IMG/VR virus record: IMGVR_UViG_3300029319_000017
Location: 23,893 to 87,892 of that record
Reading direction: 5' to 3' (one strand)
DNA length: 64,000 bases
Origin: a virus
Positions 1 to 64,000 of the stretch are shown here, one piece after another (the stretch's first letter is position 1; every line of letters starts with the position of its first letter). The translations under genes were made by a program, and so were the position numbers. The notes under the pieces are model-generated. The model worked only from the letters and a program-made list of their open reading frames with translations, made no database searches and was not told the origin of the DNA.

Positions 1-3000
1 TCTAATTTAGATACGATTCTAACAGCTCTTTCTGTAAACTTCTCTGTAGGTAATATGTGTAAGTAACTCATGTTGTTTAAAGACATACCCGATTGTAGTA
101 TTGCATGGTCTATTAACATGTTTTGATCAGTTTCTGGTAACTCTAAGAATGCGTCTCTTAAACTATTAGCTTCATAGTTATTAAGAATTCTAGAGTATAG
201 TTTTATATTGTCTGTTCCTCTTAGTGGTCCTGTACGTACTTTTTCTACAGATGGTAACAACGACTGTAAGAAAGGATTATTAGGATATAATTTTTGTAGT
301 TCTGTTACTCTTTTTGCTGCTGATCTTTCTCCTAAGAATAATTGTTCTGCTTTGTTACCCAGTTTTACACCATCAAAATTTTCTGCTAGCAATGCTGCAA
401 CTATCAGTTCATTTTCTGCTTCATTTAGTACAGTCAATCTAGCAGCTTCGCTTAGAGGTAATCTAGGATCGGAAAATATATCAAAGATTGCATCTAATTG
501 TCCTACAGCTCTTGGTCCCGCACGCTCTGTTAAGAACATACTATTAAATTGTTTAGATGCTGCTTCGTGTGTAAGATAGAATTCATTTAAATGTGTACGT
601 TGTATTAGGTTATCTATATTTCCAAATACATTTCTATGTTTTATGTCATCAAATTTATTTAGTAGAAGTTTTGCATGATTTCTACTTTTTGGTATTGCTG
701 TATCAAAAGATGTTGCTAGTGTTAATCCTGTTAGCTCTCCACCTACTGCATCATACAATACAAAATCTTCTAATACTTGTAGCTGATCTTCTCCTAACCC
801 TTGTTCTATTATTTCTGTTCTAGTTTTAGTAGACATTTCTTTTAAATTTTCAGCACTAAATAACTTAGGTGTTCTTCTTGATCCTTTTTTAGTAGGGGCA
901 TAATATCCTAATACAGCGTTAAATATTGTAGCTTTAGATTGTGGATTATTTTTAACCATGTTTATCTTACTACTGTTTGCATTTAAACGACTAATGTATT
1001 CTTTTATAATAGGCTGGTTAATAAAAAAGACTGCCTCTCTAACAGGAACGCCTGATCTTAATAAGAACATTAATGCATTCCCAACTTCAGGAACAAGGTT
1101 TAAGTCAGCTACAATAGGGTCCTCTGATGCATCTGCAAAAACATTTAAAAGTTCAGATGCAATTTCAGTTATTCTGTGCTCTCCTTTTATATCATATATT
1201 CTGTCTAATCTTATTGCACTTCCTGTTAACCCACTAAAACCTTCTATGTTTATTCCTATATTAGAAAATTCTTTTACACCTTCAATTGTAACGTTTGGTC
1301 TTAGGTATAGCCCTGCTTGCTGCGATTTTACTATGTGTGTTGCATTTGTAGCTGCTATACCTAAACCATTTTTTCCTGATTGGAAATCTTTTGTGATATT
1401 AAAAATATGTGGATAAGAGATTAGTTCTGCATCGCTAACCTGTCTTTCTGCTATTCCTAGTTCAGATCTTATATCTAGTATAACTCTTGTACCAATAGGA
1501 TTAAGTAATTGTGTATAAGATCTAGGAGTAGATAATATTTTTGTTTTTAAATCTATCATCCTGTTTTGCACTGCACCCATATGGTTTAGTTCTACAGGAT
1601 TTTTACCTTTGTTTTCTATAAAGAATTCATCTAAAGAAGGTATTTTATTTGCTTTCTTTTCTAATTTTTTAAATTCTGCTACAACATCTTCTACACGATC
1701 TGCACGATCTTTATCTGGATTGTTTGCAAGTTTTTTAAACCTACTAAATAATACTTCTATTTCTGCATCAGAGTAGTCGTATAGTTGATCGCCTGCTACA
1801 TTAGGATTGTCTCTAAATATAGCTAACAATAAATTTTCTACTGCAGCCTCTGTACTTCCCATTTCTTGTGCTCTAGCATTAACTAGATCTTTACTAAACT
1901 TGTCCCAAAATCTATTAAACGGTCCATACAATGCATCATAGTATTGTTTTATACCTTCTTTGGTATTTGTATCCGCATTTATAAATTCTCTTTTAGTTAT
2001 TTTACCATCTTTTACTGTGTAAGAAGGCATGTATAATGTTAATTTATCAATATCAAAGTCAGACCCTGCTTTAACTACTAACTCAGAAGGGACCATAACT
2101 TGTGCACCAGACTGTGGTGGTAAGAATCCTTTTATAGTCATAAAGTCAATAGAGTGTAAACCGTCCGTTGGGATACGAAATCCTATTAGTTGTAATAAAT
2201 TAGAGTCTCCTACTTTTTGTCCCCTTTGATTGTATACACCATCTGGTCTAACCTGTAATCCTTCTCCTAAAAACTCTTTAAAATAATGTGGTAGGTATAC
2301 TTCCATACCAAGTGTTTCTGAGTTTGGATTATTAGGATCTTTCTTACGATAAAACTTTAATCCGTTTCTTCCTGAAGATTCTACTTTGCCTTGTCTTACA
2401 ATTCTAACAGTGTTTTCTGATCCTAAAGAAGATACTTGTACTGCATTTTCACCTTTTACTTTTTGTGTAATAGAGTTGTTTCCTACCAGTGAAAACAATA
2501 GGTTTTCTAATCTACCTTTGTTTACTATAATATCAAACACTTTCTTGTCCCCGTCAGGCTGATTTAGTAGAGACTCTATACCTGCTGCTACGTTTTCTGG
2601 ATAGTTTCGTTTAGCTATTTCATCACGAATCATATCTGCAAACTTTTGGATATTACCTCCTGTTAATTTGTAACTAACTTCGCCTTTACTATCAACTACT
2701 TTTTCTAAATTAAATCTTTTAAGTAAATTTTCTCTACTTCTTCGTGTAATCTCATTAACTGCATCTAAATAGTCTGATGCATCTTTGTGTACAGAAGAAG
2801 CTTTTTTCTTCTGTTCTGGTGTCATCTTTTCCCAAGAAGCAATGTCTCCTGTATAGTCTGCAGGCATACCCCCTTCGTATAAATTTGCAAGTATGTGAGT
2901 TCTAGACTGCGTACCTAATGTAACTTTACCTTTAAACTCTTTATTAATATCTACTTGTATCCCAAAATAAGATAAGTCTATTACCGTGTGTAAGTCTGAG

Positions 3001-6000
3001 TCTATAGGATTTATAGTACCGTCTTCATTATAAAACTGTGGTGCGTTACCTGTAACAAGATCTACTCTACTACCTATCTTAGCAGCTGTAGGATGCATAA
3101 CCATGTCTGTACCAGACTCATACATATCTTTTAATAATCCTTTTAGCGCAGTGTCTTGACCATTTATTCTAGTCATCTGTGGAAATATAGGAGTTAAAGA
3201 TAGCTTTAACCCTACCATTTGTTTTAACTCAGATATTGCAGGTCCAAAACCTTGTGGCTTTAATGTTGGAAATGCTGTTAGTTCTTCTTTTGTAAGCTCT
3301 TTTCCTAACATTGACTTTCTAAACAAATTTTCTTGTTGTTCTGTCCAGTCTCCAATTCTCATCATAAGCTCTCTATAAAAATGTATATTAGCAAATGCAT
3401 TTGCATCAGCTTCTTCTATGTTTCTATACAAATTAGATATATCTTCTCCTAAATACTCTGCATATTCTCTCCAATAAACACTTTCTGATACAGGATCTGC
3501 ATAGATCATTATATTAGCTTGCCCGTTATAACTCTTATTATGCTCTCCATAGTTTTCTTTTACTTCTTCACTAACTTCAGGCTCATTATTGTTTAACCAA
3601 GAATTCATACGATCATCTACTCTAGGAAACTTTTTTGTACCAGATGCTAGTTTAGTTCTTTTGTATAAATCTTTGTATTGTGCTACATCACCAAAGAAAA
3701 GTTTTAATTGTTCTACATTACCTATAAAGTTTTGTAATGCAAATGCACTAGCTATTGCATCTACCTGATTAGCAGTTAGTTGCTTACCCACTTTGTCTCC
3801 TGTAATATTACTAACAGTTTGTGTATCAAGCCCATTATTTAAGAACGTATTGCCTTTACCTTTAGTAAGTATTCTTGTTTGCAGCATTAATTTTTTATTT
3901 TTACTTGCCTCTTCGTTTAAGTAATTAATTATTGCTGATTGTATTACAGATTTATTTTTACCCATAAACTCATTAATAGGCATGTGGCCTTGTAATACAT
4001 TAGTTAAGTCTATCATTTCACTTGGCTGCAGTCTAGACTCTACTATTTGTTTAAATACACGTAATCCTCCTCCTTTTCTATTATAGTCTTTTATATCTTT
4101 TCCTAATCCTTTTGTATTAAAGTTTACTGCCGTGGTAAGTTCATCTACAAAATACCCTAATAACTGTTCTCTTACATCTACAGGATCAGTAAACTGTTCT
4201 ATAGGAAATCTAACACCATATTCTGTTTTAGCATCAGCTGTTCTTAGTATTGGTATTACACCATTAAGTACAGAGTTTATGTACATAGCAGCTCTATCTT
4301 CATATGTCAAATGTGATGTGTGTAAACCTTGATCTCCAGCTCTATCTATTCTTAATCCTTCTATAACATGCATTTCTATTTTTGCATTAGGATCTGCACT
4401 TATAGCTTTTAATACTAAAGAGTTTGCTACATATGGATTGTTTTTAAAGTGTTCTGGTAATATGCCTGAGTTTAGTTTGTTAGATATTAAACTCATATAT
4501 GTATTTAATGTAATACCATACACAGGTTTACCTTCAGCATTAAAGTGTTTAAGCTCTACAGCCTTGTCGTTAAACAGCATTTCTACTTTTAATAAATTAC
4601 CAAGTCTTGTTTGTGCATCTATTGTTTCTCTAGAAAATAGATCTGCGCCTAAAGTATTATCTGGTTTATTTAATTCTGACAATACCCAGCTTGCAGAGTC
4701 TCTTAATATTTGTTTTATAGTTTTACCATCTATAGTTTTATCAAGATTATTTAGTATTGCAGCTCTGTCTGCAAACTCAAATCCAAAGTTTTCAAATAAT
4801 TCTAATACTGTATTAGGATCATCTAATACAAGAGATCTTAAAACTCCAGTTTGATTTATTTGTTTTAAACTTTTATTACGTATTTTACCTATTTTAGGTT
4901 TGTAATCTAAATTAATTTTTAACTCACCGTCTTGTACACTAACAAGTAATCTACCATCAACATCTTTTACATTAGAGTTCTTTAAATTATTTCTCCAAGG
5001 AGTTATAATAATATTTTTTAATTGATTTGCATTAGGGTCTACAGAATAAAAGTTTCCTTCAGTATCTAATACAAAAGAATCAAATGTATTTTTAGTTTTA
5101 TTCATTTGCTGTGCAAACATATTACTAAGTTTCATTTGATCAAATGAGCTGTTGTCATCTAGTTCTCCTAATCTTTTTACTAATGGTTTAATCCAAACAT
5201 GCTTATCAGATAATTGTTTTAATTTTTCAATTTGTTTATTAGGATCTGTAATACCTGATAACCTATCTTGTATAAAGTTCATAGCATAGTTAGAGTCTAC
5301 AATACCAGTTGTCCCAGTAATATTTATTGTAGTTTCATTAGCTAATGTTCCTAATAACAATTTTATATAAGGATGTGAGTTGCCTGTTGCAGAAAACTGC
5401 ATAGACTCTAATATATTAAATGGGTCACTTTGTCCATTCTTTAAGTTTTCTTCTTTTTCTACCTTTAACGATGTGTCTATACCTATGGACAATAAAAATT
5501 GTCTGTGTACTTCTTGAAAAGATTTTATGTTACCGTCTCTTGTAGTTTTAACTCTACCTCCATTTAAGAATAATCTTGCTTTAGCAGCTCTTTGTGCAAG
5601 CAAGTTGTATTTATCTTTTAAAGCTGTATCATTTGTATTAGAAGCCAGATCTGTATAAATTTTTATTTTGCTTCCTAGCTCATCATACATTCTACTAAAT
5701 GCAGTTTTGTATATTTTAACTAGTTTATTGTTGTACTCATCGTATCTATTAGGATTAGACAACATTTCTAATTCACTTAGTGTTAGTTTTAGATTAGGAT
5801 CATCAAACATAGTTTTACCAAAGTGCTTAGTAAATGTGCTCATCATGTCCATAGAAAATCTAGCGCTTGTAACATTACCATCATTTTCTAATAATGCCAT
5901 GTTAACTTCTTCTACATTTCTTGTTTCAGTAGGAGCTTTTATATCAGCAAACTCTCCAGCTTTTATCTTATTAAATATTGTTGCAACAGTCTGCATGTTA

Positions 6001-9000
6001 GGATCTACTTGTAGTTGTGCATCTAATCCAAACATTGCTCTAAAAAAGTTTCTAAGTCTGTCAAACAATCTAGCAAAGAATCCTTTTGGCTTACTGTACA
6101 CGTCTTTTTTATAAGTTTCGTTACTTAGTATCCACTTTCTAAACTCTTCTGCTAAATACTCTTCTGCTTGCTTATCTGTTGCATTAGAAAACTTAACCAT
6201 CTTTCCCTTGTAGTCTTTAAAAGATCCTTTGTTATTTCTAACTTCATCGTACATTTGTTTTCTTGTTTTGTCATTTAACAAGAAATAAGAAACCTGGTGA
6301 AAGCCTTCATGATATGTAGTACCACCTACAGCTAATTCAGATACTACAGTTCTACCAAATCCTTTAACTTGACCTATAACATTAGGTGTTTTACTTTTTA
6401 TAAACCCTGCAACAAACTCTACTTTATTCCAAGGTAACATTTTATTTATTGTATCTATTTCTTCTTGTGTAACGCCTTTAGACTCTTCTACGGCAAGATC
6501 AAGAATTTGTTCTCCAGAGTATACTTGCTCTACAACTAGGTTTATTTCTTCGTCATCAAACAACTCATCTTTTTTCTCTTCATTTGCTTTATCTATTTCA
6601 TCTTGTATACTATTATCTTCTGCAGGACTGCCTAAAACATCTGAAACCTCTTTATCTTCTTGGACAGGTATATCACTAAAATCTTGTACAGGAGGTCCTG
6701 TTATAGCTTCTTCTGCTTTTTTAATGTTCTTTTCATTTTGCTCTATTCTTTTTTCTACTTCGTTTTCTACTTCAGTTTGATTTTCTTTTACTTCTTGTTC
6801 TGTAGTTCCTTGTACAATAGCAGCATTATTTTCTTCAGTTCTACCTTTAAATTTATTAAATGCAAAGTCTCTAAAAGAGTTTGCTCTAGAAGTATTTTTA
6901 TATTCTTCTAAATACTCTAACAACTGGTCTATGTACTCTTGATCAGATATATTTTTTGGGTCTCCATTATAAAGCATAAAACCTTCAGCATTATCAAGGT
7001 TAGCAGCATACTTAGAATCTACAGCCTGTTTAAATCCTTCCATTATTTCTACTTCTATAGGTCTACCTGCTTTAGCATCGTTGAGCATTTTTTCATATCT
7101 TTTTATCTCTTGCTTTTGTATATCTGTATAGACTACATTTTCAGGTGCTTGTGGGTCAGCTTCTCCTTGATATACTCTACCAGATCTTGAATCTCTACCA
7201 GGTATATCAAACTTTAAATATCTAAATTTATACTGTGGTGTAATATAACTTAGGTTATTCATTAAAGGTAAGTTTGTTTGTAATGGAGGTGCAAACGCAG
7301 CATCCTCTCTAGCTTCTAGCAAGTATTGCTCGTAATTATCCCATTTAAATCTTACACTGTCATCTAATTCAAATGTATTAACTCCTGTTTCTTTATAGAA
7401 CGGCATGTAGAAAGGAGTCGTAGATGAAGGCTTACCGTTTTTATTTCTTAGACTTTTTATATTAACGTTTACTAATTTGTTTAATAAAAAGTCATTTAGT
7501 TTAGATGTGTTATTATCTAGTATATCTTGATAACTTATAAACTGATCACCCATTTGATATCCTTTACCTGTATCAAAAAAGTCTACTCTTGTTACCCCGT
7601 CTTCTGCTAGCTGGCCTTCAGTTCCAGATCCATAGTAAAGCATGTCTTTTAACTTTTGAAATACAAATACTTTTTTACCATCTACATCTAATAGAGCAGC
7701 TTCTTGTCTAAGTTTTTTGTCGTCTTTTTTAGCATTAGCAGGATCTTCTTTAAGAGCTTCATATCTAGTTTGTACTATACGCAATAAGTTTATAACGTTT
7801 TGTGCTTCTTTTGGATTTAATGTTCTAAGATGTAAAGGCGCTAAATTACCTGCAGAAGTTACAGTAAATGCCATACCTGCAAATGGTACTCTATATGTTA
7901 TACCTGAAGGTGTTGTTATCTCAGAGTATACTTTACCTCTGTCTTCTAAGTTTTTAGTAGTAAGTTGTATAACAACATCCTTTGTACCCTTTTTACCTCT
8001 AGAACCTATTACTCTGCCCTTAATTGGGGACAATACTTTTTGACCATTAACTGTATTTATTACATTAGGAAGACCTGCACTCATACCTTTAATGTCTAAG
8101 AGTATAGGAGTTTTAGATTTTAATATTACATCTCTATCTGACTTATATTCATTTAATGCATTTTCTACATTTATACCAGCGCTGTTAGTAAATCTATTAA
8201 CGTTATTTTTATCTTTTAAGGTAGCACCCATCATAGATGTATACACTATATAAGATTTTTCTCCTTGCTTAGGAGTATTACCCTTTGCATTTACTCTAAC
8301 AGGTTTACCTGTATTGTCTACTAAAACTAATTTAATGTCTGTAGTATTAGGATCTACATGGCTATAATCCATGAACTTACCTTGGTCGTTATTAAAAAAT
8401 ACACCTTTTAAATCTTTTTCTAGATCTTGGGGTATGTTGTTACTATGCACAGCCATTAGTTTGTTTTTCTTCATATTAACAAACTTAGATGTAGCTTGGA
8501 ACCATATTAACTGATCTCTATATGCTCTAAATTGATTTTGTTCACCAAGAGTAAGATCTTCTCGCATTGTAGGCTCTTGGTTTTCATCTAAAATTATATT
8601 ACCCTTACCATCTACTATAGATAATTTTTTTAATGTATCCATAGCTGTTTTTTGATCCCCAGCTGTTTTATAAAATCCAGGTCCTGCAATGTCAGGTTTA
8701 AATAAAAATGGATTATTTTTTGCCATGTCATCTGCTTGCATGTCGTAGTTTCTACCTGAAGGCGGAGGATTGTTAGGTTTGTTAGGAGATGTACTACTTG
8801 TGCTTGTAGGAGCTATTACTCTAGCTTCAATCTGAGCTAGTTTAGCAAGTATTTCATCTACAGCATTCATATACTCTATTGCATTAAGCATCATATCTAA
8901 GTTTATAAATTGCTGATCTATATCACCGTCCTCCCTTTGTATTTTATACTCGCTTATAATACCGTTTAACTCATCTATCTCTTCGTTAGTGGCTTTTAAA

Positions 9001-12000
9001 TGTTTTTCTAATAATCTAGATTCTGTAAATGTTTTTTCAACTTTATCTAGTTTTTCAAAAAACTGTTCTATATCTTGGAATATATCTGGATTATTTTTTC
9101 TAAATTGTTTAAACTGTCTATAAGTAGGTAAACCTTCTACACCTTCCATTTCCATGTCAAGCATATCTTGGTCCATACCTCTAAGCCTAGTTCCTTGTAG
9201 GTTATAGTTTTTAGCAGCAGTGCCTGTTATATAAGTAAGTTGCTGTCTTAGTTTATCTCCTTTAAACTCATAATTATCAGGTATTTGACCTGTTTCTTTC
9301 ATTAGTGCTTCTCGTTGCTCTACCTGTTGTACATAGGCCTCTATTTCTCTAATAACTTCTTGGTATAAATCATCAAAGTTTTGTGCATTAGATTGATCTA
9401 AACCGCTGTTTTTAAGCTCTCTAATACGATCAAATATCATTTTTTCTAAAACATCTTTATGACCTTTTAGCTCATCTAATTTTAGATTTATAAGTTCAAT
9501 ATTTTTGTTTGTAGTTCCTGCCCATTCATTTATAGAAGTCTTAAGATCATTTGCTATTTCTGCAACAGCATCTCTATCTTCTCTAGTAGTAATAATTGGA
9601 GCATTTCTAATTTTTTGAGCTTCTTCTCTTAGTAATTCTTGCTCAAGTTGTAAAGCTTCTAAATTACTATTTCTAATATCACTGTCTTCTTCTCTATTAA
9701 GAACATCTATTTGTTCTTGTAATCTAAATAATTCATTGTCTATTTCTCCAAGCCTTTCAAATCTATCTATTTGGTCTATAGGTATTCCCTGCTCTATTGC
9801 TCCAAGTATAAGCGCTTCGTTTTCAGCTGCATATCTTTCAGTAAATTGACCTTGTTTATTTACATTAAACGATTTATTTAAATCTACACTAAACTCTCTT
9901 GTTTTAGGATTGTAGTGTAATGATACAAGTTCTTCTAGATAATCTATTTGATCTAGTATCATTTTTTGTTCTTTCCTTAGTTCTTCTATAAGGGCTTCTC
10001 CAGTATTTATCTGATCTTCAAGTTTTGCAAGAGCTTCTGTTACCTTTTTAACATTTATAAACTTGCCTTTGTTTCTACCAGTTTTAACTTGATTCTCTAA
10101 ACCCGACTCTTCTATTTCTATCATTAAATCTAGAATTTCTTTTTCTAGTTCTCCAATGTCTTTAGCAAGTTTTTCTACCCTAGTTCCCTTTTCTCTTTTT
10201 AATTCATCAATAGCATCTAATAATTTTTTAGCTCTAGCCTGTTTATCAGTGACTATATTTTCATCTCTACCTCCTAAGTTTTTAAGTATAGAAGAATCTA
10301 CTACATTAGTTGTACCTTCTTCTAATAAATTACCGCTAGAGTCAAACCTATACCATTTATCACCTACTCTAAATTTAGCTTTAGTTCCAAATTCTTCAAA
10401 CAGTTTTTGTGCTTCAGGATCATCTATATTATTTTTTGCAGTTTCACTTTCTACATCATCAACATATTTTTCTATTTCTTGTACAATCCTTAAACTTGTT
10501 TTATCTGGATTAGATCTTGCCATGTTATAGTCAGCAATAAATTGCTGTCTTCTAGCTCTTACATGCTTTAAATCTTTAAATAATTGTACAATTTGTTCTA
10601 TTTTATCTGCAGCTTTAGGATCTGTATTTATTAAATCTTTAAGTTGTGCTTCTAAAAATGCACGTAATGCTTGATCTTCTTTCATATCTAAAAATAGAGT
10701 AGCATCTCTATTTGTGCCTGCACTTAACCCTAAAAATTGTTTTGTAGATTCTAATTGATTTTCTAAAAACGATCTGTACTCTTGTACATCTTTAACTACA
10801 TTTTTTAACTGCTCAGGCACAACTAATTCAGAATCTTTTTTATCTAATAATTTTTGTACTTCTTCTAAATATTTTTTTGCACGTTCTTTACTAAATGCTC
10901 CTACAGTAAAACTTTGTTCATTTCCTTCTGAGTCAACATAAGTAATTGTTCTTGCTGCGCCTCTATTTTTAGAATCACCTTCAGTAACTTTACCTCCAGT
11001 TAACTTAGCTAAAAGCTCTGTCATAGACTTTTCTCTTTCAGATAATAGATCAATAGATGCTAATCTATGGGCCATTCTTTCTCTTAGACCCATTATTTTA
11101 TCATTTGTCCACTTTTGATTGTCAGTTAGTTTTAAAACTGCATCTACATCTTTAAAAGCTTGTTGTATTTTATTTGCCCTTCTTATAGCAGAGTCTGCCA
11201 TTTTATTTTTTCTAGCTTGTATTTCTTCAGGACTGTTAAAATCACTTTCTTGGTATCCAAAATACTCTATAAATTCTGCATCTGACATTTCTCTAATAGC
11301 ATCTGCTTCAGATTTTATATCAGCAAATTGACCTGTCATTACTTTAGCTTTTACATAAGCAAAGAATTTGTCATTTTGTAAATTTTTATATTCAGCGATA
11401 TTACCATCTGCTAAATGTTTATCCATTAAAGCTTGCAACTCTTGTTGCTCTGTATAAAAATCTGCATATGATTTTATACTAGTTAAAATATCTCTTCCAT
11501 GTTTATTATAATAATCTGCAGCTACATCTTGAAAAGCCTCATTCATTCTTACCTCATTTAACCTTGCACCTGCTGCAGTCCAAGAACCATTATTAAATGT
11601 TCCCCCTGGTAATCCTAACATACCTAACATAAATCCTAACATAACTTCTGTTTGTCCATTAGGATCTTTAAATGTTTTTATGTAACCTCTATTAAAAGAG
11701 TCTATTAAACTAGCAGTACCTTCTTTACCCATTATGCCGTGTTTAGCTAATGTATATTCGTAAGCAGCTTCAGATAAAACAGACTGTCCACCTTCTTCTA
11801 TATAACCTTCGTATAAAGCTGGTGCTCCCACGGCTTTAATTCTGCTTGCTGCCTTATTAATACGTATTGCATTTTTTTCACTAATCCCTAATAGTTTACT
11901 AGCTCTGTTAGCTGTATAGGCAGCTTTTGCAGTTCCATCTGCAGCCATTACTGTAGGTCTAGATGCAAGTCCAAGTTTACCCATTGCATTTTGATATCCT

Positions 12001-13133
12001 TGTTTTAAAGCTGCTCCTGGACCATATAAAGAGCCTAACATTATCATATTACTTACACCTACTAAAGCAACATTACCTGCAAATACAACATTTGCTTGGG
12101 CTCTAGCTTTATTTTCTATATCTAATTTTTCTTCTAGTGTTAACTCTCTAGCCTTACCTTCCTTTTTTTCTATCTGTCTTAAGTAATTAGTAGTTAACGT
12201 TTCTTTCATGTGCTCATAAGCCTGTCTAGATTCAACACCAGCCTCAAATCCTGCACCTGTAATTAACTGTCTTCCCATTGTAGTAGCTTCCCAGAATTTG
12301 TCAGACTTTATACCATTTTTAATTGCTTTTGTTATTTTAGTTGCATCTGCTGCCCTGTCTAAATATCTAGCTCCTCTACCAGCTGTTTTTAAAAGACGAG
12401 CAGCTCTACTAGCTAAAGCTGCAGTATACGCAGCTTGGACTGGACCTGTAGCACCAAATGTATATGCAGTTGCAGCACTTAATGCCATTTCTGTTAATGC
12501 AGCTCCTGCAACAAAACTTAAACCGTTTGTAAATTGATCTGACCAAAAGTTTGCTGTTCCTAATCTTTGCCATACACTCATTTCTCTTTCATAATTAGTG
12601 TAGTAATTAGGAAGCTTTCCATCCATATACTCATTAGCATCGTCTAAAGCATGCATAATAGAGTTATCCCATATTTTAGATACTGACCCATTTAGAATAG
12701 CAGATCCTGCACCGTATACTGTACCAATTGCACCACCAAGCACATTCGTACCAACTTTACCTACAGCTTTTGTAAGACCGTTTGCCCATTTATCAATAGT
12801 TCTTTGTCTTTGACCCCTAACTTCATTCATATCGTAGGTGTCTTCTAATCTTAATGGTGCATAAGAATCTTCTTTTTTCTCAAAAACTCCTGTATTTCCT
12901 ATAAATTGTACATTAGGTGTTTTTTGAAAAGGAGCAAGTAGTATACCCTGATTTGTAGGAGTGTATTTTTCTTGATTTTCAAGTTCTGGAATTTCTTCAA
13001 TAGAAGTTTGCTCAGGTTTTTCTGTTTGATCTTTTGTCTGATTCTCAGTTTGATTTTCAATGTTTTGATCTTCTTCAATAATAGGAAGATTATCTATCTT
13101 TTCTTTTTCTAAATTTTTTAAGTCTTCTAACAT
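1..13133 (-). CDS. Giant virion RNA polymerase polyprotein, crAss-like (3' end beyond window)
   Basis: One reading frame runs without a stop from an ATG at 13133 to the left edge, at least 4,377 codons; the end is missing. It starts 14 bases after the stop of the upstream cargo gene. Residues 1-60 are acidic and Gln/Asn-rich. Residues about 145-515 contain Ala/Gly-rich hydrophobic stretches. Residues about 700-1390 are charged coiled coil, followed by a Pro/Ser linker near 1440-1460. A zincin-like HEGFH site lies at 2275-2279 and a DFDID motif at 3692-3696. Known: crAss-like phages inject a single-chain double-psi-barrel RNA polymerase whose active site is an Asp triad of this kind, and it transcribes early genes. 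Inference: the C-terminal third does that here, and the N-terminal parts serve packaging, ejection or processing. It is far longer than the roughly 2,000-residue polymerases I know of, so it looks like a fusion. Confidence 0.85.
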   Translation of the reverse strand, partial: MLEDLKNLEKEKIDNLPIIEEDQNIENQTENQTKDQTEKPEQTSIEEIPELENQEKYTPTNQGILLAPFQKTPNVQFIGNTGVFEKKEDSYAPLRLEDTYDMNEVRGQRQRTIDKWANGLTKAVGKVGTNVLGGAIGTVYGAGSAILNGSVSKIWDNSIMHALDDANEYMDGKLPNYYTNYEREMSVWQRLGTANFWSDQFTNGLSFVAGAALTEMALSAATAYTFGATGPVQAAYTAALASRAARLLKTAGRGARYLDRAADATKITKAIKNGIKSDKFWEATTMGRQLITGAGFEAGVESRQAYEHMKETLTTNYLRQIEKKEGKARELTLEEKLDIENKARAQANVVFAGNVALVGVSNMIMLGSLYGPGAALKQGYQNAMGKLGLASRPTVMAADGTAKAAYTANRASKLLGISEKNAIRINKAASRIKAVGAPALYEGYIEEGGQSVLSEAAYEYTLAKHGIMGKEGTASLIDSFNRGYIKTFKDPNGQTEVMLGFMLGMLGLPGGTFNNGSWTAAGARLNEVRMNEAFQDVAADYYNKHGRDILTSIKSYADFYTEQQELQALMDKHLADGNIAEYKNLQNDKFFAYVKAKVMTGQFADIKSEADAIREMSDAEFIEYFGYQESDFNSPEEIQARKNKMADSAIRRANKIQQAFKDVDAVLKLTDNQKWTNDKIMGLRERMAHRLASIDLLSEREKSMTELLAKLTGGKVTEGDSKNRGAARTITYVDSEGNEQSFTVGAFSKERAKKYLEEVQKLLDKKDSELVVPEQLKNVVKDVQEYRSFLENQLESTKQFLGLSAGTNRDATLFLDMKEDQALRAFLEAQLKDLINTDPKAADKIEQIVQLFKDLKHVRARRQQFIADYNMARSNPDKTSLRIVQEIEKYVDDVESETAKNNIDDPEAQKLFEEFGTKAKFRVGDKWYRFDSSGNLLEEGTTNVVDSSILKNLGGRDENIVTDKQARAKKLLDAIDELKREKGTRVEKLAKDIGELEKEILDLMIEIEESGLENQVKTGRNKGKFINVKKVTEALAKLEDQINTGEALIEELRKEQKMILDQIDYLEELVSLHYNPKTREFSVDLNKSFNVNKQGQFTERYAAENEALILGAIEQGIPIDQIDRFERLGEIDNELFRLQEQIDVLNREEDSDIRNSNLEALQLEQELLREEAQKIRNAPIITTREDRDAVAEIANDLKTSINEWAGTTNKNIELINLKLDELKGHKDVLEKMIFDRIRELKNSGLDQSNAQNFDDLYQEVIREIEAYVQQVEQREALMKETGQIPDNYEFKGDKLRQQLTYITGTAAKNYNLQGTRLRGMDQDMLDMEMEGVEGLPTYRQFKQFRKNNPDIFQDIEQFFEKLDKVEKTFTESRLLEKHLKATNEEIDELNGIISEYKIQREDGDIDQQFINLDMMLNAIEYMNAVDEILAKLAQIEARVIAPTSTSSTSPNKPNNPPPSGRNYDMQADDMAKNNPFLFKPDIAGPGFYKTAGDQKTAMDTLKKLSIVDGKGNIILDENQEPTMREDLTLGEQNQFRAYRDQLIWFQATSKFVNMKKNKLMAVHSNNIPQDLEKDLKGVFFNNDQGKFMDYSHVDPNTTDIKLVLVDNTGKPVRVNAKGNTPKQGEKSYIVYTSMMGATLKDKNNVNRFTNSAGINVENALNEYKSDRDVILKSKTPILLDIKGMSAGLPNVINTVNGQKVLSPIKGRVIGSRGKKGTKDVVIQLTTKNLEDRGKVYSEITTPSGITYRVPFAGMAFTVTSAGNLAPLHLRTLNPKEAQNVINLLRIVQTRYEALKEDPANAKKDDKKLRQEAALLDVDGKKVFVFQKLKDMLYYGSGTEGQLAEDGVTRVDFFDTGKGYQMGDQFISYQDILDNNTSKLNDFLLNKLVNVNIKSLRNKNGKPSSTTPFYMPFYKETGVNTFELDDSVRFKWDNYEQYLLEAREDAAFAPPLQTNLPLMNNLSYITPQYKFRYLKFDIPGRDSRSGRVYQGEADPQAPENVVYTDIQKQEIKRYEKMLNDAKAGRPIEVEIMEGFKQAVDSKYAANLDNAEGFMLYNGDPKNISDQEYIDQLLEYLEEYKNTSRANSFRDFAFNKFKGRTEENNAAIVQGTTEQEVKENQTEVENEVEKRIEQNEKNIKKAEEAITGPPVQDFSDIPVQEDKEVSDVLGSPAEDNSIQDEIDKANEEKKDELFDDEEINLVVEQVYSGEQILDLAVEESKGVTQEEIDTINKMLPWNKVEFVAGFIKSKTPNVIGQVKGFGRTVVSELAVGGTTYHEGFHQVSYFLLNDKTRKQMYDEVRNNKGSFKDYKGKMVKFSNATDKQAEEYLAEEFRKWILSNETYKKDVYSKPKGFFARLFDRLRNFFRAMFGLDAQLQVDPNMQTVATIFNKIKAGEFADIKAPTETRNVEEVNMALLENDGNVTSARFSMDMMSTFTKHFGKTMFDDPNLKLTLSELEMLSNPNRYDEYNNKLVKIYKTAFSRMYDELGSKIKIYTDLASNTNDTALKDKYNLLAQRAAKARLFLNGGRVKTTRDGNIKSFQEVHRQFLLSIGIDTSLKVEKEENLKNGQSDPFNILESMQFSATGNSHPYIKLLLGTLANETTINITGTTGIVDSNYAMNFIQDRLSGITDPNKQIEKLKQLSDKHVWIKPLVKRLGELDDNSSFDQMKLSNMFAQQMNKTKNTFDSFVLDTEGNFYSVDPNANQLKNIIITPWRNNLKNSNVKDVDGRLLVSVQDGELKINLDYKPKIGKIRNKSLKQINQTGVLRSLVLDDPNTVLELFENFGFEFADRAAILNNLDKTIDGKTIKQILRDSASWVLSELNKPDNTLGADLFSRETIDAQTRLGNLLKVEMLFNDKAVELKHFNAEGKPVYGITLNTYMSLISNKLNSGILPEHFKNNPYVANSLVLKAISADPNAKIEMHVIEGLRIDRAGDQGLHTSHLTYEDRAAMYINSVLNGVIPILRTADAKTEYGVRFPIEQFTDPVDVREQLLGYFVDELTTAVNFNTKGLGKDIKDYNRKGGGLRVFKQIVESRLQPSEMIDLTNVLQGHMPINEFMGKNKSVIQSAIINYLNEEASKNKKLMLQTRILTKGKGNTFLNNGLDTQTVSNITGDKVGKQLTANQVDAIASAFALQNFIGNVEQLKLFFGDVAQYKDLYKRTKLASGTKKFPRVDDRMNSWLNNNEPEVSEEVKENYGEHNKSYNGQANIMIYADPVSESVYWREYAEYLGEDISNLYRNIEEADANAFANIHFYRELMMRIGDWTEQQENLFRKSMLGKELTKEELTAFPTLKPQGFGPAISELKQMVGLKLSLTPIFPQMTRINGQDTALKGLLKDMYESGTDMVMHPTAAKIGSRVDLVTGNAPQFYNEDGTINPIDSDLHTVIDLSYFGIQVDINKEFKGKVTLGTQSRTHILANLYEGGMPADYTGDIASWEKMTPEQKKKASSVHKDASDYLDAVNEITRRSRENLLKRFNLEKVVDSKGEVSYKLTGGNIQKFADMIRDEIAKRNYPENVAAGIESLLNQPDGDKKVFDIIVNKGRLENLLFSLVGNNSITQKVKGENAVQVSSLGSENTVRIVRQGKVESSGRNGLKFYRKKDPNNPNSETLGMEVYLPHYFKEFLGEGLQVRPDGVYNQRGQKVGDSNLLQLIGFRIPTDGLHSIDFMTIKGFLPPQSGAQVMVPSELVVKAGSDFDIDKLTLYMPSYTVKDGKITKREFINADTNTKEGIKQYYDALYGPFNRFWDKFSKDLVNARAQEMGSTEAAVENLLLAIFRDNPNVAGDQLYDYSDAEIEVLFSRFKKLANNPDKDRADRVEDVVAEFKKLEKKANKIPSLDEFFIENKGKNPVELNHMGAVQNRMIDLKTKILSTPRSYTQLLNPIGTRVILDIRSELGIAERQVSDAELISYPHIFNITKDFQSGKNGLGIAATNATHIVKSQQAGLYLRPNVTIEGVKEFSNIGINIEGFSGLTGSAIRLDRIYDIKGEHRITEIASELLNVFADASEDPIVADLNLVPEVGNALMFLLRSGVPVREAVFFINQPIIKEYISRLNANSSKINMVKNNPQSKATIFNAVLGYYAPTKKGSRRTPKLFSAENLKEMSTKTRTEIIEQGLGEDQLQVLEDFVLYDAVGGELTGLTLATSFDTAIPKSRNHAKLLLNKFDDIKHRNVFGNIDNLIQRTHLNEFYLTHEAASKQFNSMFLTERAGPRAVGQLDAIFDIFSDPRLPLSEAARLTVLNEAENELIVAALLAENFDGVKLGNKAEQLFLGERSAAKRVTELQKLYPNNPFLQSLLPSVEKVRTGPLRGTDNIKLYSRILNNYEANSLRDAFLELPETDQNMLIDHAILQSGMSLNNMSYLHILPTEKFTERAVRIVSKL
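2046..2060 (-). other. DFDID catalytic motif of the RNA polymerase domain
   Basis: Inside the giant ORF, residues 3692-3696 read D-F-D-I-D, followed by K-L-T-L-Y and preceded by V-V-K-A-G-S. In crAss-like and YonO-type single-chain RNA polymerases, a DxDxD signature in the second double-psi beta-barrel holds the catalytic metal. The flanking hydrophobic strand V-M-V-P-S-E-L-V-V just before it fits a barrel strand. The motif is seen directly; the catalytic role is inferred from the family. Confidence 0.8.
6297..6311 (-). other. HEGFH zincin-type metallopeptidase motif inside the giant ORF
   Basis: Residues 2275-2279 read H-E-G-F-H in the context G-G-T-T-Y-H-E-G-F-H-Q-V-S-Y-F. About 45-55 residues later comes A-E-E-Y-L-A-E-E-F-R, which could give the third zinc ligand (Glu). 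HExxH followed by an Glu-rich helix is the gluzincin layout. The motif is seen; protease activity is inferred. Confidence 0.6.
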
Positions 13134-13147
13134 ATGTTTTTAGTTTA

Positions 13148-15238
13148 TTATCCTCCTGTTGGAACAGAATCAAAGCCAAGTAATCTTGAGCCTTGATATG
13201 CAGAATCATATAATTCATCTAATTTATTAGGTTCTTGTTGAACTTTTTTACCAATTGCCTTGTTGTCTTTATCATAAAATACGTAAGTAACTACAGGATA
13301 AAATCCTTTTTGGTTTGTGTTGTTTCCGTTTGCATCTTTTAAAAAATCATACTCATATTCAATAGAAGCAACCGTTACTCCTCCATATTCATTTTGATAA
13401 GATTCTACATATTGTACAGGCTGGCCATTAGGACTGTTATATCCATTTGTAACATGTGTATATAAAGCATTTGCAACTTCAAATGCTTGTTTTACTTCAT
13501 TTTGTGCTCCAATTTCTACTTGTACAGAACCATTTTCTGTATTAATTTGTACTACTCCTGATCCTGCTTGATGCCCTTGAGCCATCATACCAGCATAATA
13601 ATAATCTCCATCTTTAATAGCCTTATATATATCTTGTTCACTTATACCTTTATGAACTTCAGCTAATCTTTCTACAGCATCTTTTAAACTATTAGTATAA
13701 CTACCGTCTTGTTTTCTAACATGCACACTTCTGTTTGTAAGTAAAGAAGGTTTTACTTTAGGATCATTCATATTTTTTAAATGCTCGTTATCTCCTGTAT
13801 ATATTTTAGAAACTTGAGCTTGTGTATTTTCCATTTCTTTAGTTATATGCTCTAAAAATGCTTTATCACTATCAAAAGACTGTCTTACATCTGCATTTTC
13901 TATTAATAATTTTGCTATATATTCATCTCTACCTGCAAATAATTGTGCTTCAGACATTAATTGAATATTACCTCCTGACTCTTGTACAAGATTATCATAT
14001 CTCTCTAACATATCTTCACCAGCTTGTTCTATACATTTTGGATCTCCATTACATTGATTTATAGCAAGTTCAAATTTACTATCTTTAAAATTATAATTAC
14101 CATCTTCATCAAAAATTCTTTTACCTGGTACTAACCAATCTACAAAACTTCCTAGACCAACACCAGCTAGTGTACCTAAAGGACCAAAAAACGAACCAAT
14201 ATTACCTCCTATTAAAGCACCTTCTAATATGCCATCATCTTCATAGTCTTTAAAGCTTCCATCGTCATTTTTTGCAAATAAACTACCAGGAGTTAAAAGT
14301 TTATTATTTTGTTGAACATTAGTAGTTGTAGTACCAACTAAACCTGGATTTTGTTGTTGTACATAATATGGATTTTTTTGATAGCTAAATGAACTTTTTC
14401 CAGCCTGTTTAGATGCAATAGCAAGCATTTGACTTTTAATTACTTCTTGAGCTTTTTCTGGAGTATATGTTTCACCTGTTTCAGGATCTATTTCTAACTG
14501 TGTTAACTTTCTCATTTGTTGTATACCCTCATCAGTTGATAAGTAAGTACCCATTAATCCATCAACAACACGTTGTACCTTACTATTACTAAGGTATGCA
14601 CCTGTTCTTATTAGTGCTCCTATTTGTTTAATGCCTGTATCACTCATAGATATGTTAGCTACAAGATCAGCCATTTTTTCATCATAGCCAAGCATTTGTT
14701 CAAACTTAGGTTCGTATACACTTGTAACCATTTCTCCTGTTTCAGGATCTTGATAATGAGATCTATGCATGCTAGCAATTTCTTTAAGTATAGGCTGTCC
14801 ATTTTCATCTCTAACTAAATTACCTTCATTATCTCTTACAAATTCTTTGTCAAATAAAATTTGTGCTCCTTGAGCTCTTAACTGTGCTTTAGCTTTCTTT
14901 TCTAAATCATAGTTAGCATAAGATTGTCTAGCAGCTATTAAACCTTCATTAGTCATAAAGTCTGTTGTAGCCTTAGATACTGTATTACCTGCAATTTCAA
15001 ATGCTCCACTAGCAGCAATATCAGAAAATTGACCGTTAATATTATTAATCATATCATCTTTTAAACCCTCATCACCTTCTAATACTTGCATAGAACCTAC
15101 TGTTCTATTAAGCATATCATAATTAAGTTTATTATCATCATATCTTTTCTTTAATATAGTTGCTACCTGCACTTTACCAGGATCAACATACATTGATTGA
15201 TATGGTTTTAATTCGTATCTACTGTATCTATTTGCCAT
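13148..15238 (-). CDS. crAss-like cargo (ejected internal) protein, 696 aa
   Basis: I recognise this by position and make-up, not by a named domain. It lies between the giant RNA polymerase and a second large glycine-motif protein, where crAss-like phages keep virion cargo proteins. It opens M-A-N-R-Y-S-R-Y-E-L-K-P-Y and is mostly helical and charged. Residues about 337-371 form a Gly-rich hydrophobic stretch with repeated GxxxG spacing (A-L-I-G-G-N-I-G-S-F-F-G-P-L-G-T-L-A-G), a glycine zipper that could insert in a membrane. Residues 290-310 are Gln/Asn/Thr-rich. It ends 1 base before the next start on the same strand, so it is co-transcribed. Likely role, by inference: packaged with the polymerase and ejected with DNA. 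No enzymatic motif is visible. Confidence 0.75.
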   Translation of the reverse strand: MANRYSRYELKPYQSMYVDPGKVQVATILKKRYDDNKLNYDMLNRTVGSMQVLEGDEGLKDDMINNINGQFSDIAASGAFEIAGNTVSKATTDFMTNEGLIAARQSYANYDLEKKAKAQLRAQGAQILFDKEFVRDNEGNLVRDENGQPILKEIASMHRSHYQDPETGEMVTSVYEPKFEQMLGYDEKMADLVANISMSDTGIKQIGALIRTGAYLSNSKVQRVVDGLMGTYLSTDEGIQQMRKLTQLEIDPETGETYTPEKAQEVIKSQMLAIASKQAGKSSFSYQKNPYYVQQQNPGLVGTTTTNVQQNNKLLTPGSLFAKNDDGSFKDYEDDGILEGALIGGNIGSFFGPLGTLAGVGLGSFVDWLVPGKRIFDEDGNYNFKDSKFELAINQCNGDPKCIEQAGEDMLERYDNLVQESGGNIQLMSEAQLFAGRDEYIAKLLIENADVRQSFDSDKAFLEHITKEMENTQAQVSKIYTGDNEHLKNMNDPKVKPSLLTNRSVHVRKQDGSYTNSLKDAVERLAEVHKGISEQDIYKAIKDGDYYYAGMMAQGHQAGSGVVQINTENGSVQVEIGAQNEVKQAFEVANALYTHVTNGYNSPNGQPVQYVESYQNEYGGVTVASIEYEYDFLKDANGNNTNQKGFYPVVTYVFYDKDNKAIGKKVQQEPNKLDELYDSAYQGSRLLGFDSVPTGG

Positions 15239-15239
15239 A

Positions 15240-18200
15240 TTAACACTTTTTTAACATTTTTCTACCCCCTCTTCCATATAAAGATCTATAACCTCCTTCT
15301 CTTTGATTGGTATTGTTGCTTAGTTTTTTAAGATAACCTGCAAATGCATTTGAATACTCGGGAGTACCTTTTTTATCTTCCATACCTGGATTCAGTCTTT
15401 GAAAGTCTAGCTCATGTGTATAAAAATTATCTAATACATTTGTTTGACCTGCAATAGCTCTTGATAAATCATCTTGTGCTTTATATTGTAGGTAATCAGC
15501 TCCCATACCTGCTATACTTTGTACTGCATTTTGTACAGCCATTAACTTACGATCTTTAGTAGCAGCATCCGCAGCTCTATTAAACTCATCTACAGTTATA
15601 CGATTTGCAATATTTTGTCTTGTGTTTTGACTGTTTATTGCAGCTTCTTGTTGTTGTATCTGAGCATTAGCTCTTGCTTCTGCACTACCTATTTGTACAT
15701 CCTGCGCTTGTTTTTTACCCCATGATGCCATCTTAGCAGCAATACCTCCAGGGCCTGCTCCACTCTGCTCTATAAATCTACTCATTCCTCTATAGTTGCC
15801 TTCATTTTGTTCTCTTTCTGCATTAAATCTTACTCTATCTAAATGTGTTTCAGGAATTCTACCTGGCTCTGCCATATAGTCTGGTTTTTCTTTAAAAGCC
15901 ATATATGCAGGAAGTAATTGTAATCCTGCTCCAAGTAATGGTATTCCTGCTTGTCCTAACCCTCTTAAAAATCCACTTCTCTTTTTAGTATTTTCTTCTT
16001 CCGCTGTAGGAGATTCTTCTTCTATTTCAGGTTCACCAGTCCATTGATATTCATCATCAGGATCTTCATCTATTACAATGTCTAAATAAGGATTAAATTG
16101 ATATATATTAGGATCATATGACCCTGGCTCTACTTCATAAATATCTACTTCTTGCAATTCACTAAATTCTTTTAAAGCATTTAATGTATCTATACCAAAT
16201 TTACCATCTACACCTTGTTTATTTTTTCCTAAATCACCTTCTAATATATCTGTTTCTCTTCCACTAAAAAATGTTGGATTAGAATTTTTCAATTCTTCTG
16301 AAGGATTCATTAAATTACTTTGCAGTAATTTTACATGCTCTGGATTTCTAGGATCAAATGTATCTAATCCTGTAATAGCAGCTGCTTCATCTAAATACTC
16401 TGCTATATCTTCATCCGTTACTTTATTATATAATCCTGTAAATTCAGTTTTCTTTTTACTATCATTTTTTTTCTTATCATCATTTTTCTTATCATCATTG
16501 TTATTAGTTACAGGGTCATCATTTTTATTGTCAATCTTGTCAACAATTTCAAACGCCCCAAGTTCAGAATTATATCTAATTTCTTTACCTTCAGGAATCT
16601 CTATACTTGATAATGGTTGATATCCTTCTTGATCTAAAACACCACCACCATTTGCATACTTTTTTCTTTCGCCTCCAAGATCATACTTATCTCTACCAGC
16701 TGCTTTTTCTTGTATAGCTGCTAATCGTTCTATATCTTGTTGACTACCACCTTTTTTTAATATATCTTTATGTCTTTGCGCAAAAGATTTTCCTCCTAGT
16801 TTTAAATAACTAGAGAAAAAATAATCGCTTCCTTGTACTTTATCCATAGTTTCTCCACCCTCAACTTCTGTCATAGGGTCTAATTTAATTCCACCTTGTT
16901 CATGTTTTTTACCAACAAATTCTGTTGCTCCTCCTGGTAATGGTTTTGCTACACCTCCATCTAATTGTTTAGTTCCTCCATGTCTATATCCTAACATCAT
17001 AGTATTAGTAGGATCCATTATTGGCCCTGATTGAGATGGTCCAGATGCTGGTGGAACAACTAAAGGCATATTTTTGTTTGCAGCCATATGTTTATCTGTT
17101 TTAAGAGTACTTTTTGCTGCAGTTTTACCTCCACTTGTTGCAACTTTAAGACTACTCCCAGTATTTACTAATGGTTTTATAGGAGTTTTAGCTAATTTAC
17201 TTACACCTTTTATTCCTGCTTTAGCAAAAGATCCTCCCCAAGGAATAAATCCTAAACCAGCCATTCCTGCAGATTTTAGCGCATTCATATAATCACCTTC
17301 TTGAAGGTACTTACGAGCATCATTTGCATCTAATACTCCAGCAGCAAATCCAGCTAGAGGATTAAACATTCCTGCTACATCAAGAGCTAATCTTGCTTTG
17401 TTAGGGTCTACAGGCCCTCCTACTTCTACCTTTTTTCCATCAGGTGTTCTACTAAAATCATACCCCCCTCCAACAAATTTTCTAGGACTATTTTCTTGAC
17501 TTGCGTAGTTTAGGAGCCCGCCCTCCATATAAAAATTTCTGTATCCACCATCTTTATTCATCCTATCATTGTATATCATTTTTTTTAATTTGTTTGCGCG
17601 AGTTGCATTGTAGTACCTGTTAAGAACAAATGGCTGAGCAAATTTTTCAGCCTCTTCTAAAGCTTCCTTTGTACCTTTTGGTTGACCTTGTTTTGCTAGA
17701 TTTTCCATCCTTTTTCTATCTCCTTCTCTGTATCCACCATCTTGATTTTGACTTCGCTTTAAAGCTGCATCTGTAGGAGCACCTTTACTGCCTGGCTTTC
17801 TCATTTTTTCACCTGATCCTGCTTTTATTCTTTTTCTTTTAGCGTGTATATTAGCCCAAAGACCTGGACGACCTCCTGTTCTTAAAGTTCCCATGTCAGA
17901 TCCTGTATATTCTTTACCAGTTAAATTACCTGCAAATATAGCTTGATTAGCTTGTGCTTTTCTTGCTTCTTCTTCTGCCTCCATTTCTCTTGCTTCATCT
18001 CTAGCCTTTTTTCCTTTAAGACCGCTACTAATACCTCCTACTACTGCACCAACTCCTGCTCCAATTGCAGTACCAACTCCTGGTATAATACTACCTATTG
18101 TAGCTCCTGTTGCCGCACCTTTACCCATACCGCTTAATACAGTACCTGATGTTTCTCCTACATTCATCGTTGTAGCGTCATCATCATCAGAAACAGCAGT

Positions 18201-18713
18201 TATACCCTGTCCTACTAAATTAGCAGCTTGACCATATAAGTTAGCTTGACCTGCTGTCATACCTTCACCTGCTGCATAATTTTTTGCTGATTGCTCACCA
18301 AATATTTTAGCGTGCATGCCTCCAGGCGCATCAGCTGTACCATATTGACTTTTTAACAATTCCTCTTGATTCATACCAAACATATTTTTATCTTCTTTAA
18401 ATCTTTCTGTAGCAAGACTTTGCAATTGAGATGCACCTTGGGTTAAAGATTGATTTAGCATTTGATTAGTTTGATTTCTTTGTGTTTGCTGTTGTTGAAA
18501 TTGTTGTTGCCAAGGATTAGCCTGTATTTGAGCTAATTGATTTTCACCAGCATTTATTTGAGCTTGATTAACTTGTTCATACGAAGCTTGAGGTCCTGGA
18601 TTTATCATAGAAGTAGGTACAGTATTATTACCATACATACCTCCCATATTATAATAAGTTATTCTTCCTCCACGTTTGTAGAGTTTTCTTTTTTTAATTT
18701 TGTCTTTTTTCAT
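15240..18713 (-). CDS. crAss-like cargo protein with repeated Gly-Gly motifs, 1157 aa
   Basis: I start it at the ATG at 18713 (M-K-K-D-K-I-K-K-R-K); an in-frame GTG at 18734 would overlap the upstream gene by 41 bases instead of 20. The N-terminus is basic, then Gln/Asn-rich to about residue 130. A clear glycine zipper lies near residues 195-235 (G-A-A-T-G-A-T-I-G-S-I-I-P-G-V-G), and a second hydrophobic stretch near 930-960. Short motifs ending in GG recur along the chain: YKRGG, YYNMGG, NQDGG, NKDGG, FYMEGG, YLKLGG, ILKKGG, YDLGG, YANGGG and LYGRGG near the C-terminus. An acidic/lysine linker lies around 740-790. It sits between the muzzle-like protein and another cargo protein. Inference: an internal ejection protein, possibly processed at the GG sites. 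No known enzyme motif is visible. Confidence 0.75.
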   Translation of the reverse strand: MKKDKIKKRKLYKRGGRITYYNMGGMYGNNTVPTSMINPGPQASYEQVNQAQINAGENQLAQIQANPWQQQFQQQQTQRNQTNQMLNQSLTQGASQLQSLATERFKEDKNMFGMNQEELLKSQYGTADAPGGMHAKIFGEQSAKNYAAGEGMTAGQANLYGQAANLVGQGITAVSDDDDATTMNVGETSGTVLSGMGKGAATGATIGSIIPGVGTAIGAGVGAVVGGISSGLKGKKARDEAREMEAEEEARKAQANQAIFAGNLTGKEYTGSDMGTLRTGGRPGLWANIHAKRKRIKAGSGEKMRKPGSKGAPTDAALKRSQNQDGGYREGDRKRMENLAKQGQPKGTKEALEEAEKFAQPFVLNRYYNATRANKLKKMIYNDRMNKDGGYRNFYMEGGLLNYASQENSPRKFVGGGYDFSRTPDGKKVEVGGPVDPNKARLALDVAGMFNPLAGFAAGVLDANDARKYLQEGDYMNALKSAGMAGLGFIPWGGSFAKAGIKGVSKLAKTPIKPLVNTGSSLKVATSGGKTAAKSTLKTDKHMAANKNMPLVVPPASGPSQSGPIMDPTNTMMLGYRHGGTKQLDGGVAKPLPGGATEFVGKKHEQGGIKLDPMTEVEGGETMDKVQGSDYFFSSYLKLGGKSFAQRHKDILKKGGSQQDIERLAAIQEKAAGRDKYDLGGERKKYANGGGVLDQEGYQPLSSIEIPEGKEIRYNSELGAFEIVDKIDNKNDDPVTNNNDDKKNDDKKKNDSKKKTEFTGLYNKVTDEDIAEYLDEAAAITGLDTFDPRNPEHVKLLQSNLMNPSEELKNSNPTFFSGRETDILEGDLGKNKQGVDGKFGIDTLNALKEFSELQEVDIYEVEPGSYDPNIYQFNPYLDIVIDEDPDDEYQWTGEPEIEEESPTAEEENTKKRSGFLRGLGQAGIPLLGAGLQLLPAYMAFKEKPDYMAEPGRIPETHLDRVRFNAEREQNEGNYRGMSRFIEQSGAGPGGIAAKMASWGKKQAQDVQIGSAEARANAQIQQQEAAINSQNTRQNIANRITVDEFNRAADAATKDRKLMAVQNAVQSIAGMGADYLQYKAQDDLSRAIAGQTNVLDNFYTHELDFQRLNPGMEDKKGTPEYSNAFAGYLKKLSNNTNQREGGYRSLYGRGGRKMLKKC

Positions 18714-21700
18714 GTCTGTGGAATTTACGAGCACCCACTTCCGTGGAGTACAAATTTACTAAAAAACTATTAATATTACTAGTGATTAGTCTTATTGCTA
18801 GCCATTTATCTATCATTTTTCTAGGTCTAAATCTACCATCTGTTACTTTACTGGCTAGTGAACTGCCATTAAATGTTTCATGCATATCAGAAACTATAAA
18901 TAAAGGTAACTGATTTGGAGGTATAGAAGTAAGAGATTGTTGCCCATTTATCATAACTGCATTAATTTCAGTTTCTACTTCAACTCCATCTGTATTTACA
19001 GCAACTTCACCTACTTGTGAACTATTTGGTATAGGCAAGAAAGATAGCATATATAAGTTATCTAGATCTGGAATAGTTAAATTATTTACTGCACTATGAT
19101 TTGTAAAATCTCTAAATTTATTTATGCACCATTCACATCCATTCTTTCTTGCATTTAACATTTCTGTTATATTTTGTAATCCAGAACTTTGATGAGAATT
19201 GTATACAACAAATCTGTCAAATCCTGGACCGTGTGTTTTTGTTAATAATAAATTATCTTGTTGGTCCATATCTGGAATACGGTTATCACTACCTCCCATT
19301 ACACCGCATAACGGACATCCACCATAATCAATTTCAGAATCTATAGCTTGGCTAATTCTGTCAGATATCCAACAGAAGTTATAAAATAATTTATTAGTAA
19401 ATTTATTTTGATTATGTATTATTTCTAATTCTGATGTGTATCTTCTACCATAATACCATCCTTTTTGTCCTACATAATTATGTTTATAAATTCTATCTCC
19501 TATATTTAATCTAGAAGTAAAATGTGAAAAATTATTAAACGAGTATAAAGCATTAGATGTGTATGTATATTGATATGGTACATAGTCATGAAATGATATC
19601 CACGCTGATAATTTTGGAGAATATGAAGCAGTCCATCCATCTCTTTGGAAATAAGTCTCTTTGTTTCCTGGAGATAGTTTTGTTCCCATATAAGGATCAT
19701 CACTTACAGGTAAAATTTGCCAAGGCACTTCTTCAATTTCATCTGTAGTAAGAAGATTACCGTTATCATCAGTAGTTACATCAGGAAGTTTTATAAGAAA
19801 TTGATCTTCTGCATTTTCTACACCGTATAGATTGGAATTAGAAGGAGAATATGTTATCATACCTACAGGATCTGCAACATTTTGATCTATAAAGTTTTGC
19901 CAAGCTTGTAAAAATAGACTGTTTGGAACAAGTTCTCTTTTAGTTAATAGTATTCTTTGATATACTTCATCGTATGCACTTGTAAATCCAAAAGTTATTG
20001 GATTATCTGGGTAATTAACTTTACCAAATACTTTTAATTTATATGGTAAATTAGTTTGAAACCATTTTTCTAAACCCATAGATGATATGTCATATAACTG
20101 ATCTGAAAATAAATGTACAGATGCATTTCTTTGATCTACATAAAAATAACCAAAGTCTCCTACAAGTGTAGCAAATTGAGATTGTGTTCCACCATACCCT
20201 GCTTCTGTCTGTCTTATTTCTTCTGGCGGCTGTGCAAATAAATCACCGCTGCCTATAAATGCTTGTGATGCATCTCCTAACTCCATAGTCTGCTTACCCT
20301 TAGTTCTTAATATACTATCTTCCATATGGAAATATAGTAAGTTATTAAATGTAGCAATCTTCCATAACTCTCCTCTATTCTTTGGTAGATCTTTAAATTG
20401 TAAAGCTAAGAAAAGTCTGTAGTTATCAATTAAACTGCTATCATCTGATGTAGCGCTTCTAATAACTCTTGTTGGGAAAGAAGACGGTTGAGATATTTGT
20501 CTAGGTAAAGGTACTGTAGATCCAATACTATTAACAACAGAGTAGTCTTCATTATATTTCATGTTATCTACATCAGTACCATCTACAGTATTTTTTAATA
20601 TTAATAGATCACGTGCAGGAGTTCCTGGAAAATAAGAGTCTTTTTTACTATTTACATGTCTAAAGTTAATATTATCTGTAGATTCAACAATAGTATTATA
20701 TATTACTCTACAATCTTTTCTTCTTGTAGAATCAAATCTGCCTGGATCTGCAGGAAATTCATCTATATGAAAATTACTTCTAAGTGTTTTTCTATATCCA
20801 TGTCTACATATAAATGTATCCCCTCCAAATATATGTCCTGTTCTAAAATTATCTAGTGCTGGTTGTGCAGCTACTTTTATGTAGTCGTCAATACTCATAG
20901 CATTATAATTAGGCCATCCATCTGGGTAAACTCCGTCTATTATTGGTGGATTTGTTTGTCTGTTTAATACTACTGGATTAGGACCTTGAACTGCAAATGT
21001 AGGATGCAACCCATTATCTATTGCGGCTTGAAAACTCATTGTAGATAAATTATCTGTTTCAACAGTAATTCTTGGATTACCTACTCTATCAACTTTAAAA
21101 AAGTCATAGTCTTTTCCTGTTACTTCATACCCTGTCCATACAAGATCTTGTTGATCAAACGGACTGTACATGTCTAGCCTAAATGCATGCATATTAGCTT
21201 GGTACATAAATGGTTGAAATCCAGATTTACCTATCTGCGCTTCAAACATAGCGTCTGCTGGAGGATCTGTTTTTATCCATGGTAATGTACCAGGTAAATC
21301 AAATGCAGGTAATGTACCATATTTTTCATTTAATAATAATGATATATGACTTTCTCCATAATTATTCCAAGTCCTACGTCCAAATCCTAATTGTTTACCG
21401 TTAAATATACTATCTCCGTTAAGGTATGTTTTACTTCTTTCTTTAATAGGCCTATTTAAATCTACATGAGTTCCTTGTGATGATAACCATTGATATAAAT
21501 TTTCTGTGCCTGTACCACCATTAAATATTCCTAAAGCAGGATCTTGTGCCTCTGAAGGACTGTAAAAATTAAAAGCTGTATGAAGTCCTGTTATTACCTG
21601 GTTACTACTTGAATAACAAGTTTCAGATCCAGACTCTTGTCTTATAGAAGGTCCGCTAAATGCAATCATTTCTACAATATAATCTAGTTTTAAATGTGTA

Positions 21701-24700
21701 GCTGCTGTAATACTTCTTCTAGCTCCTCCACTATCACCCTGCCCATGACCACGCATTAAATAAAAATCATGAAAACTAATACCTTGATATCCAAATTCCA
21801 TACCTGCATCTGTAGGGTTTGGTAATGGATATCCTTCTTTTTCTACTTGATGTGGATAGTTTAACCAATAAAAGTTTTTATTATTTTCAAAAACAGAATC
21901 TAATGAATAAGAACTATCAGATATTGTTTCAGTAACATCACCACCACCACTATTTTCACATGAAGGGCGCATAGCCTCATCTACTGTTGCATAAGGATTT
22001 ACAATGTTTTGCCCTAGAATTCTTCTTTCATGATGATCTCTATCTGCATAATAAATTCTAAATCCTTGTGTTCTTTCATGTATATGTAAAGGTACTTTTA
22101 AATCTTCAAATTGTATACCTAATGCTCTTACATAATGTCCTATAGATCCTCCATCTACTGCAGAAGTATCTTGAGATTTCCAGTGTACCCACCCACGGCA
22201 ATCAGCAGCACGAAATGGAAAAAGTCCACTAGCGTTAATTGCAGTAGAACCCTCTGCTCCTTTTTTATTTGCTTTAGCTATAATAACTCCTTTTGCTTTA
22301 TCTACAAATACAACTGTTAGCTTACTTGAACTAATTGCATTTTGAAAATCAGCAGTACCCCAACCACCATCTTGTTCAATATTATCATCATCTACACTAT
22401 CTCCCATAGCACCACTATGAGTATCCCATGTCCAAACACCTTTTCCTTTCTTTTCTATACACCCTGTAGATAAATGCACTGTACCTCCTTTATCTCTACA
22501 ATCTCCTGGATTTGCAATTCCATCGTTACTACTTGGTCTAGAACTTTTAAAAAGATATTCATCTGTACCATATGTATTTAACGTATTACCCTCAAGACCT
22601 GCAGACCCATCCATTAAAAATCCATTGCTAGCATATGGGCTATCACCTGAATCTGTACTATTTTGACTAGCATAAGATCCAATTTTTCCACCATCACGAG
22701 CCCCATGATTTTGCCAAGCCATAGATATTTTATCTCCCATTTGTGGAAACTCATAACTATTATCATTTAATTCGTAGAACATAAATAATTGATTTTTATT
22801 ATCTACATTACCCATAACATTATGTATTTTAGCATCCTCACCATCAGGGTTAGTAGAATCACTATAAAGACCAGTTTGTAATCCAAGTATTGTAGCAACC
22901 TCTACAAGATTATCATTGTTCATGTCATTATTACTAGGGTCATCATTACCTTGATATATTCCTAATAATTTTCCAAATATAGTTTCATTATTATCTAAAG
23001 CAGTTGTTCCAAATCCTATTGCTGGCCTTGCTACTCTGTCTGAGCACCATCTAAAGTCAATAGCATATACTTCTTTAACTTCTAAGACAACATCTATTGT
23101 AGACGTATTATCTACAATAGTTTGATATGTAGGATTTTCATTAGATGGAAAATGATGATGTCTTACACGTCTACCTGCAATACTACCTTCTCGTCTATCA
23201 GGATTACTTGCATCTAGTATTTCCCAGTTAGATGCATTTAATTCATCACTAGGATAAAACTCATTTGTGTTTTGCCAATAGTTCATATTTCTAGAACCTA
23301 GTAACATGCTTGTTTCGAAAAAATGAAATATTCTACCTTTTTGATTAGTTATTTGGTTTAATGCATTTTCAGGATTACTAGGATAAATATCATCAGATTC
23401 AAAAGTAAAATTTATATCAAATATGTCAGTATTATACTGATAAGTAGGAACTCTATTATATTGAAAATCACCGCCTACTGATTCATCTAATCTTAGTGGT
23501 GCTCTTCCTGGTATATGATATGCATAAGACTCTGTACCATCTTCAAGTATAAATGCAATGTAAAATGCATATACTTCATCTCTAGTAAAACCTTTATATT
23601 TGTATATATTTTTATTATGCCTATATCCTTGAGATCTACTTTCTATATCTCCAGCCTGTAAATTATTAGGAAAAGTATCTATGTACCCATGTTCTAAAAC
23701 ATCAAGAGTTGCCTCATGCGGATCAAAATATGGAAATGGATGTAAAGCAGGTCTAGATTTAATAAAATTCGCATAGGGTTGATATCCTACATCCTTAGTC
23801 CCTTTTACGTTTCCTAAGTATAAACTACCATCTAATTGATTTATTGTCTTAGCGGTCTCGTATGAGGCTGTATCAACAATTACATCTTCTACACTGTCAA
23901 ATCCAGCAAAACCTTCTAAACCTGTAAATGTAACTGTTTGTAGCTCTACAGTTCCTGCTGTATTTTTTATAGGAAGATCATTTAATTTAAATGTAGTACG
24001 TTTACCATCTGCTCTTCTTATAACAACAGGTCTTAAATATTCATAGTCTGTATTTAAATTACTAACTGCCCATGAAATAGATTTACCTGATGGTACACCT
24101 GCAGGGGCTCCGTCATACCTTTCTATAGGTAATACACCCTCTACATCTTCTACAATAGATACAGGATTAGCAAGCGTTACATAATTAGTTGAAACAAGAT
24201 CTCTATCTACATATGCAAGAGCTAAAAAATATACACCTGTTTGCAAATTACCTCCTGGATTTATACTGTCAAATTCTACATGGGGTACAGGACCAGACGA
24301 TGGGAATAAATCTAACATTCTAATATGATGTGGATTACTAGTTGTTTCAGGATCTAAACCATACAATCTTTCAAAAGGAGCTGATGCACCTTCTGGATTA
24401 TCTATCCATTCTTTTTGCCTAGTAACATTCATTGCTCTAGGCGGATTTAAATTATCTACCCAATATATAAAAAGTTCACCTTCAGGATTTATTTTATAAG
24501 TTCCTTCTATAAAATTATCTCTACTAAAATTTAAATTAAAGTTTGTCCCTGTTATTGCTACTGAAACATTAACTGTGCTTATATTAGGTCTAAATAATGT
24601 AGTATAAGAATCATTTTCTAACAACCCTATTTCAGAATTGTAATCAGTTGCAAATGTATTAAAAGCTACACTTTGATCAGCATTAAGTATACCTTGTTCA

Positions 24701-24957
24701 TTTCTACGAAAAGCTAAAAATAAAATAATTCTATCATCAGTAATTTCTATTGTACCAATAACAACTGCACCTACAGGTAATACACTTTCTGCATCTTCTC
24801 CAGGTTTAACTGGTACAGTTAATGCTTTAAATGCATGCTCATTAGACAATGCTCCATCTACAGGATGTATTTGTATATTACGGGCATATCTCCACGTTCC
24901 TTCTGGCTGGTCAATATGTGCTGTATCTTTAGAAAGTCCTTTTATATACTTACCCAT
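18694..24957 (-). CDS. crAss-like muzzle/tail-stabilisation-type protein, 2087 aa
   Basis: The first 30 residues, with G-K-Y-I-K-G-L-S-K-D-T-A-H-I-D-Q-P then T-W-R-Y-A-R-N, match the opening I know from the large tail protein of crAss-like phages, which builds the distal 'muzzle' of the short tail. The rest is long, beta-rich and aromatic, with many Asn/Asp loops, like a tail barrel or fibre-bearing assembly. A C-P-L-C-G pair near residue 1890 and a C-E-W-C pair about 60 residues on could bind a metal. Its start shares a base with the stop of the ring-like gene upstream, and its end overlaps the cargo gene. The fold and the muzzle role are inferred from family and order; the reading frame itself is certain. 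Confidence 0.8.
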   Translation of the reverse strand: MGKYIKGLSKDTAHIDQPEGTWRYARNIQIHPVDGALSNEHAFKALTVPVKPGEDAESVLPVGAVVIGTIEITDDRIILFLAFRRNEQGILNADQSVAFNTFATDYNSEIGLLENDSYTTLFRPNISTVNVSVAITGTNFNLNFSRDNFIEGTYKINPEGELFIYWVDNLNPPRAMNVTRQKEWIDNPEGASAPFERLYGLDPETTSNPHHIRMLDLFPSSGPVPHVEFDSINPGGNLQTGVYFLALAYVDRDLVSTNYVTLANPVSIVEDVEGVLPIERYDGAPAGVPSGKSISWAVSNLNTDYEYLRPVVIRRADGKRTTFKLNDLPIKNTAGTVELQTVTFTGLEGFAGFDSVEDVIVDTASYETAKTINQLDGSLYLGNVKGTKDVGYQPYANFIKSRPALHPFPYFDPHEATLDVLEHGYIDTFPNNLQAGDIESRSQGYRHNKNIYKYKGFTRDEVYAFYIAFILEDGTESYAYHIPGRAPLRLDESVGGDFQYNRVPTYQYNTDIFDINFTFESDDIYPSNPENALNQITNQKGRIFHFFETSMLLGSRNMNYWQNTNEFYPSDELNASNWEILDASNPDRREGSIAGRRVRHHHFPSNENPTYQTIVDNTSTIDVVLEVKEVYAIDFRWCSDRVARPAIGFGTTALDNNETIFGKLLGIYQGNDDPSNNDMNNDNLVEVATILGLQTGLYSDSTNPDGEDAKIHNVMGNVDNKNQLFMFYELNDNSYEFPQMGDKISMAWQNHGARDGGKIGSYASQNSTDSGDSPYASNGFLMDGSAGLEGNTLNTYGTDEYLFKSSRPSSNDGIANPGDCRDKGGTVHLSTGCIEKKGKGVWTWDTHSGAMGDSVDDDNIEQDGGWGTADFQNAISSSKLTVVFVDKAKGVIIAKANKKGAEGSTAINASGLFPFRAADCRGWVHWKSQDTSAVDGGSIGHYVRALGIQFEDLKVPLHIHERTQGFRIYYADRDHHERRILGQNIVNPYATVDEAMRPSCENSGGGDVTETISDSSYSLDSVFENNKNFYWLNYPHQVEKEGYPLPNPTDAGMEFGYQGISFHDFYLMRGHGQGDSGGARRSITAATHLKLDYIVEMIAFSGPSIRQESGSETCYSSSNQVITGLHTAFNFYSPSEAQDPALGIFNGGTGTENLYQWLSSQGTHVDLNRPIKERSKTYLNGDSIFNGKQLGFGRRTWNNYGESHISLLLNEKYGTLPAFDLPGTLPWIKTDPPADAMFEAQIGKSGFQPFMYQANMHAFRLDMYSPFDQQDLVWTGYEVTGKDYDFFKVDRVGNPRITVETDNLSTMSFQAAIDNGLHPTFAVQGPNPVVLNRQTNPPIIDGVYPDGWPNYNAMSIDDYIKVAAQPALDNFRTGHIFGGDTFICRHGYRKTLRSNFHIDEFPADPGRFDSTRRKDCRVIYNTIVESTDNINFRHVNSKKDSYFPGTPARDLLILKNTVDGTDVDNMKYNEDYSVVNSIGSTVPLPRQISQPSSFPTRVIRSATSDDSSLIDNYRLFLALQFKDLPKNRGELWKIATFNNLLYFHMEDSILRTKGKQTMELGDASQAFIGSGDLFAQPPEEIRQTEAGYGGTQSQFATLVGDFGYFYVDQRNASVHLFSDQLYDISSMGLEKWFQTNLPYKLKVFGKVNYPDNPITFGFTSAYDEVYQRILLTKRELVPNSLFLQAWQNFIDQNVADPVGMITYSPSNSNLYGVENAEDQFLIKLPDVTTDDNGNLLTTDEIEEVPWQILPVSDDPYMGTKLSPGNKETYFQRDGWTASYSPKLSAWISFHDYVPYQYTYTSNALYSFNNFSHFTSRLNIGDRIYKHNYVGQKGWYYGRRYTSELEIIHNQNKFTNKLFYNFCWISDRISQAIDSEIDYGGCPLCGVMGGSDNRIPDMDQQDNLLLTKTHGPGFDRFVVYNSHQSSGLQNITEMLNARKNGCEWCINKFRDFTNHSAVNNLTIPDLDNLYMLSFLPIPNSSQVGEVAVNTDGVEVETEINAVMINGQQSLTSIPPNQLPLFIVSDMHETFNGSSLASKVTDGRFRPRKMIDKWLAIRLITSNINSFLVNLYSTEVGARKFHRHEKRQN

Positions 24958-25916
24958 TACATTGATCTATTTAAATTTTCTTTAGTATTCATTTCTTCAA
25001 AAAATAAACTATGCGCATTAACATCAGGAACCATTCTTACCCATTGATCCATAAAGCTTTGCATTTTATCAATATCTGGGAAGTTAGCATTTGCTCTAGC
25101 CTGTGAACAATACTTCATCCATTTTTGATCTGCATAGTTATAGTCTATTTTATTATTAGGTTTGTCATATCCTCCTAATAATAATTGTTTAAATATGTAC
25201 CAAAACATAGCTTCTTTATAACTAATGTCATCTGGTACAAGAGGAAAGCAATCCTCATCTACAGGAAAAGCTGTATATGATAAACATACCTGTCCTGATG
25301 CAAAAGATGTTTTTATATAATTGTAATCTATTATATAAGAATCTTTTGCATTTGATACTTCATTAACACAGTCTACACAATGTATAGACTCTGGAAAAGT
25401 ACTAGCCCCATAACATAATGGTACTAAACTAGCACTTGTTCCATCGATCTTGTTGTTAAAAAACATCCCCTCTAAAACAATAATCCTACTGTTAATTTCA
25501 TTTAACTCTAGCACATTGCTTTTATATTGTGTATCATATGTCGTTAGATCTGCATTAGTTACATTAGATGCGTTGTCTAATAGATCTGATTCTAGTGTTT
25601 GGTTATATTCTTGTACAACTGATTTTAGCTCATTTACTTTTGTAGTAAGCGTTTCTAACTCAGCAGCAATAGATGGCTTTACTAAGTTATTTACTGCAAC
25701 TTGATTAATATAATATAGATCGCTAGGTAGCAATGCTTTATTATCTTTAATGTGTAATACAGTCTTTTTTGTAACTAGTTGAGCAGCAGAGCCTATATGC
25801 TCTAATGCTTCACCTATCCACTCTATTGCGTCATCTACCCAATTATCATCATTAGGTTTTAAATCACGCATTACTTTTCTAATAATACCTTTACTTGATG
25901 TGTGTCTGTAAATCAT
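24957..25916 (-). CDS. crAss-like ring/tail-hub-type structural protein, 319 aa
   Basis: The segment D-D-A-I-E-W-I-G-E-A-L-E-H-I-G at about residues 27-41 is a signature I associate with a conserved crAss-like virion protein that forms a ring between portal and muzzle. Around residues 75-150 the chain is helical and Glu/Leu-rich. Cys residues near 170-185 and 210 may pair. It sits directly upstream of the muzzle-like gene, with which it shares one base, as expected for tail parts made together. It has no signal peptide or membrane segment. The structural call is fairly firm; the exact ring is not known. Confidence 0.7.
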   Translation of the reverse strand: MIYRHTSSKGIIRKVMRDLKPNDDNWVDDAIEWIGEALEHIGSAAQLVTKKTVLHIKDNKALLPSDLYYINQVAVNNLVKPSIAAELETLTTKVNELKSVVQEYNQTLESDLLDNASNVTNADLTTYDTQYKSNVLELNEINSRIIVLEGMFFNNKIDGTSASLVPLCYGASTFPESIHCVDCVNEVSNAKDSYIIDYNYIKTSFASGQVCLSYTAFPVDEDCFPLVPDDISYKEAMFWYIFKQLLLGGYDKPNNKIDYNYADQKWMKYCSQARANANFPDIDKMQSFMDQWVRMVPDVNAHSLFFEEMNTKENLNRSM

Positions 25917-25920
25917 AGTC

Positions 25921-26361
25921 TTAACATTTCCACTTTCTCAGTGATTTATTTATTCTTGAATTAGGATCGTTTGCTGTTTTCTTGCTTGTAAGTTTTCTTT
26001 TCATACCTCTCATTCTAGCACAAAAAGATCTTTTTCTTGGTCCTCCCTCTGGTTGTGGTGGTTTTATATCTTGTCCTTGAGCTTTTAAAGATGCACGTCC
26101 TTTTGCATTTAATCCCCCACTAGGACTTTTACCTTCTTTTCTTTGCCATGCAGGACTCTTCATTCCTCCAGATCTCATACAGTCTGCACATCCTCCATAT
26201 CTTTTTTTCTTTGCAGTTTTTGCAGATCTTTTTAATGCTTCGTCTGTAACAGACCCTTTACCTGGTTTAGATGTACCTCTTTTTTTAGCTCTGTTCATAT
26301 AATAATACAAACCTTTTCTAGCTTTACGACCGTCTTTTGTTATGTGATATTTGCTTGCCAT
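25921..26361 (-). CDS. Basic DUF6321-like phage protein, 146 aa
   Basis: The central and C-terminal part, with G-L-N-A-K-G-R-A-S-L-K-A-Q-G then P-R-K-R-S-F-C-A-R-M-R-G-M and a closing L-R-K-W-K-C, resembles a small family widespread in aquatic phages (DUF6321-like) of unknown function. The protein is very rich in Lys and Arg with a Cys pair (G-G-C-A-D-C-M-R-S-G-G). It also carries K-P-G-K-G-S-V-T-D-E-A-L-K-R-S, nearly repeated in the large cargo protein at 15240-18713. It shares one base with the gene upstream. A DNA-associated or packaged protein is possible, but that is inference from charge. Confidence 0.65.
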   Translation of the reverse strand: MASKYHITKDGRKARKGLYYYMNRAKKRGTSKPGKGSVTDEALKRSAKTAKKKRYGGCADCMRSGGMKSPAWQRKEGKSPSGGLNAKGRASLKAQGQDIKPPQPEGGPRKRSFCARMRGMKRKLTSKKTANDPNSRINKSLRKWKC

Positions 26362-26831
26362 TATTTTTTAAATTTTAAATATGCTAAGTCATCTGTTTTT
26401 AATAGATTAATTAGCTTTTCTTTATTTCCTTTCAAACCTCTAGTAGGAGTAAATCTATAAGCAGACTTATTTGGTATGCGGCATTTACCTTTGTTCCAAT
26501 AATATCTGCAGTAAAATTTATCAGTATAGTATATATACCATTTTACTCCTTTTTCTGTGTGTTTACTATATAATGTTTTACCATTTTCTAGTAACTCTTT
26601 TTTATATTTATTGCTTTCTCCCCAGTCTATTCTAGGAGATCTAGGATCTCTTTCTGTCCTTCTTATAGATAACGTAGATAAATTGTTACCCATGTTAAAT
26701 GTTCCTCCTTCTAATATATCTTCTACAGTTTTTATATTAAAATCTGAACATATAGCTTTAAATATAGTTTTATCTATATTTTCATTTGTATTGCAGTAAT
26801 CATTATATATATCTTCTAATGTATAACTCAT
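26361..26831 (-). CDS. Conserved crAss-like protein of unknown function, 156 aa
   Basis: I recognise the stretch F-N-M-G-N-N-L-S-T-L-S-I-R-R followed by I-D-W-G-E-S-N-K-Y-K-K-E-L as typical of a small conserved protein found beside ring genes in crAss-like phages. The C-terminal half is basic and aromatic (Y-I-Y-Y-T-D-K-F-Y-C-R-Y-Y-W), suggesting a compact alpha/beta fold. It overlaps both neighbours by a single base, so translation is coupled to the ring protein upstream. By position it is probably a tail or connector component, or an assembly factor. No catalytic motif is visible. Confidence 0.65.
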   Translation of the reverse strand: MSYTLEDIYNDYCNTNENIDKTIFKAICSDFNIKTVEDILEGGTFNMGNNLSTLSIRRTERDPRSPRIDWGESNKYKKELLENGKTLYSKHTEKGVKWYIYYTDKFYCRYYWNKGKCRIPNKSAYRFTPTRGLKGNKEKLINLLKTDDLAYLKFKK

Positions 26832-27526
26832 TACTCTTTTTTACCAGGAGATGGTAAACCTCCTTTTATATCTTGTTCTTGATCAGCTAATGTATCACTC
26901 ATTGTTCCTAACAACAATTGCAATTCTCCACTTGCCATACCTGCTGTAATAGCTTGTAACATATCTGCAGGTATTGGAAAAGGTTTGCTGTCATCCCAAC
27001 ATGTACCGTTTTCACATTGGTAATGTTTAAGATCTTCAGGGTTTTCAAACACCCCCCTTACATTTACAAACTTTAATCCATTTGCATTGTATACATATAA
27101 ATGATCTTCTATCATATATGCTTTATATTTAGAAGATGTATACTTATCATAAGGTAACCATTTTACCATATGATTATCTACTACAGGTATTGTTTCTATC
27201 CCTGTTATATCTCCTACATATGTTAATGCTTCTTTAAAATTAAATCGCACAGTTCTAGGTACTTTCTTTTTAGTTCTAGATACAGAACATGTAGTAGGTA
27301 AATCACAGCATTTAGATGGATTTACTTCTTCTAGTTCTAAACATCCTAGATCTTGTTCTAAATGTCGTGTAACTACACCATTTCTAGCAAAGTCTCTACG
27401 AATCATCATAGCTCTATAATGCTTAATATTAAATTTAATTTGATCCAAGGAGATATGCTCACTTTGATTAGGCCTACCTCCCCTGACCAAATTTAAGATA
27501 TTATATGCGATTTCGTTTAATGTCAT
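26831..27526 (-). CDS. crAss-like ring/connector protein, 231 aa
   Basis: It opens M-T-L-N-E-I-A-Y-N-I-L-N-L-V-R-G-G and continues Q-I-K-F-N-I-K-H-Y-R-A-M-M-I-R-R-D, then Q-D-L-G-C-L-E-L-E-E-V. This is the pattern of a conserved crAss-like connector/ring protein that binds near the portal or tail hub. Three Cys cluster near residues 88-96. The C-terminal region is Gln/Gly/Pro-rich and probably flexible. It lies 1 base after the phosphoesterase gene and overlaps the next gene by a base. The structural role comes from family resemblance; the exact ring position is not determined. Confidence 0.75.
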   Translation of the reverse strand: MTLNEIAYNILNLVRGGRPNQSEHISLDQIKFNIKHYRAMMIRRDFARNGVVTRHLEQDLGCLELEEVNPSKCCDLPTTCSVSRTKKKVPRTVRFNFKEALTYVGDITGIETIPVVDNHMVKWLPYDKYTSSKYKAYMIEDHLYVYNANGLKFVNVRGVFENPEDLKHYQCENGTCWDDSKPFPIPADMLQAITAGMASGELQLLLGTMSDTLADQEQDIKGGLPSPGKKE

Positions 27527-27527
27527 T

Positions 27528-28655
27528 TTATATTACGTTTGTTTGTAAGTAACCTTCATAGCCTCGTTCCTTACTCCAGATATGTGCTTGTGCTGTTCTT
27601 TTAGCTTCATAACCCATACCTTTGTGCCAACTGTCGTTAGAGCATATAGAAGGTAAAAATCTTACTTTTATTCCTCTATATTCATTTACCATTTCTTTAT
27701 GTAAATGACCACAGTGTGCCTCTCTAAAATTACACCTAGCAAACATAAGAGGTTGCTCAGTTGCCATTATAAGTGGCATTTCAGCAGGTTTCTCTTTGTC
27801 TCCGTGGGTAAACATTATCATATTATTTCCATACTCAAAATACTTTCTTTGCTCTAGACTATTATCTACTGTTACATTTTTATCATTTTTGTACCAGCCT
27901 GATATTACATCTCCTGCATAAAACATTCTTTCAAAGTCATGGTTACCAGATACTACAATTACATGTACGGGCGCTATTTCTTTTAAATGATCTATAGCTC
28001 TTACCATTAGTTGCCAGTAACCTCTAAAAGTATCTTTCCAGTCAGCTGCATCATCTTGTGGAGTACCTTTTGTAGTTGTTCTCCTCATGCCTTCAGAGTT
28101 CATACCGTCATTACCTATTGGTAATAAGAATTGTTCTATATCAAGGCCTGATGCTTTTTCAACTAGATCTTCTATACAAGACATAAAATTAGTTTCTAGA
28201 TCTTGTAAAGTTTCTTCAGTTCGTTTACCATAATGTATATCTGGTAAAGATATCTCGTATACGCAAGGGTCTGTAAGTTTCTTAGTTTTAATCTTAGATA
28301 CTTTAGGACTGTATTGAGCTGCAAAATCTTCTATTTCTTTTTTAAGCTCATGTTTACTAGCCTCATCTCCTTTTGTTACTACAGAAAATCTTTGATCACC
28401 AGACATTGTCTGCCAAAATTTAACAGACTTTACATCTTCAGGTGCAATTTCATTTTTGTCAAGGAACGTTTGAAATTCAGTGATAACACTTTCATTCTCA
28501 TTTGTATTGTTTTCTCTTGCCTCTATTCTTGCTTCTTTTAAAGCATGTCTGCAAGTTTCAACACTACAGTTTAGTTTTTCTGATAAACGTTCGGCACCTT
28601 CTTTAAGGTAACCAGGCTTCTCAGAAAGGAAAGCCTTAATTTGGTCTTTGGTCAT
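27528..28655 (-). CDS. Calcineurin-like metallophosphoesterase, 375 aa
   Basis: All motifs of a binuclear metallophosphoesterase are visible in order: D139-x-H141 (L-P-D-I-H-Y-G), G-N-D at 181-183, G-N-H-D at 237-240, H284-G-D and G-H-L-H at 316-319. The enzyme would hydrolyse phosphoesters with two metal ions, probably Mn or Fe; the substrate cannot be read from sequence. Residues 1-50 look like a small helix-turn-helix domain, and residues 50-120 form a helical linker. It lies among virion genes between a ring protein and a small basic protein, which is an odd place for an enzyme. It could act on nucleic acid, as many phage members do, but that is inference. Confidence 0.85.
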   Translation of the reverse strand: MTKDQIKAFLSEKPGYLKEGAERLSEKLNCSVETCRHALKEARIEARENNTNENESVITEFQTFLDKNEIAPEDVKSVKFWQTMSGDQRFSVVTKGDEASKHELKKEIEDFAAQYSPKVSKIKTKKLTDPCVYEISLPDIHYGKRTEETLQDLETNFMSCIEDLVEKASGLDIEQFLLPIGNDGMNSEGMRRTTTKGTPQDDAADWKDTFRGYWQLMVRAIDHLKEIAPVHVIVVSGNHDFERMFYAGDVISGWYKNDKNVTVDNSLEQRKYFEYGNNMIMFTHGDKEKPAEMPLIMATEQPLMFARCNFREAHCGHLHKEMVNEYRGIKVRFLPSICSNDSWHKGMGYEAKRTAQAHIWSKERGYEGYLQTNVI

Positions 28656-28676
28656 TTTATATAAATTGGTTAATAT

Positions 28677-28934
28677 TTATCTTGGTTTTTTTGCTTTTTT
28701 AGCTCTATCTGCAATAGCAGCAAAGTTTTTTGCACTACCTTCTAACTTACCTCCTTTCATCATCATTTTCTTTTTGCCCATTCCTCCATACATCATTTTC
28801 TTTTTTCCTTTAGTAGCACCTGCAATTCTATCAGCTTGAGTAGGATTTGGATTATTATCAATTCCTGCTTTAACACTAAGCATACCAAAATTTGATTTTC
28901 CTCCTTTTTTCATCATTTTCTTTTTACCGTACAT
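28677..28934 (-). CDS. Small basic Lys/Met/Gly-Gly motif protein, 85 aa
   Basis: A short, strongly basic protein with three near-repeats of the form K-K-K-M-M-x-x-G-G: at the N-terminus (M-Y-G-K-K-K-M-M-K-K-G-G), at residues 48-54 (K-K-K-M-M-Y-G-G) and at 57-64. Between them lies S-V-K-A-G-I-D-N-N-P-N-P-T-Q-A-D-R-I-A. I have seen similar Met/Lys/Gly-Gly proteins in other marine phages, without a known function. It lies between the holin and the phosphoesterase. It shares the GG motif with other proteins of this genome. A DNA-binding or packaged role is inference from charge only. Confidence 0.6.
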   Translation of the reverse strand: MYGKKKMMKKGGKSNFGMLSVKAGIDNNPNPTQADRIAGATKGKKKMMYGGMGKKKMMMKGGKLEGSAKNFAAIADRAKKAKKPR

Positions 28935-28938
28935 ATAA

Positions 28939-29313
28939 TTATTTTTTAATTTTTTCTACTGATCTTCCTCCAAAATAAGCACCTATTACAGTGATCAGTG
29001 TTAACTGTAATAAGTCTGTCCATTTTTCTTCTACCGTAAAAGATAGAAAACCTGCGTCTACAAAGATAAGCAACATTGTGCAGACAATCAAGAATAAAAG
29101 CACTACAGGTCTAACATTCTTAGATAACCAAGAATCTGACGCCATATCTGCTTTCCATCTATCTGTTACATTCTTTTGCAAATCTGCTTCAGAATCTAAC
29201 AACATTTTTTTCATAGCATTTTTAAGTGCTATCTTTTCTTCTTTAGATGTAACCACTTCGTCTATTATATTACCAGCGTCACCTACTAAAGATTTTAATA
29301 ATCCTTTTAACAT
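28939..29313 (-). CDS. Holin of the 3-TM gene-transfer-release type, 124 aa
   Basis: The chain has S-K-E-E-K-I-A-L-K-N followed by D-R-W-K-A-D-M-A-S-D-S-W-L-S-K-N-V-R-P and ends A-Y-F-G-G-R-S-V-E-K-I. This order is the signature of the holin_3TMs/GTA holin family (PF11351 type). Hydrophobic segments cover residues about 69-87 and 98-116. Such holins open the inner membrane so the endolysin reaches the cell wall. The next gene downstream on this strand is a basic protein and the gene just upstream is a cell-wall enzyme, forming a lysis pair. The family call is strong; lysis timing cannot be read. Confidence 0.8.
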   Translation of the reverse strand: MLKGLLKSLVGDAGNIIDEVVTSKEEKIALKNAMKKMLLDSEADLQKNVTDRWKADMASDSWLSKNVRPVVLLFLIVCTMLLIFVDAGFLSFTVEEKWTDLLQLTLITVIGAYFGGRSVEKIKK

Positions 29314-29315
29314 AT

Positions 29316-29924
29316 CTATATATTTAAGTCCTTACTTTCTAATAACGTATAGGTAAAACTATTACCCCAAGTATCTCTAGCTACTCTACATATATCCATA
29401 AACTCGTGCCAATCATCATTAGCTGCAATTACTTGACAGCCTGCTGACCATTTATCTACTTGTTTAGATTTTTTTCCTCCCCATTTAGTAGCTCTATGTA
29501 TATTAATACCAAACAAACCTGTTTGTGTATTATCATCACTTAGATCATACTTGTCGTCTTTATTAGCATCTCTATATACTGTTACAGGTCTACATTGACC
29601 TAATGCTTCATATCTACCTTGATGTAATCTTATTTTATGAGAACCTCTGTACTGCCCTTCTTTTAAAACAGCAACACCTTCTTTTCTCATAATGTTTTCA
29701 ACCCAGTATCGTCCTGGATCTGTTGTACAATCGTAAACATAAAACTCCCATTGGCCATCACATTTAAATGATAATGTAATTTTATCATCAAATTTATTTG
29801 TAATTTCTGTACCTGTATTAGAGTTTCTAATTCCTACAATGTTAAGGTTGTAGTCTCCTTTTTCAAACCAGTTATAGCTCTTCGCCTTAACTGCTTTTTC
29901 TATTATCTCTCTAGTTAAATCCAT
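29316..29924 (-). CDS. YkuD-like cell-wall enzyme, probable endolysin, 202 aa
   Basis: The C-terminal half carries G-L-F-G-I-N-I-H143 and then W-S160-A-G-C163-Q-V-I, the H...SxGC arrangement of L,D-transpeptidase (YkuD) catalytic domains with Cys as nucleophile. A D-A-N-K-D-D-K-Y-D-L motif before it could bind a metal or be a loop. It has no signal peptide, so it would depend on the adjacent holin, 2 bases downstream. Phage proteins with this domain usually serve as peptidoglycan-cleaving lysins. It could instead modify peptidoglycan cross-links. The domain is seen; the lysis role is inferred from position. Confidence 0.7.
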   Translation of the reverse strand: MDLTREIIEKAVKAKSYNWFEKGDYNLNIVGIRNSNTGTEITNKFDDKITLSFKCDGQWEFYVYDCTTDPGRYWVENIMRKEGVAVLKEGQYRGSHKIRLHQGRYEALGQCRPVTVYRDANKDDKYDLSDDNTQTGLFGINIHRATKWGGKKSKQVDKWSAGCQVIAANDDWHEFMDICRVARDTWGNSFTYTLLESKDLNI

Positions 29925-29926
29925 AA

Positions 29927-30319
29927 TTATACTTCAGTAAAATATGCATATTCTGCTACAATTGTACCAGATACTGCTTCTAACTGCACTGCTACAGAAC
30001 CACTGTTTTGTCCTATAGGAACAAATAAAAATTCTCCTGGTCCTAATTCTGCAAAAGATTTATTATTTTCTATTTCTACTGCTAAGTTATGAGCTGTAGC
30101 TGCATCACTTGCATCTAGCCCAGTATGCTTTAAATATAAATATCTAATACTACTATGAGATGCTAATATTATATTGTCTCCTCCAGTGCCACTTGCAGAA
30201 ACTTTACTAACTCCTACAATAGGATCTGTTACAGAAAGGGCTTTTGTTACTGTTAAATTTATCTCATTACTTGTAGCATTTTTACTACTAAGAGTTAAAG
30301 TTGCGTTTAATGTTGCCAT
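29927..30319 (-). CDS. Small beta-rich virion decoration-like protein, 130 aa
   Basis: It is a Ser/Thr/Ala-rich, Cys-free protein with alternating beta strands: N-terminus M-A-T-L-N-A-T-L-T-L-S-S, centre S-I-R-Y-L-Y-L-K-H-T-G, and F-L-F-V-P-I-G near the end. This pattern resembles small accessory head or tail proteins of aquatic phages. It has no signal peptide or membrane segment. It stands between the endolysin and the thioredoxin-like gene. I cannot name a family; a structural or decoration role is inferred. Confidence 0.5.
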   Translation of the reverse strand: MATLNATLTLSSKNATSNEINLTVTKALSVTDPIVGVSKVSASGTGGDNIILASHSSIRYLYLKHTGLDASDAATAHNLAVEIENNKSFAELGPGEFLFVPIGQNSGSVAVQLEAVSGTIVAEYAYFTEV

Positions 30320-30332
30320 ATCTTTTTATTTT

Positions 30333-30713
30333 TTAATTAAATTGTTTTAATATTATTTCGTCCACCTTTGCCTGGACGTCTTTTTTATCTGCCTCTAATT
30401 GAAACATAATGTTTGCATTAAAAGTTTCTTCTACATTACCATTATTAAATATAATAACTGTAGGTATAGAAGTAATTTCAAACTCCTGTTGTAGGTCCAT
30501 ATGTGTTCCTATATCAACTCTATAAACTTCACATTCTTTTAAATTTGGTAACCATTTTACAGAATTTGCATCATTCCAACTTGCCCAAAACTCTACAACA
30601 ATTATTCCTCTGCTTACTTCTTTATCAAAATTGTCTGGTCCTAAATAAGATTGTCCTTGTGCAAATCCAAAAGAGGTTAATAAAAAAACTATATAGGTTA
30701 TAAATTTTTTCAT
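30333..30713 (-). CDS. Exported thioredoxin-fold protein lacking the CxxC site, 126 aa
   Basis: Residues 1-20 are a Sec signal peptide (M-K-K-F-I-T-Y-I-V-F-L-L, cleavage near A-Q-G). The rest follows thioredoxin closely: V-V-E-F-W-A-S-W at 39-46, V-D-I at 66-68, and T-S-I-P-T-V-I-I-F with the cis-proline at 84. The redox C-G-P-C after the Trp is replaced by N-D-A-N (47-50), so it cannot do thiol exchange there; the only Cys is C61. It would act in the periplasm as a binding or chaperone-like fold. Its start overlaps the end of the TM/coiled-coil gene upstream by 4 bases. Confidence 0.75.
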   Translation of the reverse strand: MKKFITYIVFLLTSFGFAQGQSYLGPDNFDKEVSRGIIVVEFWASWNDANSVKWLPNLKECEVYRVDIGTHMDLQQEFEITSIPTVIIFNNGNVEETFNANIMFQLEADKKDVQAKVDEIILKQFN

Positions 30714-31060
30714 TTTTTAAGGGTTTTAATTTCTTCTTTTAATTCTTCTAAATCTTTGATCACACGATCAATTTTTTGACGCGCCATCTCATCTTTCATA
30801 TTAAACTCCATACGAGTTGGTGGCCATGTTTGTGTAGCTGCAGGATCTCCCATATCTATCATGTATGTTCCTGTTCCTGGTTTGGGTAATTCTAAGGCTT
30901 GTTCAACCTTACCTTCAAGTTCTACAAATTTAGAATTTATAGTACTCATTAACCCAAAATATGCAGAGATTATAGTAGCTACACCGACTACAATCCCTAT
31001 TAATGTTTTTATACTTATTTGAAATTTACTGTCTTCTGATATTTCTTTGTTCATTTTCAT
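30710..31060 (-). CDS. Single-pass membrane protein with coiled coil, 116 aa
   Basis: A transmembrane helix covers residues about 18-40 (T-L-I-G-I-V-V-G-V-A-T-I-I-S-A-Y-F-G). A polar region with a Pro/Gly linker follows, then a charged coiled coil to the end (R-V-I-K-D-L-E-E-L-K-E-E-I-K). The second Met (residue 3) could also be the start. This architecture suits an inner-membrane spanin-like or lysis accessory protein near the holin and endolysin, but equally a membrane anchor for another phage protein. It overlaps the upstream gene by 35 bases and the thioredoxin-like gene by 4. Function is not known. Confidence 0.55.
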   Translation of the reverse strand: MKMNKEISEDSKFQISIKTLIGIVVGVATIISAYFGLMSTINSKFVELEGKVEQALELPKPGTGTYMIDMGDPAATQTWPPTRMEFNMKDEMARQKIDRVIKDLEELKEEIKTLKK

Positions 31061-31481
31061 TATAATTTTTAACGCAAAATATTGCTGTTACATCTGCTGT
31101 ATGACCAGCATCTCCTAAATTTAATTTTAAATTATTAACAGTATCTAAGTCAAAAGGTATACCATCATTAAAATCTAAAGTTGTTCCTTGTTTAATTGTT
31201 AAACCTTTTAATAGATAATATTCATTTGTTTCATCGTCTAACCACAAATTAACTGTTATATCAGTACTATCTGTGTTGCATATAAACAATCTTTTTAGTT
31301 GTATAAAAGGACGTTGATATAAAAAATGATCAGAATCACTGCCTCTTTGAAATCTTTCTCCGTCATCGCTTGCTTTACCATAAAACAAAATTTTTTCAGC
31401 TGTACCAGAACTAGTTATACTAATAAATTCACTATATAAATAATCATTAGGACCATTTTCTGTTACTGTAATATAATTCAT
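31026..31481 (-). CDS. Beta-rich putative virion protein, 151 aa
   Basis: It is a compact beta-rich protein with F-I-Q-L-K-R-L-F-I-C-N-T-D-S-T-D-I-T-V-N-L-W-L at about residues 59-81 and K-G-L-T-I-K-Q-G-T-T-L-D-F at 91-103, a layout typical of small appendage or head-surface domains. Its last 12 residues are polar and overlap the next gene by 35 bases. No signal peptide is present. The neighbours are other small beta-rich and helical virion-type genes. I do not recognise a named family; a structural role is inferred. Confidence 0.5.
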   Translation of the reverse strand: MNYITVTENGPNDYLYSEFISITSSGTAEKILFYGKASDDGERFQRGSDSDHFLYQRPFIQLKRLFICNTDSTDITVNLWLDDETNEYYLLKGLTIKQGTTLDFNDGIPFDLDTVNNLKLNLGDAGHTADVTAIFCVKNYNENEQRNIRRQ

Positions 31482-31482
31482 A

Positions 31483-31857
31483 TTATGACAATGTTAATCT
31501 TATTGATTTAGTTTGGCTTCCAACTTTTCCTCCAAAATTTCTAGTCGCTATCATGTCAATAGTATATCTTGTTACTCCTTTAACTGTTGTTGCTGTTAAA
31601 TCACCAAATGATAAAGTAGTGTTAGATCCAATAACTGTTTTATTATCTTTATTAGATTCTATCTCTGTTCTAAGATAATCTAACTCATCCTGCATTAATC
31701 CTATTTGATGAATTAAAGATGTAATAAATGGGTTTGCTCCTTCAGGATCATTAATATTTATATCTAAAAATCCTTGATCATGAACAGTCTTTAATTTAGC
31801 TTTATCAGAACCTGTCTTATTATGTATCCTCTCGTATGCTTTATTTGTCAATCCCAT
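31483..31857 (-). CDS. Putative appendage protein with helical trimer-type region, 124 aa
   Basis: Residues about 45-72 form an amphipathic helix (I-H-Q-I-G-L-M-Q-D-E-L-D-Y-L-R-T-E-I-E-S-N) of the kind that drives trimerisation in phage fibres. A short beta domain follows to the C-terminus (T-R-Y-T-I-D-M-I-A-T-R-N-F-G-G-K-V). It lies 1 base after the fibre-like gene upstream. Together these suggest an adaptor or fibre base protein. I do not recognise a named family. Confidence 0.45.
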   Translation of the reverse strand: MGLTNKAYERIHNKTGSDKAKLKTVHDQGFLDININDPEGANPFITSLIHQIGLMQDELDYLRTEIESNKDNKTVIGSNTTLSFGDLTATTVKGVTRYTIDMIATRNFGGKVGSQTKSIRLTLS

Positions 31858-31867
31858 ATTATTTATT

Positions 31868-32746
31868 TTAAGATGTTATTTCAATTTCTGCATTAGCCCA
31901 ACCATATAATGTAGAAGAACTACCACTTGTTCTTCTAACACATAAAGTTAAACCTTGACCTGCTGTTAACGTATTACCACCAGTTACCGTAAAAATTTTC
32001 ATATAGTTTGTATTAGCTGTATAACTACCATCACAATCTGTTGCTGTCATAGTTGCTAAAGTTACGTTAGCAGTTGAATCATGTACTATAGGAACTTTTA
32101 CTACTTCCCACTCTAAATCTGCAGTTACAGTTTGATACCAAGCTACACTAATTTTATGTACAGTGCAATTTTGCGTTGCTATAAACGAGCACATTCTTAT
32201 AGCAGTAGAATCTGCTATAGACAAACCATCTAAAGAAGAAGTACTTATACTTTGACCATACATTGCAACATGATACCATCTGTTTACACTTGAGACTAAT
32301 GCCAAATAAAAATCATCTCCTTTTAATTTAACAAGAGATCTTGCTGTATTAGTTAAAGCAAATGTGCCAGTAGAATCAGGTAATGTTAATGTGCTACCAG
32401 TAATAGATGATGGAGCTACTATTCTTATTGAATCTGTCCCATTATCTGTATCTTCATAAAAATATAATTGTGCTGCACTAGAACTTGTACCACCTATATC
32501 TAATCTTCCATTTGATATATTTACTTTTGGAGTACCAAATAAATCTAAAGCACCAGCAGATGCTATACCCAGATCTGATACAACATTTACCATACTAGAT
32601 ACATTGTTAATAGTATTAGAAGTAATAGTTACAGTTTCAACATCTATTTGATTTGCACCTCCATATGTTAAAATACCATTAGCTGTAGACCCGTTAACTG
32701 TTAACGATTCTTCTTCTGGCCCTATAACTCTTCCTGGTTTACTCAT
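31868..32746 (-). CDS. Fibre-like appendage protein, 292 aa
   Basis: The N-terminal half is Ser/Thr/Asn-rich with repeated beta motifs, including T-L-T-L-P-D-S-T-G-T-F-A-L-T-N at about residues 117-131, a motif common in phage tail fibre shafts. The C-terminal half (from about 150) is a beta domain with Trp, Tyr and Cys that may contact a receptor or a partner. Its start shares a base with the stop of the small holin-like gene upstream. It is a likely structural fibre or side appendage; the receptor is unknown. Confidence 0.6.
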   Translation of the reverse strand: MSKPGRVIGPEEESLTVNGSTANGILTYGGANQIDVETVTITSNTINNVSSMVNVVSDLGIASAGALDLFGTPKVNISNGRLDIGGTSSSAAQLYFYEDTDNGTDSIRIVAPSSITGSTLTLPDSTGTFALTNTARSLVKLKGDDFYLALVSSVNRWYHVAMYGQSISTSSLDGLSIADSTAIRMCSFIATQNCTVHKISVAWYQTVTADLEWEVVKVPIVHDSTANVTLATMTATDCDGSYTANTNYMKIFTVTGGNTLTAGQGLTLCVRRTSGSSSTLYGWANAEIEITS

Positions 32747-32958
32747 TATTTTTTTGCAAATTTTTCTACTCCACTAATACCAAAACATCCTAATACAACC
32801 CATACAAATGAGTCGTATACAAATTTATTAATAACTAAATCAGCTCCTACTGCTCCAGTTACTAAATCTATAATCATAACTACAACCATTATAAGAAATG
32901 CTACAAATCCAATTATAGATTTTTCATTCCAATCATTATTATCTTTAAATATCTTCAT
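32746..32958 (-). CDS. Small two-TM holin-like membrane protein, 70 aa
   Basis: Two hydrophobic segments are visible: residues about 15-36 (I-I-G-F-V-A-F-L-I-M-V-V-V-M-I-I-D) and 47-63 (S-F-V-W-V-V-L-G-C-F-G-I-S-G-V-E). The tail E-K-F-A-K-K is basic. Small phage membrane proteins of this form often act as holins or antiholins. A stronger holin candidate lies at 28939-29313, so this may be an antiholin or an unrelated membrane protein. It overlaps its upstream neighbour by 4 bases. Confidence 0.5.
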   Translation of the reverse strand: MKIFKDNNDWNEKSIIGFVAFLIMVVVMIIDLVTGAVGADLVINKFVYDSFVWVVLGCFGISGVEKFAKK

Positions 32959-33299
32959 ATGTTTATTGTAATTGTTAATCCACCTTCCATATTTTTAAAA
33001 CTCCATTTAGCTTTTATACACATGCCTTCAACACAAAAACCCATGCTAGGCGGATGAGTGCATCTACAGCTTCCAAAGTTTTTTCTATCTTCTTCACCGT
33101 TTACTAAATATTCAGCTTTATCTAAAATATTTTTTAGTTCTTTAGCTAAAGTCCCATTACTTTTACTACTACCCTTATGCCTTCTAATAAGTGTTCCAAG
33201 TTTCTTTGATACTGCAACTAAATTATCTGCAGTAACTTCAAAAGTTTGCAAAGTCTTAGAAGGCAAAGGGTTTGTAGTTATAGTAATAGGTCTAGGCAT
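32955..33299 (-). CDS. Hypothetical Cys-containing protein, 114 aa
   Basis: I do not recognise this protein. Residues 1-70 are mainly helical with a basic patch (L-I-R-R-H-K-G-S-S-K). A short Cys-rich stretch follows (G-S-C-R-C-T-H-P-P then F-C-V-E-G-M-C), four Cys and one His, which might bind zinc. The C-terminus returns to beta (G-G-L-T-I-T-I-N-I). It lies 1 base downstream of the first small basic GG gene. No signal peptide is visible. Confidence 0.5.
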   Translation of the reverse strand: MPRPITITTNPLPSKTLQTFEVTADNLVAVSKKLGTLIRRHKGSSKSNGTLAKELKNILDKAEYLVNGEEDRKNFGSCRCTHPPSMGFCVEGMCIKAKWSFKNMEGGLTITINI

Positions 33300-33300
33300 A

Positions 33301-33648
33301 TTATAAGTCTAAAAAGTCTTGATAAGAATATGATGCATTATTAGACCCACCATTTTTATACATTTTCTTTTTACCTCCCATTTTAAATCCAGGTCCCATT
33401 TTTTTCTTATTTATTGGGCTATTTTTAACCCTTGTTGTTTTCTTTCTTCCTTCAGCGGGCACATTCGCAACAGTTCCACTATCTTTCGATTGCATTTTTT
33501 TCTTTAAGTCATCTGCTGTAACTGTTGAATAAGTTTTTCTTTTTTCAGTTAAATCAAGTGCTTTTTTTCTAAACTTAAATGTTTCTTTTCCTTTAGCCCT
33601 AGCTTTTTTAAATTTTTTTTCAAACCTAGATAATTTTCGTTTTGTCAT
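33301..33648 (-). CDS. Small basic protein with shared 16-residue C-terminal tag, 115 aa
   Basis: It is strongly basic over its first 95 residues (Lys/Arg-rich, helical start M-T-K-R-K-L-S-R-F-E-K-K), then has G-F-K-M-G-G and K-M-Y-K-N-G-G. The last 16 residues, GGSNNASYSYQDFLDL, are identical to the end of the protein encoded at 33678-33974. Charge suggests binding to DNA, either packaged or in the cell. The C-terminal tag may direct both proteins to the same partner or be released by cleavage at GG. Both ideas are inference. Confidence 0.6.
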   Translation of the reverse strand: MTKRKLSRFEKKFKKARAKGKETFKFRKKALDLTEKRKTYSTVTADDLKKKMQSKDSGTVANVPAEGRKKTTRVKNSPINKKKMGPGFKMGGKKKMYKNGGSNNASYSYQDFLDL

Positions 33649-33677
33649 GATTATTTTATTTTAAATTATATTTATAT

Positions 33678-33974
33678 TTACAAATCTAAAAAATCTTGGT
33701 AACTATAAGAAGCATTATTAGATCCACCTTCTCTATATTTGCTATAGCTTATATTTCTTTCTTTTCTGTCTTTTTTTGTTGTCTTTATATTACCACCTTT
33801 AGGCAATACTGTTTTCTTTCCAGTTTTTCGTTTACCCATACCTGCTAATTTTCCACTAGCATCTCTTCTTACTGTTTTCTTTATTGTTCCGTCTTTGTTA
33901 TATTTTACTTTTATTTGACCACCGTCACTAGTTTTTGCCTTTTTAACTCTTTTTCGAGTACTAATATCTTTCAT
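33678..33974 (-). CDS. Small basic protein with shared 16-residue C-terminal tag, 98 aa
   Basis: A Lys/Arg-rich protein (M-K-D-I-S-T-R-K-R-V-K-K-A-K) that ends in the same GGSNNASYSYQDFLDL as the neighbour at 33301-33648. The bodies of the two proteins are not obviously alike, so the tag, not the whole gene, is shared. The residues before the tag (K-Y-R-E) differ from those in the neighbour (M-Y-K-N) but keep the pattern aromatic-x-x-GG. It sits 10 bases upstream of no other frame and follows the exported-protein gene. Function is unknown. Confidence 0.6.
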   Translation of the reverse strand: MKDISTRKRVKKAKTSDGGQIKVKYNKDGTIKKTVRRDASGKLAGMGKRKTGKKTVLPKGGNIKTTKKDRKERNISYSKYREGGSNNASYSYQDFLDL

Positions 33975-33984
33975 AATTTTAATT

Positions 33985-34695
33985 TTAATTTAATTTATAT
34001 TTAATTTTACCATCTTCTATATACAAACCTTCACGCTCTTTTATAGCCTGTCCGTTTAAATTATATAGTATATTGTTGGTTTTAGATTTATTTATTAATT
34101 CATTTATAGACGAGTTACAAGGTTGTCCTGTATCACAATCTATGTATTCTGTAACATATTCTATAAACTCTACATATTCTATTTCTACAATTGTATCGTA
34201 AACAAATACGTCAACATATTCAATAACATCTACAAAAAGAGTATCTAAAACGTCTTCGTAAATGGTTACTGTATCTGTTATATAAATGTATTCTGGAACA
34301 AACACTTCTACTTCTACAGTGTCTATTACAATGTTGTATACATATTCTGTATTAACTATAGTATCAAATATTGTTTCATATATAGTCTCATATTCTATTT
34401 CATATATTGTATCACACTCTTCCCCAATAGGAGGTAAACAATCTAATGGTGATGTTGGTTCTGCGTTATCTTCATCAGAAGCATCTACACAATCTTCCCA
34501 CCCATCATTAAGATAAAATAAATCAGGACCATTAGGTACGCATCCATTAGGAGAATACTGTGTCCAATTTGCTGGATCATCACCGCAATAAAATCCATTT
34601 TGTTGTGCGCATTCTAAACATAGTTGTTGAAAGTCAAATTGCGAGTAAGCAAACGAGCTTACAAACGCAAATAATATTATAAATAATTTTTTCAT
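33985..34695 (-). CDS. Secreted stalk-like protein with type IX-like C-terminal signal, 236 aa
   Basis: Residues 1-19 are a Sec signal peptide (M-K-K-L-F-I-I-L-F-A-F-V, cut near Y-S-Q). Residues 26-95 are Cys-rich with D-G-W-E-D-C-V-D-A-S-D-E, which resembles the calcium site of LDL-receptor class A modules. Residues 96-186 are a beta repeat built from D-T-I/V and Glu/Tyr/Ile. Residues 207-236 (N-N-I-L-Y-N-L-N-G-Q then G-L-Y-I-E-D-G-K) look like a Bacteroidota type IX secretion type A signal. Known: such signals send proteins to or across the outer membrane. Inference: the phage displays a host-surface protein. A tail-spike alternative is less likely because of the signal peptide. Confidence 0.7.
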   Translation of the reverse strand: MKKLFIILFAFVSSFAYSQFDFQQLCLECAQQNGFYCGDDPANWTQYSPNGCVPNGPDLFYLNDGWEDCVDASDEDNAEPTSPLDCLPPIGEECDTIYEIEYETIYETIFDTIVNTEYVYNIVIDTVEVEVFVPEYIYITDTVTIYEDVLDTLFVDVIEYVDVFVYDTIVEIEYVEFIEYVTEYIDCDTGQPCNSSINELINKSKTNNILYNLNGQAIKEREGLYIEDGKIKYKLN

Positions 34696-34697
34696 AA

Positions 34698-35750
34698 TTA
34701 AAAGAATAAATAGTTAAATCCAAATTTTACTTCATATACTGGTTTTTCCCAGTATTTTATATGTGTTCCCTCTATAAATAATCCTAGGTTTTTTGTTATT
34801 CTTTGTCCAAATACCATTCCTGCATCCCATTCTAACCAATCTAGATCTGATTTACCGTAATCAAATGAATAATCATCTAAGCCGTAATGATACGGTAAGC
34901 AATTAACCCAAGCATGTAACCAAAACTTAGGTGTATATTTATAATATGCAATTCCTACTACTGCACTTAATTCTTTTTGTATTCCTAATTTTTCTAATTC
35001 TCTTTCATTAAATCTTGCAACTGCATCCCCAAAGTGGTGGTTAAAGAACTCATCATTACTAGTTGCTACAAGAATAGAATCACCTCCTGATACATCATAC
35101 CAGTTATTATTAACATAGAAGCCTTGGATCCATTGTTCAGGGGCATATCCAAAATCTTCAGCTAATTGTTGGAAGGTTGATTCGCCTGGTACCCAAAAAT
35201 CCCTGATTGGTACAAAGCCATAAGCAGGATGAGCTCTAACCACTGCTCCTACTGTAAAGTCCCAGTTTCCTGAGTTTATTCTATATCTTGTGTCAAAAGA
35301 TGTATATTGCAAGTTTACTCTTTGATTATCTTTGTATTGGACTTTAGTGACGCATTTTTCACCCAAGTATCTAATCCAAAAATTTTGATCAGTAAACTTT
35401 TCACCACGATTACGTATAAAAGAATAATTAAACAAATACTCCCAACCATTAGAATTACCAATAGTAACGTTGTCTGCCACAGCTCTTTCAGTACCATAAT
35501 ACCATGTTTTAACTTTGTATTCATAATCAAATCTGGCTATCTTACGAATACCTATTGTTAAATTGTAATCGTAAGGATTAATTTCTGTTATATCTACATA
35601 TCCTTTATCTATTGCTCTGTAATCTTCTCTTTCAGAAAAAGAAGTATTTGTACTTACAGATGTATAAAATGTAGAGTATTTAAAAAAGTTTTTTATTTGT
35701 GCATTTCCTACTGCACACATTAATATAAGTAAAATTATTATATTTTTCAT
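34698..35750 (-). CDS. Exported outer-membrane beta-barrel-like protein, 350 aa
   Basis: Residues 1-18 are a Sec signal peptide (M-K-N-I-I-I-L-L-I-L-M-C, cut after G-N-A-Q). The mature part alternates polar and aromatic residues through the chain (Y-E-Y-K-V-K-T-W-Y-Y, N-L-Q-Y-T-S-F-D-T-R-Y-R, W-D-F-T-V-G-A-V-V-R-A) and ends G-F-N-Y-L-F-F, with a terminal Phe typical of outer-membrane barrels. It lies 2 bases before the secreted protein gene, and its start shares a base with the lectin-like gene. Inference: it is inserted in the host outer membrane, perhaps to block other phages. No database match was tested. Confidence 0.65.
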   Translation of the reverse strand: MKNIIILLILMCAVGNAQIKNFFKYSTFYTSVSTNTSFSEREDYRAIDKGYVDITEINPYDYNLTIGIRKIARFDYEYKVKTWYYGTERAVADNVTIGNSNGWEYLFNYSFIRNRGEKFTDQNFWIRYLGEKCVTKVQYKDNQRVNLQYTSFDTRYRINSGNWDFTVGAVVRAHPAYGFVPIRDFWVPGESTFQQLAEDFGYAPEQWIQGFYVNNNWYDVSGGDSILVATSNDEFFNHHFGDAVARFNERELEKLGIQKELSAVVGIAYYKYTPKFWLHAWVNCLPYHYGLDDYSFDYGKSDLDWLEWDAGMVFGQRITKNLGLFIEGTHIKYWEKPVYEVKFGFNYLFF

Positions 35751-36601
35751 TATAAATTATATTTTTGTTTTAATTGTCTTTCTACTTCTAGCATTTCTTT
35801 ATCAGGTAAAACCTCATTAAAAACTAGTATTTCATACATACGTAGCCCATTTGCATGACCTTGAATCTGTAGTAAATGATTAGAGTTAACATCAAAAGCA
35901 TAAGTATGATCTTTAGATAATCCATTACCTATACTAGGCCCACCATTTTTACGCATAACACTAGCTCCACCTGTTTGAAGTCTAACTGTCCAAAGTTGAA
36001 GTGCATTTGATACTATTGTTGAGTTACTGTCTAATAAAACAGTTCCACTTTTATCACTTTGATCTCCTATAAACATTTTAACTTTTTGATCAGTAGGTAT
36101 TTGAAATGTTAATGGATCTTGCCCGCCATCACTAGCTCCTGCTTTCATAGTAAATATATCGCATGTTCCTGAAGAATTTATTAAATTAAATACTACAAAT
36201 AAAGTTAAAGCATCTCCCTCTAATCTACTTTGTGATAATAAATTACTTCCTACATTGCCTACTGTTTCAGTAGCACTCAGCTTATCAGTTGCATCTGCAA
36301 ATAAAGCATAAGGTATACCTGCGCTTGATCTATATATAGGTCTATCATTTGCAGTAGCTTGTTTTAAAGCTGTACCTAAAGCAGCATTATTAGCTCTACC
36401 AAATCGTTTATCAAAAGCTTTATTTGAAACTGCATATATACTGTCATTATGATTTGCATTAGTAGACATATCATCACTATACACAGCTCTTCTATCTGTA
36501 AAGTCAATCCATAATACAGGTCCATTTTTTATTCTAGACATTTTTTTCTTCCTAAATTTAGGACCTGTACTTGAATTATTATTTGATAAACTTAATCCCA
36601 T
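35750..36601 (-). CDS. Concanavalin/LamG-like lectin domain protein, tail appendage, 283 aa
   Basis: After a short basic, unstructured N-terminus, residues about 28-283 show a jelly-roll-type pattern: A-L-T-L-F-V-V-F-N-L near residue 131 and the closing Y-E-I-L-V-F-N-E-V-L-P-D-K-E-M-L-E-V-E-R-Q-L, which is the usual end of a concanavalin-A-like/LamG_3 domain. Such domains bind glycans. It has no signal peptide. It is followed and preceded by other appendage genes. Inference: a receptor-binding or decoration protein on the virion. Confidence 0.65.
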   Translation of the reverse strand: MGLSLSNNNSSTGPKFRKKKMSRIKNGPVLWIDFTDRRAVYSDDMSTNANHNDSIYAVSNKAFDKRFGRANNAALGTALKQATANDRPIYRSSAGIPYALFADATDKLSATETVGNVGSNLLSQSRLEGDALTLFVVFNLINSSGTCDIFTMKAGASDGGQDPLTFQIPTDQKVKMFIGDQSDKSGTVLLDSNSTIVSNALQLWTVRLQTGGASVMRKNGGPSIGNGLSKDHTYAFDVNSNHLLQIQGHANGLRMYEILVFNEVLPDKEMLEVERQLKQKYNL

Positions 36602-36936
36602 TATGTAGTAGTTACAGTATTATCAGCTGTTTTAAAATATGCAATACATGCACCACTAGTAAGTTTTAATGTTGAAAAATCTCCAAAGATAGTTAAACCT
36701 TCAGGAAATGTTTCACCTATTATTGTGTCTCCACTCCAATTACTTGTAGCAGTGTTTGTAGCAAATACTGTATTTTCTATAAATGTGATTGCACTCCAAT
36801 TACCTGCTGCAGCATGCTCATCAGTATCACTTATAAAATACGCACCAAACTCTCCATTACCTACATTTGCTGTTTTTGCAGTTGATTGGCTTATATTTAC
36901 TAGTGTTTGGTCTATTACGCCTAATTGTCTTCCCAT
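36601..36936 (-). CDS. Small beta-rich putative virion protein, 111 aa
   Basis: A short Thr/Ala/Asn-rich protein with beta strands such as F-G-A-Y-F-I-S-D and L-T-I-F-G-D-F-S-T-L-K-L. It resembles C-terminal or accessory units of tail fibres and decoration proteins. It overlaps both neighbours by a single base, so it is made with the lectin-like protein and the helical protein upstream. I do not recognise a named family. No signal peptide or membrane segment is present. Confidence 0.5.
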   Translation of the reverse strand: MGRQLGVIDQTLVNISQSTAKTANVGNGEFGAYFISDTDEHAAAGNWSAITFIENTVFATNTATSNWSGDTIIGETFPEGLTIFGDFSTLKLTSGACIAYFKTADNTVTTT

Positions 36937-37349
36937 TATATAATTATTTTTTCTAAGTTATTAATTTGTCTTGCTGTTACTTCGTTTGGAATTAAATCCT
37001 TTGGTAAAGAGTTTAGTTTAATAGGTTTAGCGCTTTCTTTTAATAATTTTTGCACATCTTCAATTTGATTTTTTCTTTCTGCTATTAAACTTGCATTTCT
37101 AGTTTCCATTTCTTTTACAGCTTCTGTATCATTTGCATCTTGTGCTGCTCTTATTTCTGCAGCAAACTTTACAAACTCTTCAGAAGGTTGTCCTAACTTT
37201 TCTACATTCTTTAAATGATCTTGTAGTTTGTTAATATTTTTAGATACTATAAAAGCAAAGTCTTTACCTTTTATATCTTGAGTTGCAAATAAACCATTCA
37301 TTAGATCTACTAACTCACCATTTGTTGTTTTTAATTCTATTGTTGCCAT
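36936..37349 (-). CDS. Helical protein of unknown function, 137 aa
   Basis: Mostly alpha-helical and charged: residues about 34-55 and 65-115 form amphipathic helices (F-A-A-E-I-R-A-A-Q-D-A-N-D then V-K-E-M-E-T-R-N-A). The N-terminus A-T-I-E-L-K-T-T-N-G-E-L-V-D-L is a small beta start. Helical proteins between fibre genes in phages are often assembly chaperones or trimerisation adaptors. That is inference; no family is recognised. It follows the fibre gene by 30 bases. Confidence 0.5.
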   Translation of the reverse strand: MATIELKTTNGELVDLMNGLFATQDIKGKDFAFIVSKNINKLQDHLKNVEKLGQPSEEFVKFAAEIRAAQDANDTEAVKEMETRNASLIAERKNQIEDVQKLLKESAKPIKLNSLPKDLIPNEVTARQINNLEKIII

Positions 37350-37379
37350 ATATATATTGATTTAAATTAATTTTAGTTA

Positions 37380-38798
37380 TTAAGAAATTGCACCACCAAC
37401 AGTAGATAGTAATACCCACTTTCTAGTAGCATCTGCATACATAAATGTAGCAGTATCTCCTGCGTCCGCGCACGTAACGCTTGTACCTCCTGTATATGTT
37501 CCTGGGGTTATTACTAAATCTCCCCCATCAACAATAAATACAAAAGTTTTTATTTGTCCTGGTGTTCCATCTGCTAATGTAACAGTAAACGATCCTGACG
37601 TTGTATCACAAAGAGTTACTGCAGTGTTTACACTTGCAGCACCTGCGCTTGTTACAGTATCAAAACTATTTAATGTTAAAAATCCTGCACTACCACTACC
37701 AATACTTACATTTTGATTTGTGTCAATTGATATTGCATTAGTTGCTGTTCCTCCAGAATTATTTGTTTTTAAATAAATATTTCCAGCTGCTCCTGATGCT
37801 GCATCTCCTGCAGTTAAAGTTATATCACCTCCAGTTCCTGATCCTGATCCGTCTCCAGCTCCAATACTAATATCTCCTCCATTTCCATTTCCACCTCCAC
37901 AGTCTGCACCATCAATTACAAAGTCCATCCCATTTACACCACTACTAGAATTAGCTATATCAATTGTACCGCCTTTACCATAGTTATTTGTATTACCCAT
38001 ACTAATACCTACTGTAGAATTACCTACTAAGTTTACTTGTCCTAAAGTACTAGGTAAAGTTGGAGTACTATCACCAATAAATACTCTACCATTTGCATCT
38101 ACGTGAACACCTTCTGATGATCCATCCCCACTTAAAAAACTATTTCCTGCAGCATCATCTAAATTAATATTATGAGTATTACAATCTAAAACTGCACTTA
38201 AACTATTTGTAGAAGCTACTTCTAAGTTTATATTACCTGGTGTAGTAGCTGCATCTACAGTTATTGTTCCACCTGTACTTGTAATTGCACCTACACTAGG
38301 ATATCCGTTAGTAGTATTACCAACTAATATATTACCATTTGCAGTTAAAGCTGCTTCTGAAATTGTGTTAGCTGCACTACCATATAATACAGATCCTGTT
38401 GTTATACCTGATATACCAGTACCTCCTCTTAATACAGATAAAGTTCCTGTTACTGTACCATCTAAAGATACAGAAGATAAAAATCCAGATGTTGTATTAT
38501 CACAATTATTAAGATCTATTCCTGACTCAACCAATGTCAAAACTAAATTATTGCTTGAAGTTGTAACAGTTAATTTTGTATCATCAGCAGATTTAAGACC
38601 TTTTAAATTTATTTGATTACTGTTTGTAACACTTACATATAATCCTTCACTTCCTGTTCCTAAAGTTGATAAAGAAGGAAATAAAGATTGAGCTTGTAAT
38701 TTTTTAGCTTTTTTTGTGCTGCTATTTGCTACTAATAAAAAATCTGTTGATGCTACAGATGCTTTTGATAAAGTGGTTAATGATGTTATTTCTGCCAT
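37380..38798 (-). CDS. Tail fibre-like protein, 472 aa
   Basis: Low-complexity Ser/Thr/Gly/Asn/Ala chain with many short beta repeats, including G-N-I-L-V-G-N-T-T-N-G-Y-P-S-V-G at about residue 148-163 and a Gly/Asp-rich collagen-like patch near 300-335 (G-G-N-G-N-G-G-D-I-S-I-G-A-G-D-G). The C-terminus is a beta domain ending W-V-L-L-S-T-V-G-G. This is the composition of a fibre shaft with a distal domain. It has no Cys-rich repeat, unlike its neighbour. It sits directly downstream of the 1297-residue appendage gene. Receptor specificity cannot be read. Confidence 0.7.
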   Translation of the reverse strand: MAEITSLTTLSKASVASTDFLLVANSSTKKAKKLQAQSLFPSLSTLGTGSEGLYVSVTNSNQINLKGLKSADDTKLTVTTSSNNLVLTLVESGIDLNNCDNTTSGFLSSVSLDGTVTGTLSVLRGGTGISGITTGSVLYGSAANTISEAALTANGNILVGNTTNGYPSVGAITSTGGTITVDAATTPGNINLEVASTNSLSAVLDCNTHNINLDDAAGNSFLSGDGSSEGVHVDANGRVFIGDSTPTLPSTLGQVNLVGNSTVGISMGNTNNYGKGGTIDIANSSSGVNGMDFVIDGADCGGGNGNGGDISIGAGDGSGSGTGGDITLTAGDAASGAAGNIYLKTNNSGGTATNAISIDTNQNVSIGSGSAGFLTLNSFDTVTSAGAASVNTAVTLCDTTSGSFTVTLADGTPGQIKTFVFIVDGGDLVITPGTYTGGTSVTCADAGDTATFMYADATRKWVLLSTVGGAIS

Positions 38799-38813
38799 GT
38801 TTTTTTTATTTTA

Positions 38814-41800
38814 TTAAATGCTATCGTCTGTTGTTATATCATCTCCGTCTACTTCTATATTAATTCCCCCAACTTGAATGCCATTATCTACTATATTATA
38901 AGTATATGGCTCTATTGGTTCTACATTACTTCCGATAACTGTATTATTATTACCTACTATGTATGAGCAAGGATTACATGATTTACAGTATTCACTTGCA
39001 AATTTATAAAATTTATCTAAATAATTTGTTGTTTCTGTTATAATTTTTGGATCTACACATATATCCCAATTTCTAGCCCCATTTCCATAAGGGTTTCCAC
39101 ATTGTGTTCCACAATCATTATTTGCTATATGAAATGTACCTGGAGAAACATCTCCTAACCAAGGTAATGTTACATTGTATTTAACATATGTATTAGGACC
39201 ATAAGATCCATTTCCTTGTCCTGTTGTAGGATCAACTGTAAATTCTATACTACCTCCTTCTTTCCAAATATCTTCACATGTTTTCTTTTCAGGATAATCT
39301 GGTGTTCCTGAGTCTGCACAATTGTGTATACAATCTAATCCGTTTTTGTCTGTTAAATATTTTATAAAAGACATAATTGCTAAATTTCTATCTTCACAAT
39401 TATCTTTTGATCCACCTAATAATCTTGTATACCAATTACCTACACCATTATACATACAATCTGTTATGTATTTTTGTTTTTGCACTCTATTTCTAGGCAA
39501 ACATTCTGGTTGATCTAATTCAAATTCACATACACCTTGATCTGTAGCACTGCCTGTACTTAATATAAACCAGTTATTTTCATCAGGCATAACAGTGCTA
39601 TCTTGTATTAAATTATAAACAATATTTTTACTTCCAGATCCGTAACCTGTATAATTATTAGCATAAATATTAAAACATCCAACATTAGCATGATGCTGTG
39701 ATACTCCTGATACATTTACTAATGGAGGAGTAGTATTAACATTTTCACCTGTATCTTGACTTGGACTGTTATAATCTATACTTCCTACTTGTCTTACTTC
39801 ATAGTTATAACATATTTTACCCCCTTCTTGTGGAATAGCTAATTCTAAAATATAATTACCATATCCAATATTTTCATTTACAGTGTCTAAAGGTTGAGAT
39901 AAACTAACCCATAAACCTGGAGGACTTAATGTATTTGGATTTAATCCTCCATTACTATCCCATGTACCAAAAGATGTATTATTATAGTTTTGAGCATCTA
40001 ACCCTGTAACCTTTGTTTCTGCTATTGGAGTTAAATCCATTGTTTCTGATATAGGAAAAGTATATTGATCTGGACTATATCCTTGAACTGTACCTCCTCC
40101 AGAAGGTTTTTTATATATTTTTAAAACTACGCCAGGAGGTAAATAAGTTGCATAACCTCCAGTTGACATAGTTGTTATACTCCAAGTTATTATAGGTTCA
40201 CCTGTAGCAAATAAATTAAATGTACCTGCTTGAATTTCATTTTCTATATCAGTAGATATTCCATTAAATTCTATCCCTATACCTAATCCACTTATAGTAA
40301 ATGTAGGACAAAACACACAATTATCATTATCAGGTATTGTTGTAAGTGGATTATAGTTTAATGCTTTAGGCATAGTACATCCTAATATTCCATACACACA
40401 TTGTCCATTATCTACATTAGCATCAGGATTATAATTAGCTGCTGTCATATCTGTGCAACCATATACTGCTGCTATACAAGATCCATCATCCCACTCTGCA
40501 TCACAATTATAATTAGAAGCAGTTTGATCTGTACACCCGCCCATAGCTGCAGTTTCTTGCATTATTAACATTCTTGCTGTACCAGAAACTTGTTGATTAC
40601 AGTTAGTTTCTCTTATATGTGTTTCTCCTCTTTGTGTACATTTAGTTTGAGTATTTTCTACCATTACTTCTACATAGTCTCCCTCAGAAGCTAAATGTGG
40701 ACCAAATCCTTGTTTTCTTTCTCCTCCTATTATCCAATTAATTACATCATAAGGACCTCTAGTTATACTTAAACTTTTTACACAAGCTTGGTTAGTATCA
40801 TTAATAATTATATCAATAGGTTCTTCAATGCAATCATATTGACATAAACTTTGTTTGCCATATGTTGCTTTAGCATCAAAATTACTAGCATTACGATCTG
40901 TACATCCTGCATATCCTACATAAAATCTATGTATGCTTTTACAATCAGTTACATTAGGAACATTTTCTACATAAGCTTCTAATGCCCACCATCCAACAGC
41001 TGCTTCTCTAATTAATGTAAATGTTTTGTCTACTGTAACTGTAGCTGTTGGAGTTATTGCAAGAATTTCTGCATTTGTTTTGCTATTTGCATTTTCTGTG
41101 TTTCCTAAAGAATATACTCTAATTTTATACGCTTCATCAGAATCAGATGAGATATGATCAAATAAAGGTGGAAATATTTTACCTCTAAAATTAATAAGAC
41201 CATTACCACTTATTGTTTGAGCATGCTCTACACTTGATCCATCGTTAGATACAAAGTCTACACCAACAGGTCTATTAGAACCACTATCATCATCGCCATA
41301 TGTTAATCCATTATATGCATTTCCATATTGATCATTTGCTCGACAGAAAAAACATACACTATCACCAGTTGTTGATTCTGTAGAATCATAATTAGCTGCA
41401 CCAGAATCTGTACAAGCTGTTTTAGCTGATTCGTTATTTTTTGTTTTAAGTCTTATAAAAGTATTTTGAGTACAACTATTAGAATCTGATACTGTTATTT
41501 GATAAGGCTGCCAATATTGATCTAAACGTTTTAATCCAGTAAACGTATGAGTTGTGCTTGATACAGATCCAGATGAAACTTGTGTAACTATTCCATCATC
41601 GTCATGTTTTAATAATAAATAAGTATAATTTGCCGCACCTCCAGTTACTGTTACTTTAATTGCGCCAGTATTGTTAGACGCTCCATAATTATCAGGACTT
41701 ACATCTTCTACTACCATACTAAATCCATCACAATCAGAATTACAACAATGGCCATCTACAAATCTTTTATTTTTGTAATCTCCTATAGATGTTCCTTCAC

Positions 41801-42707
41801 AATCATTTCCTGACGCTAAGAAAAAAGATGGGTTACGTGCATCTAAACATACTTGATGCTCAGGCGCATCATCTGCTATAAAATATAAATTAGATGCGTA
41901 TACAAAACTATATGTAAATGGTGCTGTATTTACACTATCTAACAATTGTTGGTTTGTACCTATGTTTTCATTAGTAGTAAGTAAATTTATAAAATGTATT
42001 TCTTGTTCTTCTCTACCAGAATATAAATGTCCTACACCACGATTAGATATTCCATTATCTACATCGTTATTTGTTGATGTAACACCTTGTTCTACAAATA
42101 TCTCATTTAAATATGATGAGTTTGTATAATGTGCAAAAGGTAAATTTAATTTATATACACCTGAATAGTTATAAACATCATATGGATCTTTTTTAGGAAA
42201 TACAGCTCCTAAAATACTATTACTAGATCTTTTATTTGCAGAAAAATCTAACGACAACATATTTTCATATGGTGACGTTGTAATCATTGATGTTATGTTT
42301 TCTATTTGATCATTTAATTTAGAAGATATACCTGGTACTTTTAAAACAATTGTTTTTCTAAAACCAGATTGAAATGATAAAGTTAAAGTTTTATCAGATG
42401 CTGTTTTCTTTGTCCAATTTTTATATGTAATAGTTATGTGTCTCCACTTATACTCAAAATCTATTTTACGATTATAATCATGATCTATAATATTAACTAC
42501 TGGTTCAAACTCATAACTATCATGTGATTTAATATCAATTTTTAATTGATTATTAGATTGTAAGTATGCAACACCTTGTACAAGTTTAGGAGACGTAGGT
42601 GAAAATACATTTAGAGGAGTTGATCCGTTACCAAATACAGTTTTACCGTCATAGTTAGAAAACCTGTCGTCAAAAGTTGAGTAATAATTAGTTGATTCGT
42701 TTGCCAT
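38814..42707 (-). CDS. Large appendage/adhesin with Bacteroidota GCTD repeats, 1297 aa
   Basis: The N-terminal 300 residues are a beta domain starting N-Y-Y-S-T-F-D-D-R-F-S-N-Y. From about residue 430 on come Cys-containing repeats of the pattern G-C-T-D-x-x-A-x-N-Y-(x)-A-x-x-D-x-G-x-C: at about 432, 607, 725, 746 and 771 (the last two with N-Y-N-P). These repeats are common in secreted and cell-surface proteins of Flavobacteriia. The C-terminal 300 residues hold many Cys (C-K-S-C-N-P-C). It has no signal peptide, so a virion location is more likely than secretion. Role by inference: adhesion or receptor-binding appendage. Confidence 0.7.
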   Translation of the reverse strand: MANESTNYYSTFDDRFSNYDGKTVFGNGSTPLNVFSPTSPKLVQGVAYLQSNNQLKIDIKSHDSYEFEPVVNIIDHDYNRKIDFEYKWRHITITYKNWTKKTASDKTLTLSFQSGFRKTIVLKVPGISSKLNDQIENITSMITTSPYENMLSLDFSANKRSSNSILGAVFPKKDPYDVYNYSGVYKLNLPFAHYTNSSYLNEIFVEQGVTSTNNDVDNGISNRGVGHLYSGREEQEIHFINLLTTNENIGTNQQLLDSVNTAPFTYSFVYASNLYFIADDAPEHQVCLDARNPSFFLASGNDCEGTSIGDYKNKRFVDGHCCNSDCDGFSMVVEDVSPDNYGASNNTGAIKVTVTGGAANYTYLLLKHDDDGIVTQVSSGSVSSTTHTFTGLKRLDQYWQPYQITVSDSNSCTQNTFIRLKTKNNESAKTACTDSGAANYDSTESTTGDSVCFFCRANDQYGNAYNGLTYGDDDSGSNRPVGVDFVSNDGSSVEHAQTISGNGLINFRGKIFPPLFDHISSDSDEAYKIRVYSLGNTENANSKTNAEILAITPTATVTVDKTFTLIREAAVGWWALEAYVENVPNVTDCKSIHRFYVGYAGCTDRNASNFDAKATYGKQSLCQYDCIEEPIDIIINDTNQACVKSLSITRGPYDVINWIIGGERKQGFGPHLASEGDYVEVMVENTQTKCTQRGETHIRETNCNQQVSGTARMLIMQETAAMGGCTDQTASNYNCDAEWDDGSCIAAVYGCTDMTAANYNPDANVDNGQCVYGILGCTMPKALNYNPLTTIPDNDNCVFCPTFTISGLGIGIEFNGISTDIENEIQAGTFNLFATGEPIITWSITTMSTGGYATYLPPGVVLKIYKKPSGGGTVQGYSPDQYTFPISETMDLTPIAETKVTGLDAQNYNNTSFGTWDSNGGLNPNTLSPPGLWVSLSQPLDTVNENIGYGNYILELAIPQEGGKICYNYEVRQVGSIDYNSPSQDTGENVNTTPPLVNVSGVSQHHANVGCFNIYANNYTGYGSGSKNIVYNLIQDSTVMPDENNWFILSTGSATDQGVCEFELDQPECLPRNRVQKQKYITDCMYNGVGNWYTRLLGGSKDNCEDRNLAIMSFIKYLTDKNGLDCIHNCADSGTPDYPEKKTCEDIWKEGGSIEFTVDPTTGQGNGSYGPNTYVKYNVTLPWLGDVSPGTFHIANNDCGTQCGNPYGNGARNWDICVDPKIITETTNYLDKFYKFASEYCKSCNPCSYIVGNNNTVIGSNVEPIEPYTYNIVDNGIQVGGINIEVDGDDITTDDSI

Positions 42708-42709
42708 AG

Positions 42710-43234
42710 TTAACAGTTACATCCGCAAAAAGATATGCATTGATTTTTTGCTGAATTGTAAGCGTCTATAGCTTTTTGTATAACACCAGAAGCTATACTT
42801 GCATCTGATGGAATATTAGCTAACATTGTATTTACAGACTGTATTAACAAAAATAATCTTTGAGCTTCCGCTAAAGTTTTATCACATTGTGGTTCTCCAC
42901 AGTTACAATTTGTTAATTCTAAAGTTTTATCTGCTAAACAACAATCTAAAAAACAAGAACTTAATGTTCCTGCATTTGTAATGTTACCTTCAAAATCCGT
43001 AATAGATGCTGTTATAACACCTGGATCATCTCCAATTACTTCTGGAATACTGTATACAAAATTTTGTGGAATAGGAGTTGTTCCGTCTGCAGAAAATATA
43101 ATACTTATTTCATATGTAGCTATTTCTACACCGTTGTTAGATATAACTAAAGTTGCAGGTCCTGGTTGACTACCACTATATTGTCCTTGTAAAAATCTAC
43201 AATCGTCTGTTGTAGACATGCTTAAATTCACCAT
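42710..43234 (-). CDS. Putative virion protein with Cys-rich helical C-terminus, 174 aa
   Basis: Residues 1-95 are a beta domain (A-T-L-V-I-S-N-N-G-V-E-I-A-T-Y). Residues 93-120 and 165-174 contain clustered Cys (F-L-D-C-C-L-A-D, N-C-N-C-G-E-P-Q-C and S-F-C-G-C-N-C), bracketing a helix with A-E-A-Q-R-L-F-L-L-I-Q-S. Similar Cys-helix-Cys domains occur in marine phage structural proteins. A metal site or disulfides are possible. It lies 2 bases upstream of the large appendage gene and just downstream of a terminator-like stem-loop, so it may start a separately dosed segment. Confidence 0.55.
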   Translation of the reverse strand: MVNLSMSTTDDCRFLQGQYSGSQPGPATLVISNNGVEIATYEISIIFSADGTTPIPQNFVYSIPEVIGDDPGVITASITDFEGNITNAGTLSSCFLDCCLADKTLELTNCNCGEPQCDKTLAEAQRLFLLIQSVNTMLANIPSDASIASGVIQKAIDAYNSAKNQCISFCGCNC

Positions 43235-43261
43235 ATTATTAAATGTGTGTTAGATAGATAT

Positions 43262-43281
43262 AGGGGACCTAATGGCCCCCT
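43262..43281 (-). terminator. Stem-loop between virion genes, possible attenuator
   Basis: On the plus strand the arms are GGGGACC (43263-43269) and GGCCCCC (43274-43280) around a TAAT loop. The single imperfect pair is A/C on the plus strand but U/G in the minus-strand RNA, so the stem is better in the minus transcript, which is the direction of these genes. The U-run after it is weak (TATATCTATC). It could partly stop transcription after the abundant decoration protein gene. Confidence 0.55.
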
Positions 43282-43301
43282 TATCTAATTGTATTAAGAG
43301 A

Positions 43302-43784
43302 TTATGATAAATCTCCTGTTAGTACGTATTCTACGTATAACGTCAATTTTCCTGTCTCAACAGCTTCGTCATCATTAGTAGTTAATAATAACTCAGAATT
43401 TGCAGTAATATGTGTATATGTTGCTGATCTCAAGTTTTTAACTTCAACCGCAGTATCATGTGCTGCATCAGCACCTAAAACTGGACTTTCTATTAAAGTT
43501 GCGTGAGCTCCTGCATCCCATACATTAGTAGCATCGCTAATTGCAATTGCTGCAACAAATGCACCAGTAGCACCTGTTATACCTAAAGATAATTGAGCTG
43601 AATCATCACCACCATCAGCAAATGTAGTTTCTACATAATAATATGCGTTGGTAATTAATGCACCTTCTGGAATGAAAACACTACCTGTTGTACATGAAGC
43701 AGAAGCATTGTTAGCTAGGTTTGTAACCGAAGCGTCCCATTGACCTACTGCAACATATTTGTTTAATAAAGGATTATTTGCCAT
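43302..43784 (-). CDS. Putative capsid decoration or head-fibre protein, 160 aa
   Basis: A small Ala/Thr-rich beta protein, M-A-N-N-P-L-L-N-K-Y at the start and L-T-L-Y-V-E-Y-V-L-T-G near the end, with E-G-A-L-I-T-N-A-Y-Y-Y-V-E-T at about 39-52. Composition and position between the connector genes and the fibre genes suit a head decoration protein. It has one Cys. A stem-loop follows its stop codon at 43281-43262, consistent with high expression. I do not recognise a named family. Confidence 0.55.
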   Translation of the reverse strand: MANNPLLNKYVAVGQWDASVTNLANNASASCTTGSVFIPEGALITNAYYYVETTFADGGDDSAQLSLGITGATGAFVAAIAISDATNVWDAGAHATLIESPVLGADAAHDTAVEVKNLRSATYTHITANSELLLTTNDDEAVETGKLTLYVEYVLTGDLS

Positions 43785-43810
43785 TTTATTATATTTTTAA
43801 AAAGTTAATA

Positions 43811-44755
43811 TTATAAATTTACACTACCAAATCCAGCAGCATTCATATAAGGATTTAAAGCTCCTTCAAATGCTGATGTAATAGCTGCAGTTGCTTCGTC
43901 AATAGCAACGTAAATTTCCATTAAATTGTCCACACCTTTAATTTGTGGTGACGTGCTTCCATCTTTAGTAGCTACAATAGTATACAGATCATAATCACCT
44001 GCTGATGCTGCTGTAGTAGTTGGAGCTTTTGGAAAGTGCATTCTATTATAGTATCCGTAACCAGATCCCATTAATGACTCTTCCATTTTTTGTACATCGT
44101 ACCCATCTCCAGATCCTTTTACTAATGCTGTATTTACAGATTCTGTAAATGTACTTCCAGTAACTTCAGTAGAATCAATTGCTGTAACAAATTCAACTGC
44201 ACCTTCTTTCCATGTTGCACCACTGTTAGTAGTGTCTCCATTTTTAGATCCAGAAAAATCTACACTACCACCATTGTTAGTTACTGTAGTGCTTAACCAT
44301 TCTGGCCAGTTATTATCATTTTTTGCTGCAGTTGCAGCTGCTGTTATTGCAGTACATATGTCTGTATTAGAATCACCATTAGTTACACTAGTAGATAATA
44401 TAAAAAATTCTTGAGGCTGTTCTTCTCTTCGAATAAATTTTATATCTACAGTACCTGTTGATGTTGCTGCGTTAGCTACTGTTACTCTAATTTCTTTTGC
44501 AGTTTGAGCTTCATAGGATTTACCATCCCAAACCATAATATTTCTACCTGCAATCCAAGGGCTAACAATATTTTCAGCTGCTGTACCTTGTACAAATCTA
44601 ATTTCAGGAGCATCTGCAATTGTGTCTCCTGGAGCTAGTGATGTAATTTCACCATTAGCATCTTTTTTTTGTATGTCTATAGCACCTTCTGCTAATAAGC
44701 CATTTGTATAACTTACTGCTACTGGTGTTTCTGGACTAACTAATAATTGTCTCAT
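43811..44755 (-). CDS. Putative virion structural protein, 314 aa
   Basis: An acidic, Thr/Ala-rich beta protein: V-S-P-E-T-P-V-A-V-S-Y-T near the start, E-I-R-V-T-V-A-N-A-A and V-D-I-K-F-I-R-R-E at about 85-112. The C-terminal part (from about 235) includes Y-G-Y-Y-N-R-M-H-F-P-K. It has almost no Cys and no signal peptide. It lies between a ring protein gene and the decoration-like gene, where head auxiliary or fibre proteins occur in crAss-like genomes. The exact role is not known. Confidence 0.55.
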   Translation of the reverse strand: MRQLLVSPETPVAVSYTNGLLAEGAIDIQKKDANGEITSLAPGDTIADAPEIRFVQGTAAENIVSPWIAGRNIMVWDGKSYEAQTAKEIRVTVANAATSTGTVDIKFIRREEQPQEFFILSTSVTNGDSNTDICTAITAAATAAKNDNNWPEWLSTTVTNNGGSVDFSGSKNGDTTNSGATWKEGAVEFVTAIDSTEVTGSTFTESVNTALVKGSGDGYDVQKMEESLMGSGYGYYNRMHFPKAPTTTAASAGDYDLYTIVATKDGSTSPQIKGVDNLMEIYVAIDEATAAITSAFEGALNPYMNAAGFGSVNL

Positions 44756-44787
44756 GTCTAATTATTTAAAAATTAATATTCAATTTA

Positions 44788-46029
44788 TTATTCCATTTTC
44801 TGCACTTCACTACTGTGAGTTGCATACCTTGGATCGGAAATAGCCTCCAAGATACTTGCCACTGCTAGTTTTACAATTTCCTCATGAGTGTGTTCTGGAA
44901 GATCACAACTACTATTAGTTGGTAAATTGACCACAGCAGGGCGTCTTATATATGTTAACCTAATCTTATCTACAATAAATAAATCATCGGTGTAAACATC
45001 TATGTTATTTCCTCTCATCACAGTTAGAGGGGAACTGTATTTTGTTTTGTTAAAAGGATCGTTTATCATTGAATGTATATCATCATGTTGAACCATTCTA
45101 CATGAATGCGATTCTCTTACATAAGAAGCCCAAGTATCACTTGTTGGAATTCTTTTTTGATTTAGTACATCATCCTTAAATAATAAAGGTGTTTGTACTG
45201 TTATAATATTATCAGCCTGTCTACCAGCTAAAAAAGTAACATTACCTAAAGATCCATCCCAATTTATCCAATCAAATGCTTCTTGATCTATTACAGCTAT
45301 AAAACTACCAGGATAAGATATTTGTGATCCGCCTATTGGCCAGTTTTCCCAAAATATATCTCCTAATGCCCAGTTATCTAAAATGTCTTGTATCAATCCT
45401 GATGATACATCTTCTCCATTTCCTGGCCCAGTATTTGGAAAAACATCTGGATCATTATCTATAGTAAACTGCAAAGATCCATCCATATTACCCCATGACC
45501 ATGCATTTTCTATTATGCTAGTAGCAGGAGCTCCTATTTCACTAAACATTTGTATTTGACTTAACCAAGATGTACTATTACCAGCTTGGTTTTGACCTAC
45601 AAAGTCATTTAAGTTAAATATAAAATAAAAAATAGAATCCTGATCTGTTAGATTAAATCCTATTGGTTCACATGTAGGCAATCTTTTAATTTCTGTATTA
45701 ATATTGATTAAATACATGTAGTCAGTGGGTAAAAATACTGTATCAGTAAATAAAGACCCACCTGGTTGAGCTGAACTTTTTAATTGTTCTTTAAATGATG
45801 CTTCAAGAACGACTTCTCTTACTAACGTTCTTAGATCATCTCTTCTTTTTTGTGACTCCTCAAAACCTTTTCTGTAAAAGTTATTTTGTTGGAATCTTGT
45901 TGTAACAAATTGTTGTATAGCTTTGTTCAACTCTCGATCTAATTCTGAAGTAAGTAATGAATCAGCAACTTGGGCATGGATTTTGTCCACGCCCTGTTGT
46001 ACTGATAAGTGCATTTCTTGTATATCCAT
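44788..46029 (-). CDS. crAss-like ring/connector protein, 413 aa
   Basis: The N-terminal helical segment H-L-S-V-Q-Q-G-V-D-K-I then T-S-E-L-D-R-E-L-N-K-A-I-Q-Q-F-V-T-T-R-F is the start pattern of a crAss-like connector/ring protein family that joins the portal to the tail. The middle (residues 130-260) is Trp-, Asn- and Gly-rich loops, and the C-terminus is helical (H-E-E-I-V-K-L-A-V-A-S-I-L-E-A-I). It starts next to the stop of the 269-residue gene upstream without a gap. The structural assignment is from family resemblance; which ring it forms is not determined. Confidence 0.7.
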   Translation of the reverse strand: MDIQEMHLSVQQGVDKIHAQVADSLLTSELDRELNKAIQQFVTTRFQQNNFYRKGFEESQKRRDDLRTLVREVVLEASFKEQLKSSAQPGGSLFTDTVFLPTDYMYLININTEIKRLPTCEPIGFNLTDQDSIFYFIFNLNDFVGQNQAGNSTSWLSQIQMFSEIGAPATSIIENAWSWGNMDGSLQFTIDNDPDVFPNTGPGNGEDVSSGLIQDILDNWALGDIFWENWPIGGSQISYPGSFIAVIDQEAFDWINWDGSLGNVTFLAGRQADNIITVQTPLLFKDDVLNQKRIPTSDTWASYVRESHSCRMVQHDDIHSMINDPFNKTKYSSPLTVMRGNNIDVYTDDLFIVDKIRLTYIRRPAVVNLPTNSSCDLPEHTHEEIVKLAVASILEAISDPRYATHSSEVQKME

Positions 46030-46839
46030 CTATACTGCCAATTCTTTAAGTTTTGCTCTTAATATTGTTAATTTGCCAGAATTCTTTTTGTCTTTTAAAT
46101 GTAATATAGTAGAATCTAATGTATCTCCTAATATTTCATCTATAAATACAATCTGATTTCCAATTTTTCTTAATACTCCAGCTGAAACCATTTCTTCTAT
46201 TTCTGCTTTCATACTAAGGTTCTTATCCTTTGCAATTTTCATAAACTTCTTTGGTTGTTTTTCTTTTATGTCATATAACATATTTTCAACCTGTTCTCTT
46301 GTCATTGTATCAGGATTAACGTTTCCAATTAATCTTAATACCCAGATCATTGCTTTTGGATCAGAAGAAAGTTTTATAAATTCTTTGTCTGCGTCTTTTT
46401 TTACTTGGACTTGAACATTTTTCTTTACATCCTCTTTACTTAAATCTTGAATGTAAAATCTTTTCTTGTAATCTTTATCCATTTCTTCCTTACTTAAGGC
46501 TACATGTGGATGTTTTAATGCAAAATGATATTTTATAAAATCCATTATTTGTATTGGATTACCTTTATCATCTGTACCGATTTCAAGTTCAACTCCTGTA
46601 AAACCCACAGGGATTGTTAAGTCTGCCCAAAACTTTTTTGCATGTTTTGGCCATTCGTGATTACCTGGGTCTACATCTAGTATACCTGCTAGGTAAATTT
46701 TTTCATCTTCGTAACTAAATCCTTTAAGTGGTTGTCTATTTACAAAAACACTGCTCAGTTTCATTACTGCCTCAGCTCGCAGCTCTTCAGGGAGAAAACT
46801 ATCCGCGTCTTGTCTCCTGATAAAAATTTTTTTACTCAT
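46030..46839 (-). CDS. crAss-like conserved head-region protein, 269 aa
   Basis: A charged, mainly helical protein. It begins K-K-I-F-I-R-R-Q-D-A-D-S-F, has a beta-like middle (P-V-G-F-T-G-V-E-L-E-I-G) and a helical Lys-rich second half (M-L-Y-D-I-K-E-K-Q-P-K-K-F-M-K-I-A-K-D). It lies between the capsid gene (after three stem-loops) and a ring protein, so it may be a head completion, connector or DNA-retention protein. No enzymatic motif is visible. The function is not recognised. Confidence 0.55.
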   Translation of the reverse strand: MSKKIFIRRQDADSFLPEELRAEAVMKLSSVFVNRQPLKGFSYEDEKIYLAGILDVDPGNHEWPKHAKKFWADLTIPVGFTGVELEIGTDDKGNPIQIMDFIKYHFALKHPHVALSKEEMDKDYKKRFYIQDLSKEDVKKNVQVQVKKDADKEFIKLSSDPKAMIWVLRLIGNVNPDTMTREQVENMLYDIKEKQPKKFMKIAKDKNLSMKAEIEEMVSAGVLRKIGNQIVFIDEILGDTLDSTILHLKDKKNSGKLTILRAKLKELAV

Positions 46840-46911
46840 ATTTCCAGTTCTTTTTTAATTATTATTAATAGAGAGAAAGAATAATCCCTCCATGTGAAAG
46901 CTTTTAGCGGC

Positions 46912-46931
46912 TGTAGGGAATTAACCCTACA
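46912..46931 (-). terminator. Stem-loop C downstream of the capsid gene
   Basis: A perfect 7-bp inverted repeat, TGTAGGG / CCCTACA, around the loop AATTAA. It is the third of three hairpins in the 163 bases between the capsid gene and the next gene. No clear U-run follows, so it may stabilise the mRNA or slow transcription rather than end it. Confidence 0.5.
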
Positions 46932-46959
46932 ACCTAACTAAAAACCAATTTATATAGAC

Positions 46960-46977
46960 TTCACGATGCAACGTGAA
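46960..46977 (-). other. Stem-loop B downstream of the capsid gene
   Basis: A 6-bp inverted repeat, TTCACG / CGTGAA, around the loop ATGCAA, between stem-loops A and C. It is short on its own; the interest is its place in a cluster of three. Confidence 0.45.
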
Positions 46978-46978
46978 A

Positions 46979-47000
46979 TAACACAAGTATCCTCGTGTTA
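46979..47000 (-). terminator. Stem-loop A just after the capsid stop codon
   Basis: Arms TAACACAAG (46979-46987) and CTCGTGTTA (46992-47000) enclose the loop TATC. The one imperfect pair is A/C on the plus strand and U/G in the minus transcript, so the 9-bp stem forms in the capsid mRNA. It begins 2 bases after the capsid stop codon. A mRNA-protecting or attenuating role is likely. Confidence 0.55.
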
Positions 47001-47002
47001 TA

Positions 47003-48457
47003 TTATGACGCTGTACACGTAATATCTAGAGAAGTATCAAATCTCTTAAGAATGATACCAGCTGTTTTTAACATGTGAACAGAAGCGCCGTCAACATCAG
47101 ATGCTCTTGCACTTGTTCCGTCAAAACCTCTAGGTACTACAGACCCAGCTACACACCATCTCATCATTTCTCTTCCTTTTTTAGAAAGCATTTGAAGGTT
47201 TGCTTGTCCGTCATAGTTAGACTGATCAACAAATACCATTCTGTATGATTCTAGTGAGTATCCAGTTACAGGGTGTCTTCCTGCAGCTTGAGCAACAGGA
47301 CCATGATCAAATAAAGGTAGTTTAACTACATTTACTGTATGTCCGTCTACGTGCTCGTACTGTGTAAAGTACCCAGTAAGACCTAATGATCTACCTGAAC
47401 CTGTAATGAATCTATTCTCACCACCTACTTTGAATGAGTTTGCACTTGATCCAAAGTGATTTTTAAGAGCTTCATCAAATTCACGCATACCACCAGTTCC
47501 TGTGTAAAGCGTAACTTGTTTTTGATTAGCATCAGTCATACCATAGAATAAATCACCAATAATGTTTTTGATCTTAGTCTCTGTTAAAGTAGAATAAGTA
47601 TCTTTATTAACGATTTGCTCAAGTAATCCTGGTCCTACAATTACTGGTTGACCATTTTCATCTTTCATGAAAGTGTGTCCGTCAGCATTATAAGTTTTTT
47701 GTCCGTACCAGTAGAACATCTCACATTCTTCTTTAAAGTTAAGCATGTGTTGATATTCTTCATAGTCCATCCATAATTTTGTAGTAGCTCCACCTTTAGT
47801 AGGTAATCCAAACTCAACTACATAGTCTCGCGCGTGACCAGACATGTGGTATGATTTTCTTACTGTACCAATCTTGTTTCTTACTAAAGAAGGTGATTGC
47901 CAGTTTGAAGCATTTCCTCTAGAGAAATCAACTCCTACTGGTGCATACAACTGAGCCCAAAGATCACCTACAGTAAAACCTGAAGATAAAGTTGCGCTAG
48001 TTGCTGGATTAACTAACTGTAAAGTATATTTCCAGTTGTTAGTTCCTGCTACTGGTTCTGGTTCTTTCATAATACGTGCTAGTTCTCCTGCAGAGTTTAC
48101 TAGTACATATGGAAAGATAAAAAATTTGTCAGGAAATTGTATTTCAAAAGTACTACCTCCTTGACCTAAATTACCACCACTATTAGTCGCCGCTACTGGT
48201 CGTGTCTTTCTTTTGTGAGTTGCTACACGATATTCATATTCCAATCTATCCATTGACTTAACATTTCCAACCCCCTCAGTTAAGAATGATAGAGGAAATC
48301 TTTTATCGTCTTTACCAGCCAAATGTGTGATAATTGGAGATAATTCAGTAGGCTTTGACATAAGGGCGTTTGCTAGACTGTTCATATCAGTCATTTGCGA
48401 ATCATTATAAAACGTTTTTACAACGCTAATGTTCTTACCTTGTTGTGACATTGCCAT
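47003..48457 (-). CDS. Major capsid protein (HK97 fold, crAss-like), 484 aa
   Basis: Position, length near 480-500 residues and composition match crAss-like major capsid proteins. The N-terminus (K-N-I-S-V-V-K-T-F-Y-N-D-S-Q) is followed by M-S-K-P-T-E-L-S-P-I-I-T-H-L and a basic segment with Y-R-V-A-T-H-K-R-K-T-R. The region Y-R-M-V-F-V-D-Q-S-N-Y-D-G near residue 400 and the Gly-rich middle suit the P- and A-domains of HK97 folds. It follows the scaffold-like gene by 28 bases, as in other tailed phages. Three stem-loops after its stop fit high expression. It forms the icosahedral shell. Confidence 0.85.
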   Translation of the reverse strand: MAMSQQGKNISVVKTFYNDSQMTDMNSLANALMSKPTELSPIITHLAGKDDKRFPLSFLTEGVGNVKSMDRLEYEYRVATHKRKTRPVAATNSGGNLGQGGSTFEIQFPDKFFIFPYVLVNSAGELARIMKEPEPVAGTNNWKYTLQLVNPATSATLSSGFTVGDLWAQLYAPVGVDFSRGNASNWQSPSLVRNKIGTVRKSYHMSGHARDYVVEFGLPTKGGATTKLWMDYEEYQHMLNFKEECEMFYWYGQKTYNADGHTFMKDENGQPVIVGPGLLEQIVNKDTYSTLTETKIKNIIGDLFYGMTDANQKQVTLYTGTGGMREFDEALKNHFGSSANSFKVGGENRFITGSGRSLGLTGYFTQYEHVDGHTVNVVKLPLFDHGPVAQAAGRHPVTGYSLESYRMVFVDQSNYDGQANLQMLSKKGREMMRWCVAGSVVPRGFDGTSARASDVDGASVHMLKTAGIILKRFDTSLDITCTAS

Positions 48458-48485
48458 AATTTTCTAAATTTTAAAAGTTAATAGG

Positions 48486-49634
48486 TTAAAACAAATTTAA
48501 ATCTAGATCATCAATATCTACATCTTTTGCTCTAGTTGCTCTTCGAGTACTTTTTGCATTTTTAACACTAGCTTTTTGACTTTTTATTTTATCTTTTAAA
48601 GTACGAGTACTTTTTGTTCTAGCTTTTATATCTATCATTTTATCAAGATTAAAACCTTTGAACATTAAATAGTCAATCGCAAGCTTAGTATTCATGTCAG
48701 ATTCTGAATGATCTAAATCTCTCTGCGTGTAACCTTCCTTGGTTACAGGTTTAGAAAGATACTCAAAAAATTTATTTTTCTCTTTCTCAGGAACCGCAAG
48801 CCCCTTAAAATCTTGTGATGTGTCTATTGTTTCATATACATCATCCCAAAATTGTTTTTGCTCTTTTTGCTGTTTTATTTGTTCTTGCTTTTGTTGTTCT
48901 AAAGCATTTTTTCTATAAGTAGCTTGAGCATTAACTAGTGCTTTTTGTGCACTAGCCGCTTTACTGTAAAGTTTACCATTATCTTCATAATCTTCTAGTA
49001 ACTCTCCAATAAATTCTGCATCGTGACCTTTAGTTTTAAAATATTCTCCTAAAAAATATTTTTGTAACTGTACATCATCTTTTGACATATTAACTCTAGA
49101 GTAATCTTGTCTAGGATCATGCATTCCCATAAAGTCTTGACTGTTACCACCAGCCATTACATACTCCATGTGATCTTTAACTAAAGGAAACTTTTCAAAT
49201 AGCTTATCTAAATTTTCATCTGCCATTTGAACACCTATGTCTTTAGTTAGTTCTACTAATCCTTCAGTAGTGTCATCATATTTTTCATCTACTTCGTATC
49301 CTAACTTTGACAGAACAGCTCCTACGATTGTATCATCTTCTACTTGTTCCGCCTCGACTCCATCATCTTCCGTTGAAACCTCCTTCTTTGTACTCTTTTT
49401 AGAAACTTTTTCTTCAACATCCTCGTCTTCTTCTTCTTCCTCCGCTTCTTCTTGTTTAGCAGCAACATCATCATCAAGACTAGCTTCCGCAAGAACTTCT
49501 TCACTCTTACTCTCACCTTCTTCTGCTTTTGGTTCAACTTCTTCTACAGTTTCCACTGCATCCTCAATACCTTCTCCTAACATATCGTCAAAAGAGATAT
49601 CTTCTATGTTTATTTTTTTATCGTCTATACTCAT
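48486..49634 (-). CDS. Scaffold-like protein, 382 aa
   Basis: The first 115 residues are strongly acidic with Glu runs (E-E-A-E-E-E-E-E-D-E-D-V-E-E-K). The rest is helical and Lys/Gln-rich, with Q-K-Q-E-Q-I-K-Q-Q-K-E-Q-K-Q near 250. The C-terminal 60 residues are basic (R-A-T-R-A-K-D). Acidic, helical and located directly before the capsid gene is the layout of scaffolding proteins, which shape the procapsid and leave before packaging. No protease domain is visible. The assignment is from position and composition. Confidence 0.65.
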   Translation of the reverse strand: MSIDDKKINIEDISFDDMLGEGIEDAVETVEEVEPKAEEGESKSEEVLAEASLDDDVAAKQEEAEEEEEDEDVEEKVSKKSTKKEVSTEDDGVEAEQVEDDTIVGAVLSKLGYEVDEKYDDTTEGLVELTKDIGVQMADENLDKLFEKFPLVKDHMEYVMAGGNSQDFMGMHDPRQDYSRVNMSKDDVQLQKYFLGEYFKTKGHDAEFIGELLEDYEDNGKLYSKAASAQKALVNAQATYRKNALEQQKQEQIKQQKEQKQFWDDVYETIDTSQDFKGLAVPEKEKNKFFEYLSKPVTKEGYTQRDLDHSESDMNTKLAIDYLMFKGFNLDKMIDIKARTKSTRTLKDKIKSQKASVKNAKSTRRATRAKDVDIDDLDLNLF

Positions 49635-49729
49635 TGTTCTATATATTTTTTGGTACTACAAAAATACCTATTATTAATTAGTTTTTATTATTAAAAATAT
49701 ATTTAGAGTGTCTTTTTAATATATAACAC

Positions 49730-50479
49730 TTATTTTTTATTAAAGTCTTTTAACTTTTCTAAATCCCATTTATACCCACCTTTTTTTCTAAGATAGTCTT
49801 TAATGTAGTTATCAGCGTAATTATTATCTAATCTATATCCACCTTTTTGTTTTGTACCACCTAAAGTTTTAGCATATTTAGCAGCGGCATCTCTATCAGT
49901 CCCAAAATGTATTACTTCTCCTCTACGTTCAGCTTCTGCAGCTACTGATCTCCAATCTTTATTAGCTTGTTCAGATCTATCATCCCAACTTCCATCCTCA
50001 TTTTGAAATAATGTGGGAAAAGCAAACCAATTTATTCCATCTGCAGTTTCATGTCTCATTATATGAGTTGAGTAAGAACCATCCTCATTATCTCTTTTTC
50101 CTGTTCTTTCTGGAAGTTTAAATCCACCTTCTTGATACTGACTAGGATTTTCTAATACTGTTTCTACTCTTTCTCCTGTAGGCATACTTCCTGCAGTTTC
50201 TGATTGATAGCTTTGCACTAATTCTTGTGATGGTGCAGCGTTTGCTTGTTCAATTGCTTCTTGGTTTCTCATTTCCATAGGAGGCATGTCTGTTCCTAAT
50301 GATACTTTTGCAGGTGAGTTTGCAGGTACATCCATTGGATTTATATCCATAGGTTCTAACTCAGGATCTGTACCTGGTTCAGGATCATTTTGTTGAAATA
50401 ATTCTGTAAAAGATCCTTTGTAGCCTGTTGCATAGGCTTCTTTCATTAGTTGTATTTTTTGATCATTAGTTAGAGCCAT
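49730..50479 (-). CDS. Conserved phage protein with portal-adjacent domain and GG motifs, 249 aa
   Basis: Residues 130-205 (G-S-Y-S-T-H-I-M-R-H-E then W-F-A-F-P-T-L-F-Q-N-E-D-G-S-W) match a small domain I know from many marine phage virion proteins; its role is not known. The N-terminal half is Pro/Glu/Met-rich and flexible. GG motifs occur as S-Q-Y-Q-E-G-G, T-K-Q-K-G-G-Y-R and R-K-K-G-G-Y-K. It overlaps the portal gene by 14 bases. It may be a portal-bound assembly or decoration protein; that is inference from position. Confidence 0.6.
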   Translation of the reverse strand: MALTNDQKIQLMKEAYATGYKGSFTELFQQNDPEPGTDPELEPMDINPMDVPANSPAKVSLGTDMPPMEMRNQEAIEQANAAPSQELVQSYQSETAGSMPTGERVETVLENPSQYQEGGFKLPERTGKRDNEDGSYSTHIMRHETADGINWFAFPTLFQNEDGSWDDRSEQANKDWRSVAAEAERRGEVIHFGTDRDAAAKYAKTLGGTKQKGGYRLDNNYADNYIKDYLRKKGGYKWDLEKLKDFNKK

Positions 50480-52799
50480 CTTGTTTCTTTTTTTGATTTA
50501 ATGCTTTTTCTTTTAGTTCTAAATCTTTATCTTTTCTTATACCATCTTGTCTAACACCACCCATTTTCATTTCTTGTTCTGATTGTATTAATCTTTCTTT
50601 TGCAGCATTAGATCTAGCTTTTTCATCATTAGCTTGTTGTCTAATAGCTATATCTTGATCTTTTCTTGCTGCATCAGCCATAGCTTTTTGCATATTAAAA
50701 TTATCAGAATTTAATTTAGATTGAGCTGCTATTTCTGCTACTTGTATTTTAACTTCTCTGTCTCTTTCTTTATTCATATTTTCATTATCAAGCTCTTGTT
50801 GTTTTAATTGTGCTTCTTGTTGAGCTTGTTGAGCTGCAGCTTGTTGTTGTGCTTGTTGTAATTCTTGTTGTGCTTTTTCTGCATCTCTAATTTTATGTTT
50901 TATTTCTGTAAAGCTGTCTGCATCTACCATTTCAGCAACTGTAGAAGCTGGTACCCCATTTTGTACCATTGATTGTGCAAGAGCTTTTAGTGTATCTAGT
51001 TTATCTTGATCTCTACCAGCATCAGAAACAAATATACCATATTCTGATTCTAAATGATCCATTGCATCTACATCAAAATAATCTATTGTACCATCTGACA
51101 TTACGTACATTCCTTTTTTACCTGCTATCCAAGCTTCTTTAGAATAATCTAATAATGCTTGCATATCTCTTTGTTCTAATCTTGCAAATTTTCTAAATAA
51201 ATCTTCTGTAATATGTGATGATTGTACAATAGCTTGTTGTGATGTAGCTTTACCTTCGTATGCACCAACTTGTCCTTGTCTTTGTCTATTTACTCCAGAT
51301 ACTTTTTCCCATTCTAACATTATAGATTCTAATAAACCTATGTATTGTTCTATAGTTTTTATAGACATGTCAAGTACCGATTGATGTTGTGGAGATAGTT
51401 GTATTCCTTCTTTATTATAATCTACCCACGCAATACCTGTACCTTCTACATAATACATAAACTTATCTAAGTCCCATTTTTTTGGGATCATATTAATATC
51501 AAACTGTGCAACAATATCTTTTGACTTTGCAATTGATAATTCTAATCTATATTTATAAATATTGTAATTTAATTGATAAGGTATACCTAGTGATACTAAA
51601 GATATATTTCTAGAGTTAAGATCTGAATATTTACGACCATTTATTGGTAGTTTACATTTAGATGGGTTGTCCATAGAAGTTCTTTGGTTTTCTAAAGGTT
51701 GCATTTTTACATACAATCTACCATCTATTCTTGTTCCTTCCCATACTTCATTAACCCATTCGTAATCTACCTTTGCACCTGTTGCTTTTAAATCTGCAGA
51801 CAATCTATACGTTTCATCAACTTGCATTTCTTCCATTGTCCCAGTTTCTGGATCAATATAACTTAAAAATCCTATTCTTTTTCTACTTTTCCAATATACA
51901 CTTACAACTTCTATTAGTCTTTCTCTGTATAATTCTCTATCATCTGCTCTATTAGATACTGTTAGATAAGAATCCATACTTGCGTGTTCAGGTTCTTCTA
52001 AGGATAGTATTTCTTCATCAGTTAACTCATCTCTATAATAATCTATAATTGTAGACGCATGTACATATTTTCTAACTAACGCCCAATCCCCATCTTCTAC
52101 AAAATCTAAATCAGGATCTTTGTCGTAGTCTATATCTAATGGATTTAATATTTCATAAAAAGGTTCGTTATTTCTAACTCCTCTCCATGTGTATACTTCT
52201 CCAGATACTAAATAATGAAACCATGCTTTTTGGAATTTATCGTAGATTTCTTGGTCTTGCATTATAAAATTAATAGACTGTTGTCCTTTTAATGCTCTAT
52301 TATCTACATATGTTTTTTCAAACATTTCTGCTATTTCAGCAGGCGGTGGTACTTCATTAGAAGGTGTACCAGTTTCTATTCCTTGCTCATTTAAAACATT
52401 TACAAATTGTTGTTGTAAATTTTTCATGATCAATTCTTGCTTTGCTTTTTCTTTTTGTGTAACAGCATCAGCATTTTGTACGGTAACGGTGTAATTAAGG
52501 GGTCTTTTTGATTTTTCACCCAATAACAGATCGATTATAGGCTTAATAATAGGATAGTTACGCATTTTAGAGGGGAAATTGTCCCTAGTTTTACCGTAGG
52601 GTTTTAACACGTATCTGTAATCTGCATCATCAATTACACCGTTGTAATAATCATATAGGCTCTTTAGCCAGTCACGTCTTTCACTGTAACCAGCTGTAGA
52701 AAGATCTATGTATGCCTCCACGCATGCTTCTCTCCACTTCTTATCTTTTTTTCTTATTGATAATTTTTGTTGGGGGATCTTATTTGAACCTAAATACAT
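50466..52799 (-). CDS. Portal protein, crAss-like, 777 aa
   Basis: It lies directly after the large terminase and before the scaffold and capsid, the usual portal place. Residues 1-120 hold W-L-K-S-L-Y-D-Y-Y-N-G, and residues 180-440 show a portal-like alternation with W-T-Y/Y-I-D type strands (V-Y-T-W-R-G-V-R-N-N). Near residues 500-520 is a conserved S-G-V-N-R-Q-R-Q-G-Q-V. From about 640 on, the chain is a long Gln-rich coiled coil (Q-Q-E-L-Q-Q-A-Q-Q-Q-A), matching the barrel and extra C-terminal region of crAss-like portals. The portal is the dodecameric DNA gate at the capsid vertex. Confidence 0.85.
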   Translation of the reverse strand: MYLGSNKIPQQKLSIRKKDKKWREACVEAYIDLSTAGYSERRDWLKSLYDYYNGVIDDADYRYVLKPYGKTRDNFPSKMRNYPIIKPIIDLLLGEKSKRPLNYTVTVQNADAVTQKEKAKQELIMKNLQQQFVNVLNEQGIETGTPSNEVPPPAEIAEMFEKTYVDNRALKGQQSINFIMQDQEIYDKFQKAWFHYLVSGEVYTWRGVRNNEPFYEILNPLDIDYDKDPDLDFVEDGDWALVRKYVHASTIIDYYRDELTDEEILSLEEPEHASMDSYLTVSNRADDRELYRERLIEVVSVYWKSRKRIGFLSYIDPETGTMEEMQVDETYRLSADLKATGAKVDYEWVNEVWEGTRIDGRLYVKMQPLENQRTSMDNPSKCKLPINGRKYSDLNSRNISLVSLGIPYQLNYNIYKYRLELSIAKSKDIVAQFDINMIPKKWDLDKFMYYVEGTGIAWVDYNKEGIQLSPQHQSVLDMSIKTIEQYIGLLESIMLEWEKVSGVNRQRQGQVGAYEGKATSQQAIVQSSHITEDLFRKFARLEQRDMQALLDYSKEAWIAGKKGMYVMSDGTIDYFDVDAMDHLESEYGIFVSDAGRDQDKLDTLKALAQSMVQNGVPASTVAEMVDADSFTEIKHKIRDAEKAQQELQQAQQQAAAQQAQQEAQLKQQELDNENMNKERDREVKIQVAEIAAQSKLNSDNFNMQKAMADAARKDQDIAIRQQANDEKARSNAAKERLIQSEQEMKMGGVRQDGIRKDKDLELKEKALNQKKKQDGSN

Positions 52800-52893
52800 A
52801 TACTATACTATTAACCTAATCATCAAAAATAGTAAAAATAAATATATTTTAGTATAAGAAGAGTATTTTTTGTGTATTGTTTATAATATAACA

Positions 52894-54858
52894 CTAATAA
52901 TAATTAGAATCAAACCATTCTGCTGATGAATTGTCTTCTAATATTTCTTGTACTTCAGAATTGTACATTTCTCTAGTATGATACATACCAACCATTAATG
53001 CCATAGCACGGTCAAAGTTACCTTTATGATTAAACTTAATTAATTCTTGTAATAATGCTAAATCATATATTTTGTGCATGTTTAATACTTGTGTATCATC
53101 TTCATTTGTAGATCTAACTGTATTTAACCAGTCTCTTATGTATATCTCACCTTGTCTTTTTCTAGCTTCTGTCATATGCATACCATATTGACGTTTTACT
53201 TTTTTAGATCTTAAATCTTTTTTATCTAACATCTCAAACTCTTCTTGCAGTCTATGTAATTTTCTATGCCTACGTGCATATGCAATAACTTCACCACGAT
53301 CATTCTCAAATCCTATTTTAGCATTATAATAATCTGCTAACATAAATAAATTTTTATTAAACTCATCTTGTGAGTGTGGTCGTGCAACATAACTAGCAAC
53401 TATCATGTCATCTGGTTGAGATATATTATTTATACGTTTTATAACATATGCAGATCCTAAAGATGATGAATCTGCAGACTGTGATTGTGCATACGGGTCA
53501 TGACAAATAATATACATATTCATAGGCACTTGTTGCTCTGTAGTTTTGTAAGGAGGTTCGTATATTGTTACACATCCTTCTAAATTATCTTCTTTTCTAT
53601 GTGGAAATCTTGTAATAGGACGAGCATCACCATCTAATTTAAATTTAATTTCACCATTATGCCCATAATACAAATAACCATTGTTACCTATGGCTTGTAA
53701 ATTATTTACTTTTACATTATTGTAGTGTTCTTGTAAAGATGCTATGTCAAATAAGTTAGAAGATATTTGTAAAGTAGCTTCTCTTGGATTCATGGGATGT
53801 TCAGCTATATATTGATCATATGCTTTTGGATCATTTGTTCCTTTTTTCTTATCTCTGTTTATTTCTTCAAATTTAACTGCTTGATGCTTTATACTATTCC
53901 CATCTTCGTCAATAAATCCTTCTAAGTTTTCATATATAGGAATAAAATAACCACATTGTGTACCATTACCTCCAGCATCCCACACATTCTCAAAAGCTAA
54001 ACAATCGTAAGAATCAGGATTGTAAAATAGCTCTTCCATACCTTCAAAATCAGCACCTTCTGTACCGCCCGTACCAAATGCTACCATTGTTCCTAATGTT
54101 TTAGATCCTTGACGCATTGTTGGCATTGTAACTTCCCATGCTTTTAATAAACCTGGAAAACTACCTGCTTCTTCAAAAAATATTAGTTCACCAGCTTTAC
54201 CCCTTACTTTATCAGGCGCATCTTTTAAAGACACACCCATTATTTGACTTTTCATTCCTAGTTCTACATCTGCCCCATTTACATTTTTCTTATATCCAGA
54301 CATTTTAATCATTTCTCTATCTCTTAGTCTAGGTTGTGTCCATGCTGTATTGTTATCTACAAAAGATAATATATCCCATGCTTTTGACAATAATCCATCC
54401 CCAATTAAATATTCTTTTTGGCTAGCAAATACAAAATTTTTACTATTTCTTATATGAAAATAATTTCTAGCAAGCATGGCAGCTGCTTTATAAGAATATC
54501 CTTTACGTCTTGCTTTTAAAACAATCATATGTTTATTCTCTTTTCTTGCTTGATCTATAGCATTAAAATATTTCCAATCCCCGTCATAAAATGCAGGAAA
54601 TGTACGCTCTCGTCTTGCTATAATTGTACCATCTGGAAGTTTCTCATCAACAGATCTGTCAATAGGACAATAATTTAAGTAAAAATAATGATTACCTGTA
54701 ATAGTTAGCTCACCAACTGTGTATCCATACAAACATCTTTTTTGTTCTGTATCCCAATATTCGTAGTAATCTTTAGTGCCTGGAAGTGCGGATGTATAAT
54801 ATCCGTGTTTTATAAAATTTAAAGCTGCAGGTCTGAGTCTGTCTGTATTTTTAAGCAT
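52894..54858 (-). CDS. terL: Terminase large subunit, 654 aa
   Basis: The ATPase has the variant Walker A A-R-R-K-G-Y-S-Y-K (residues about 114-122), typical of crAss-like terminases, and Walker B L-I-F-F-E-E-A at about 225. A coupling motif with G-T-G-G-T-E-G follows. The nuclease domain shows Y-I-I-C-H-D-P-Y (about 450) and F-E-N-D-R-G-E (about 518) as metal-binding acidic positions. It cuts concatemers and pumps DNA into the procapsid through the portal, encoded 94 bases downstream. Its start overlaps the preceding small gene by 40 bases. No separate small subunit is recognisable nearby. Confidence 0.92.
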   Translation of the reverse strand: MLKNTDRLRPAALNFIKHGYYTSALPGTKDYYEYWDTEQKRCLYGYTVGELTITGNHYFYLNYCPIDRSVDEKLPDGTIIARRERTFPAFYDGDWKYFNAIDQARKENKHMIVLKARRKGYSYKAAAMLARNYFHIRNSKNFVFASQKEYLIGDGLLSKAWDILSFVDNNTAWTQPRLRDREMIKMSGYKKNVNGADVELGMKSQIMGVSLKDAPDKVRGKAGELIFFEEAGSFPGLLKAWEVTMPTMRQGSKTLGTMVAFGTGGTEGADFEGMEELFYNPDSYDCLAFENVWDAGGNGTQCGYFIPIYENLEGFIDEDGNSIKHQAVKFEEINRDKKKGTNDPKAYDQYIAEHPMNPREATLQISSNLFDIASLQEHYNNVKVNNLQAIGNNGYLYYGHNGEIKFKLDGDARPITRFPHRKEDNLEGCVTIYEPPYKTTEQQVPMNMYIICHDPYAQSQSADSSSLGSAYVIKRINNISQPDDMIVASYVARPHSQDEFNKNLFMLADYYNAKIGFENDRGEVIAYARRHRKLHRLQEEFEMLDKKDLRSKKVKRQYGMHMTEARKRQGEIYIRDWLNTVRSTNEDDTQVLNMHKIYDLALLQELIKFNHKGNFDRAMALMVGMYHTREMYNSEVQEILEDNSSAEWFDSNYY

Positions 54859-55145
54859 TTAGATTTTAATTTATGTAGTTCTGCGCATTTTTCATAATCT
54901 TCTAATTCTTCAAAATGACTAACTAGTAATTCTATTGTTCCTTCATCCCTACCATCACTTGCAATAGGATCAAAAGGTAAAAAGAATTCAGTATATTCTT
55001 CATTTTCTAGTTCTAAATAAATATCATCTAATGTTTTTCTTTTAGTTACAATTAAGAAAGCATTTTCCATTGATTTATTGTAATCTGCTAAATCTTCTAA
55101 AAACTTCATCTCACTATCGTTTTCCTCCATCATATTCCACTGCAT
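54819..55145 (-). CDS. Small acidic protein before the terminase, 108 aa
   Basis: An acidic helical protein with V-T-K-R-K-T-L-D-D-I-Y-L-E-L-E-N at about 33-48 and L-V-S-H-F-E-E-L-E-D-Y-E-K-C-A-E-L at about 78-95. In-frame Met codons at 55133, 55130 and 55109 are alternative starts; the last would reduce overlap with the nuclease gene (stop at 55114). The helical hairpin look of the C-terminus resembles small acidic proteins found next to terminases in crAss-like phages. Its function is not known; a small terminase subunit or adaptor is possible. Confidence 0.55.
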   Translation of the reverse strand: MQWNMMEENDSEMKFLEDLADYNKSMENAFLIVTKRKTLDDIYLELENEEYTEFFLPFDPIASDGRDEGTIELLVSHFEELEDYEKCAELHKLKSKCLKIQTDSDLQL

Positions 55146-55485
55146 AACCTTCTTCTATTAATCTGTCATTAACACAAACTTTAGTAATTGTATCTCGACC
55201 AGATAAAGTGCTAATATGTAACCTGCCTAATACTCTACCATATTTACCTAACTCTTTAGATTCTAGCTCAAATTCATTTGCGCATCCTTCTAACATTTCT
55301 TTTAGCCTTTTTTTAGAAGCTAAACCCATTTTTTTCTCTGCTAAATTTCTTGTTCTAGATTCTGGAGCGTTAATACCAGCTAATCTAATTCTTTTTTTAA
55401 TCTTAATATCAAACCCTAAGTCTATTTCAGCATCAATGGTATCACCATCAACAACTTTAACAGCTTTTGCATTATATGTGTACAT
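55114..55485 (-). CDS. Staphylococcal nuclease-like (thermonuclease) protein, 123 aa
   Basis: I place the start at the ATG at 55485 (M-Y-T-Y-N-A-K); a Met at 55521 would add 12 residues and overlap the small gene upstream. The fold motifs are clear: V-V-D-G-D-T-I-D (11-18), R34 in K-R-I-R-L-A-G, E42 in N-A-P-E-S-R and R84 in K-Y-G-R-V-L-G-R, matching the Arg-Glu-Arg catalytic set of SNase. It would cut DNA or RNA with calcium. It has no signal peptide, so it acts in the cell, perhaps on host nucleic acid or during packaging. It lies two genes from the terminase. Confidence 0.8.
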   Translation of the reverse strand: MYTYNAKAVKVVDGDTIDAEIDLGFDIKIKKRIRLAGINAPESRTRNLAEKKMGLASKKRLKEMLEGCANEFELESKELGKYGRVLGRLHISTLSGRDTITKVCVNDRLIEEGYAVEYDGGKR

Positions 55486-55495
55486 TTTTATTTTT

Positions 55496-55663
55496 TTATT
55501 TCCATAATTCAAACCCCACATTAAAGATCATAATTCTATGTTCTTTAATATCAAAGTTTAAATAAATTTCTAGGATAGTTAAAAACCCTAACCTTAGTGT
55601 GAATTCAAAGATACTACTTTTTTTACCACTTTTCCAAGAATTTATCCAATCTATTTTCATCAT
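55496..55663 (-). CDS. Small hypothetical protein, 55 aa
   Basis: The start ATG at 55663 overlaps the TGA of the upstream gene (ATGA-type junction) and the stop lies 10 bases before the nuclease start. It reads M-M-K-I-D-W-I-N-S-W-K-S-G then F-E-F-T-L-R-L-G-F-L-T-I-L-E-I-Y-L, with a beta pattern to L-W-K at the end. The exact junctions on both sides support a real gene. I do not recognise it. Confidence 0.6.
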   Translation of the reverse strand: MMKIDWINSWKSGKKSSIFEFTLRLGFLTILEIYLNFDIKEHRIMIFNVGFELWK

Positions 55664-56166
55664 TGACTATATTTATTTGTTATTACACCTCCCCTATTTT
55701 GGTTTGCAGCCTGTTCTTCTTTCTTTACTAACTCTTCTAATTTAGATAGGCCAGATACTACATCTCCCATCTTAGATAAGTTAGCAACTAAGTCTTTTGC
55801 TGTAAAAATAGGTTTACCATTATCGTCCATAAGTGTTAAATCTATGTCTCTTAAATATTTTTCTAATTTAGTTACAGATGATCTTGCAGACTTTAATAGT
55901 TTAACAGCAGAGGTTTCTGTTAATTCTTTATATTTATCACAAGCAGCTTTTAATTTACTACTTATGTTTACTTTTTCTTTTTTAAAAATACTTTTTTGTA
56001 CTTCTTCGTTTCTTTTTTCTTCTTCATATACAGAAAATGGGGAGTTATGATCGCACATAAAATATACATACGATAATTCTGCAATTGACAAATTTTTAAA
56101 TTCTAAAATTGTAAGTGCGTACGCAGAGGGTATAACTTTATTATCATTTACTGTTAGTAGATTCAT
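55660..56166 (-). CDS. Conserved crAss-like protein near the terminase, 168 aa
   Basis: The N-terminal V-I-P-S-A-Y-A-L-T-I-L-E-F-K-N-L and Y-V-Y-F-M-C-D-H-N-S-P-F are a recognisable pattern of a protein close to the terminase in Bacteroidota phages. Residues 60-150 are helical with a coiled coil (L-S-K-L-E-E-L-V-K-K-E-E-Q). The size and helical build would suit a small terminase subunit, but I see no clear DNA-binding motif. It overlaps the HU/IHF-like gene upstream by 23 bases. The role is not established. Confidence 0.55.
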   Translation of the reverse strand: MNLLTVNDNKVIPSAYALTILEFKNLSIAELSYVYFMCDHNSPFSVYEEEKRNEEVQKSIFKKEKVNISSKLKAACDKYKELTETSAVKLLKSARSSVTKLEKYLRDIDLTLMDDNGKPIFTAKDLVANLSKMGDVVSGLSKLEELVKKEEQAANQNRGGVITNKYSQ

Positions 56167-56365
56167 TTTTTGTTAGATATTTTAATCTATTTTTATTTAC
56201 ATGGAATTTACCTAAATATGGTAATCGTACTGTTTCAAATTTTCCTTTATTTATTATTTTAGATACAAATTTAAATTGGTGCATAACTATATTTTCTACT
56301 GTTTGCAATGGTAAATTATATTTACTTGCTATCTTTTGTATTATTATCTTCTGCTTTTTTTGCAT
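56144..56365 (-). CDS. HU/IHF-like DNA-binding protein, 73 aa
   Basis: The order I-I-I-Q-K-I-A-S-K-Y-N-L-P, T-V-E-N-I-V-M-H-Q-F-K-F-V then V-R-L-P-Y-L-G-K-F-H-V-N matches the helical base and start of the beta arms of HU/IHF proteins, as in small IHF-like proteins known from crAss-like phages. It is shorter than bacterial HU (about 90 residues), mainly in the arms. It probably bends phage DNA for packaging, replication or transcription. It overlaps both neighbours (44 and 23 bases), so it is part of one transcript. Confidence 0.7.
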   Translation of the reverse strand: MQKKQKIIIQKIASKYNLPLQTVENIVMHQFKFVSKIINKGKFETVRLPYLGKFHVNKNRLKYLTKNESTNSK

Positions 56366-56822
56366 CTTCTATTTTTTTATAAACTAGTTTTAAATTGTTA
56401 GGAGTTAAATCTTTTGCTTTTAAATTACCAAATCCTCTTTTTTCGTTAACTAATTTAGCAGCTTTTATTGCTCTTTTTTTATCTTCTATTAATTGTTTTC
56501 TTTCTTTTTTTTCTTGCTCTTCTTCAAAATTTTTTCTTAACTCAATAGTAGCTTTATCCATAAATACAGGTTTCCATCTTTCTGGTTTGTCAGGACATGT
56601 AGTTGTTTTCCATTTTGCTTTATGTTCTAACAAACATCCACATAAACCACATCGCATATGCTTTTTAATTAAGTGTGGACATTCCATACATGTTTCTAAT
56701 CTTTCCATGTATACTTTATTAGATACATTTGGTGCACCTTCTTTTATATATTTTGCTAGTTCACCAGCAAAATTTTTTGCCATCGTAAATATACTTGGCG
56801 GTTTTGGTTCTTTTTTACTCAT
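56322..56822 (-). CDS. Cys-rich zinc-finger-like protein, 166 aa
   Basis: Residues 48-80 hold C-M-E-C-P-H, C-G-L-C-G-C and C-P-D-K, an arrangement with three Cys clusters resembling the DUF6171-type small zinc-binding proteins of phages and Firmicutes. The rest is helical and Lys/Glu-rich (F-E-E-E-Q-E-K-K-E-R-K). The domain probably binds zinc and may contact nucleic acid or protein. It overlaps the HU/IHF-like gene. The function is not known. Confidence 0.6.
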   Translation of the reverse strand: MSKKEPKPPSIFTMAKNFAGELAKYIKEGAPNVSNKVYMERLETCMECPHLIKKHMRCGLCGCLLEHKAKWKTTTCPDKPERWKPVFMDKATIELRKNFEEEQEKKERKQLIEDKKRAIKAAKLVNEKRGFGNLKAKDLTPNNLKLVYKKIEDAKKAEDNNTKDSK

Positions 56823-56937
56823 ATTTATCTACTTCTATTTTTACTAACTTTCCTTTTGGATCTTGTACTACTATTATTACAAATGGAAATTTAGAAAATT
56901 CACTAATAACATAATAATTATATAATATTGATTTCAA
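56815..56937 (-). CDS. Small overlooked ORF, probable TTG start, 40 aa
   Basis: A frame between the 105-residue gene and the zinc-finger gene reads coding-like: S-I-L-Y-N-Y-Y-V-I-S-E-F-S-K-F-P then V-V-Q-D-P-K-G-K-L-V-K-I-E-V-D-K. There is no ATG; TTG at 56937 is the only plausible start, overlapping the upstream gene by 20 bases. The stop overlaps the next start (ATGAGTAA). The beta-hairpin-like pattern and exact junctions are the evidence. Unknown function. Confidence 0.45.
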   Translation of the reverse strand: MKSILYNYYVISEFSKFPFVIIVVQDPKGKLVKIEVDKYE

Positions 56938-57235
56938 TTTTTTTAATTTGAGGGTTTAACATCTTATTAACTTGATAAGATCCTTTATTAAATGTTAATG
57001 CTCCTTTATCTTTTAATTTTTTTATATAATTATTAAGATCGTTAGGATCATCAAAGTTTAATATTTTTGCTACCTCATCTTTGTTCTTTTTACTACACAA
57101 ATTTTTTCTTTTAGAAGTTATGTTTACTTTTATAAAAGCAGAAATAACTTCTAATTCTTTATTTGTAAGATCAAATATACCATTCCATATTTGTAATCGT
57201 TTATAAATACTATTTGCCTTTATCTTTACTTTCAT
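56918..57235 (-). CDS. Winged-helix-like DNA-binding protein candidate, 105 aa
   Basis: The chain R-L-Q-I-W-N-G-I-F-D-L-T-N-K-E-L-E-V-I-S-A-F followed by D-L-N-N-Y-I-K-K-L-K-D-K-G-A-L has the layout of a winged helix-turn-helix: a first helix, a recognition-type helix at about 67-82 and a wing. It is basic overall, in line with DNA contact. It lies in the early block near the divergent region, where a regulator would fit. The specific target is unknown. It overlaps the gene upstream by 26 bases. Confidence 0.5.
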   Translation of the reverse strand: MKVKIKANSIYKRLQIWNGIFDLTNKELEVISAFIKVNITSKRKNLCSKKNKDEVAKILNFDDPNDLNNYIKKLKDKGALTFNKGSYQVNKMLNPQIKKIEINII

Positions 57236-57398
57236 TTATTGTTAAATAAATTATATATTCATTTTCTTCTATAACTACATCTAAATTCCAAGTACCTGGA
57301 GGGTTTTCTTTTTCCCATCTAGTTAAACTTTCGTTAAAATCTTTTAGTGCATACATAAATTCTACAAAACTAGATAGTCTAAATTCAACTCTTTCCAT
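57210..57398 (-). CDS. Hypothetical small protein, 62 aa
   Basis: I do not recognise it. Residues 1-30 form a helix (F-M-Y-A-L-K-D-F-N-E-S-L-T-R-W-E-K), then a Pro-Pro-Gly turn and a beta hairpin (L-D-V-V-I-E-E-N-E-Y-I-I-Y-L). Overlaps with both neighbours (14 and 26 bases) argue for a real, translationally coupled gene. No Cys, signal or membrane segment is present. Confidence 0.5.
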   Translation of the reverse strand: MERVEFRLSSFVEFMYALKDFNESLTRWEKENPPGTWNLDVVIEENEYIIYLTINESKDKGK

Positions 57399-57630
57399 CT
57401 TTTTTGTGAATTACTGCTTTACCATCTGTTACTACTATCTTAGACTTTTTTGATTGCCTGTTAAATTCAGCAATATGGTTAGTTATGTCTTTTCTACTAC
57501 AAACAAATGATAGAAATACTTGTAATTCTTTCATAGTATATGCAGTATTGTCTTTTAAATTATCAAATTTAGTTTTTGACTCTACCAATTTGTGATAATC
57601 CTCTAGACTAATAGTAACCGTTCCTACCAT
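57385..57630 (-). CDS. Hypothetical protein, 81 aa
   Basis: The start V-T-I-S-L-E-D-Y-H-K-L-V-E is a short beta-helix pattern seen in small phage proteins of unknown function. The middle is helical with one Cys, and the end is basic (K-A-V-I-H-K-K-D-G-K-S). It lies 3 bases after the GroES-like gene and overlaps the next by 14 bases. No function can be read. Confidence 0.5.
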   Translation of the reverse strand: MVGTVTISLEDYHKLVESKTKFDNLKDNTAYTMKELQVFLSFVCSRKDITNHIAEFNRQSKKSKIVVTDGKAVIHKKDGKS

Positions 57631-57633
57631 ATA

Positions 57634-57909
57634 TTAAAATTTACCTAATATATTGTATTCTGCCACTAAAATAAACTCTCCTTCATCCAAATGTAAGACA
57701 CGTGCTTCTACAGTTGGATCTACCATTACAGTATCTCCTACTTTTATAAATTTACACTCAGGTCCTGTAGCTTCAACTGTTAATATATTTGTAACTATAG
57801 AACTTGCTGTCTTATCATCTAAAATAATACCTGAATCTGTTACTTTTTTTGCGGGATTAGGGAGCAATAACCATTGTCCATAAGGTTGAAATTTTATTTT
57901 TTTAGTCAT
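57634..57909 (-). CDS. GroES-like co-chaperonin, 91 aa
   Basis: P-Y-G-Q-W-L-L-L-P-N-P then G-I-I-L-D-D-K (mobile-loop position), V-E-A-T-G-P-E, I-K-V-G-D-T-V-M-V-D-P and a closing E-Y-N-I-L-G-K-F follow the order of Cpn10/GroES: first strand, mobile loop with hydrophobic Ile-Ile-Leu, the V-x-A-x-G-P turn and the D-T-V strand. Length is near the 95 residues of GroES. Like T4 gp31, it could replace or assist host GroES so GroEL folds the phage capsid protein. This partner is inferred. Confidence 0.75.
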   Translation of the reverse strand: MTKKIKFQPYGQWLLLPNPAKKVTDSGIILDDKTASSIVTNILTVEATGPECKFIKVGDTVMVDPTVEARVLHLDEGEFILVAEYNILGKF

Positions 57910-57968
57910 TTTATTATAAATTAGTTTATTGCAAATATATAATAAAAATTTTTAGAAAATAAAACTAA

Positions 57969-58523
57969 CTAAGAATTTTTTTTATTTGTAGTTAAGAAAA
58001 AAATATATTTATTTTCTGGTTTATTCTTCTTATAAAAATATTTAAATGAGTTTGGAATAGTTTCTATATATGGAATTGCTTCATCAAAATTATTTATAGG
58101 ATAATTTTTATTACCCCAAATATATGGCTCATAAACTTTTTGTTTTTTAGATTTTGTTTTTATATATATGTATCCTACTTCTTCATAAGATTTATTTTTA
58201 GGAGCTCTTAAATATTCAGATTCTATTTGTCCATTTACATCAAATCTTTGTTCTAATCGATGACCTGCATCATCAACTTTTTCTTTAAATTGTATATAAA
58301 TGTATTGAAATTTAAAGTCTGGATAAGAATATTTTAAAATAACATGCCCATAAGAAGTTGAATATGCATTTATATAAAAAGCTGTTAATTTTTCTTTATC
58401 AAATCTTGCAATACAAGAAGAATCTTCAATTTCGTTTTGTATTGCAAATTGAGTTATTATATTATTTGGAATAGATTTAAATAGATTTTTTATAAAATCT
58501 ATTTTATAAGTAACACGTCTCAT
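57969..58523 (-). CDS. Hypothetical protein, early gene, 184 aa
   Basis: A basic, aromatic alpha/beta protein: V-T-Y-K-I-D-F-I-K-N-L-F-K-S at the start, H-V-I-L-K-Y-S-Y-P-D-F-K-F-Q-Y-I-Y-I-Q-F at about 78-97 and a Lys-rich C-terminus with K-Y-F-Y-K-K-N-K-P. It is the first sizeable gene of the leftward arm, downstream of the divergent region. No catalytic motif, signal or membrane segment is visible. An early host-directed role is a guess from position only. Confidence 0.5.
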   Translation of the reverse strand: MRRVTYKIDFIKNLFKSIPNNIITQFAIQNEIEDSSCIARFDKEKLTAFYINAYSTSYGHVILKYSYPDFKFQYIYIQFKEKVDDAGHRLEQRFDVNGQIESEYLRAPKNKSYEEVGYIYIKTKSKKQKVYEPYIWGNKNYPINNFDEAIPYIETIPNSFKYFYKKNKPENKYIFFLTTNKKNS

Positions 58524-58770
58524 ATTTCGTTTTTAGATATACCTCTCCCCTAGTGATTTTAGTTTAACTTTGAACTTCTACTTACCGTTTTTAGCCTCCG
58601 TAGGTACATTTCTATCAGCCTATAGTATTACTCCTACCTAAGTTTTATATCAAAGCAATTTGTGGAATTATTGGGGACAACCGTGACTAATAAATTAGTT
58701 CGTAAACCCAACTTCTGACCCTATAACTACCTTTTGGCCCTCTAGGGTGATCTTAGATTCCGTTACAATA

Positions 58771-58845
58771 TTACAATATTCCTATAATAAATGCAAGTAT
58801 TATAATAGAAATATATAAGAAATTTGAAATATCTACTCTTTTCAT
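58771..58845 (-). CDS. Membrane micropeptide, 24 aa
   Basis: An ATG at 58845 opens a frame with M-K-R-V-D-I-S-N-F then a run of Leu/Ile/Ala/Phe/Gly to the stop, the form of a single transmembrane helix with positive N-terminus. It begins about 15 bases after a TAnnTTTG-type -7 element facing the same way. It would be the first gene of the leftward arm. Such short frames occur by chance, so confidence is moderate. Confidence 0.45.
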   Translation of the reverse strand: MKRVDISNFLYISIIILAFIIGIL

Positions 58846-58859
58846 GATCTTGTAATATA

Positions 58860-58867
58860 CAAATCTA
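58860..58867 (-). promoter_or_regulatory. Bacteroidota-type -7 element TAGATTTG, facing left
   Basis: Read on the minus strand, TAGATTTG fits the Bacteroidota -7 consensus TAnnTTTG. It lies about 15 bases before the micropeptide ATG. I see no clear TTG -33 partner at the right distance (only TTTATG), so this is a weak-to-moderate promoter candidate. A phage polymerase promoter would not be expected to follow this rule. Confidence 0.35.
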
Positions 58868-58986
58868 GTGTTAAATAAATGTTACATAAAAATTAAATTT
58901 TGGTAAAAAAATTTTTTAGTGACCTTGATTTGTGAGAGCGTGGGGGTATTCAAAGCCGCACCCCATCTAATTGTTGTATTAACAAG

Positions 58987-59000
58987 TACCCTAGCGGGTA
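58987..59000 (+). other. Stem-loop upstream of the first rightward gene
   Basis: TACCC (58987-58991) and GGGTA (58996-59000) pair around the loop TAGC. It ends 16 bases before the ATG at 59017 and could cover the ribosome site or mark an RNA start. The stem is short (5 bp). Confidence 0.4.
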
Positions 59001-59016
59001 TAAAAATTTATAAGTC

Positions 59017-59295
59017 ATGCAAAAACTATATGCTATAAAATTTAATGAGAAAAATAATGTAGTAACATTATGCGACCAACCACTAGGCGGTGGTACGCAA
59101 TTAGAGGTCTTAGGCGATAAGGTAAAACTTTTCGACCAAGACCTAAACCCAACAAAGTTTGGTTCTTACAAGATATTAGATAGTAACCTATCTACTGAAG
59201 AACTTAAGAAAAAGTTCAGCAAACCTACAGAGGTTAAAGAGCTAAAATGGGGTAAACAGGTTAACGGCGTTCTCTATCAAGTAGAGAAAGCCTAA
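59017..59295 (+). CDS. Hypothetical protein, first rightward gene, 92 aa
   Basis: A small alpha/beta protein: L-Y-A-I-K-F-N-E-K-N-N-V-V-T-L at the start, F-G-S-Y-K-I-L-D-S-N-L-S-T-E-E-L at about 48-63, K-K-K-F-S-K-P-T-E then a final V-L-Y-Q-V-E-K-A. It has one Cys. It is followed at once by a strong terminator (59300-59323), so it is transcribed as a single-gene unit from the divergent region, probably early. Its family is not recognised. Confidence 0.65.
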   Translation: MQKLYAIKFNEKNNVVTLCDQPLGGGTQLEVLGDKVKLFDQDLNPTKFGSYKILDSNLSTEELKKKFSKPTEVKELKWGKQVNGVLYQVEKA

Positions 59296-59299
59296 CCTT

Positions 59300-59323
59300 A
59301 AGGGGACTAACGTCCCCTTTTTT
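59300..59323 (+). terminator. Rho-independent terminator
   Basis: An 8-bp perfect stem (AAGGGGAC / GTCCCCTT) with a TAAC loop, followed by TTTT (59320-59323 and extending the T-run from 59318). It ends the transcript of the 92-residue gene 4 bases after its stop codon. Confidence 0.85.
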
Positions 59324-59393
59324 CTTTTATCGTGTGTGTATGTGTGCTTACTACGCATCACACACGCTATTTTATCGTGTATTATATCGTGCA

Positions 59394-59401
59394 TACATTT
59401 G
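59394..59401 (+). promoter_or_regulatory. Bacteroidota-type -7 element TACATTTG before a membrane protein
   Basis: TACATTTG followed by C fits TAnnTTTGC. A start point a few bases downstream (about 59408) would leave a leader of roughly 30 bases before the ATG at 59440. The -33 region has TTTATCG near 59370 rather than a clear TTTG. It lies after the terminator at 59300-59323, so a new promoter is expected here. Confidence 0.5.
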
Positions 59402-59439
59402 CTTCATCATATAATATAACACTAACTAATTTATTTATT

Positions 59440-59649
59440 ATGAAAAATATACTTTATACTTTTGCTAAACTATTTAAGCATTTCACAATGTTTGTAGTAA
59501 TGATTGCTATGATATTAGCAGGTACTTATTACTTTATCCTGTCATTAATCATGTCATTCAAATATATTATGTTATTCCTTGCTGCATCGTGTATGTTTGC
59601 AGCTGGTGCATTTATGCTTAGTACAATTGTAGACAATCTAAACAAATGA
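59440..59649 (+). CDS. Small membrane protein, 69 aa
   Basis: I start at the ATG at 59440; a Met 36 codons earlier lies before the promoter element and gives an unlikely N-terminus. Two hydrophobic segments cover residues about 15-35 (F-V-V-M-I-A-M-I-L-A-G-T-Y-Y-F) and 40-60 (Y-I-M-L-F-L-A-A-S-C-M-F). The start is Lys-rich (inside-positive). It might be a host-membrane modifier or an early toxin-like protein. The family is not recognised. Confidence 0.55.
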   Translation: MKNILYTFAKLFKHFTMFVVMIAMILAGTYYFILSLIMSFKYIMLFLAASCMFAAGAFMLSTIVDNLNK

Positions 59650-59702
59650 TTATCTACATTGTAATACTATTAGCTACTTATGTATTACTATACGAAGCAT
59701 AA
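59646..59702 (+). CDS. Membrane micropeptide, 18 aa
   Basis: An ATG overlapping the stop of the previous gene (ATGA) starts a frame of Ile/Leu/Val/Tyr residues ending E-A, the length of one membrane helix. Translational coupling to the 69-residue protein is the best evidence. An 11-bp terminator-type stem follows 3 bases after its stop. Confidence 0.4.
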   Translation: MIIYIVILLATYVLLYEA

Positions 59703-59704
59703 CT

Positions 59705-59746
59705 ATAAGGGTAGATCTTGTTGTTGTTAAGGTGGTCTACCCTTAT
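59705..59746 (+). terminator. Long stem-loop, terminator or RNA hairpin
   Basis: ATAAGGGTAGA (59705-59715) and TCTACCCTTAT (59736-59746) are a perfect 11-bp inverted repeat with a 20-base loop (GT-rich). ATTT follows. The stem is stronger than most terminators but the U-run is short, so it may stop transcription or protect the RNA end. Confidence 0.6.
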
Positions 59747-59790
59747 ATTTAATCTAACAGAGTAAACTGTACAAATCATTGATTAATAAT

Positions 59791-59895
59791 ATGGTTATAA
59801 CTACTACACAGCCGCAAGCTATATCAAACGTGCCAAGTAGAATAGTACAAGGTAGTACTAACGGATTGATAGTGGTAGTTATAACTATTACTTAA
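59791..59895 (+). CDS. Small hypothetical frame within an inverted-repeat element, 34 aa
   Basis: ATG at 59791 opens a frame M-V-I-T-T-T-Q-P-Q-A-I-S-N-V-P ending in a hydrophobic L-I-V-V-V-I-T-I-T. It ends 11 bases before the next gene. The DNA also contains 14-base inverted repeats at both ends, so this may be a structured RNA rather than a protein gene. Confidence 0.3.
   Translation: MVITTTQPQAISNVPSRIVQGSTNGLIVVVITIT
59794..59885 (+). repeat. Inverted-repeat element, 14-base arms
   Basis: GTTATAACTACTAC (59794-59807) is repeated in reverse complement as GTGGTAGTTATAAC (59872-59885), differing at one base. Between them AGTAC and GTACT pair as a smaller inner stem near 59854-59867. The 92-base element could fold as one long hairpin with an inner hairpin, upstream of the gene at 59907. 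Confidence 0.55.
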
Positions 59896-59906
59896 ATTTA
59901 AAAACT

Positions 59907-60260
59907 ATGAGTAAATTTAAAATAACATATCATAAAGGTTTTAACTTAACTTTCAACAATGGTTGGCAAGTAAGTGTACAATTTGGTCCAGGTAATTATT
60001 GCGAACGACAAGAAGATGACTATGATTTACCTAGAAATAGTGAGTATTGGTATTCTAATAATGCAGAAATAGCTGTTTGGCGTCCTTCAAATAAGTCAGA
60101 AACTCGTAACATGGTAAAGTTAGAAGATGATGTTGTTCGTGGTTGGACTACTACAGATGAAGTAGCTAAGGTAATTCATTTAGTTAGCACTGCTCAATCT
60201 GATTTTACTAGTGAACAAATGACTAGAATATTAAACTGTGTATGGAAAGAGGTAGCATGA
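59907..60260 (+). CDS. Conserved hypothetical phage protein, 117 aa
   Basis: The N-terminus F-K-I-T-Y-H-K-G-F-N-L-T-F-N-N-G-W and V-S-V-Q-F-G-P-G-N-Y-C form a beta start that I have seen in small phage proteins without a function. Residues 48-66 are Trp/Tyr-rich, and the end is helical (F-T-S-E-Q-M-T-R-I-L-N-C-V-W). A hairpin (AAGAGGTA / TACCTCTT, 60247-60271) spans its stop codon. It starts a run of closely spaced rightward genes. Confidence 0.6.
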   Translation: MSKFKITYHKGFNLTFNNGWQVSVQFGPGNYCERQEDDYDLPRNSEYWYSNNAEIAVWRPSNKSETRNMVKLEDDVVRGWTTTDEVAKVIHLVSTAQSDFTSEQMTRILNCVWKEVA

Positions 60261-60300
60261 TGTTACCTCTTATAACCTAACTTACTTAAACTTAGAACCT

Positions 60301-60558
60301 ATGAATATTGTAAAAATAGAACCGTGTAAAGAATGTGGCTCAAATCGTGGCCAATTAATAGAACAAAAGAGTACAGTAGCTGACTGCCTTAATTGTGGTC
60401 ATCTATGTGATGTAGATACTGTTGTGTCAGAGTTTGATGAAGCAGTTAATGACATTATAGAATGTCAAGTTGTACACAAACAAGAACAGAAAGAACTATC
60501 AGAGTGGGAACAACAGCAATTATTTGATTACGGATATATAAAATTTAAAACATCATAA
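60301..60558 (+). CDS. Zinc-ribbon-like protein, 85 aa
   Basis: C-K-E-C-G at residues 9-13 and C-L-N-C-G at 29-33 form two CxxC knuckles of a zinc ribbon. The C-terminal part is acidic and helical (V-V-S-E-F-D-E-A-V-N-D) and Gln/Glu-rich. Zinc ribbons in phages often contact polymerases or nucleic acid. It lies 2 bases before the next gene. Function is not known. Confidence 0.6.
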   Translation: MNIVKIEPCKECGSNRGQLIEQKSTVADCLNCGHLCDVDTVVSEFDEAVNDIIECQVVHKQEQKELSEWEQQQLFDYGYIKFKTS

Positions 60559-60560
60559 TT

Positions 60561-61151
60561 ATGGGAATGGATATATATGGGTTAAACCCAACGATAGTAG
60601 GAGACAAACCAGAGTTTCCTGATAACTTTAGAGATTTATCACAAAAAGCACAAGATTATTATTGGGAGTTAGATAAAGAGTGGGAAGATAATAATCCTGG
60701 CTATTATTTTAGAGCTAATATATGGTCATGGCGTGTAATAAATGCAATATGTCATGCTGCTAATGAGAAATATGATCTTAAATTAGATCTAACTGGATGG
60801 GATTATAATTCTGGTTATGGTCTTAAGTCTGATGATGAGTGTTATGCACTTGCAGATGCTCTTGATATTTTTATAGAAAGTATGCATAATAATGATGTAG
60901 ATAAGATTGGTATTAATATGGGTATGTGGACTGTTAGAGGAACAAATGGATATACTATGAAAGAATTGCATGCAGATGATGTTAATGTATTAGATCTATT
61001 ATATCCTGGTGTTATAGATAAATTACCTATTGAATATAATACTAAAGATGGTGAAAAGATAGAAGTTTATCCTAGTCATCATACAGATAGATCTCATTTA
61101 GAAGAGTTTAGTAATTTCTTAAGACATTGTAACGGATTTAAAATAATATGA
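60561..61151 (+). CDS. Conserved phage protein of the MGMDIYGLNP type, 196 aa
   Basis: The start M-G-M-D-I-Y-G-L-N-P and Y-F-R-A-N-I-W-S-W-R-V-I-N at about 49-61 are the signature of a protein common in diverse phages and some plasmids, with no known function. The middle contains N-S-G-Y-G-L and C-Y-A-L-A-D-A-L-D. His residues near the end (H-H-T-D-R-S-H) might bind metal. The stop overlaps the next ATG. Confidence 0.65.
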   Translation: MGMDIYGLNPTIVGDKPEFPDNFRDLSQKAQDYYWELDKEWEDNNPGYYFRANIWSWRVINAICHAANEKYDLKLDLTGWDYNSGYGLKSDDECYALADALDIFIESMHNNDVDKIGINMGMWTVRGTNGYTMKELHADDVNVLDLLYPGVIDKLPIEYNTKDGEKIEVYPSHHTDRSHLEEFSNFLRHCNGFKII

Positions 61152-61246
61152 TAGAAACAGCAGTCGTAAGTCTACTTGCAGGGATAGCAGTAGGCTTTTA
61201 TTTATGTATAATTGTTAAAAATTGGATAGATGGAAATACTAAGTAG
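61148..61246 (+). CDS. Small membrane protein, 32 aa
   Basis: The ATG overlaps the previous stop (ATGA). Residues 5-25 form a membrane helix (V-V-S-L-L-A-G-I-A-V-G-F-Y-L-C-I-I-V) followed by a polar tail with W-I-D-G-N. The exact coupling and overlap with the next gene by 17 bases support a real gene. Function unknown. Confidence 0.5.
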   Translation: MIETAVVSLLAGIAVGFYLCIIVKNWIDGNTK

Positions 61247-61397
61247 AATAAAATGGTGGTTTGTACTCAAAATGTTGGGTAGAAAGAAAGCCACATCGTA
61301 TGCAATAGAAATGCAGCTTGAATATCTTAAAAAATATGAGCACAAGAAAAATAAATCTTGGCAATATTGGAATGATAGATGCATGAAACCATGGTAA
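61230..61397 (+). CDS. Small basic protein, 55 aa
   Basis: The frame starts M-E-I-L-S-R-I-K-W-W-F-V and continues basic and aromatic, with Y-E-H-K-K-N-K-S-W-Q-Y-W near the end. It overlaps the preceding and following genes by a few bases. It could be a membrane-peripheral or nucleic-acid-binding protein. I do not recognise it. Confidence 0.5.
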   Translation: MEILSRIKWWFVLKMLGRKKATSYAIEMQLEYLKKYEHKKNKSWQYWNDRCMKPW

Positions 61398-61534
61398 AAT
61401 TTATAATTATGGATGAATATTTATTATTAGACTGTGTTAGTGAGTGTTGTGGAGCACCTGCTAATTCAGATCAAAAAATATGCTCACAGTGTCATGAACA
61501 TTGTGATGTATATTATGAAAATGAAATAGAATAA
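61391..61534 (+). CDS. Small Cys-rich zinc-finger-like protein, 47 aa
   Basis: Cys pairs E-C-C-G-A-P and I-C-S-Q-C-H-E-H-C form a compact zinc knuckle, a pattern present in small phage proteins. The first Met at 61391 overlaps the upstream gene; a second Met at 61409 gives a 41-residue version. The acidic tail ends E-N-E-I-E. Function unknown. Confidence 0.55.
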   Translation: MVKFIIMDEYLLLDCVSECCGAPANSDQKICSQCHEHCDVYYENEIE

Positions 61535-61556
61535 AAATAACTAAAACCTTAACAAC

Positions 61557-61853
61557 ATGTACAAAGTAAAATTTGAATGTGATTTACTGGGAGATCACAC
61601 AGCTTCCATCCCAGAGTTATGCGAAATAGACACAATCAACTTTTTGAATGCGTTTGATGCAATTTTATTTATAGAGGACTGCACAAGTCCTTTGACCAAG
61701 GTCGAAGAAATCATACCTTGGTTGGCTAATAATCAACAATATTTTACTGAAGTAGAGCAAAAAGCAAAGCCTTTCAGTAGTGTTAATGATGAGATAGCTA
61801 ATGTGTATTTAGTAAAAAATGAAACTGATTTCAAAACATTAATTAATCATTAA
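61557..61853 (+). CDS. Hypothetical acidic protein, 98 aa
   Basis: An acidic alpha/beta protein with C-E-I-D-T-I-N-F-L-N-A-F-D-A-I-L-F at about 23-39 and I-I-P-W-L-A-N-N-Q-Q-Y-F near residue 52. It precedes the SSB-like candidate by 13 bases, so the two may be made together. No catalytic motif is visible. The family is not recognised. Confidence 0.55.
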   Translation: MYKVKFECDLLGDHTASIPELCEIDTINFLNAFDAILFIEDCTSPLTKVEEIIPWLANNQQYFTEVEQKAKPFSSVNDEIANVYLVKNETDFKTLINH

Positions 61854-61866
61854 AAATAAGAATATT

Positions 61867-62490
61867 ATGGAAAATAATCTTAATAGTGGATCAATAGAAT
61901 CCCTACAGCCAGGCCAAACATTATTAGTTGGCGCAAGACAAGTATCTAATGGTAAAATTCAGTTAGAATTTGCAGAAAAAGTATCTGCAAGTGATAGACC
62001 TGTTAGTGCGTTGTCATTATTAAATGCTAGCGACTCAAGATTTAGTAGTGGCGCTAGAAGATCATGGACAACTGCAGAGCCAGCTGACGCATCAAAGACA
62101 TTTGGAGTAGACTTTAGTGAGTCAAATGACAAGTGGTATGATAGTGAAAGAGGTATGCAAATGGATCTTAATATACTAAATCCAGCTGTCGAGTTAAATG
62201 GACAGTCATACAGATTTAAGCTAAGAATTGTAGAAGTTACTTCTAAAGAAGCTAACGAGTGGGAGCTTGATAATGTAGAAAGAGCTGCTAAAAGAGCAGG
62301 TAAAGATGGTGATTATATCACACATAATGGTGATTACATCTTCTCAAGAACAGAAATGGTTCTTACAAAGCCTGATCAAAAAGTGGAGCACACATTACTA
62401 GAGTCTGATACACAAGCAACACAAACGCCTGTGAATCAGGGAGTTACAGCTGAAGAAGTTGTAAAAACTGAAGAGGAATTCATTGTATAA
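61867..62490 (+). CDS. SSB-like candidate with acidic C-terminus, 207 aa
   Basis: Residues 15-140 form a beta-rich body (Q-T-L-L-V-G-A-R-Q-V, L-N-G-Q-S-Y-R-F-K-L-R-I-V-E-V) that could be an OB-type fold. The C-terminus is a Thr/Gln/Glu linker ending E-E-F-I-V, like the acidic tail of single-strand DNA-binding proteins that recruits partners. It lies two genes before the DNA polymerase. No other SSB is seen in this window. The assignment is inference from tail and position. Confidence 0.45.
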   Translation: MENNLNSGSIESLQPGQTLLVGARQVSNGKIQLEFAEKVSASDRPVSALSLLNASDSRFSSGARRSWTTAEPADASKTFGVDFSESNDKWYDSERGMQMDLNILNPAVELNGQSYRFKLRIVEVTSKEANEWELDNVERAAKRAGKDGDYITHNGDYIFSRTEMVLTKPDQKVEHTLLESDTQATQTPVNQGVTAEEVVKTEEEFIV

Positions 62491-62508
62491 ATAAATTCTT
62501 TATAATAC

Positions 62509-62539
62509 TTGTGTATTATAAATAAAATGTTTATATTTG
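62509..62539 (+). promoter_or_regulatory. Bacteroidota-type promoter before the polymerase region
   Basis: TTG at 62509-62511 and TATATTTG at 62532-62539, followed by C, are 20 bases apart, as in the Bacteroidota TTTG-N19/20-TAnnTTTG consensus. It is the best promoter match in the window. The predicted start lies near 62546, about 65 bases before the stem of a terminator. Confidence 0.65.
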
Positions 62540-62599
62540 CTTGTGTGATATTAGATAAGAGAAATCTTGTTAATACAATCTAATTAAAAACCAAGCAAA

Positions 62600-62647
62600 A
62601 TGTGTGTAAGTAAGGGGGAACCAAAAGTTTCCCCTTATTTTTTCTAA
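62600..62647 (+). CDS. Possible leader peptide, 15 aa
   Basis: ATG at 62600 opens MCVSKGEPKVSPYFF. Its codons pass through both arms of the terminator stem at 62612-62636, so a translating ribosome would unfold the stem. That is the layout of a transcription attenuator, but no regulatory codon run is visible. Translation is not certain. Confidence 0.35.
   Translation: MCVSKGEPKVSPYFF
62612..62643 (+). terminator. Terminator or attenuator before the polymerase genes
   Basis: Arms AAGGGGGAA (62612-62620) and TTTCCCCTT (62628-62636) form a 9-bp stem with one G-U pair (plus strand) and the loop CCAAAAG, then ATTTTTT. It lies about 65 bases after a promoter and 6 bases before the next gene's ATG. 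Confidence 0.75.
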
Positions 62648-62649
62648 TA

Positions 62650-62868
62650 ATGTTTAAACTGCGTGTAATGGGACATATGAAATCTATTGAGCAGATGATC
62701 AGAGATGGATCATTTGACTCTGAGTTTATGCCTTCTTATCAAAAGGCAATTAATAATAACGAAAGAACATTTAAATTTGCAGGGCAAAGATATGGGATAG
62801 ACTATGGCAGAGCTGTAGTTAATTTCGTTATAAAAATAAAAGCACATGATTTATTACATAGGAAATAA
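62650..62868 (+). CDS. Small protein overlapping the DNA polymerase start, 72 aa
   Basis: It reads M-F-K-L-R-V-M-G-H-M-K-S-I-E-Q-M-I-R-D and N-N-N-E-R-T-F-K-F-A-G-Q-R-Y, basic and helical with a C-terminal V-V-N-F-V-I-K-I-K-A-H-D. It overlaps the polymerase gene by 23 bases, so translation is coupled. It could be a processivity or regulatory partner of the polymerase; that is inference from coupling only. Confidence 0.6.
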   Translation: MFKLRVMGHMKSIEQMIRDGSFDSEFMPSYQKAINNNERTFKFAGQRYGIDYGRAVVNFVIKIKAHDLLHRK

Positions 62869-64000
62869 AAGAATTGTAAACGGTAAATGCTTTGAGTATA
62901 CAAGCATAGAAGAAGCAGTCAAATACTTACAAGAACAGACAATCTTGGGTGTAGATACAGAAACAGAAGGTATGGACTTTACTTGTAAGAAAATGATAAT
63001 GTTTCAGATTGGTGATGGTACAAATCAATATGTTATTGATACAAGATCAGAATCAATAGAACCGTTACGAAGCATACTAGAAAGCAAAAAAATCATTAAA
63101 ATTTTACATAACGCTAAATTTGATTATAAATTTATCAAGAAATGGGCTAATATAGAGCTAGCTGGTATTTATGATACATTTTTAGTAGAAAGAATATTAC
63201 ATTGTGGTAAAAGAGGTCCTAAATATGGACTTAAAGACTTAGTTCTAAATTATTTAGGAAAAGAATTAGATAAAGAACCAAGAAATAAGTTTGTTAATCT
63301 ACAAGGTGCACCGTATACAGATGTACAGATACAATATGGTGCTAAAGATGTAGAATATCTTATACAATTAAGAGAACTGCAATTACCACAAATAGCAGAA
63401 AAGAAATTAGAACAAGTTGTAGATCTTGAGTGTAAAGCTGTATTGGCGTTTGCTGATATAGAATACAATGGGTTAGAAATAGATAGAGAAGCATGGTTAA
63501 ATCTAGATAAAAGAAATGCTGATAAAGCAAAAGAGTATTTTGATGACCTGGATAATGCAGTGATACAAGACCCTAGATTACAGAGGTTTGTACTTGTGTA
63601 TATACAAGGAGACTTGTTTACAGATCAAAAAGAATTGAGAAAAGTTGGTGTGAATTGGGACTCACCCAAACAAGTATTAGAAGTTTTTAAAGAGTTGATA
63701 CCAAACCTTGAAAACGTAAATGGTAAAGAATTATATAAACATAGGAATTATGGCTTAGTTAGCAAGTATGTACGATACAAAGAATATATGAAGCTTTGTA
63801 CATCGTATGGTAAACCATTTTTTAAATACTTAAAAGGTGATGGCATGGTTCACACTAACTTTCATCAAATATTGGATACAGGGCGTGTTAGTTCTAGTCA
63901 TCCTAATATGCAACAAATTCCTGCTGATAACAGCTTTAGAAATTGTTTCATAGCTCCTGAAGGCTGGTCTTTTGTAAGTTCAGATTACACAAGTCAAGAA
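62846..64000 (+). CDS. Family A DNA polymerase with 3'-5' exonuclease (cut by the right edge)
   Basis: 385 codons are visible. The exonuclease domain has V-D37-T-E39 (Exo I), H-N-A-K-F-D-Y (Exo II) and Y-G-A-K-D-V-E-Y-L (Exo III). Then comes the polymerase part with L-D-T-G-R-V-S-S-S-H-P-N-M-Q-Q-I-P, the family A fingers/palm entry, and the start of motif A (S-S-D-Y-T-S-Q-E) at the edge. Motifs B and C lie outside. It copies the phage genome with proofreading. I start it at the ATG at 62846, in overlap with the small gene before it. Confidence 0.92.
   Translation, partial: MIYYIGNKRIVNGKCFEYTSIEEAVKYLQEQTILGVDTETEGMDFTCKKMIMFQIGDGTNQYVIDTRSESIEPLRSILESKKIIKILHNAKFDYKFIKKWANIELAGIYDTFLVERILHCGKRGPKYGLKDLVLNYLGKELDKEPRNKFVNLQGAPYTDVQIQYGAKDVEYLIQLRELQLPQIAEKKLEQVVDLECKAVLAFADIEYNGLEIDREAWLNLDKRNADKAKEYFDDLDNAVIQDPRLQRFVLVYIQGDLFTDQKELRKVGVNWDSPKQVLEVFKELIPNLENVNGKELYKHRNYGLVSKYVRYKEYMKLCTSYGKPFFKYLKGDGMVHTNFHQILDTGRVSSSHPNMQQIPADNSFRNCFIAPEGWSFVSSDYTSQE

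Follow-up and report, generated by a model that had tools for sequence, protein, structure and literature searches.

Terminal cysteines at the breaks of the virion RNA polymerase cargo chain in a crAss-like phage and its relatives

Few viruses are as common in the human gut as crAss-like phages. The stretch of DNA analysed here, referred to as the window, comprises 64,000 nucleotides (G000:C1:23893-87892) of an IMG/VR virus record of 87,892 bp, and judged by its TerL, portal and gene order the genome is crAss-like (Crassvirales). The TerL (phrog_6681) has its best matches among crAss-like phages, to which it is about 40% identical, with several named lineages at a similar 37–41%, and the closest relatives are many IMG/VR contigs with TerL proteins that are 73–99% identical; the portal corresponds to phrog_6547. 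The order of a muzzle-like gene, C1, C2 and then the RNA polymerase (RNAP) cargo agrees with that of crAss001, C1 and C2 being assigned by position (Table 1). In one relative, L108 (G011), the TerL is 75% identical to that of the window while the RNAP is only about 26% identical and its architecture is split, which suggests that the cargo block was exchanged or evolves very fast.

On the minus strand a frame without any stop runs from position 13133 to the left edge of the window over 4,377 codons, as an earlier note on this DNA had described, and in the parent record it ends at position 22665, the complete giant ORF (22665-37025, minus strand) encoding 4,786 amino acids followed by a stop codon. 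An assembly error or hidden stop, which the earlier note had named as the case that would speak against a single ORF, is ruled out by an independent metagenome contig that carries an uninterrupted 4,777-aa homologue covering residues 6-4786, with 72% identity in the best segment. As a more distant relative (29% identity) also spans 4,626 codons, the giant frame is therefore real and conserved. Searches of the window and of L006 against Rfam gave no hit for a self-splicing intron in the ORF. The start of the neighbouring 1,666-aa ORF shares TAATG with the end of the giant ORF; this neighbour matches the cr108_1 protein that comes after the RNAP (E=1.3e-76) and is taken as gp49/gp65-like.

Table 1. 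Features of the giant ORF and of the neighbouring cargo genes; positions refer to the window unless stated otherwise
Feature	Position	Strand	Basis or remark
Giant cargo ORF (gp47-like + RNA polymerase)	1..13133	-	4,377/4,786 codons in window; runs on to G000:C1:22665
gp47-like N-terminal cargo domain, residues 103-849	10587..12827	-	phi17:2 gp39 E=2.9e-53; crAss001 gp47 E=6.7e-26; phrog_32390 E=2.2e-50 over 105-699
Hydrophobic Ala/Gly-rich stretch, residues 204-223	12465..12524	-	Kyte-Doolittle maximum 1.37
Hydrophobic stretch, residues 346-370	12024..12098	-	Kyte-Doolittle maximum 1.81
Zincin-like metallopeptidase domain, about residues 2222-2341, C-terminal end of gp47-like part	6111..6470	-	aligned to crAss001 gp47 2005-2217
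HEGFH motif, residues 2275-2279	6297..6311	-	sole HExxH of giant ORF
Putative fusion joint gp47-like/polymerase, about residues 2340-2475, Cys-free	5709..6116	-	extrapolated from crAss001 gp47 and phi14:2 gp66 alignments
RNA polymerase core, residues 3003-4376	6..4127	-	phmmer 6vr4 E=1.6e-21; AlphaFold2 model 6vr4 E=3.3e-30
Catalytic DFDID motif, residues 3692-3696	2046..2060	-	motif position
gp49/gp65-like ORF next to giant ORF, 1,666 aa	G000:C1:17665-22665 (left of window)		only Cys at residue 3
C2/gp46-like cargo ORF, 696 aa, no terminal Cys	13148..15238	-	position only, as in crAss001
C1/gp45-like cargo ORF, 1,164 aa, C-terminal Cys	15240..18734	-	sub-cutoff Pfam glycine-zipper hits, PHROG hits, crAss001-like position
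Muzzle/stabilisation-protein-like ORF, 2,087 aa, 13 Cys	18694..24957	-	phrog_15100 virion structural protein E=9.4e-40

A phmmer search of the PDB with the giant ORF returned 6vr4, the virion RNAP (vRNAP) of phi14:2, over residues 3003-3736 and 3850-4156, within the region of about residues 3000-4300 in which a polymerase match had been expected. An AlphaFold2 model of residues 3222-4370 (pLDDT 80, pTM 0.81) was matched by Foldseek to the same structure (TM 0.67 by query), which was the sole PDB match at E<=0.001, and residues 3230-3719 align to crAss001 gp50 (2,412 aa). The N4 mini-vRNAP 3c3l reached an E of only 2.1 against the model of the polymerase core, and an N4-like, T7-like single-subunit polymerase was rejected, the core matching 6vr4. 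The DFDID motif lies at residues 3692-3696, where it had already been placed, and in an alignment of 11 sequences the three Asp of DxDxD and the following Lys are invariant. By homology the giant protein would travel in the virion and act once injected; its homologues in Fpv1 and FPSV-S29 are annotated as structural. In comparison with phi14:2 gp66 the protein shares the DFDID motif, a core that is homologous by sequence and fold, and the place in the genome block, whereas gp66 has 2,180 aa, is encoded apart from gp67 and carries Cys at 3 and -2, of which the giant ORF has lost the N-terminal one with the fusion.

The part ahead of the polymerase is gp47-like. Residues 44-706 and 2116-2348 align to crAss001 gp47 (2,341 aa), residues 44-849 match crAss001 gp47 and phi17:2 gp39, and the segment with the HEGFH motif (residues 2116-2372) aligns to the C-terminal region of crAss001 gp47 and the cr128_1 homologue. 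The hydrophobic, Ala/Gly-rich parts that had been noticed correspond to two hydrophobic stretches (residues 204-223 and 346-370) within the Ala/Gly-rich first 600 residues. For the protease-like site mentioned in the earlier note, the motif itself stands, with a single HExxH at residue 2275 that is invariant and a downstream Glu that is conserved among 13 relatives, while a PDB fold search with the weak model of this region gave nothing significant. In the model three strands precede two helices, the first bearing HEGFH and the second the Glu, an order that fits a zincin, and a viral fold search matched crAss-like giant ORFs. The alignments to phi14:2 gp66 and crAss001 gp47 place about 2,340-2,475 residues ahead of the polymerase instead of the about 3,000 assumed before. 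The lengths of crAss001 gp47 (2,341 aa) and gp50 (2,412 aa) add up to 4,753, near 4,786, which points to a clean fusion of a gp47-like and a gp50-like protein. We are thus practically certain that the giant ORF is a fused virion RNAP cargo, composed of a gp47-like leader with a zincin-like end and a gp50/gp66-type polymerase. The earlier proposal of a crAss-like virion RNAP joined to other cargo agrees with the matches to 6vr4, gp47 and gp50; its extension to several cargo genes has to be narrowed to two, the C1-like, C2-like and gp49-like genes being separate.

The position of the zincin at the fusion joint, together with the conserved HExxH and downstream Glu, raises the possibility that this domain cuts the fused polypeptide at or after injection, in which case fusion would be a packaging convenience and the polymerase would act free. 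Processing by zincins has been proposed for polyvalent proteins, and N4-like RNAPs bear zincin domains as well (PMC5512222). Several fused ORFs lack HExxH at this place, however, and the separate gp47 of crAss001 ends in the same HExxH domain, so that the zincin is not an adaptation to fusion. Cutting of this kind appears rather unlikely to us; it would be compatible with the coupling by Cys discussed below.

The size of the ORF had been regarded as exceptional, about twofold that of the ~2,000-residue polymerases, but named genomes already hold fused ORFs of this kind, some of them larger: 4,551 aa in cr1_1, 4,460 in cr10_1, 4,946 in cr118_1, 4,774 in cr50_1, 4,419 in FPSV-S29, 4,401 in Fpv1 and, with TAG recoded, 6,386 codons in cr272_1. 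A record size is therefore ruled out, and a 2023 review gives "up to ~6000 aa" for such proteins (PMC10136315). Size and fusion themselves are already known, and the fused ORF is ordinary: among 200 distinct IMG/VR loci, which are top-scoring matches and no random sample, gp47 fused to RNAP with gp49 separate is the commonest state (104/200), besides 22 loci with gp50 and gp49 fused and gp47 separate, 19 with all three apart and a few all-in-one ORFs, the remainder being cut by contig or locus ends. The fused ORFs of Suoliviridae (cr1_1 gp076, cr10_1 gp32, cr118_1 gp14, cr50_1) and of Fipvunavirus Fpv1 and FPSV-S29 resemble the one described here in the gp47-like+RNAP fusion with a separate gp49-like gene adjoining and in the terminal Cys pair, for which cr10_1 was checked at the RNAP C-terminus (Cys -11) only; they differ by an identity of about 22-25% in the polymerase part and belong to gut or Flavobacterium phages. 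The p-crAss type (Intestiviridae) likewise has a three-member chain in which a zincin ends the gp47-like part, but here the gp50+gp49 joint is fused and not that of gp47 and gp50; its annotations read "RNAP associated protein fused to zincin protease" and "RNAP catalytic subunit fused to unknown RNAP subunit". In cr108_1 (NC_055878) the ORF is also fused, but it is interrupted at the DFDID codons by a group I intron (RF00028, E=2.2e-20; L010:22438-22756). In cr116_1 (L207) and bajarodcaudo (L199) the RNAP is broken at the DFDID motif with an ORF in between, which in bajarodcaudo carries an endonuclease annotation.

Of the 4,786 residues of the giant ORF a single one is Cys, at position 4785, and the sole Cys of the next protein is at residue 3, both just beyond the left edge of the window, in a genome that averages 9.1 Cys per 1,000 residues. 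Comparable facing Cys are found in the named phages, where at every break of the gp47-gp50-gp49 chain the upstream protein has a Cys near its C-terminus and the downstream protein a Cys at residue 3-6. In crAss001 these are Cys -3 of gp47, Cys 5 and -9 of gp50 and Cys 5 of gp49, in phi14:2 Cys -1 of gp67, Cys 3 and -2 of gp66 and Cys 3 of gp65. The outer ends of the chain in the named phages, i.e., the N-termini of gp47-like and the C-termini of gp49-like proteins, are Cys-free. We hold with high confidence that this is a rule of the chain: each break has a Cys-ending upstream and a Cys-starting downstream protein, and fused joints have neither. The rule appears to be new. It was stated before the Intestiviridae, with gp50 and gp49 fused, were examined; there the gp47-like protein ends with Cys in 5/5, the fused ORF has a C-terminal Cys in 0/5, and it starts MxC or MxxxC in 5/5 after correction of two annotated starts. 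The RNAP starts annotated at L200:15978 (crAss002) and L201:15789 (C0521BW15) mask the Cys and look mis-annotated; in both genomes an MSC start follows shortly downstream in frame and fits the rule.

For a statistical evaluation the 200 IMG/VR loci were scored by ORF length, the cut-offs of which misfile a few loci, and then again by homology, with the first ATG taken as start; relaxed alternatives moved the N-terminal Cys of the next ORF from 138 to 141 of 142. By length, an N-terminal Cys was present on the RNAP ORF in 42/43 loci with gp47 separate vs 2/68 with gp47 fused, and both of the latter are broken further upstream behind a Cys-ending ORF. Where gp49 is separate, the RNAP had a C-terminal Cys in 148/156 and the next ORF an N-terminal Cys in 141/142, compared with 1/28 of the loci scored as fused; the lone case, L282, has a gp49 that is really separate and starts MCP. 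Scored by homology, an N-terminal Cys was found in 0/66 RNAP ORFs that contain the gp47 domain, whereas both Cys were present in 15/17 loci with this domain in the preceding ORF; of the two that fail, one has a fragmented frame and the other is TAG-recoded. Loci in which gp49 forms the next ORF had a complete pair in 142/149; the remaining seven comprise five whose Cys stands 16-50 residues before the end, a fragmented locus and L238. The number of terminal Cys in the RNAP ORF equalled the number of breaks in 105/105 loci with both ends readable (C-terminal window of 55 residues, four broken or recoded loci left out): one Cys with a downstream break only (52 loci), two with breaks on both sides (29), one with an upstream break only (22) and none without a break (2). 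The all-in-one ORFs L233 (5,642 aa) and L303 (5,677 aa) have no Cys and one internal Cys, respectively.

Between clusters at 50% identity the association gave Fisher p=6e-18 and 2e-17. A FastTree tree of 178 cores requires 10 or more changes of the gp47|gp50 break, with seven independent contrasts of N-terminal Cys against this break agreeing, none opposing and one tied (p=0.016). The tie is probably L350, which later proved to be recoded and fused. For the gp50|gp49 break the tree shows at least four changes, too few for a contrast test. Break points inside the gp47-like part are paired as well (L148, L149, L162, L170, L173). As controls, the annotated genes of five named records have a Cys within the first 8 residues in 5/97 and within the last 12 in 8/97, and an N-terminal Cys occurs in 5/70 in the genome studied here; a first control set, made of crude ORF calls beside the chain, gave 26/79.

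Several apparent exceptions were dismissed: L142 and L340 are truncated or fragmented frames, L217 has a frame break and its preceding ORF starts MAC, L350 is TAG-recoded and truly fused, and in L148 and L159 the chain is broken further upstream. In five TAG-recoded lineages the Cys lies 16-50 residues from the end. The single true exception is L238, which is not among the 105 loci with both ends readable; its RNAP ORF lacks a terminal Cys and the gp49-like ORF two positions on starts MAC; between the two lies a 730-aa ORF with four Cys (L238:15480-17669).

Tight overlaps such as TGTAAATAATGGCTTGT in this phage are frequent at the breaks and could suggest that the terminal Cys are the by-product of a nucleotide-level junction signal, i.e., of start/stop overlap or translational coupling. 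This explanation is largely refuted and in our judgement very improbable, since gp47 retains its C-terminal Cys when it is encoded on the strand opposite to gp50/gp49 and is not adjacent, as in crAss001, cr128_1, DAC15, cr106_1, cr116_1 and bajarodcaudo, which argues for a protein function and not for an effect of the DNA junction. Moreover, the position of the Cys ranges from -1 to -50, and both codons are used (TGT 254 : TGC 42), near the 200 : 51 of this genome. In phi17:2, the chain proteins of which lack DxDxD, the pattern is kept over three proteins and skips a small intervening gene. At the RNAP position this phage encodes gp38 (L007:25567-27120), a protein of 517 aa with Cys at 4 and -2, which may be a linker remnant of the chain.

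As an explanation at the protein level we propose that the facing terminal Cys at each break form an inter-protein disulfide. Linked head to tail in this way, the chain members would make up a single thread of roughly 6,000 residues, which would be drawn unfolded and in fixed order through the narrow tail, and the host cytoplasm would reduce the bonds and free the parts. Gene fusion would swap one disulfide for a peptide bond, so that one coupling would be left in this phage, joining Cys4785 of the giant ORF to Cys3 of its 1,666-aa neighbour. Coupling of chain neighbours by disulfides is, from the sequence evidence, rather probable. The wider notion of a reversible-disulfide thread of about 6,000 residues, in which fusion and disulfide are interchangeable, with at least ten switches at one joint and four at the other, lies just on the probable side. 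Head-to-tail coupling predicts the parity that is seen, with a Cys at the C-terminus only in the first member, at both ends in the middle one and at the N-terminus only in the last. An intramolecular closure of the RNAP into an N-to-C ring was rejected, as the fused forms carry one terminal Cys only. crAss001 packs gp47, gp49 and gp50 as cargo, which is thought to unfold during ejection, and disulfides are formed by its tail proteins (PMC10172136). Literature searches, with most subscription papers outside reach and an earlier notice of the rule thus possible, gave neither a mention of the disulfide nor biochemical support for it. Many hosts are anaerobes and assembly takes place in a reducing cytoplasm, which counts against the proposal with regard to the timing of bond formation.

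Cys at facing ends and their absence from fused joints would likewise be predicted if the terminal Cys docked neighbours without a lasting disulfide, e.g., by a shared metal ion, and so brought the RNAP complex together, either inside the virion or once injected. Two Cys alone make a poor metal site, though, no further Cys are evident in the tails, whose sequences differ widely, and the Cys depletion of the rest of the chain suits the avoidance of wrong disulfides; docking of this type we consider improbable. Covariation cannot distinguish hetero- from homotypic bonds because both Cys of a break nearly always co-occur, and the partner is hence not identifiable in this way. Bonds between two C-termini or two N-termini, or a tether to another virion component, could thus also be envisaged, and the C1-like protein (15240-18734), the last residue of which is Cys, has no evident chain partner here. 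This reading is less probable still: the outer chain ends of the named phages are Cys-free, the Cys count of the RNAP ORF equals the breaks throughout the readable loci, and even new break points within the gp47-like part are paired. Several C1-like proteins of Intestiviridae also have a Cys near the C-terminus and no evident chain partner.

Among other injected giants, the vRNAPs of N4-like phages (Schitoviridae) are similar in being Cys-free, which their authors linked to passage through the tail and the periplasm (PMC2784036; PMC3715699; PMC3915230), and in having fused zincin domains (PMC5512222); they differ in their single-subunit T7-like fold and, lacking Cys altogether, have no terminal Cys. 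Polyvalent proteins are also large, multidomain and delivered with the DNA, and a zincin domain is common among them, but no terminal-Cys rule is given for them in PMC5512222, in which the word cysteine is absent. For crAss-like phages the present data bear on the question of how giant proteins traverse a narrow tail in order and refold. The near exceptionless rule suggests a need for the cargo proteins to be linked at their ends, be it by a peptide bond or by a terminal Cys pair, and it helps to explain how freely gene boundaries shift in the cargo block and to correct start codons (crAss002, p-crAss type genome).

The rule also offers a reason for the extreme Cys depletion of these proteins. 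Apart from the termini the gp47-gp50-gp49 chain is strongly Cys-depleted in most lineages, and in the first IMG/VR set the interior of the RNAP ORF had 0.36 Cys per 1,000 residues vs 6.8 in neighbouring ORFs. The RNAPs of L167, L183, L186 and L187 contain 13-24 Cys and are not depleted, yet have Cys at both termini. At the opposite extreme to the cargo proteins, a 1,297-aa ORF at window positions 38814-42707 without a PHROG match contains 39 Cys (30 per 1,000).
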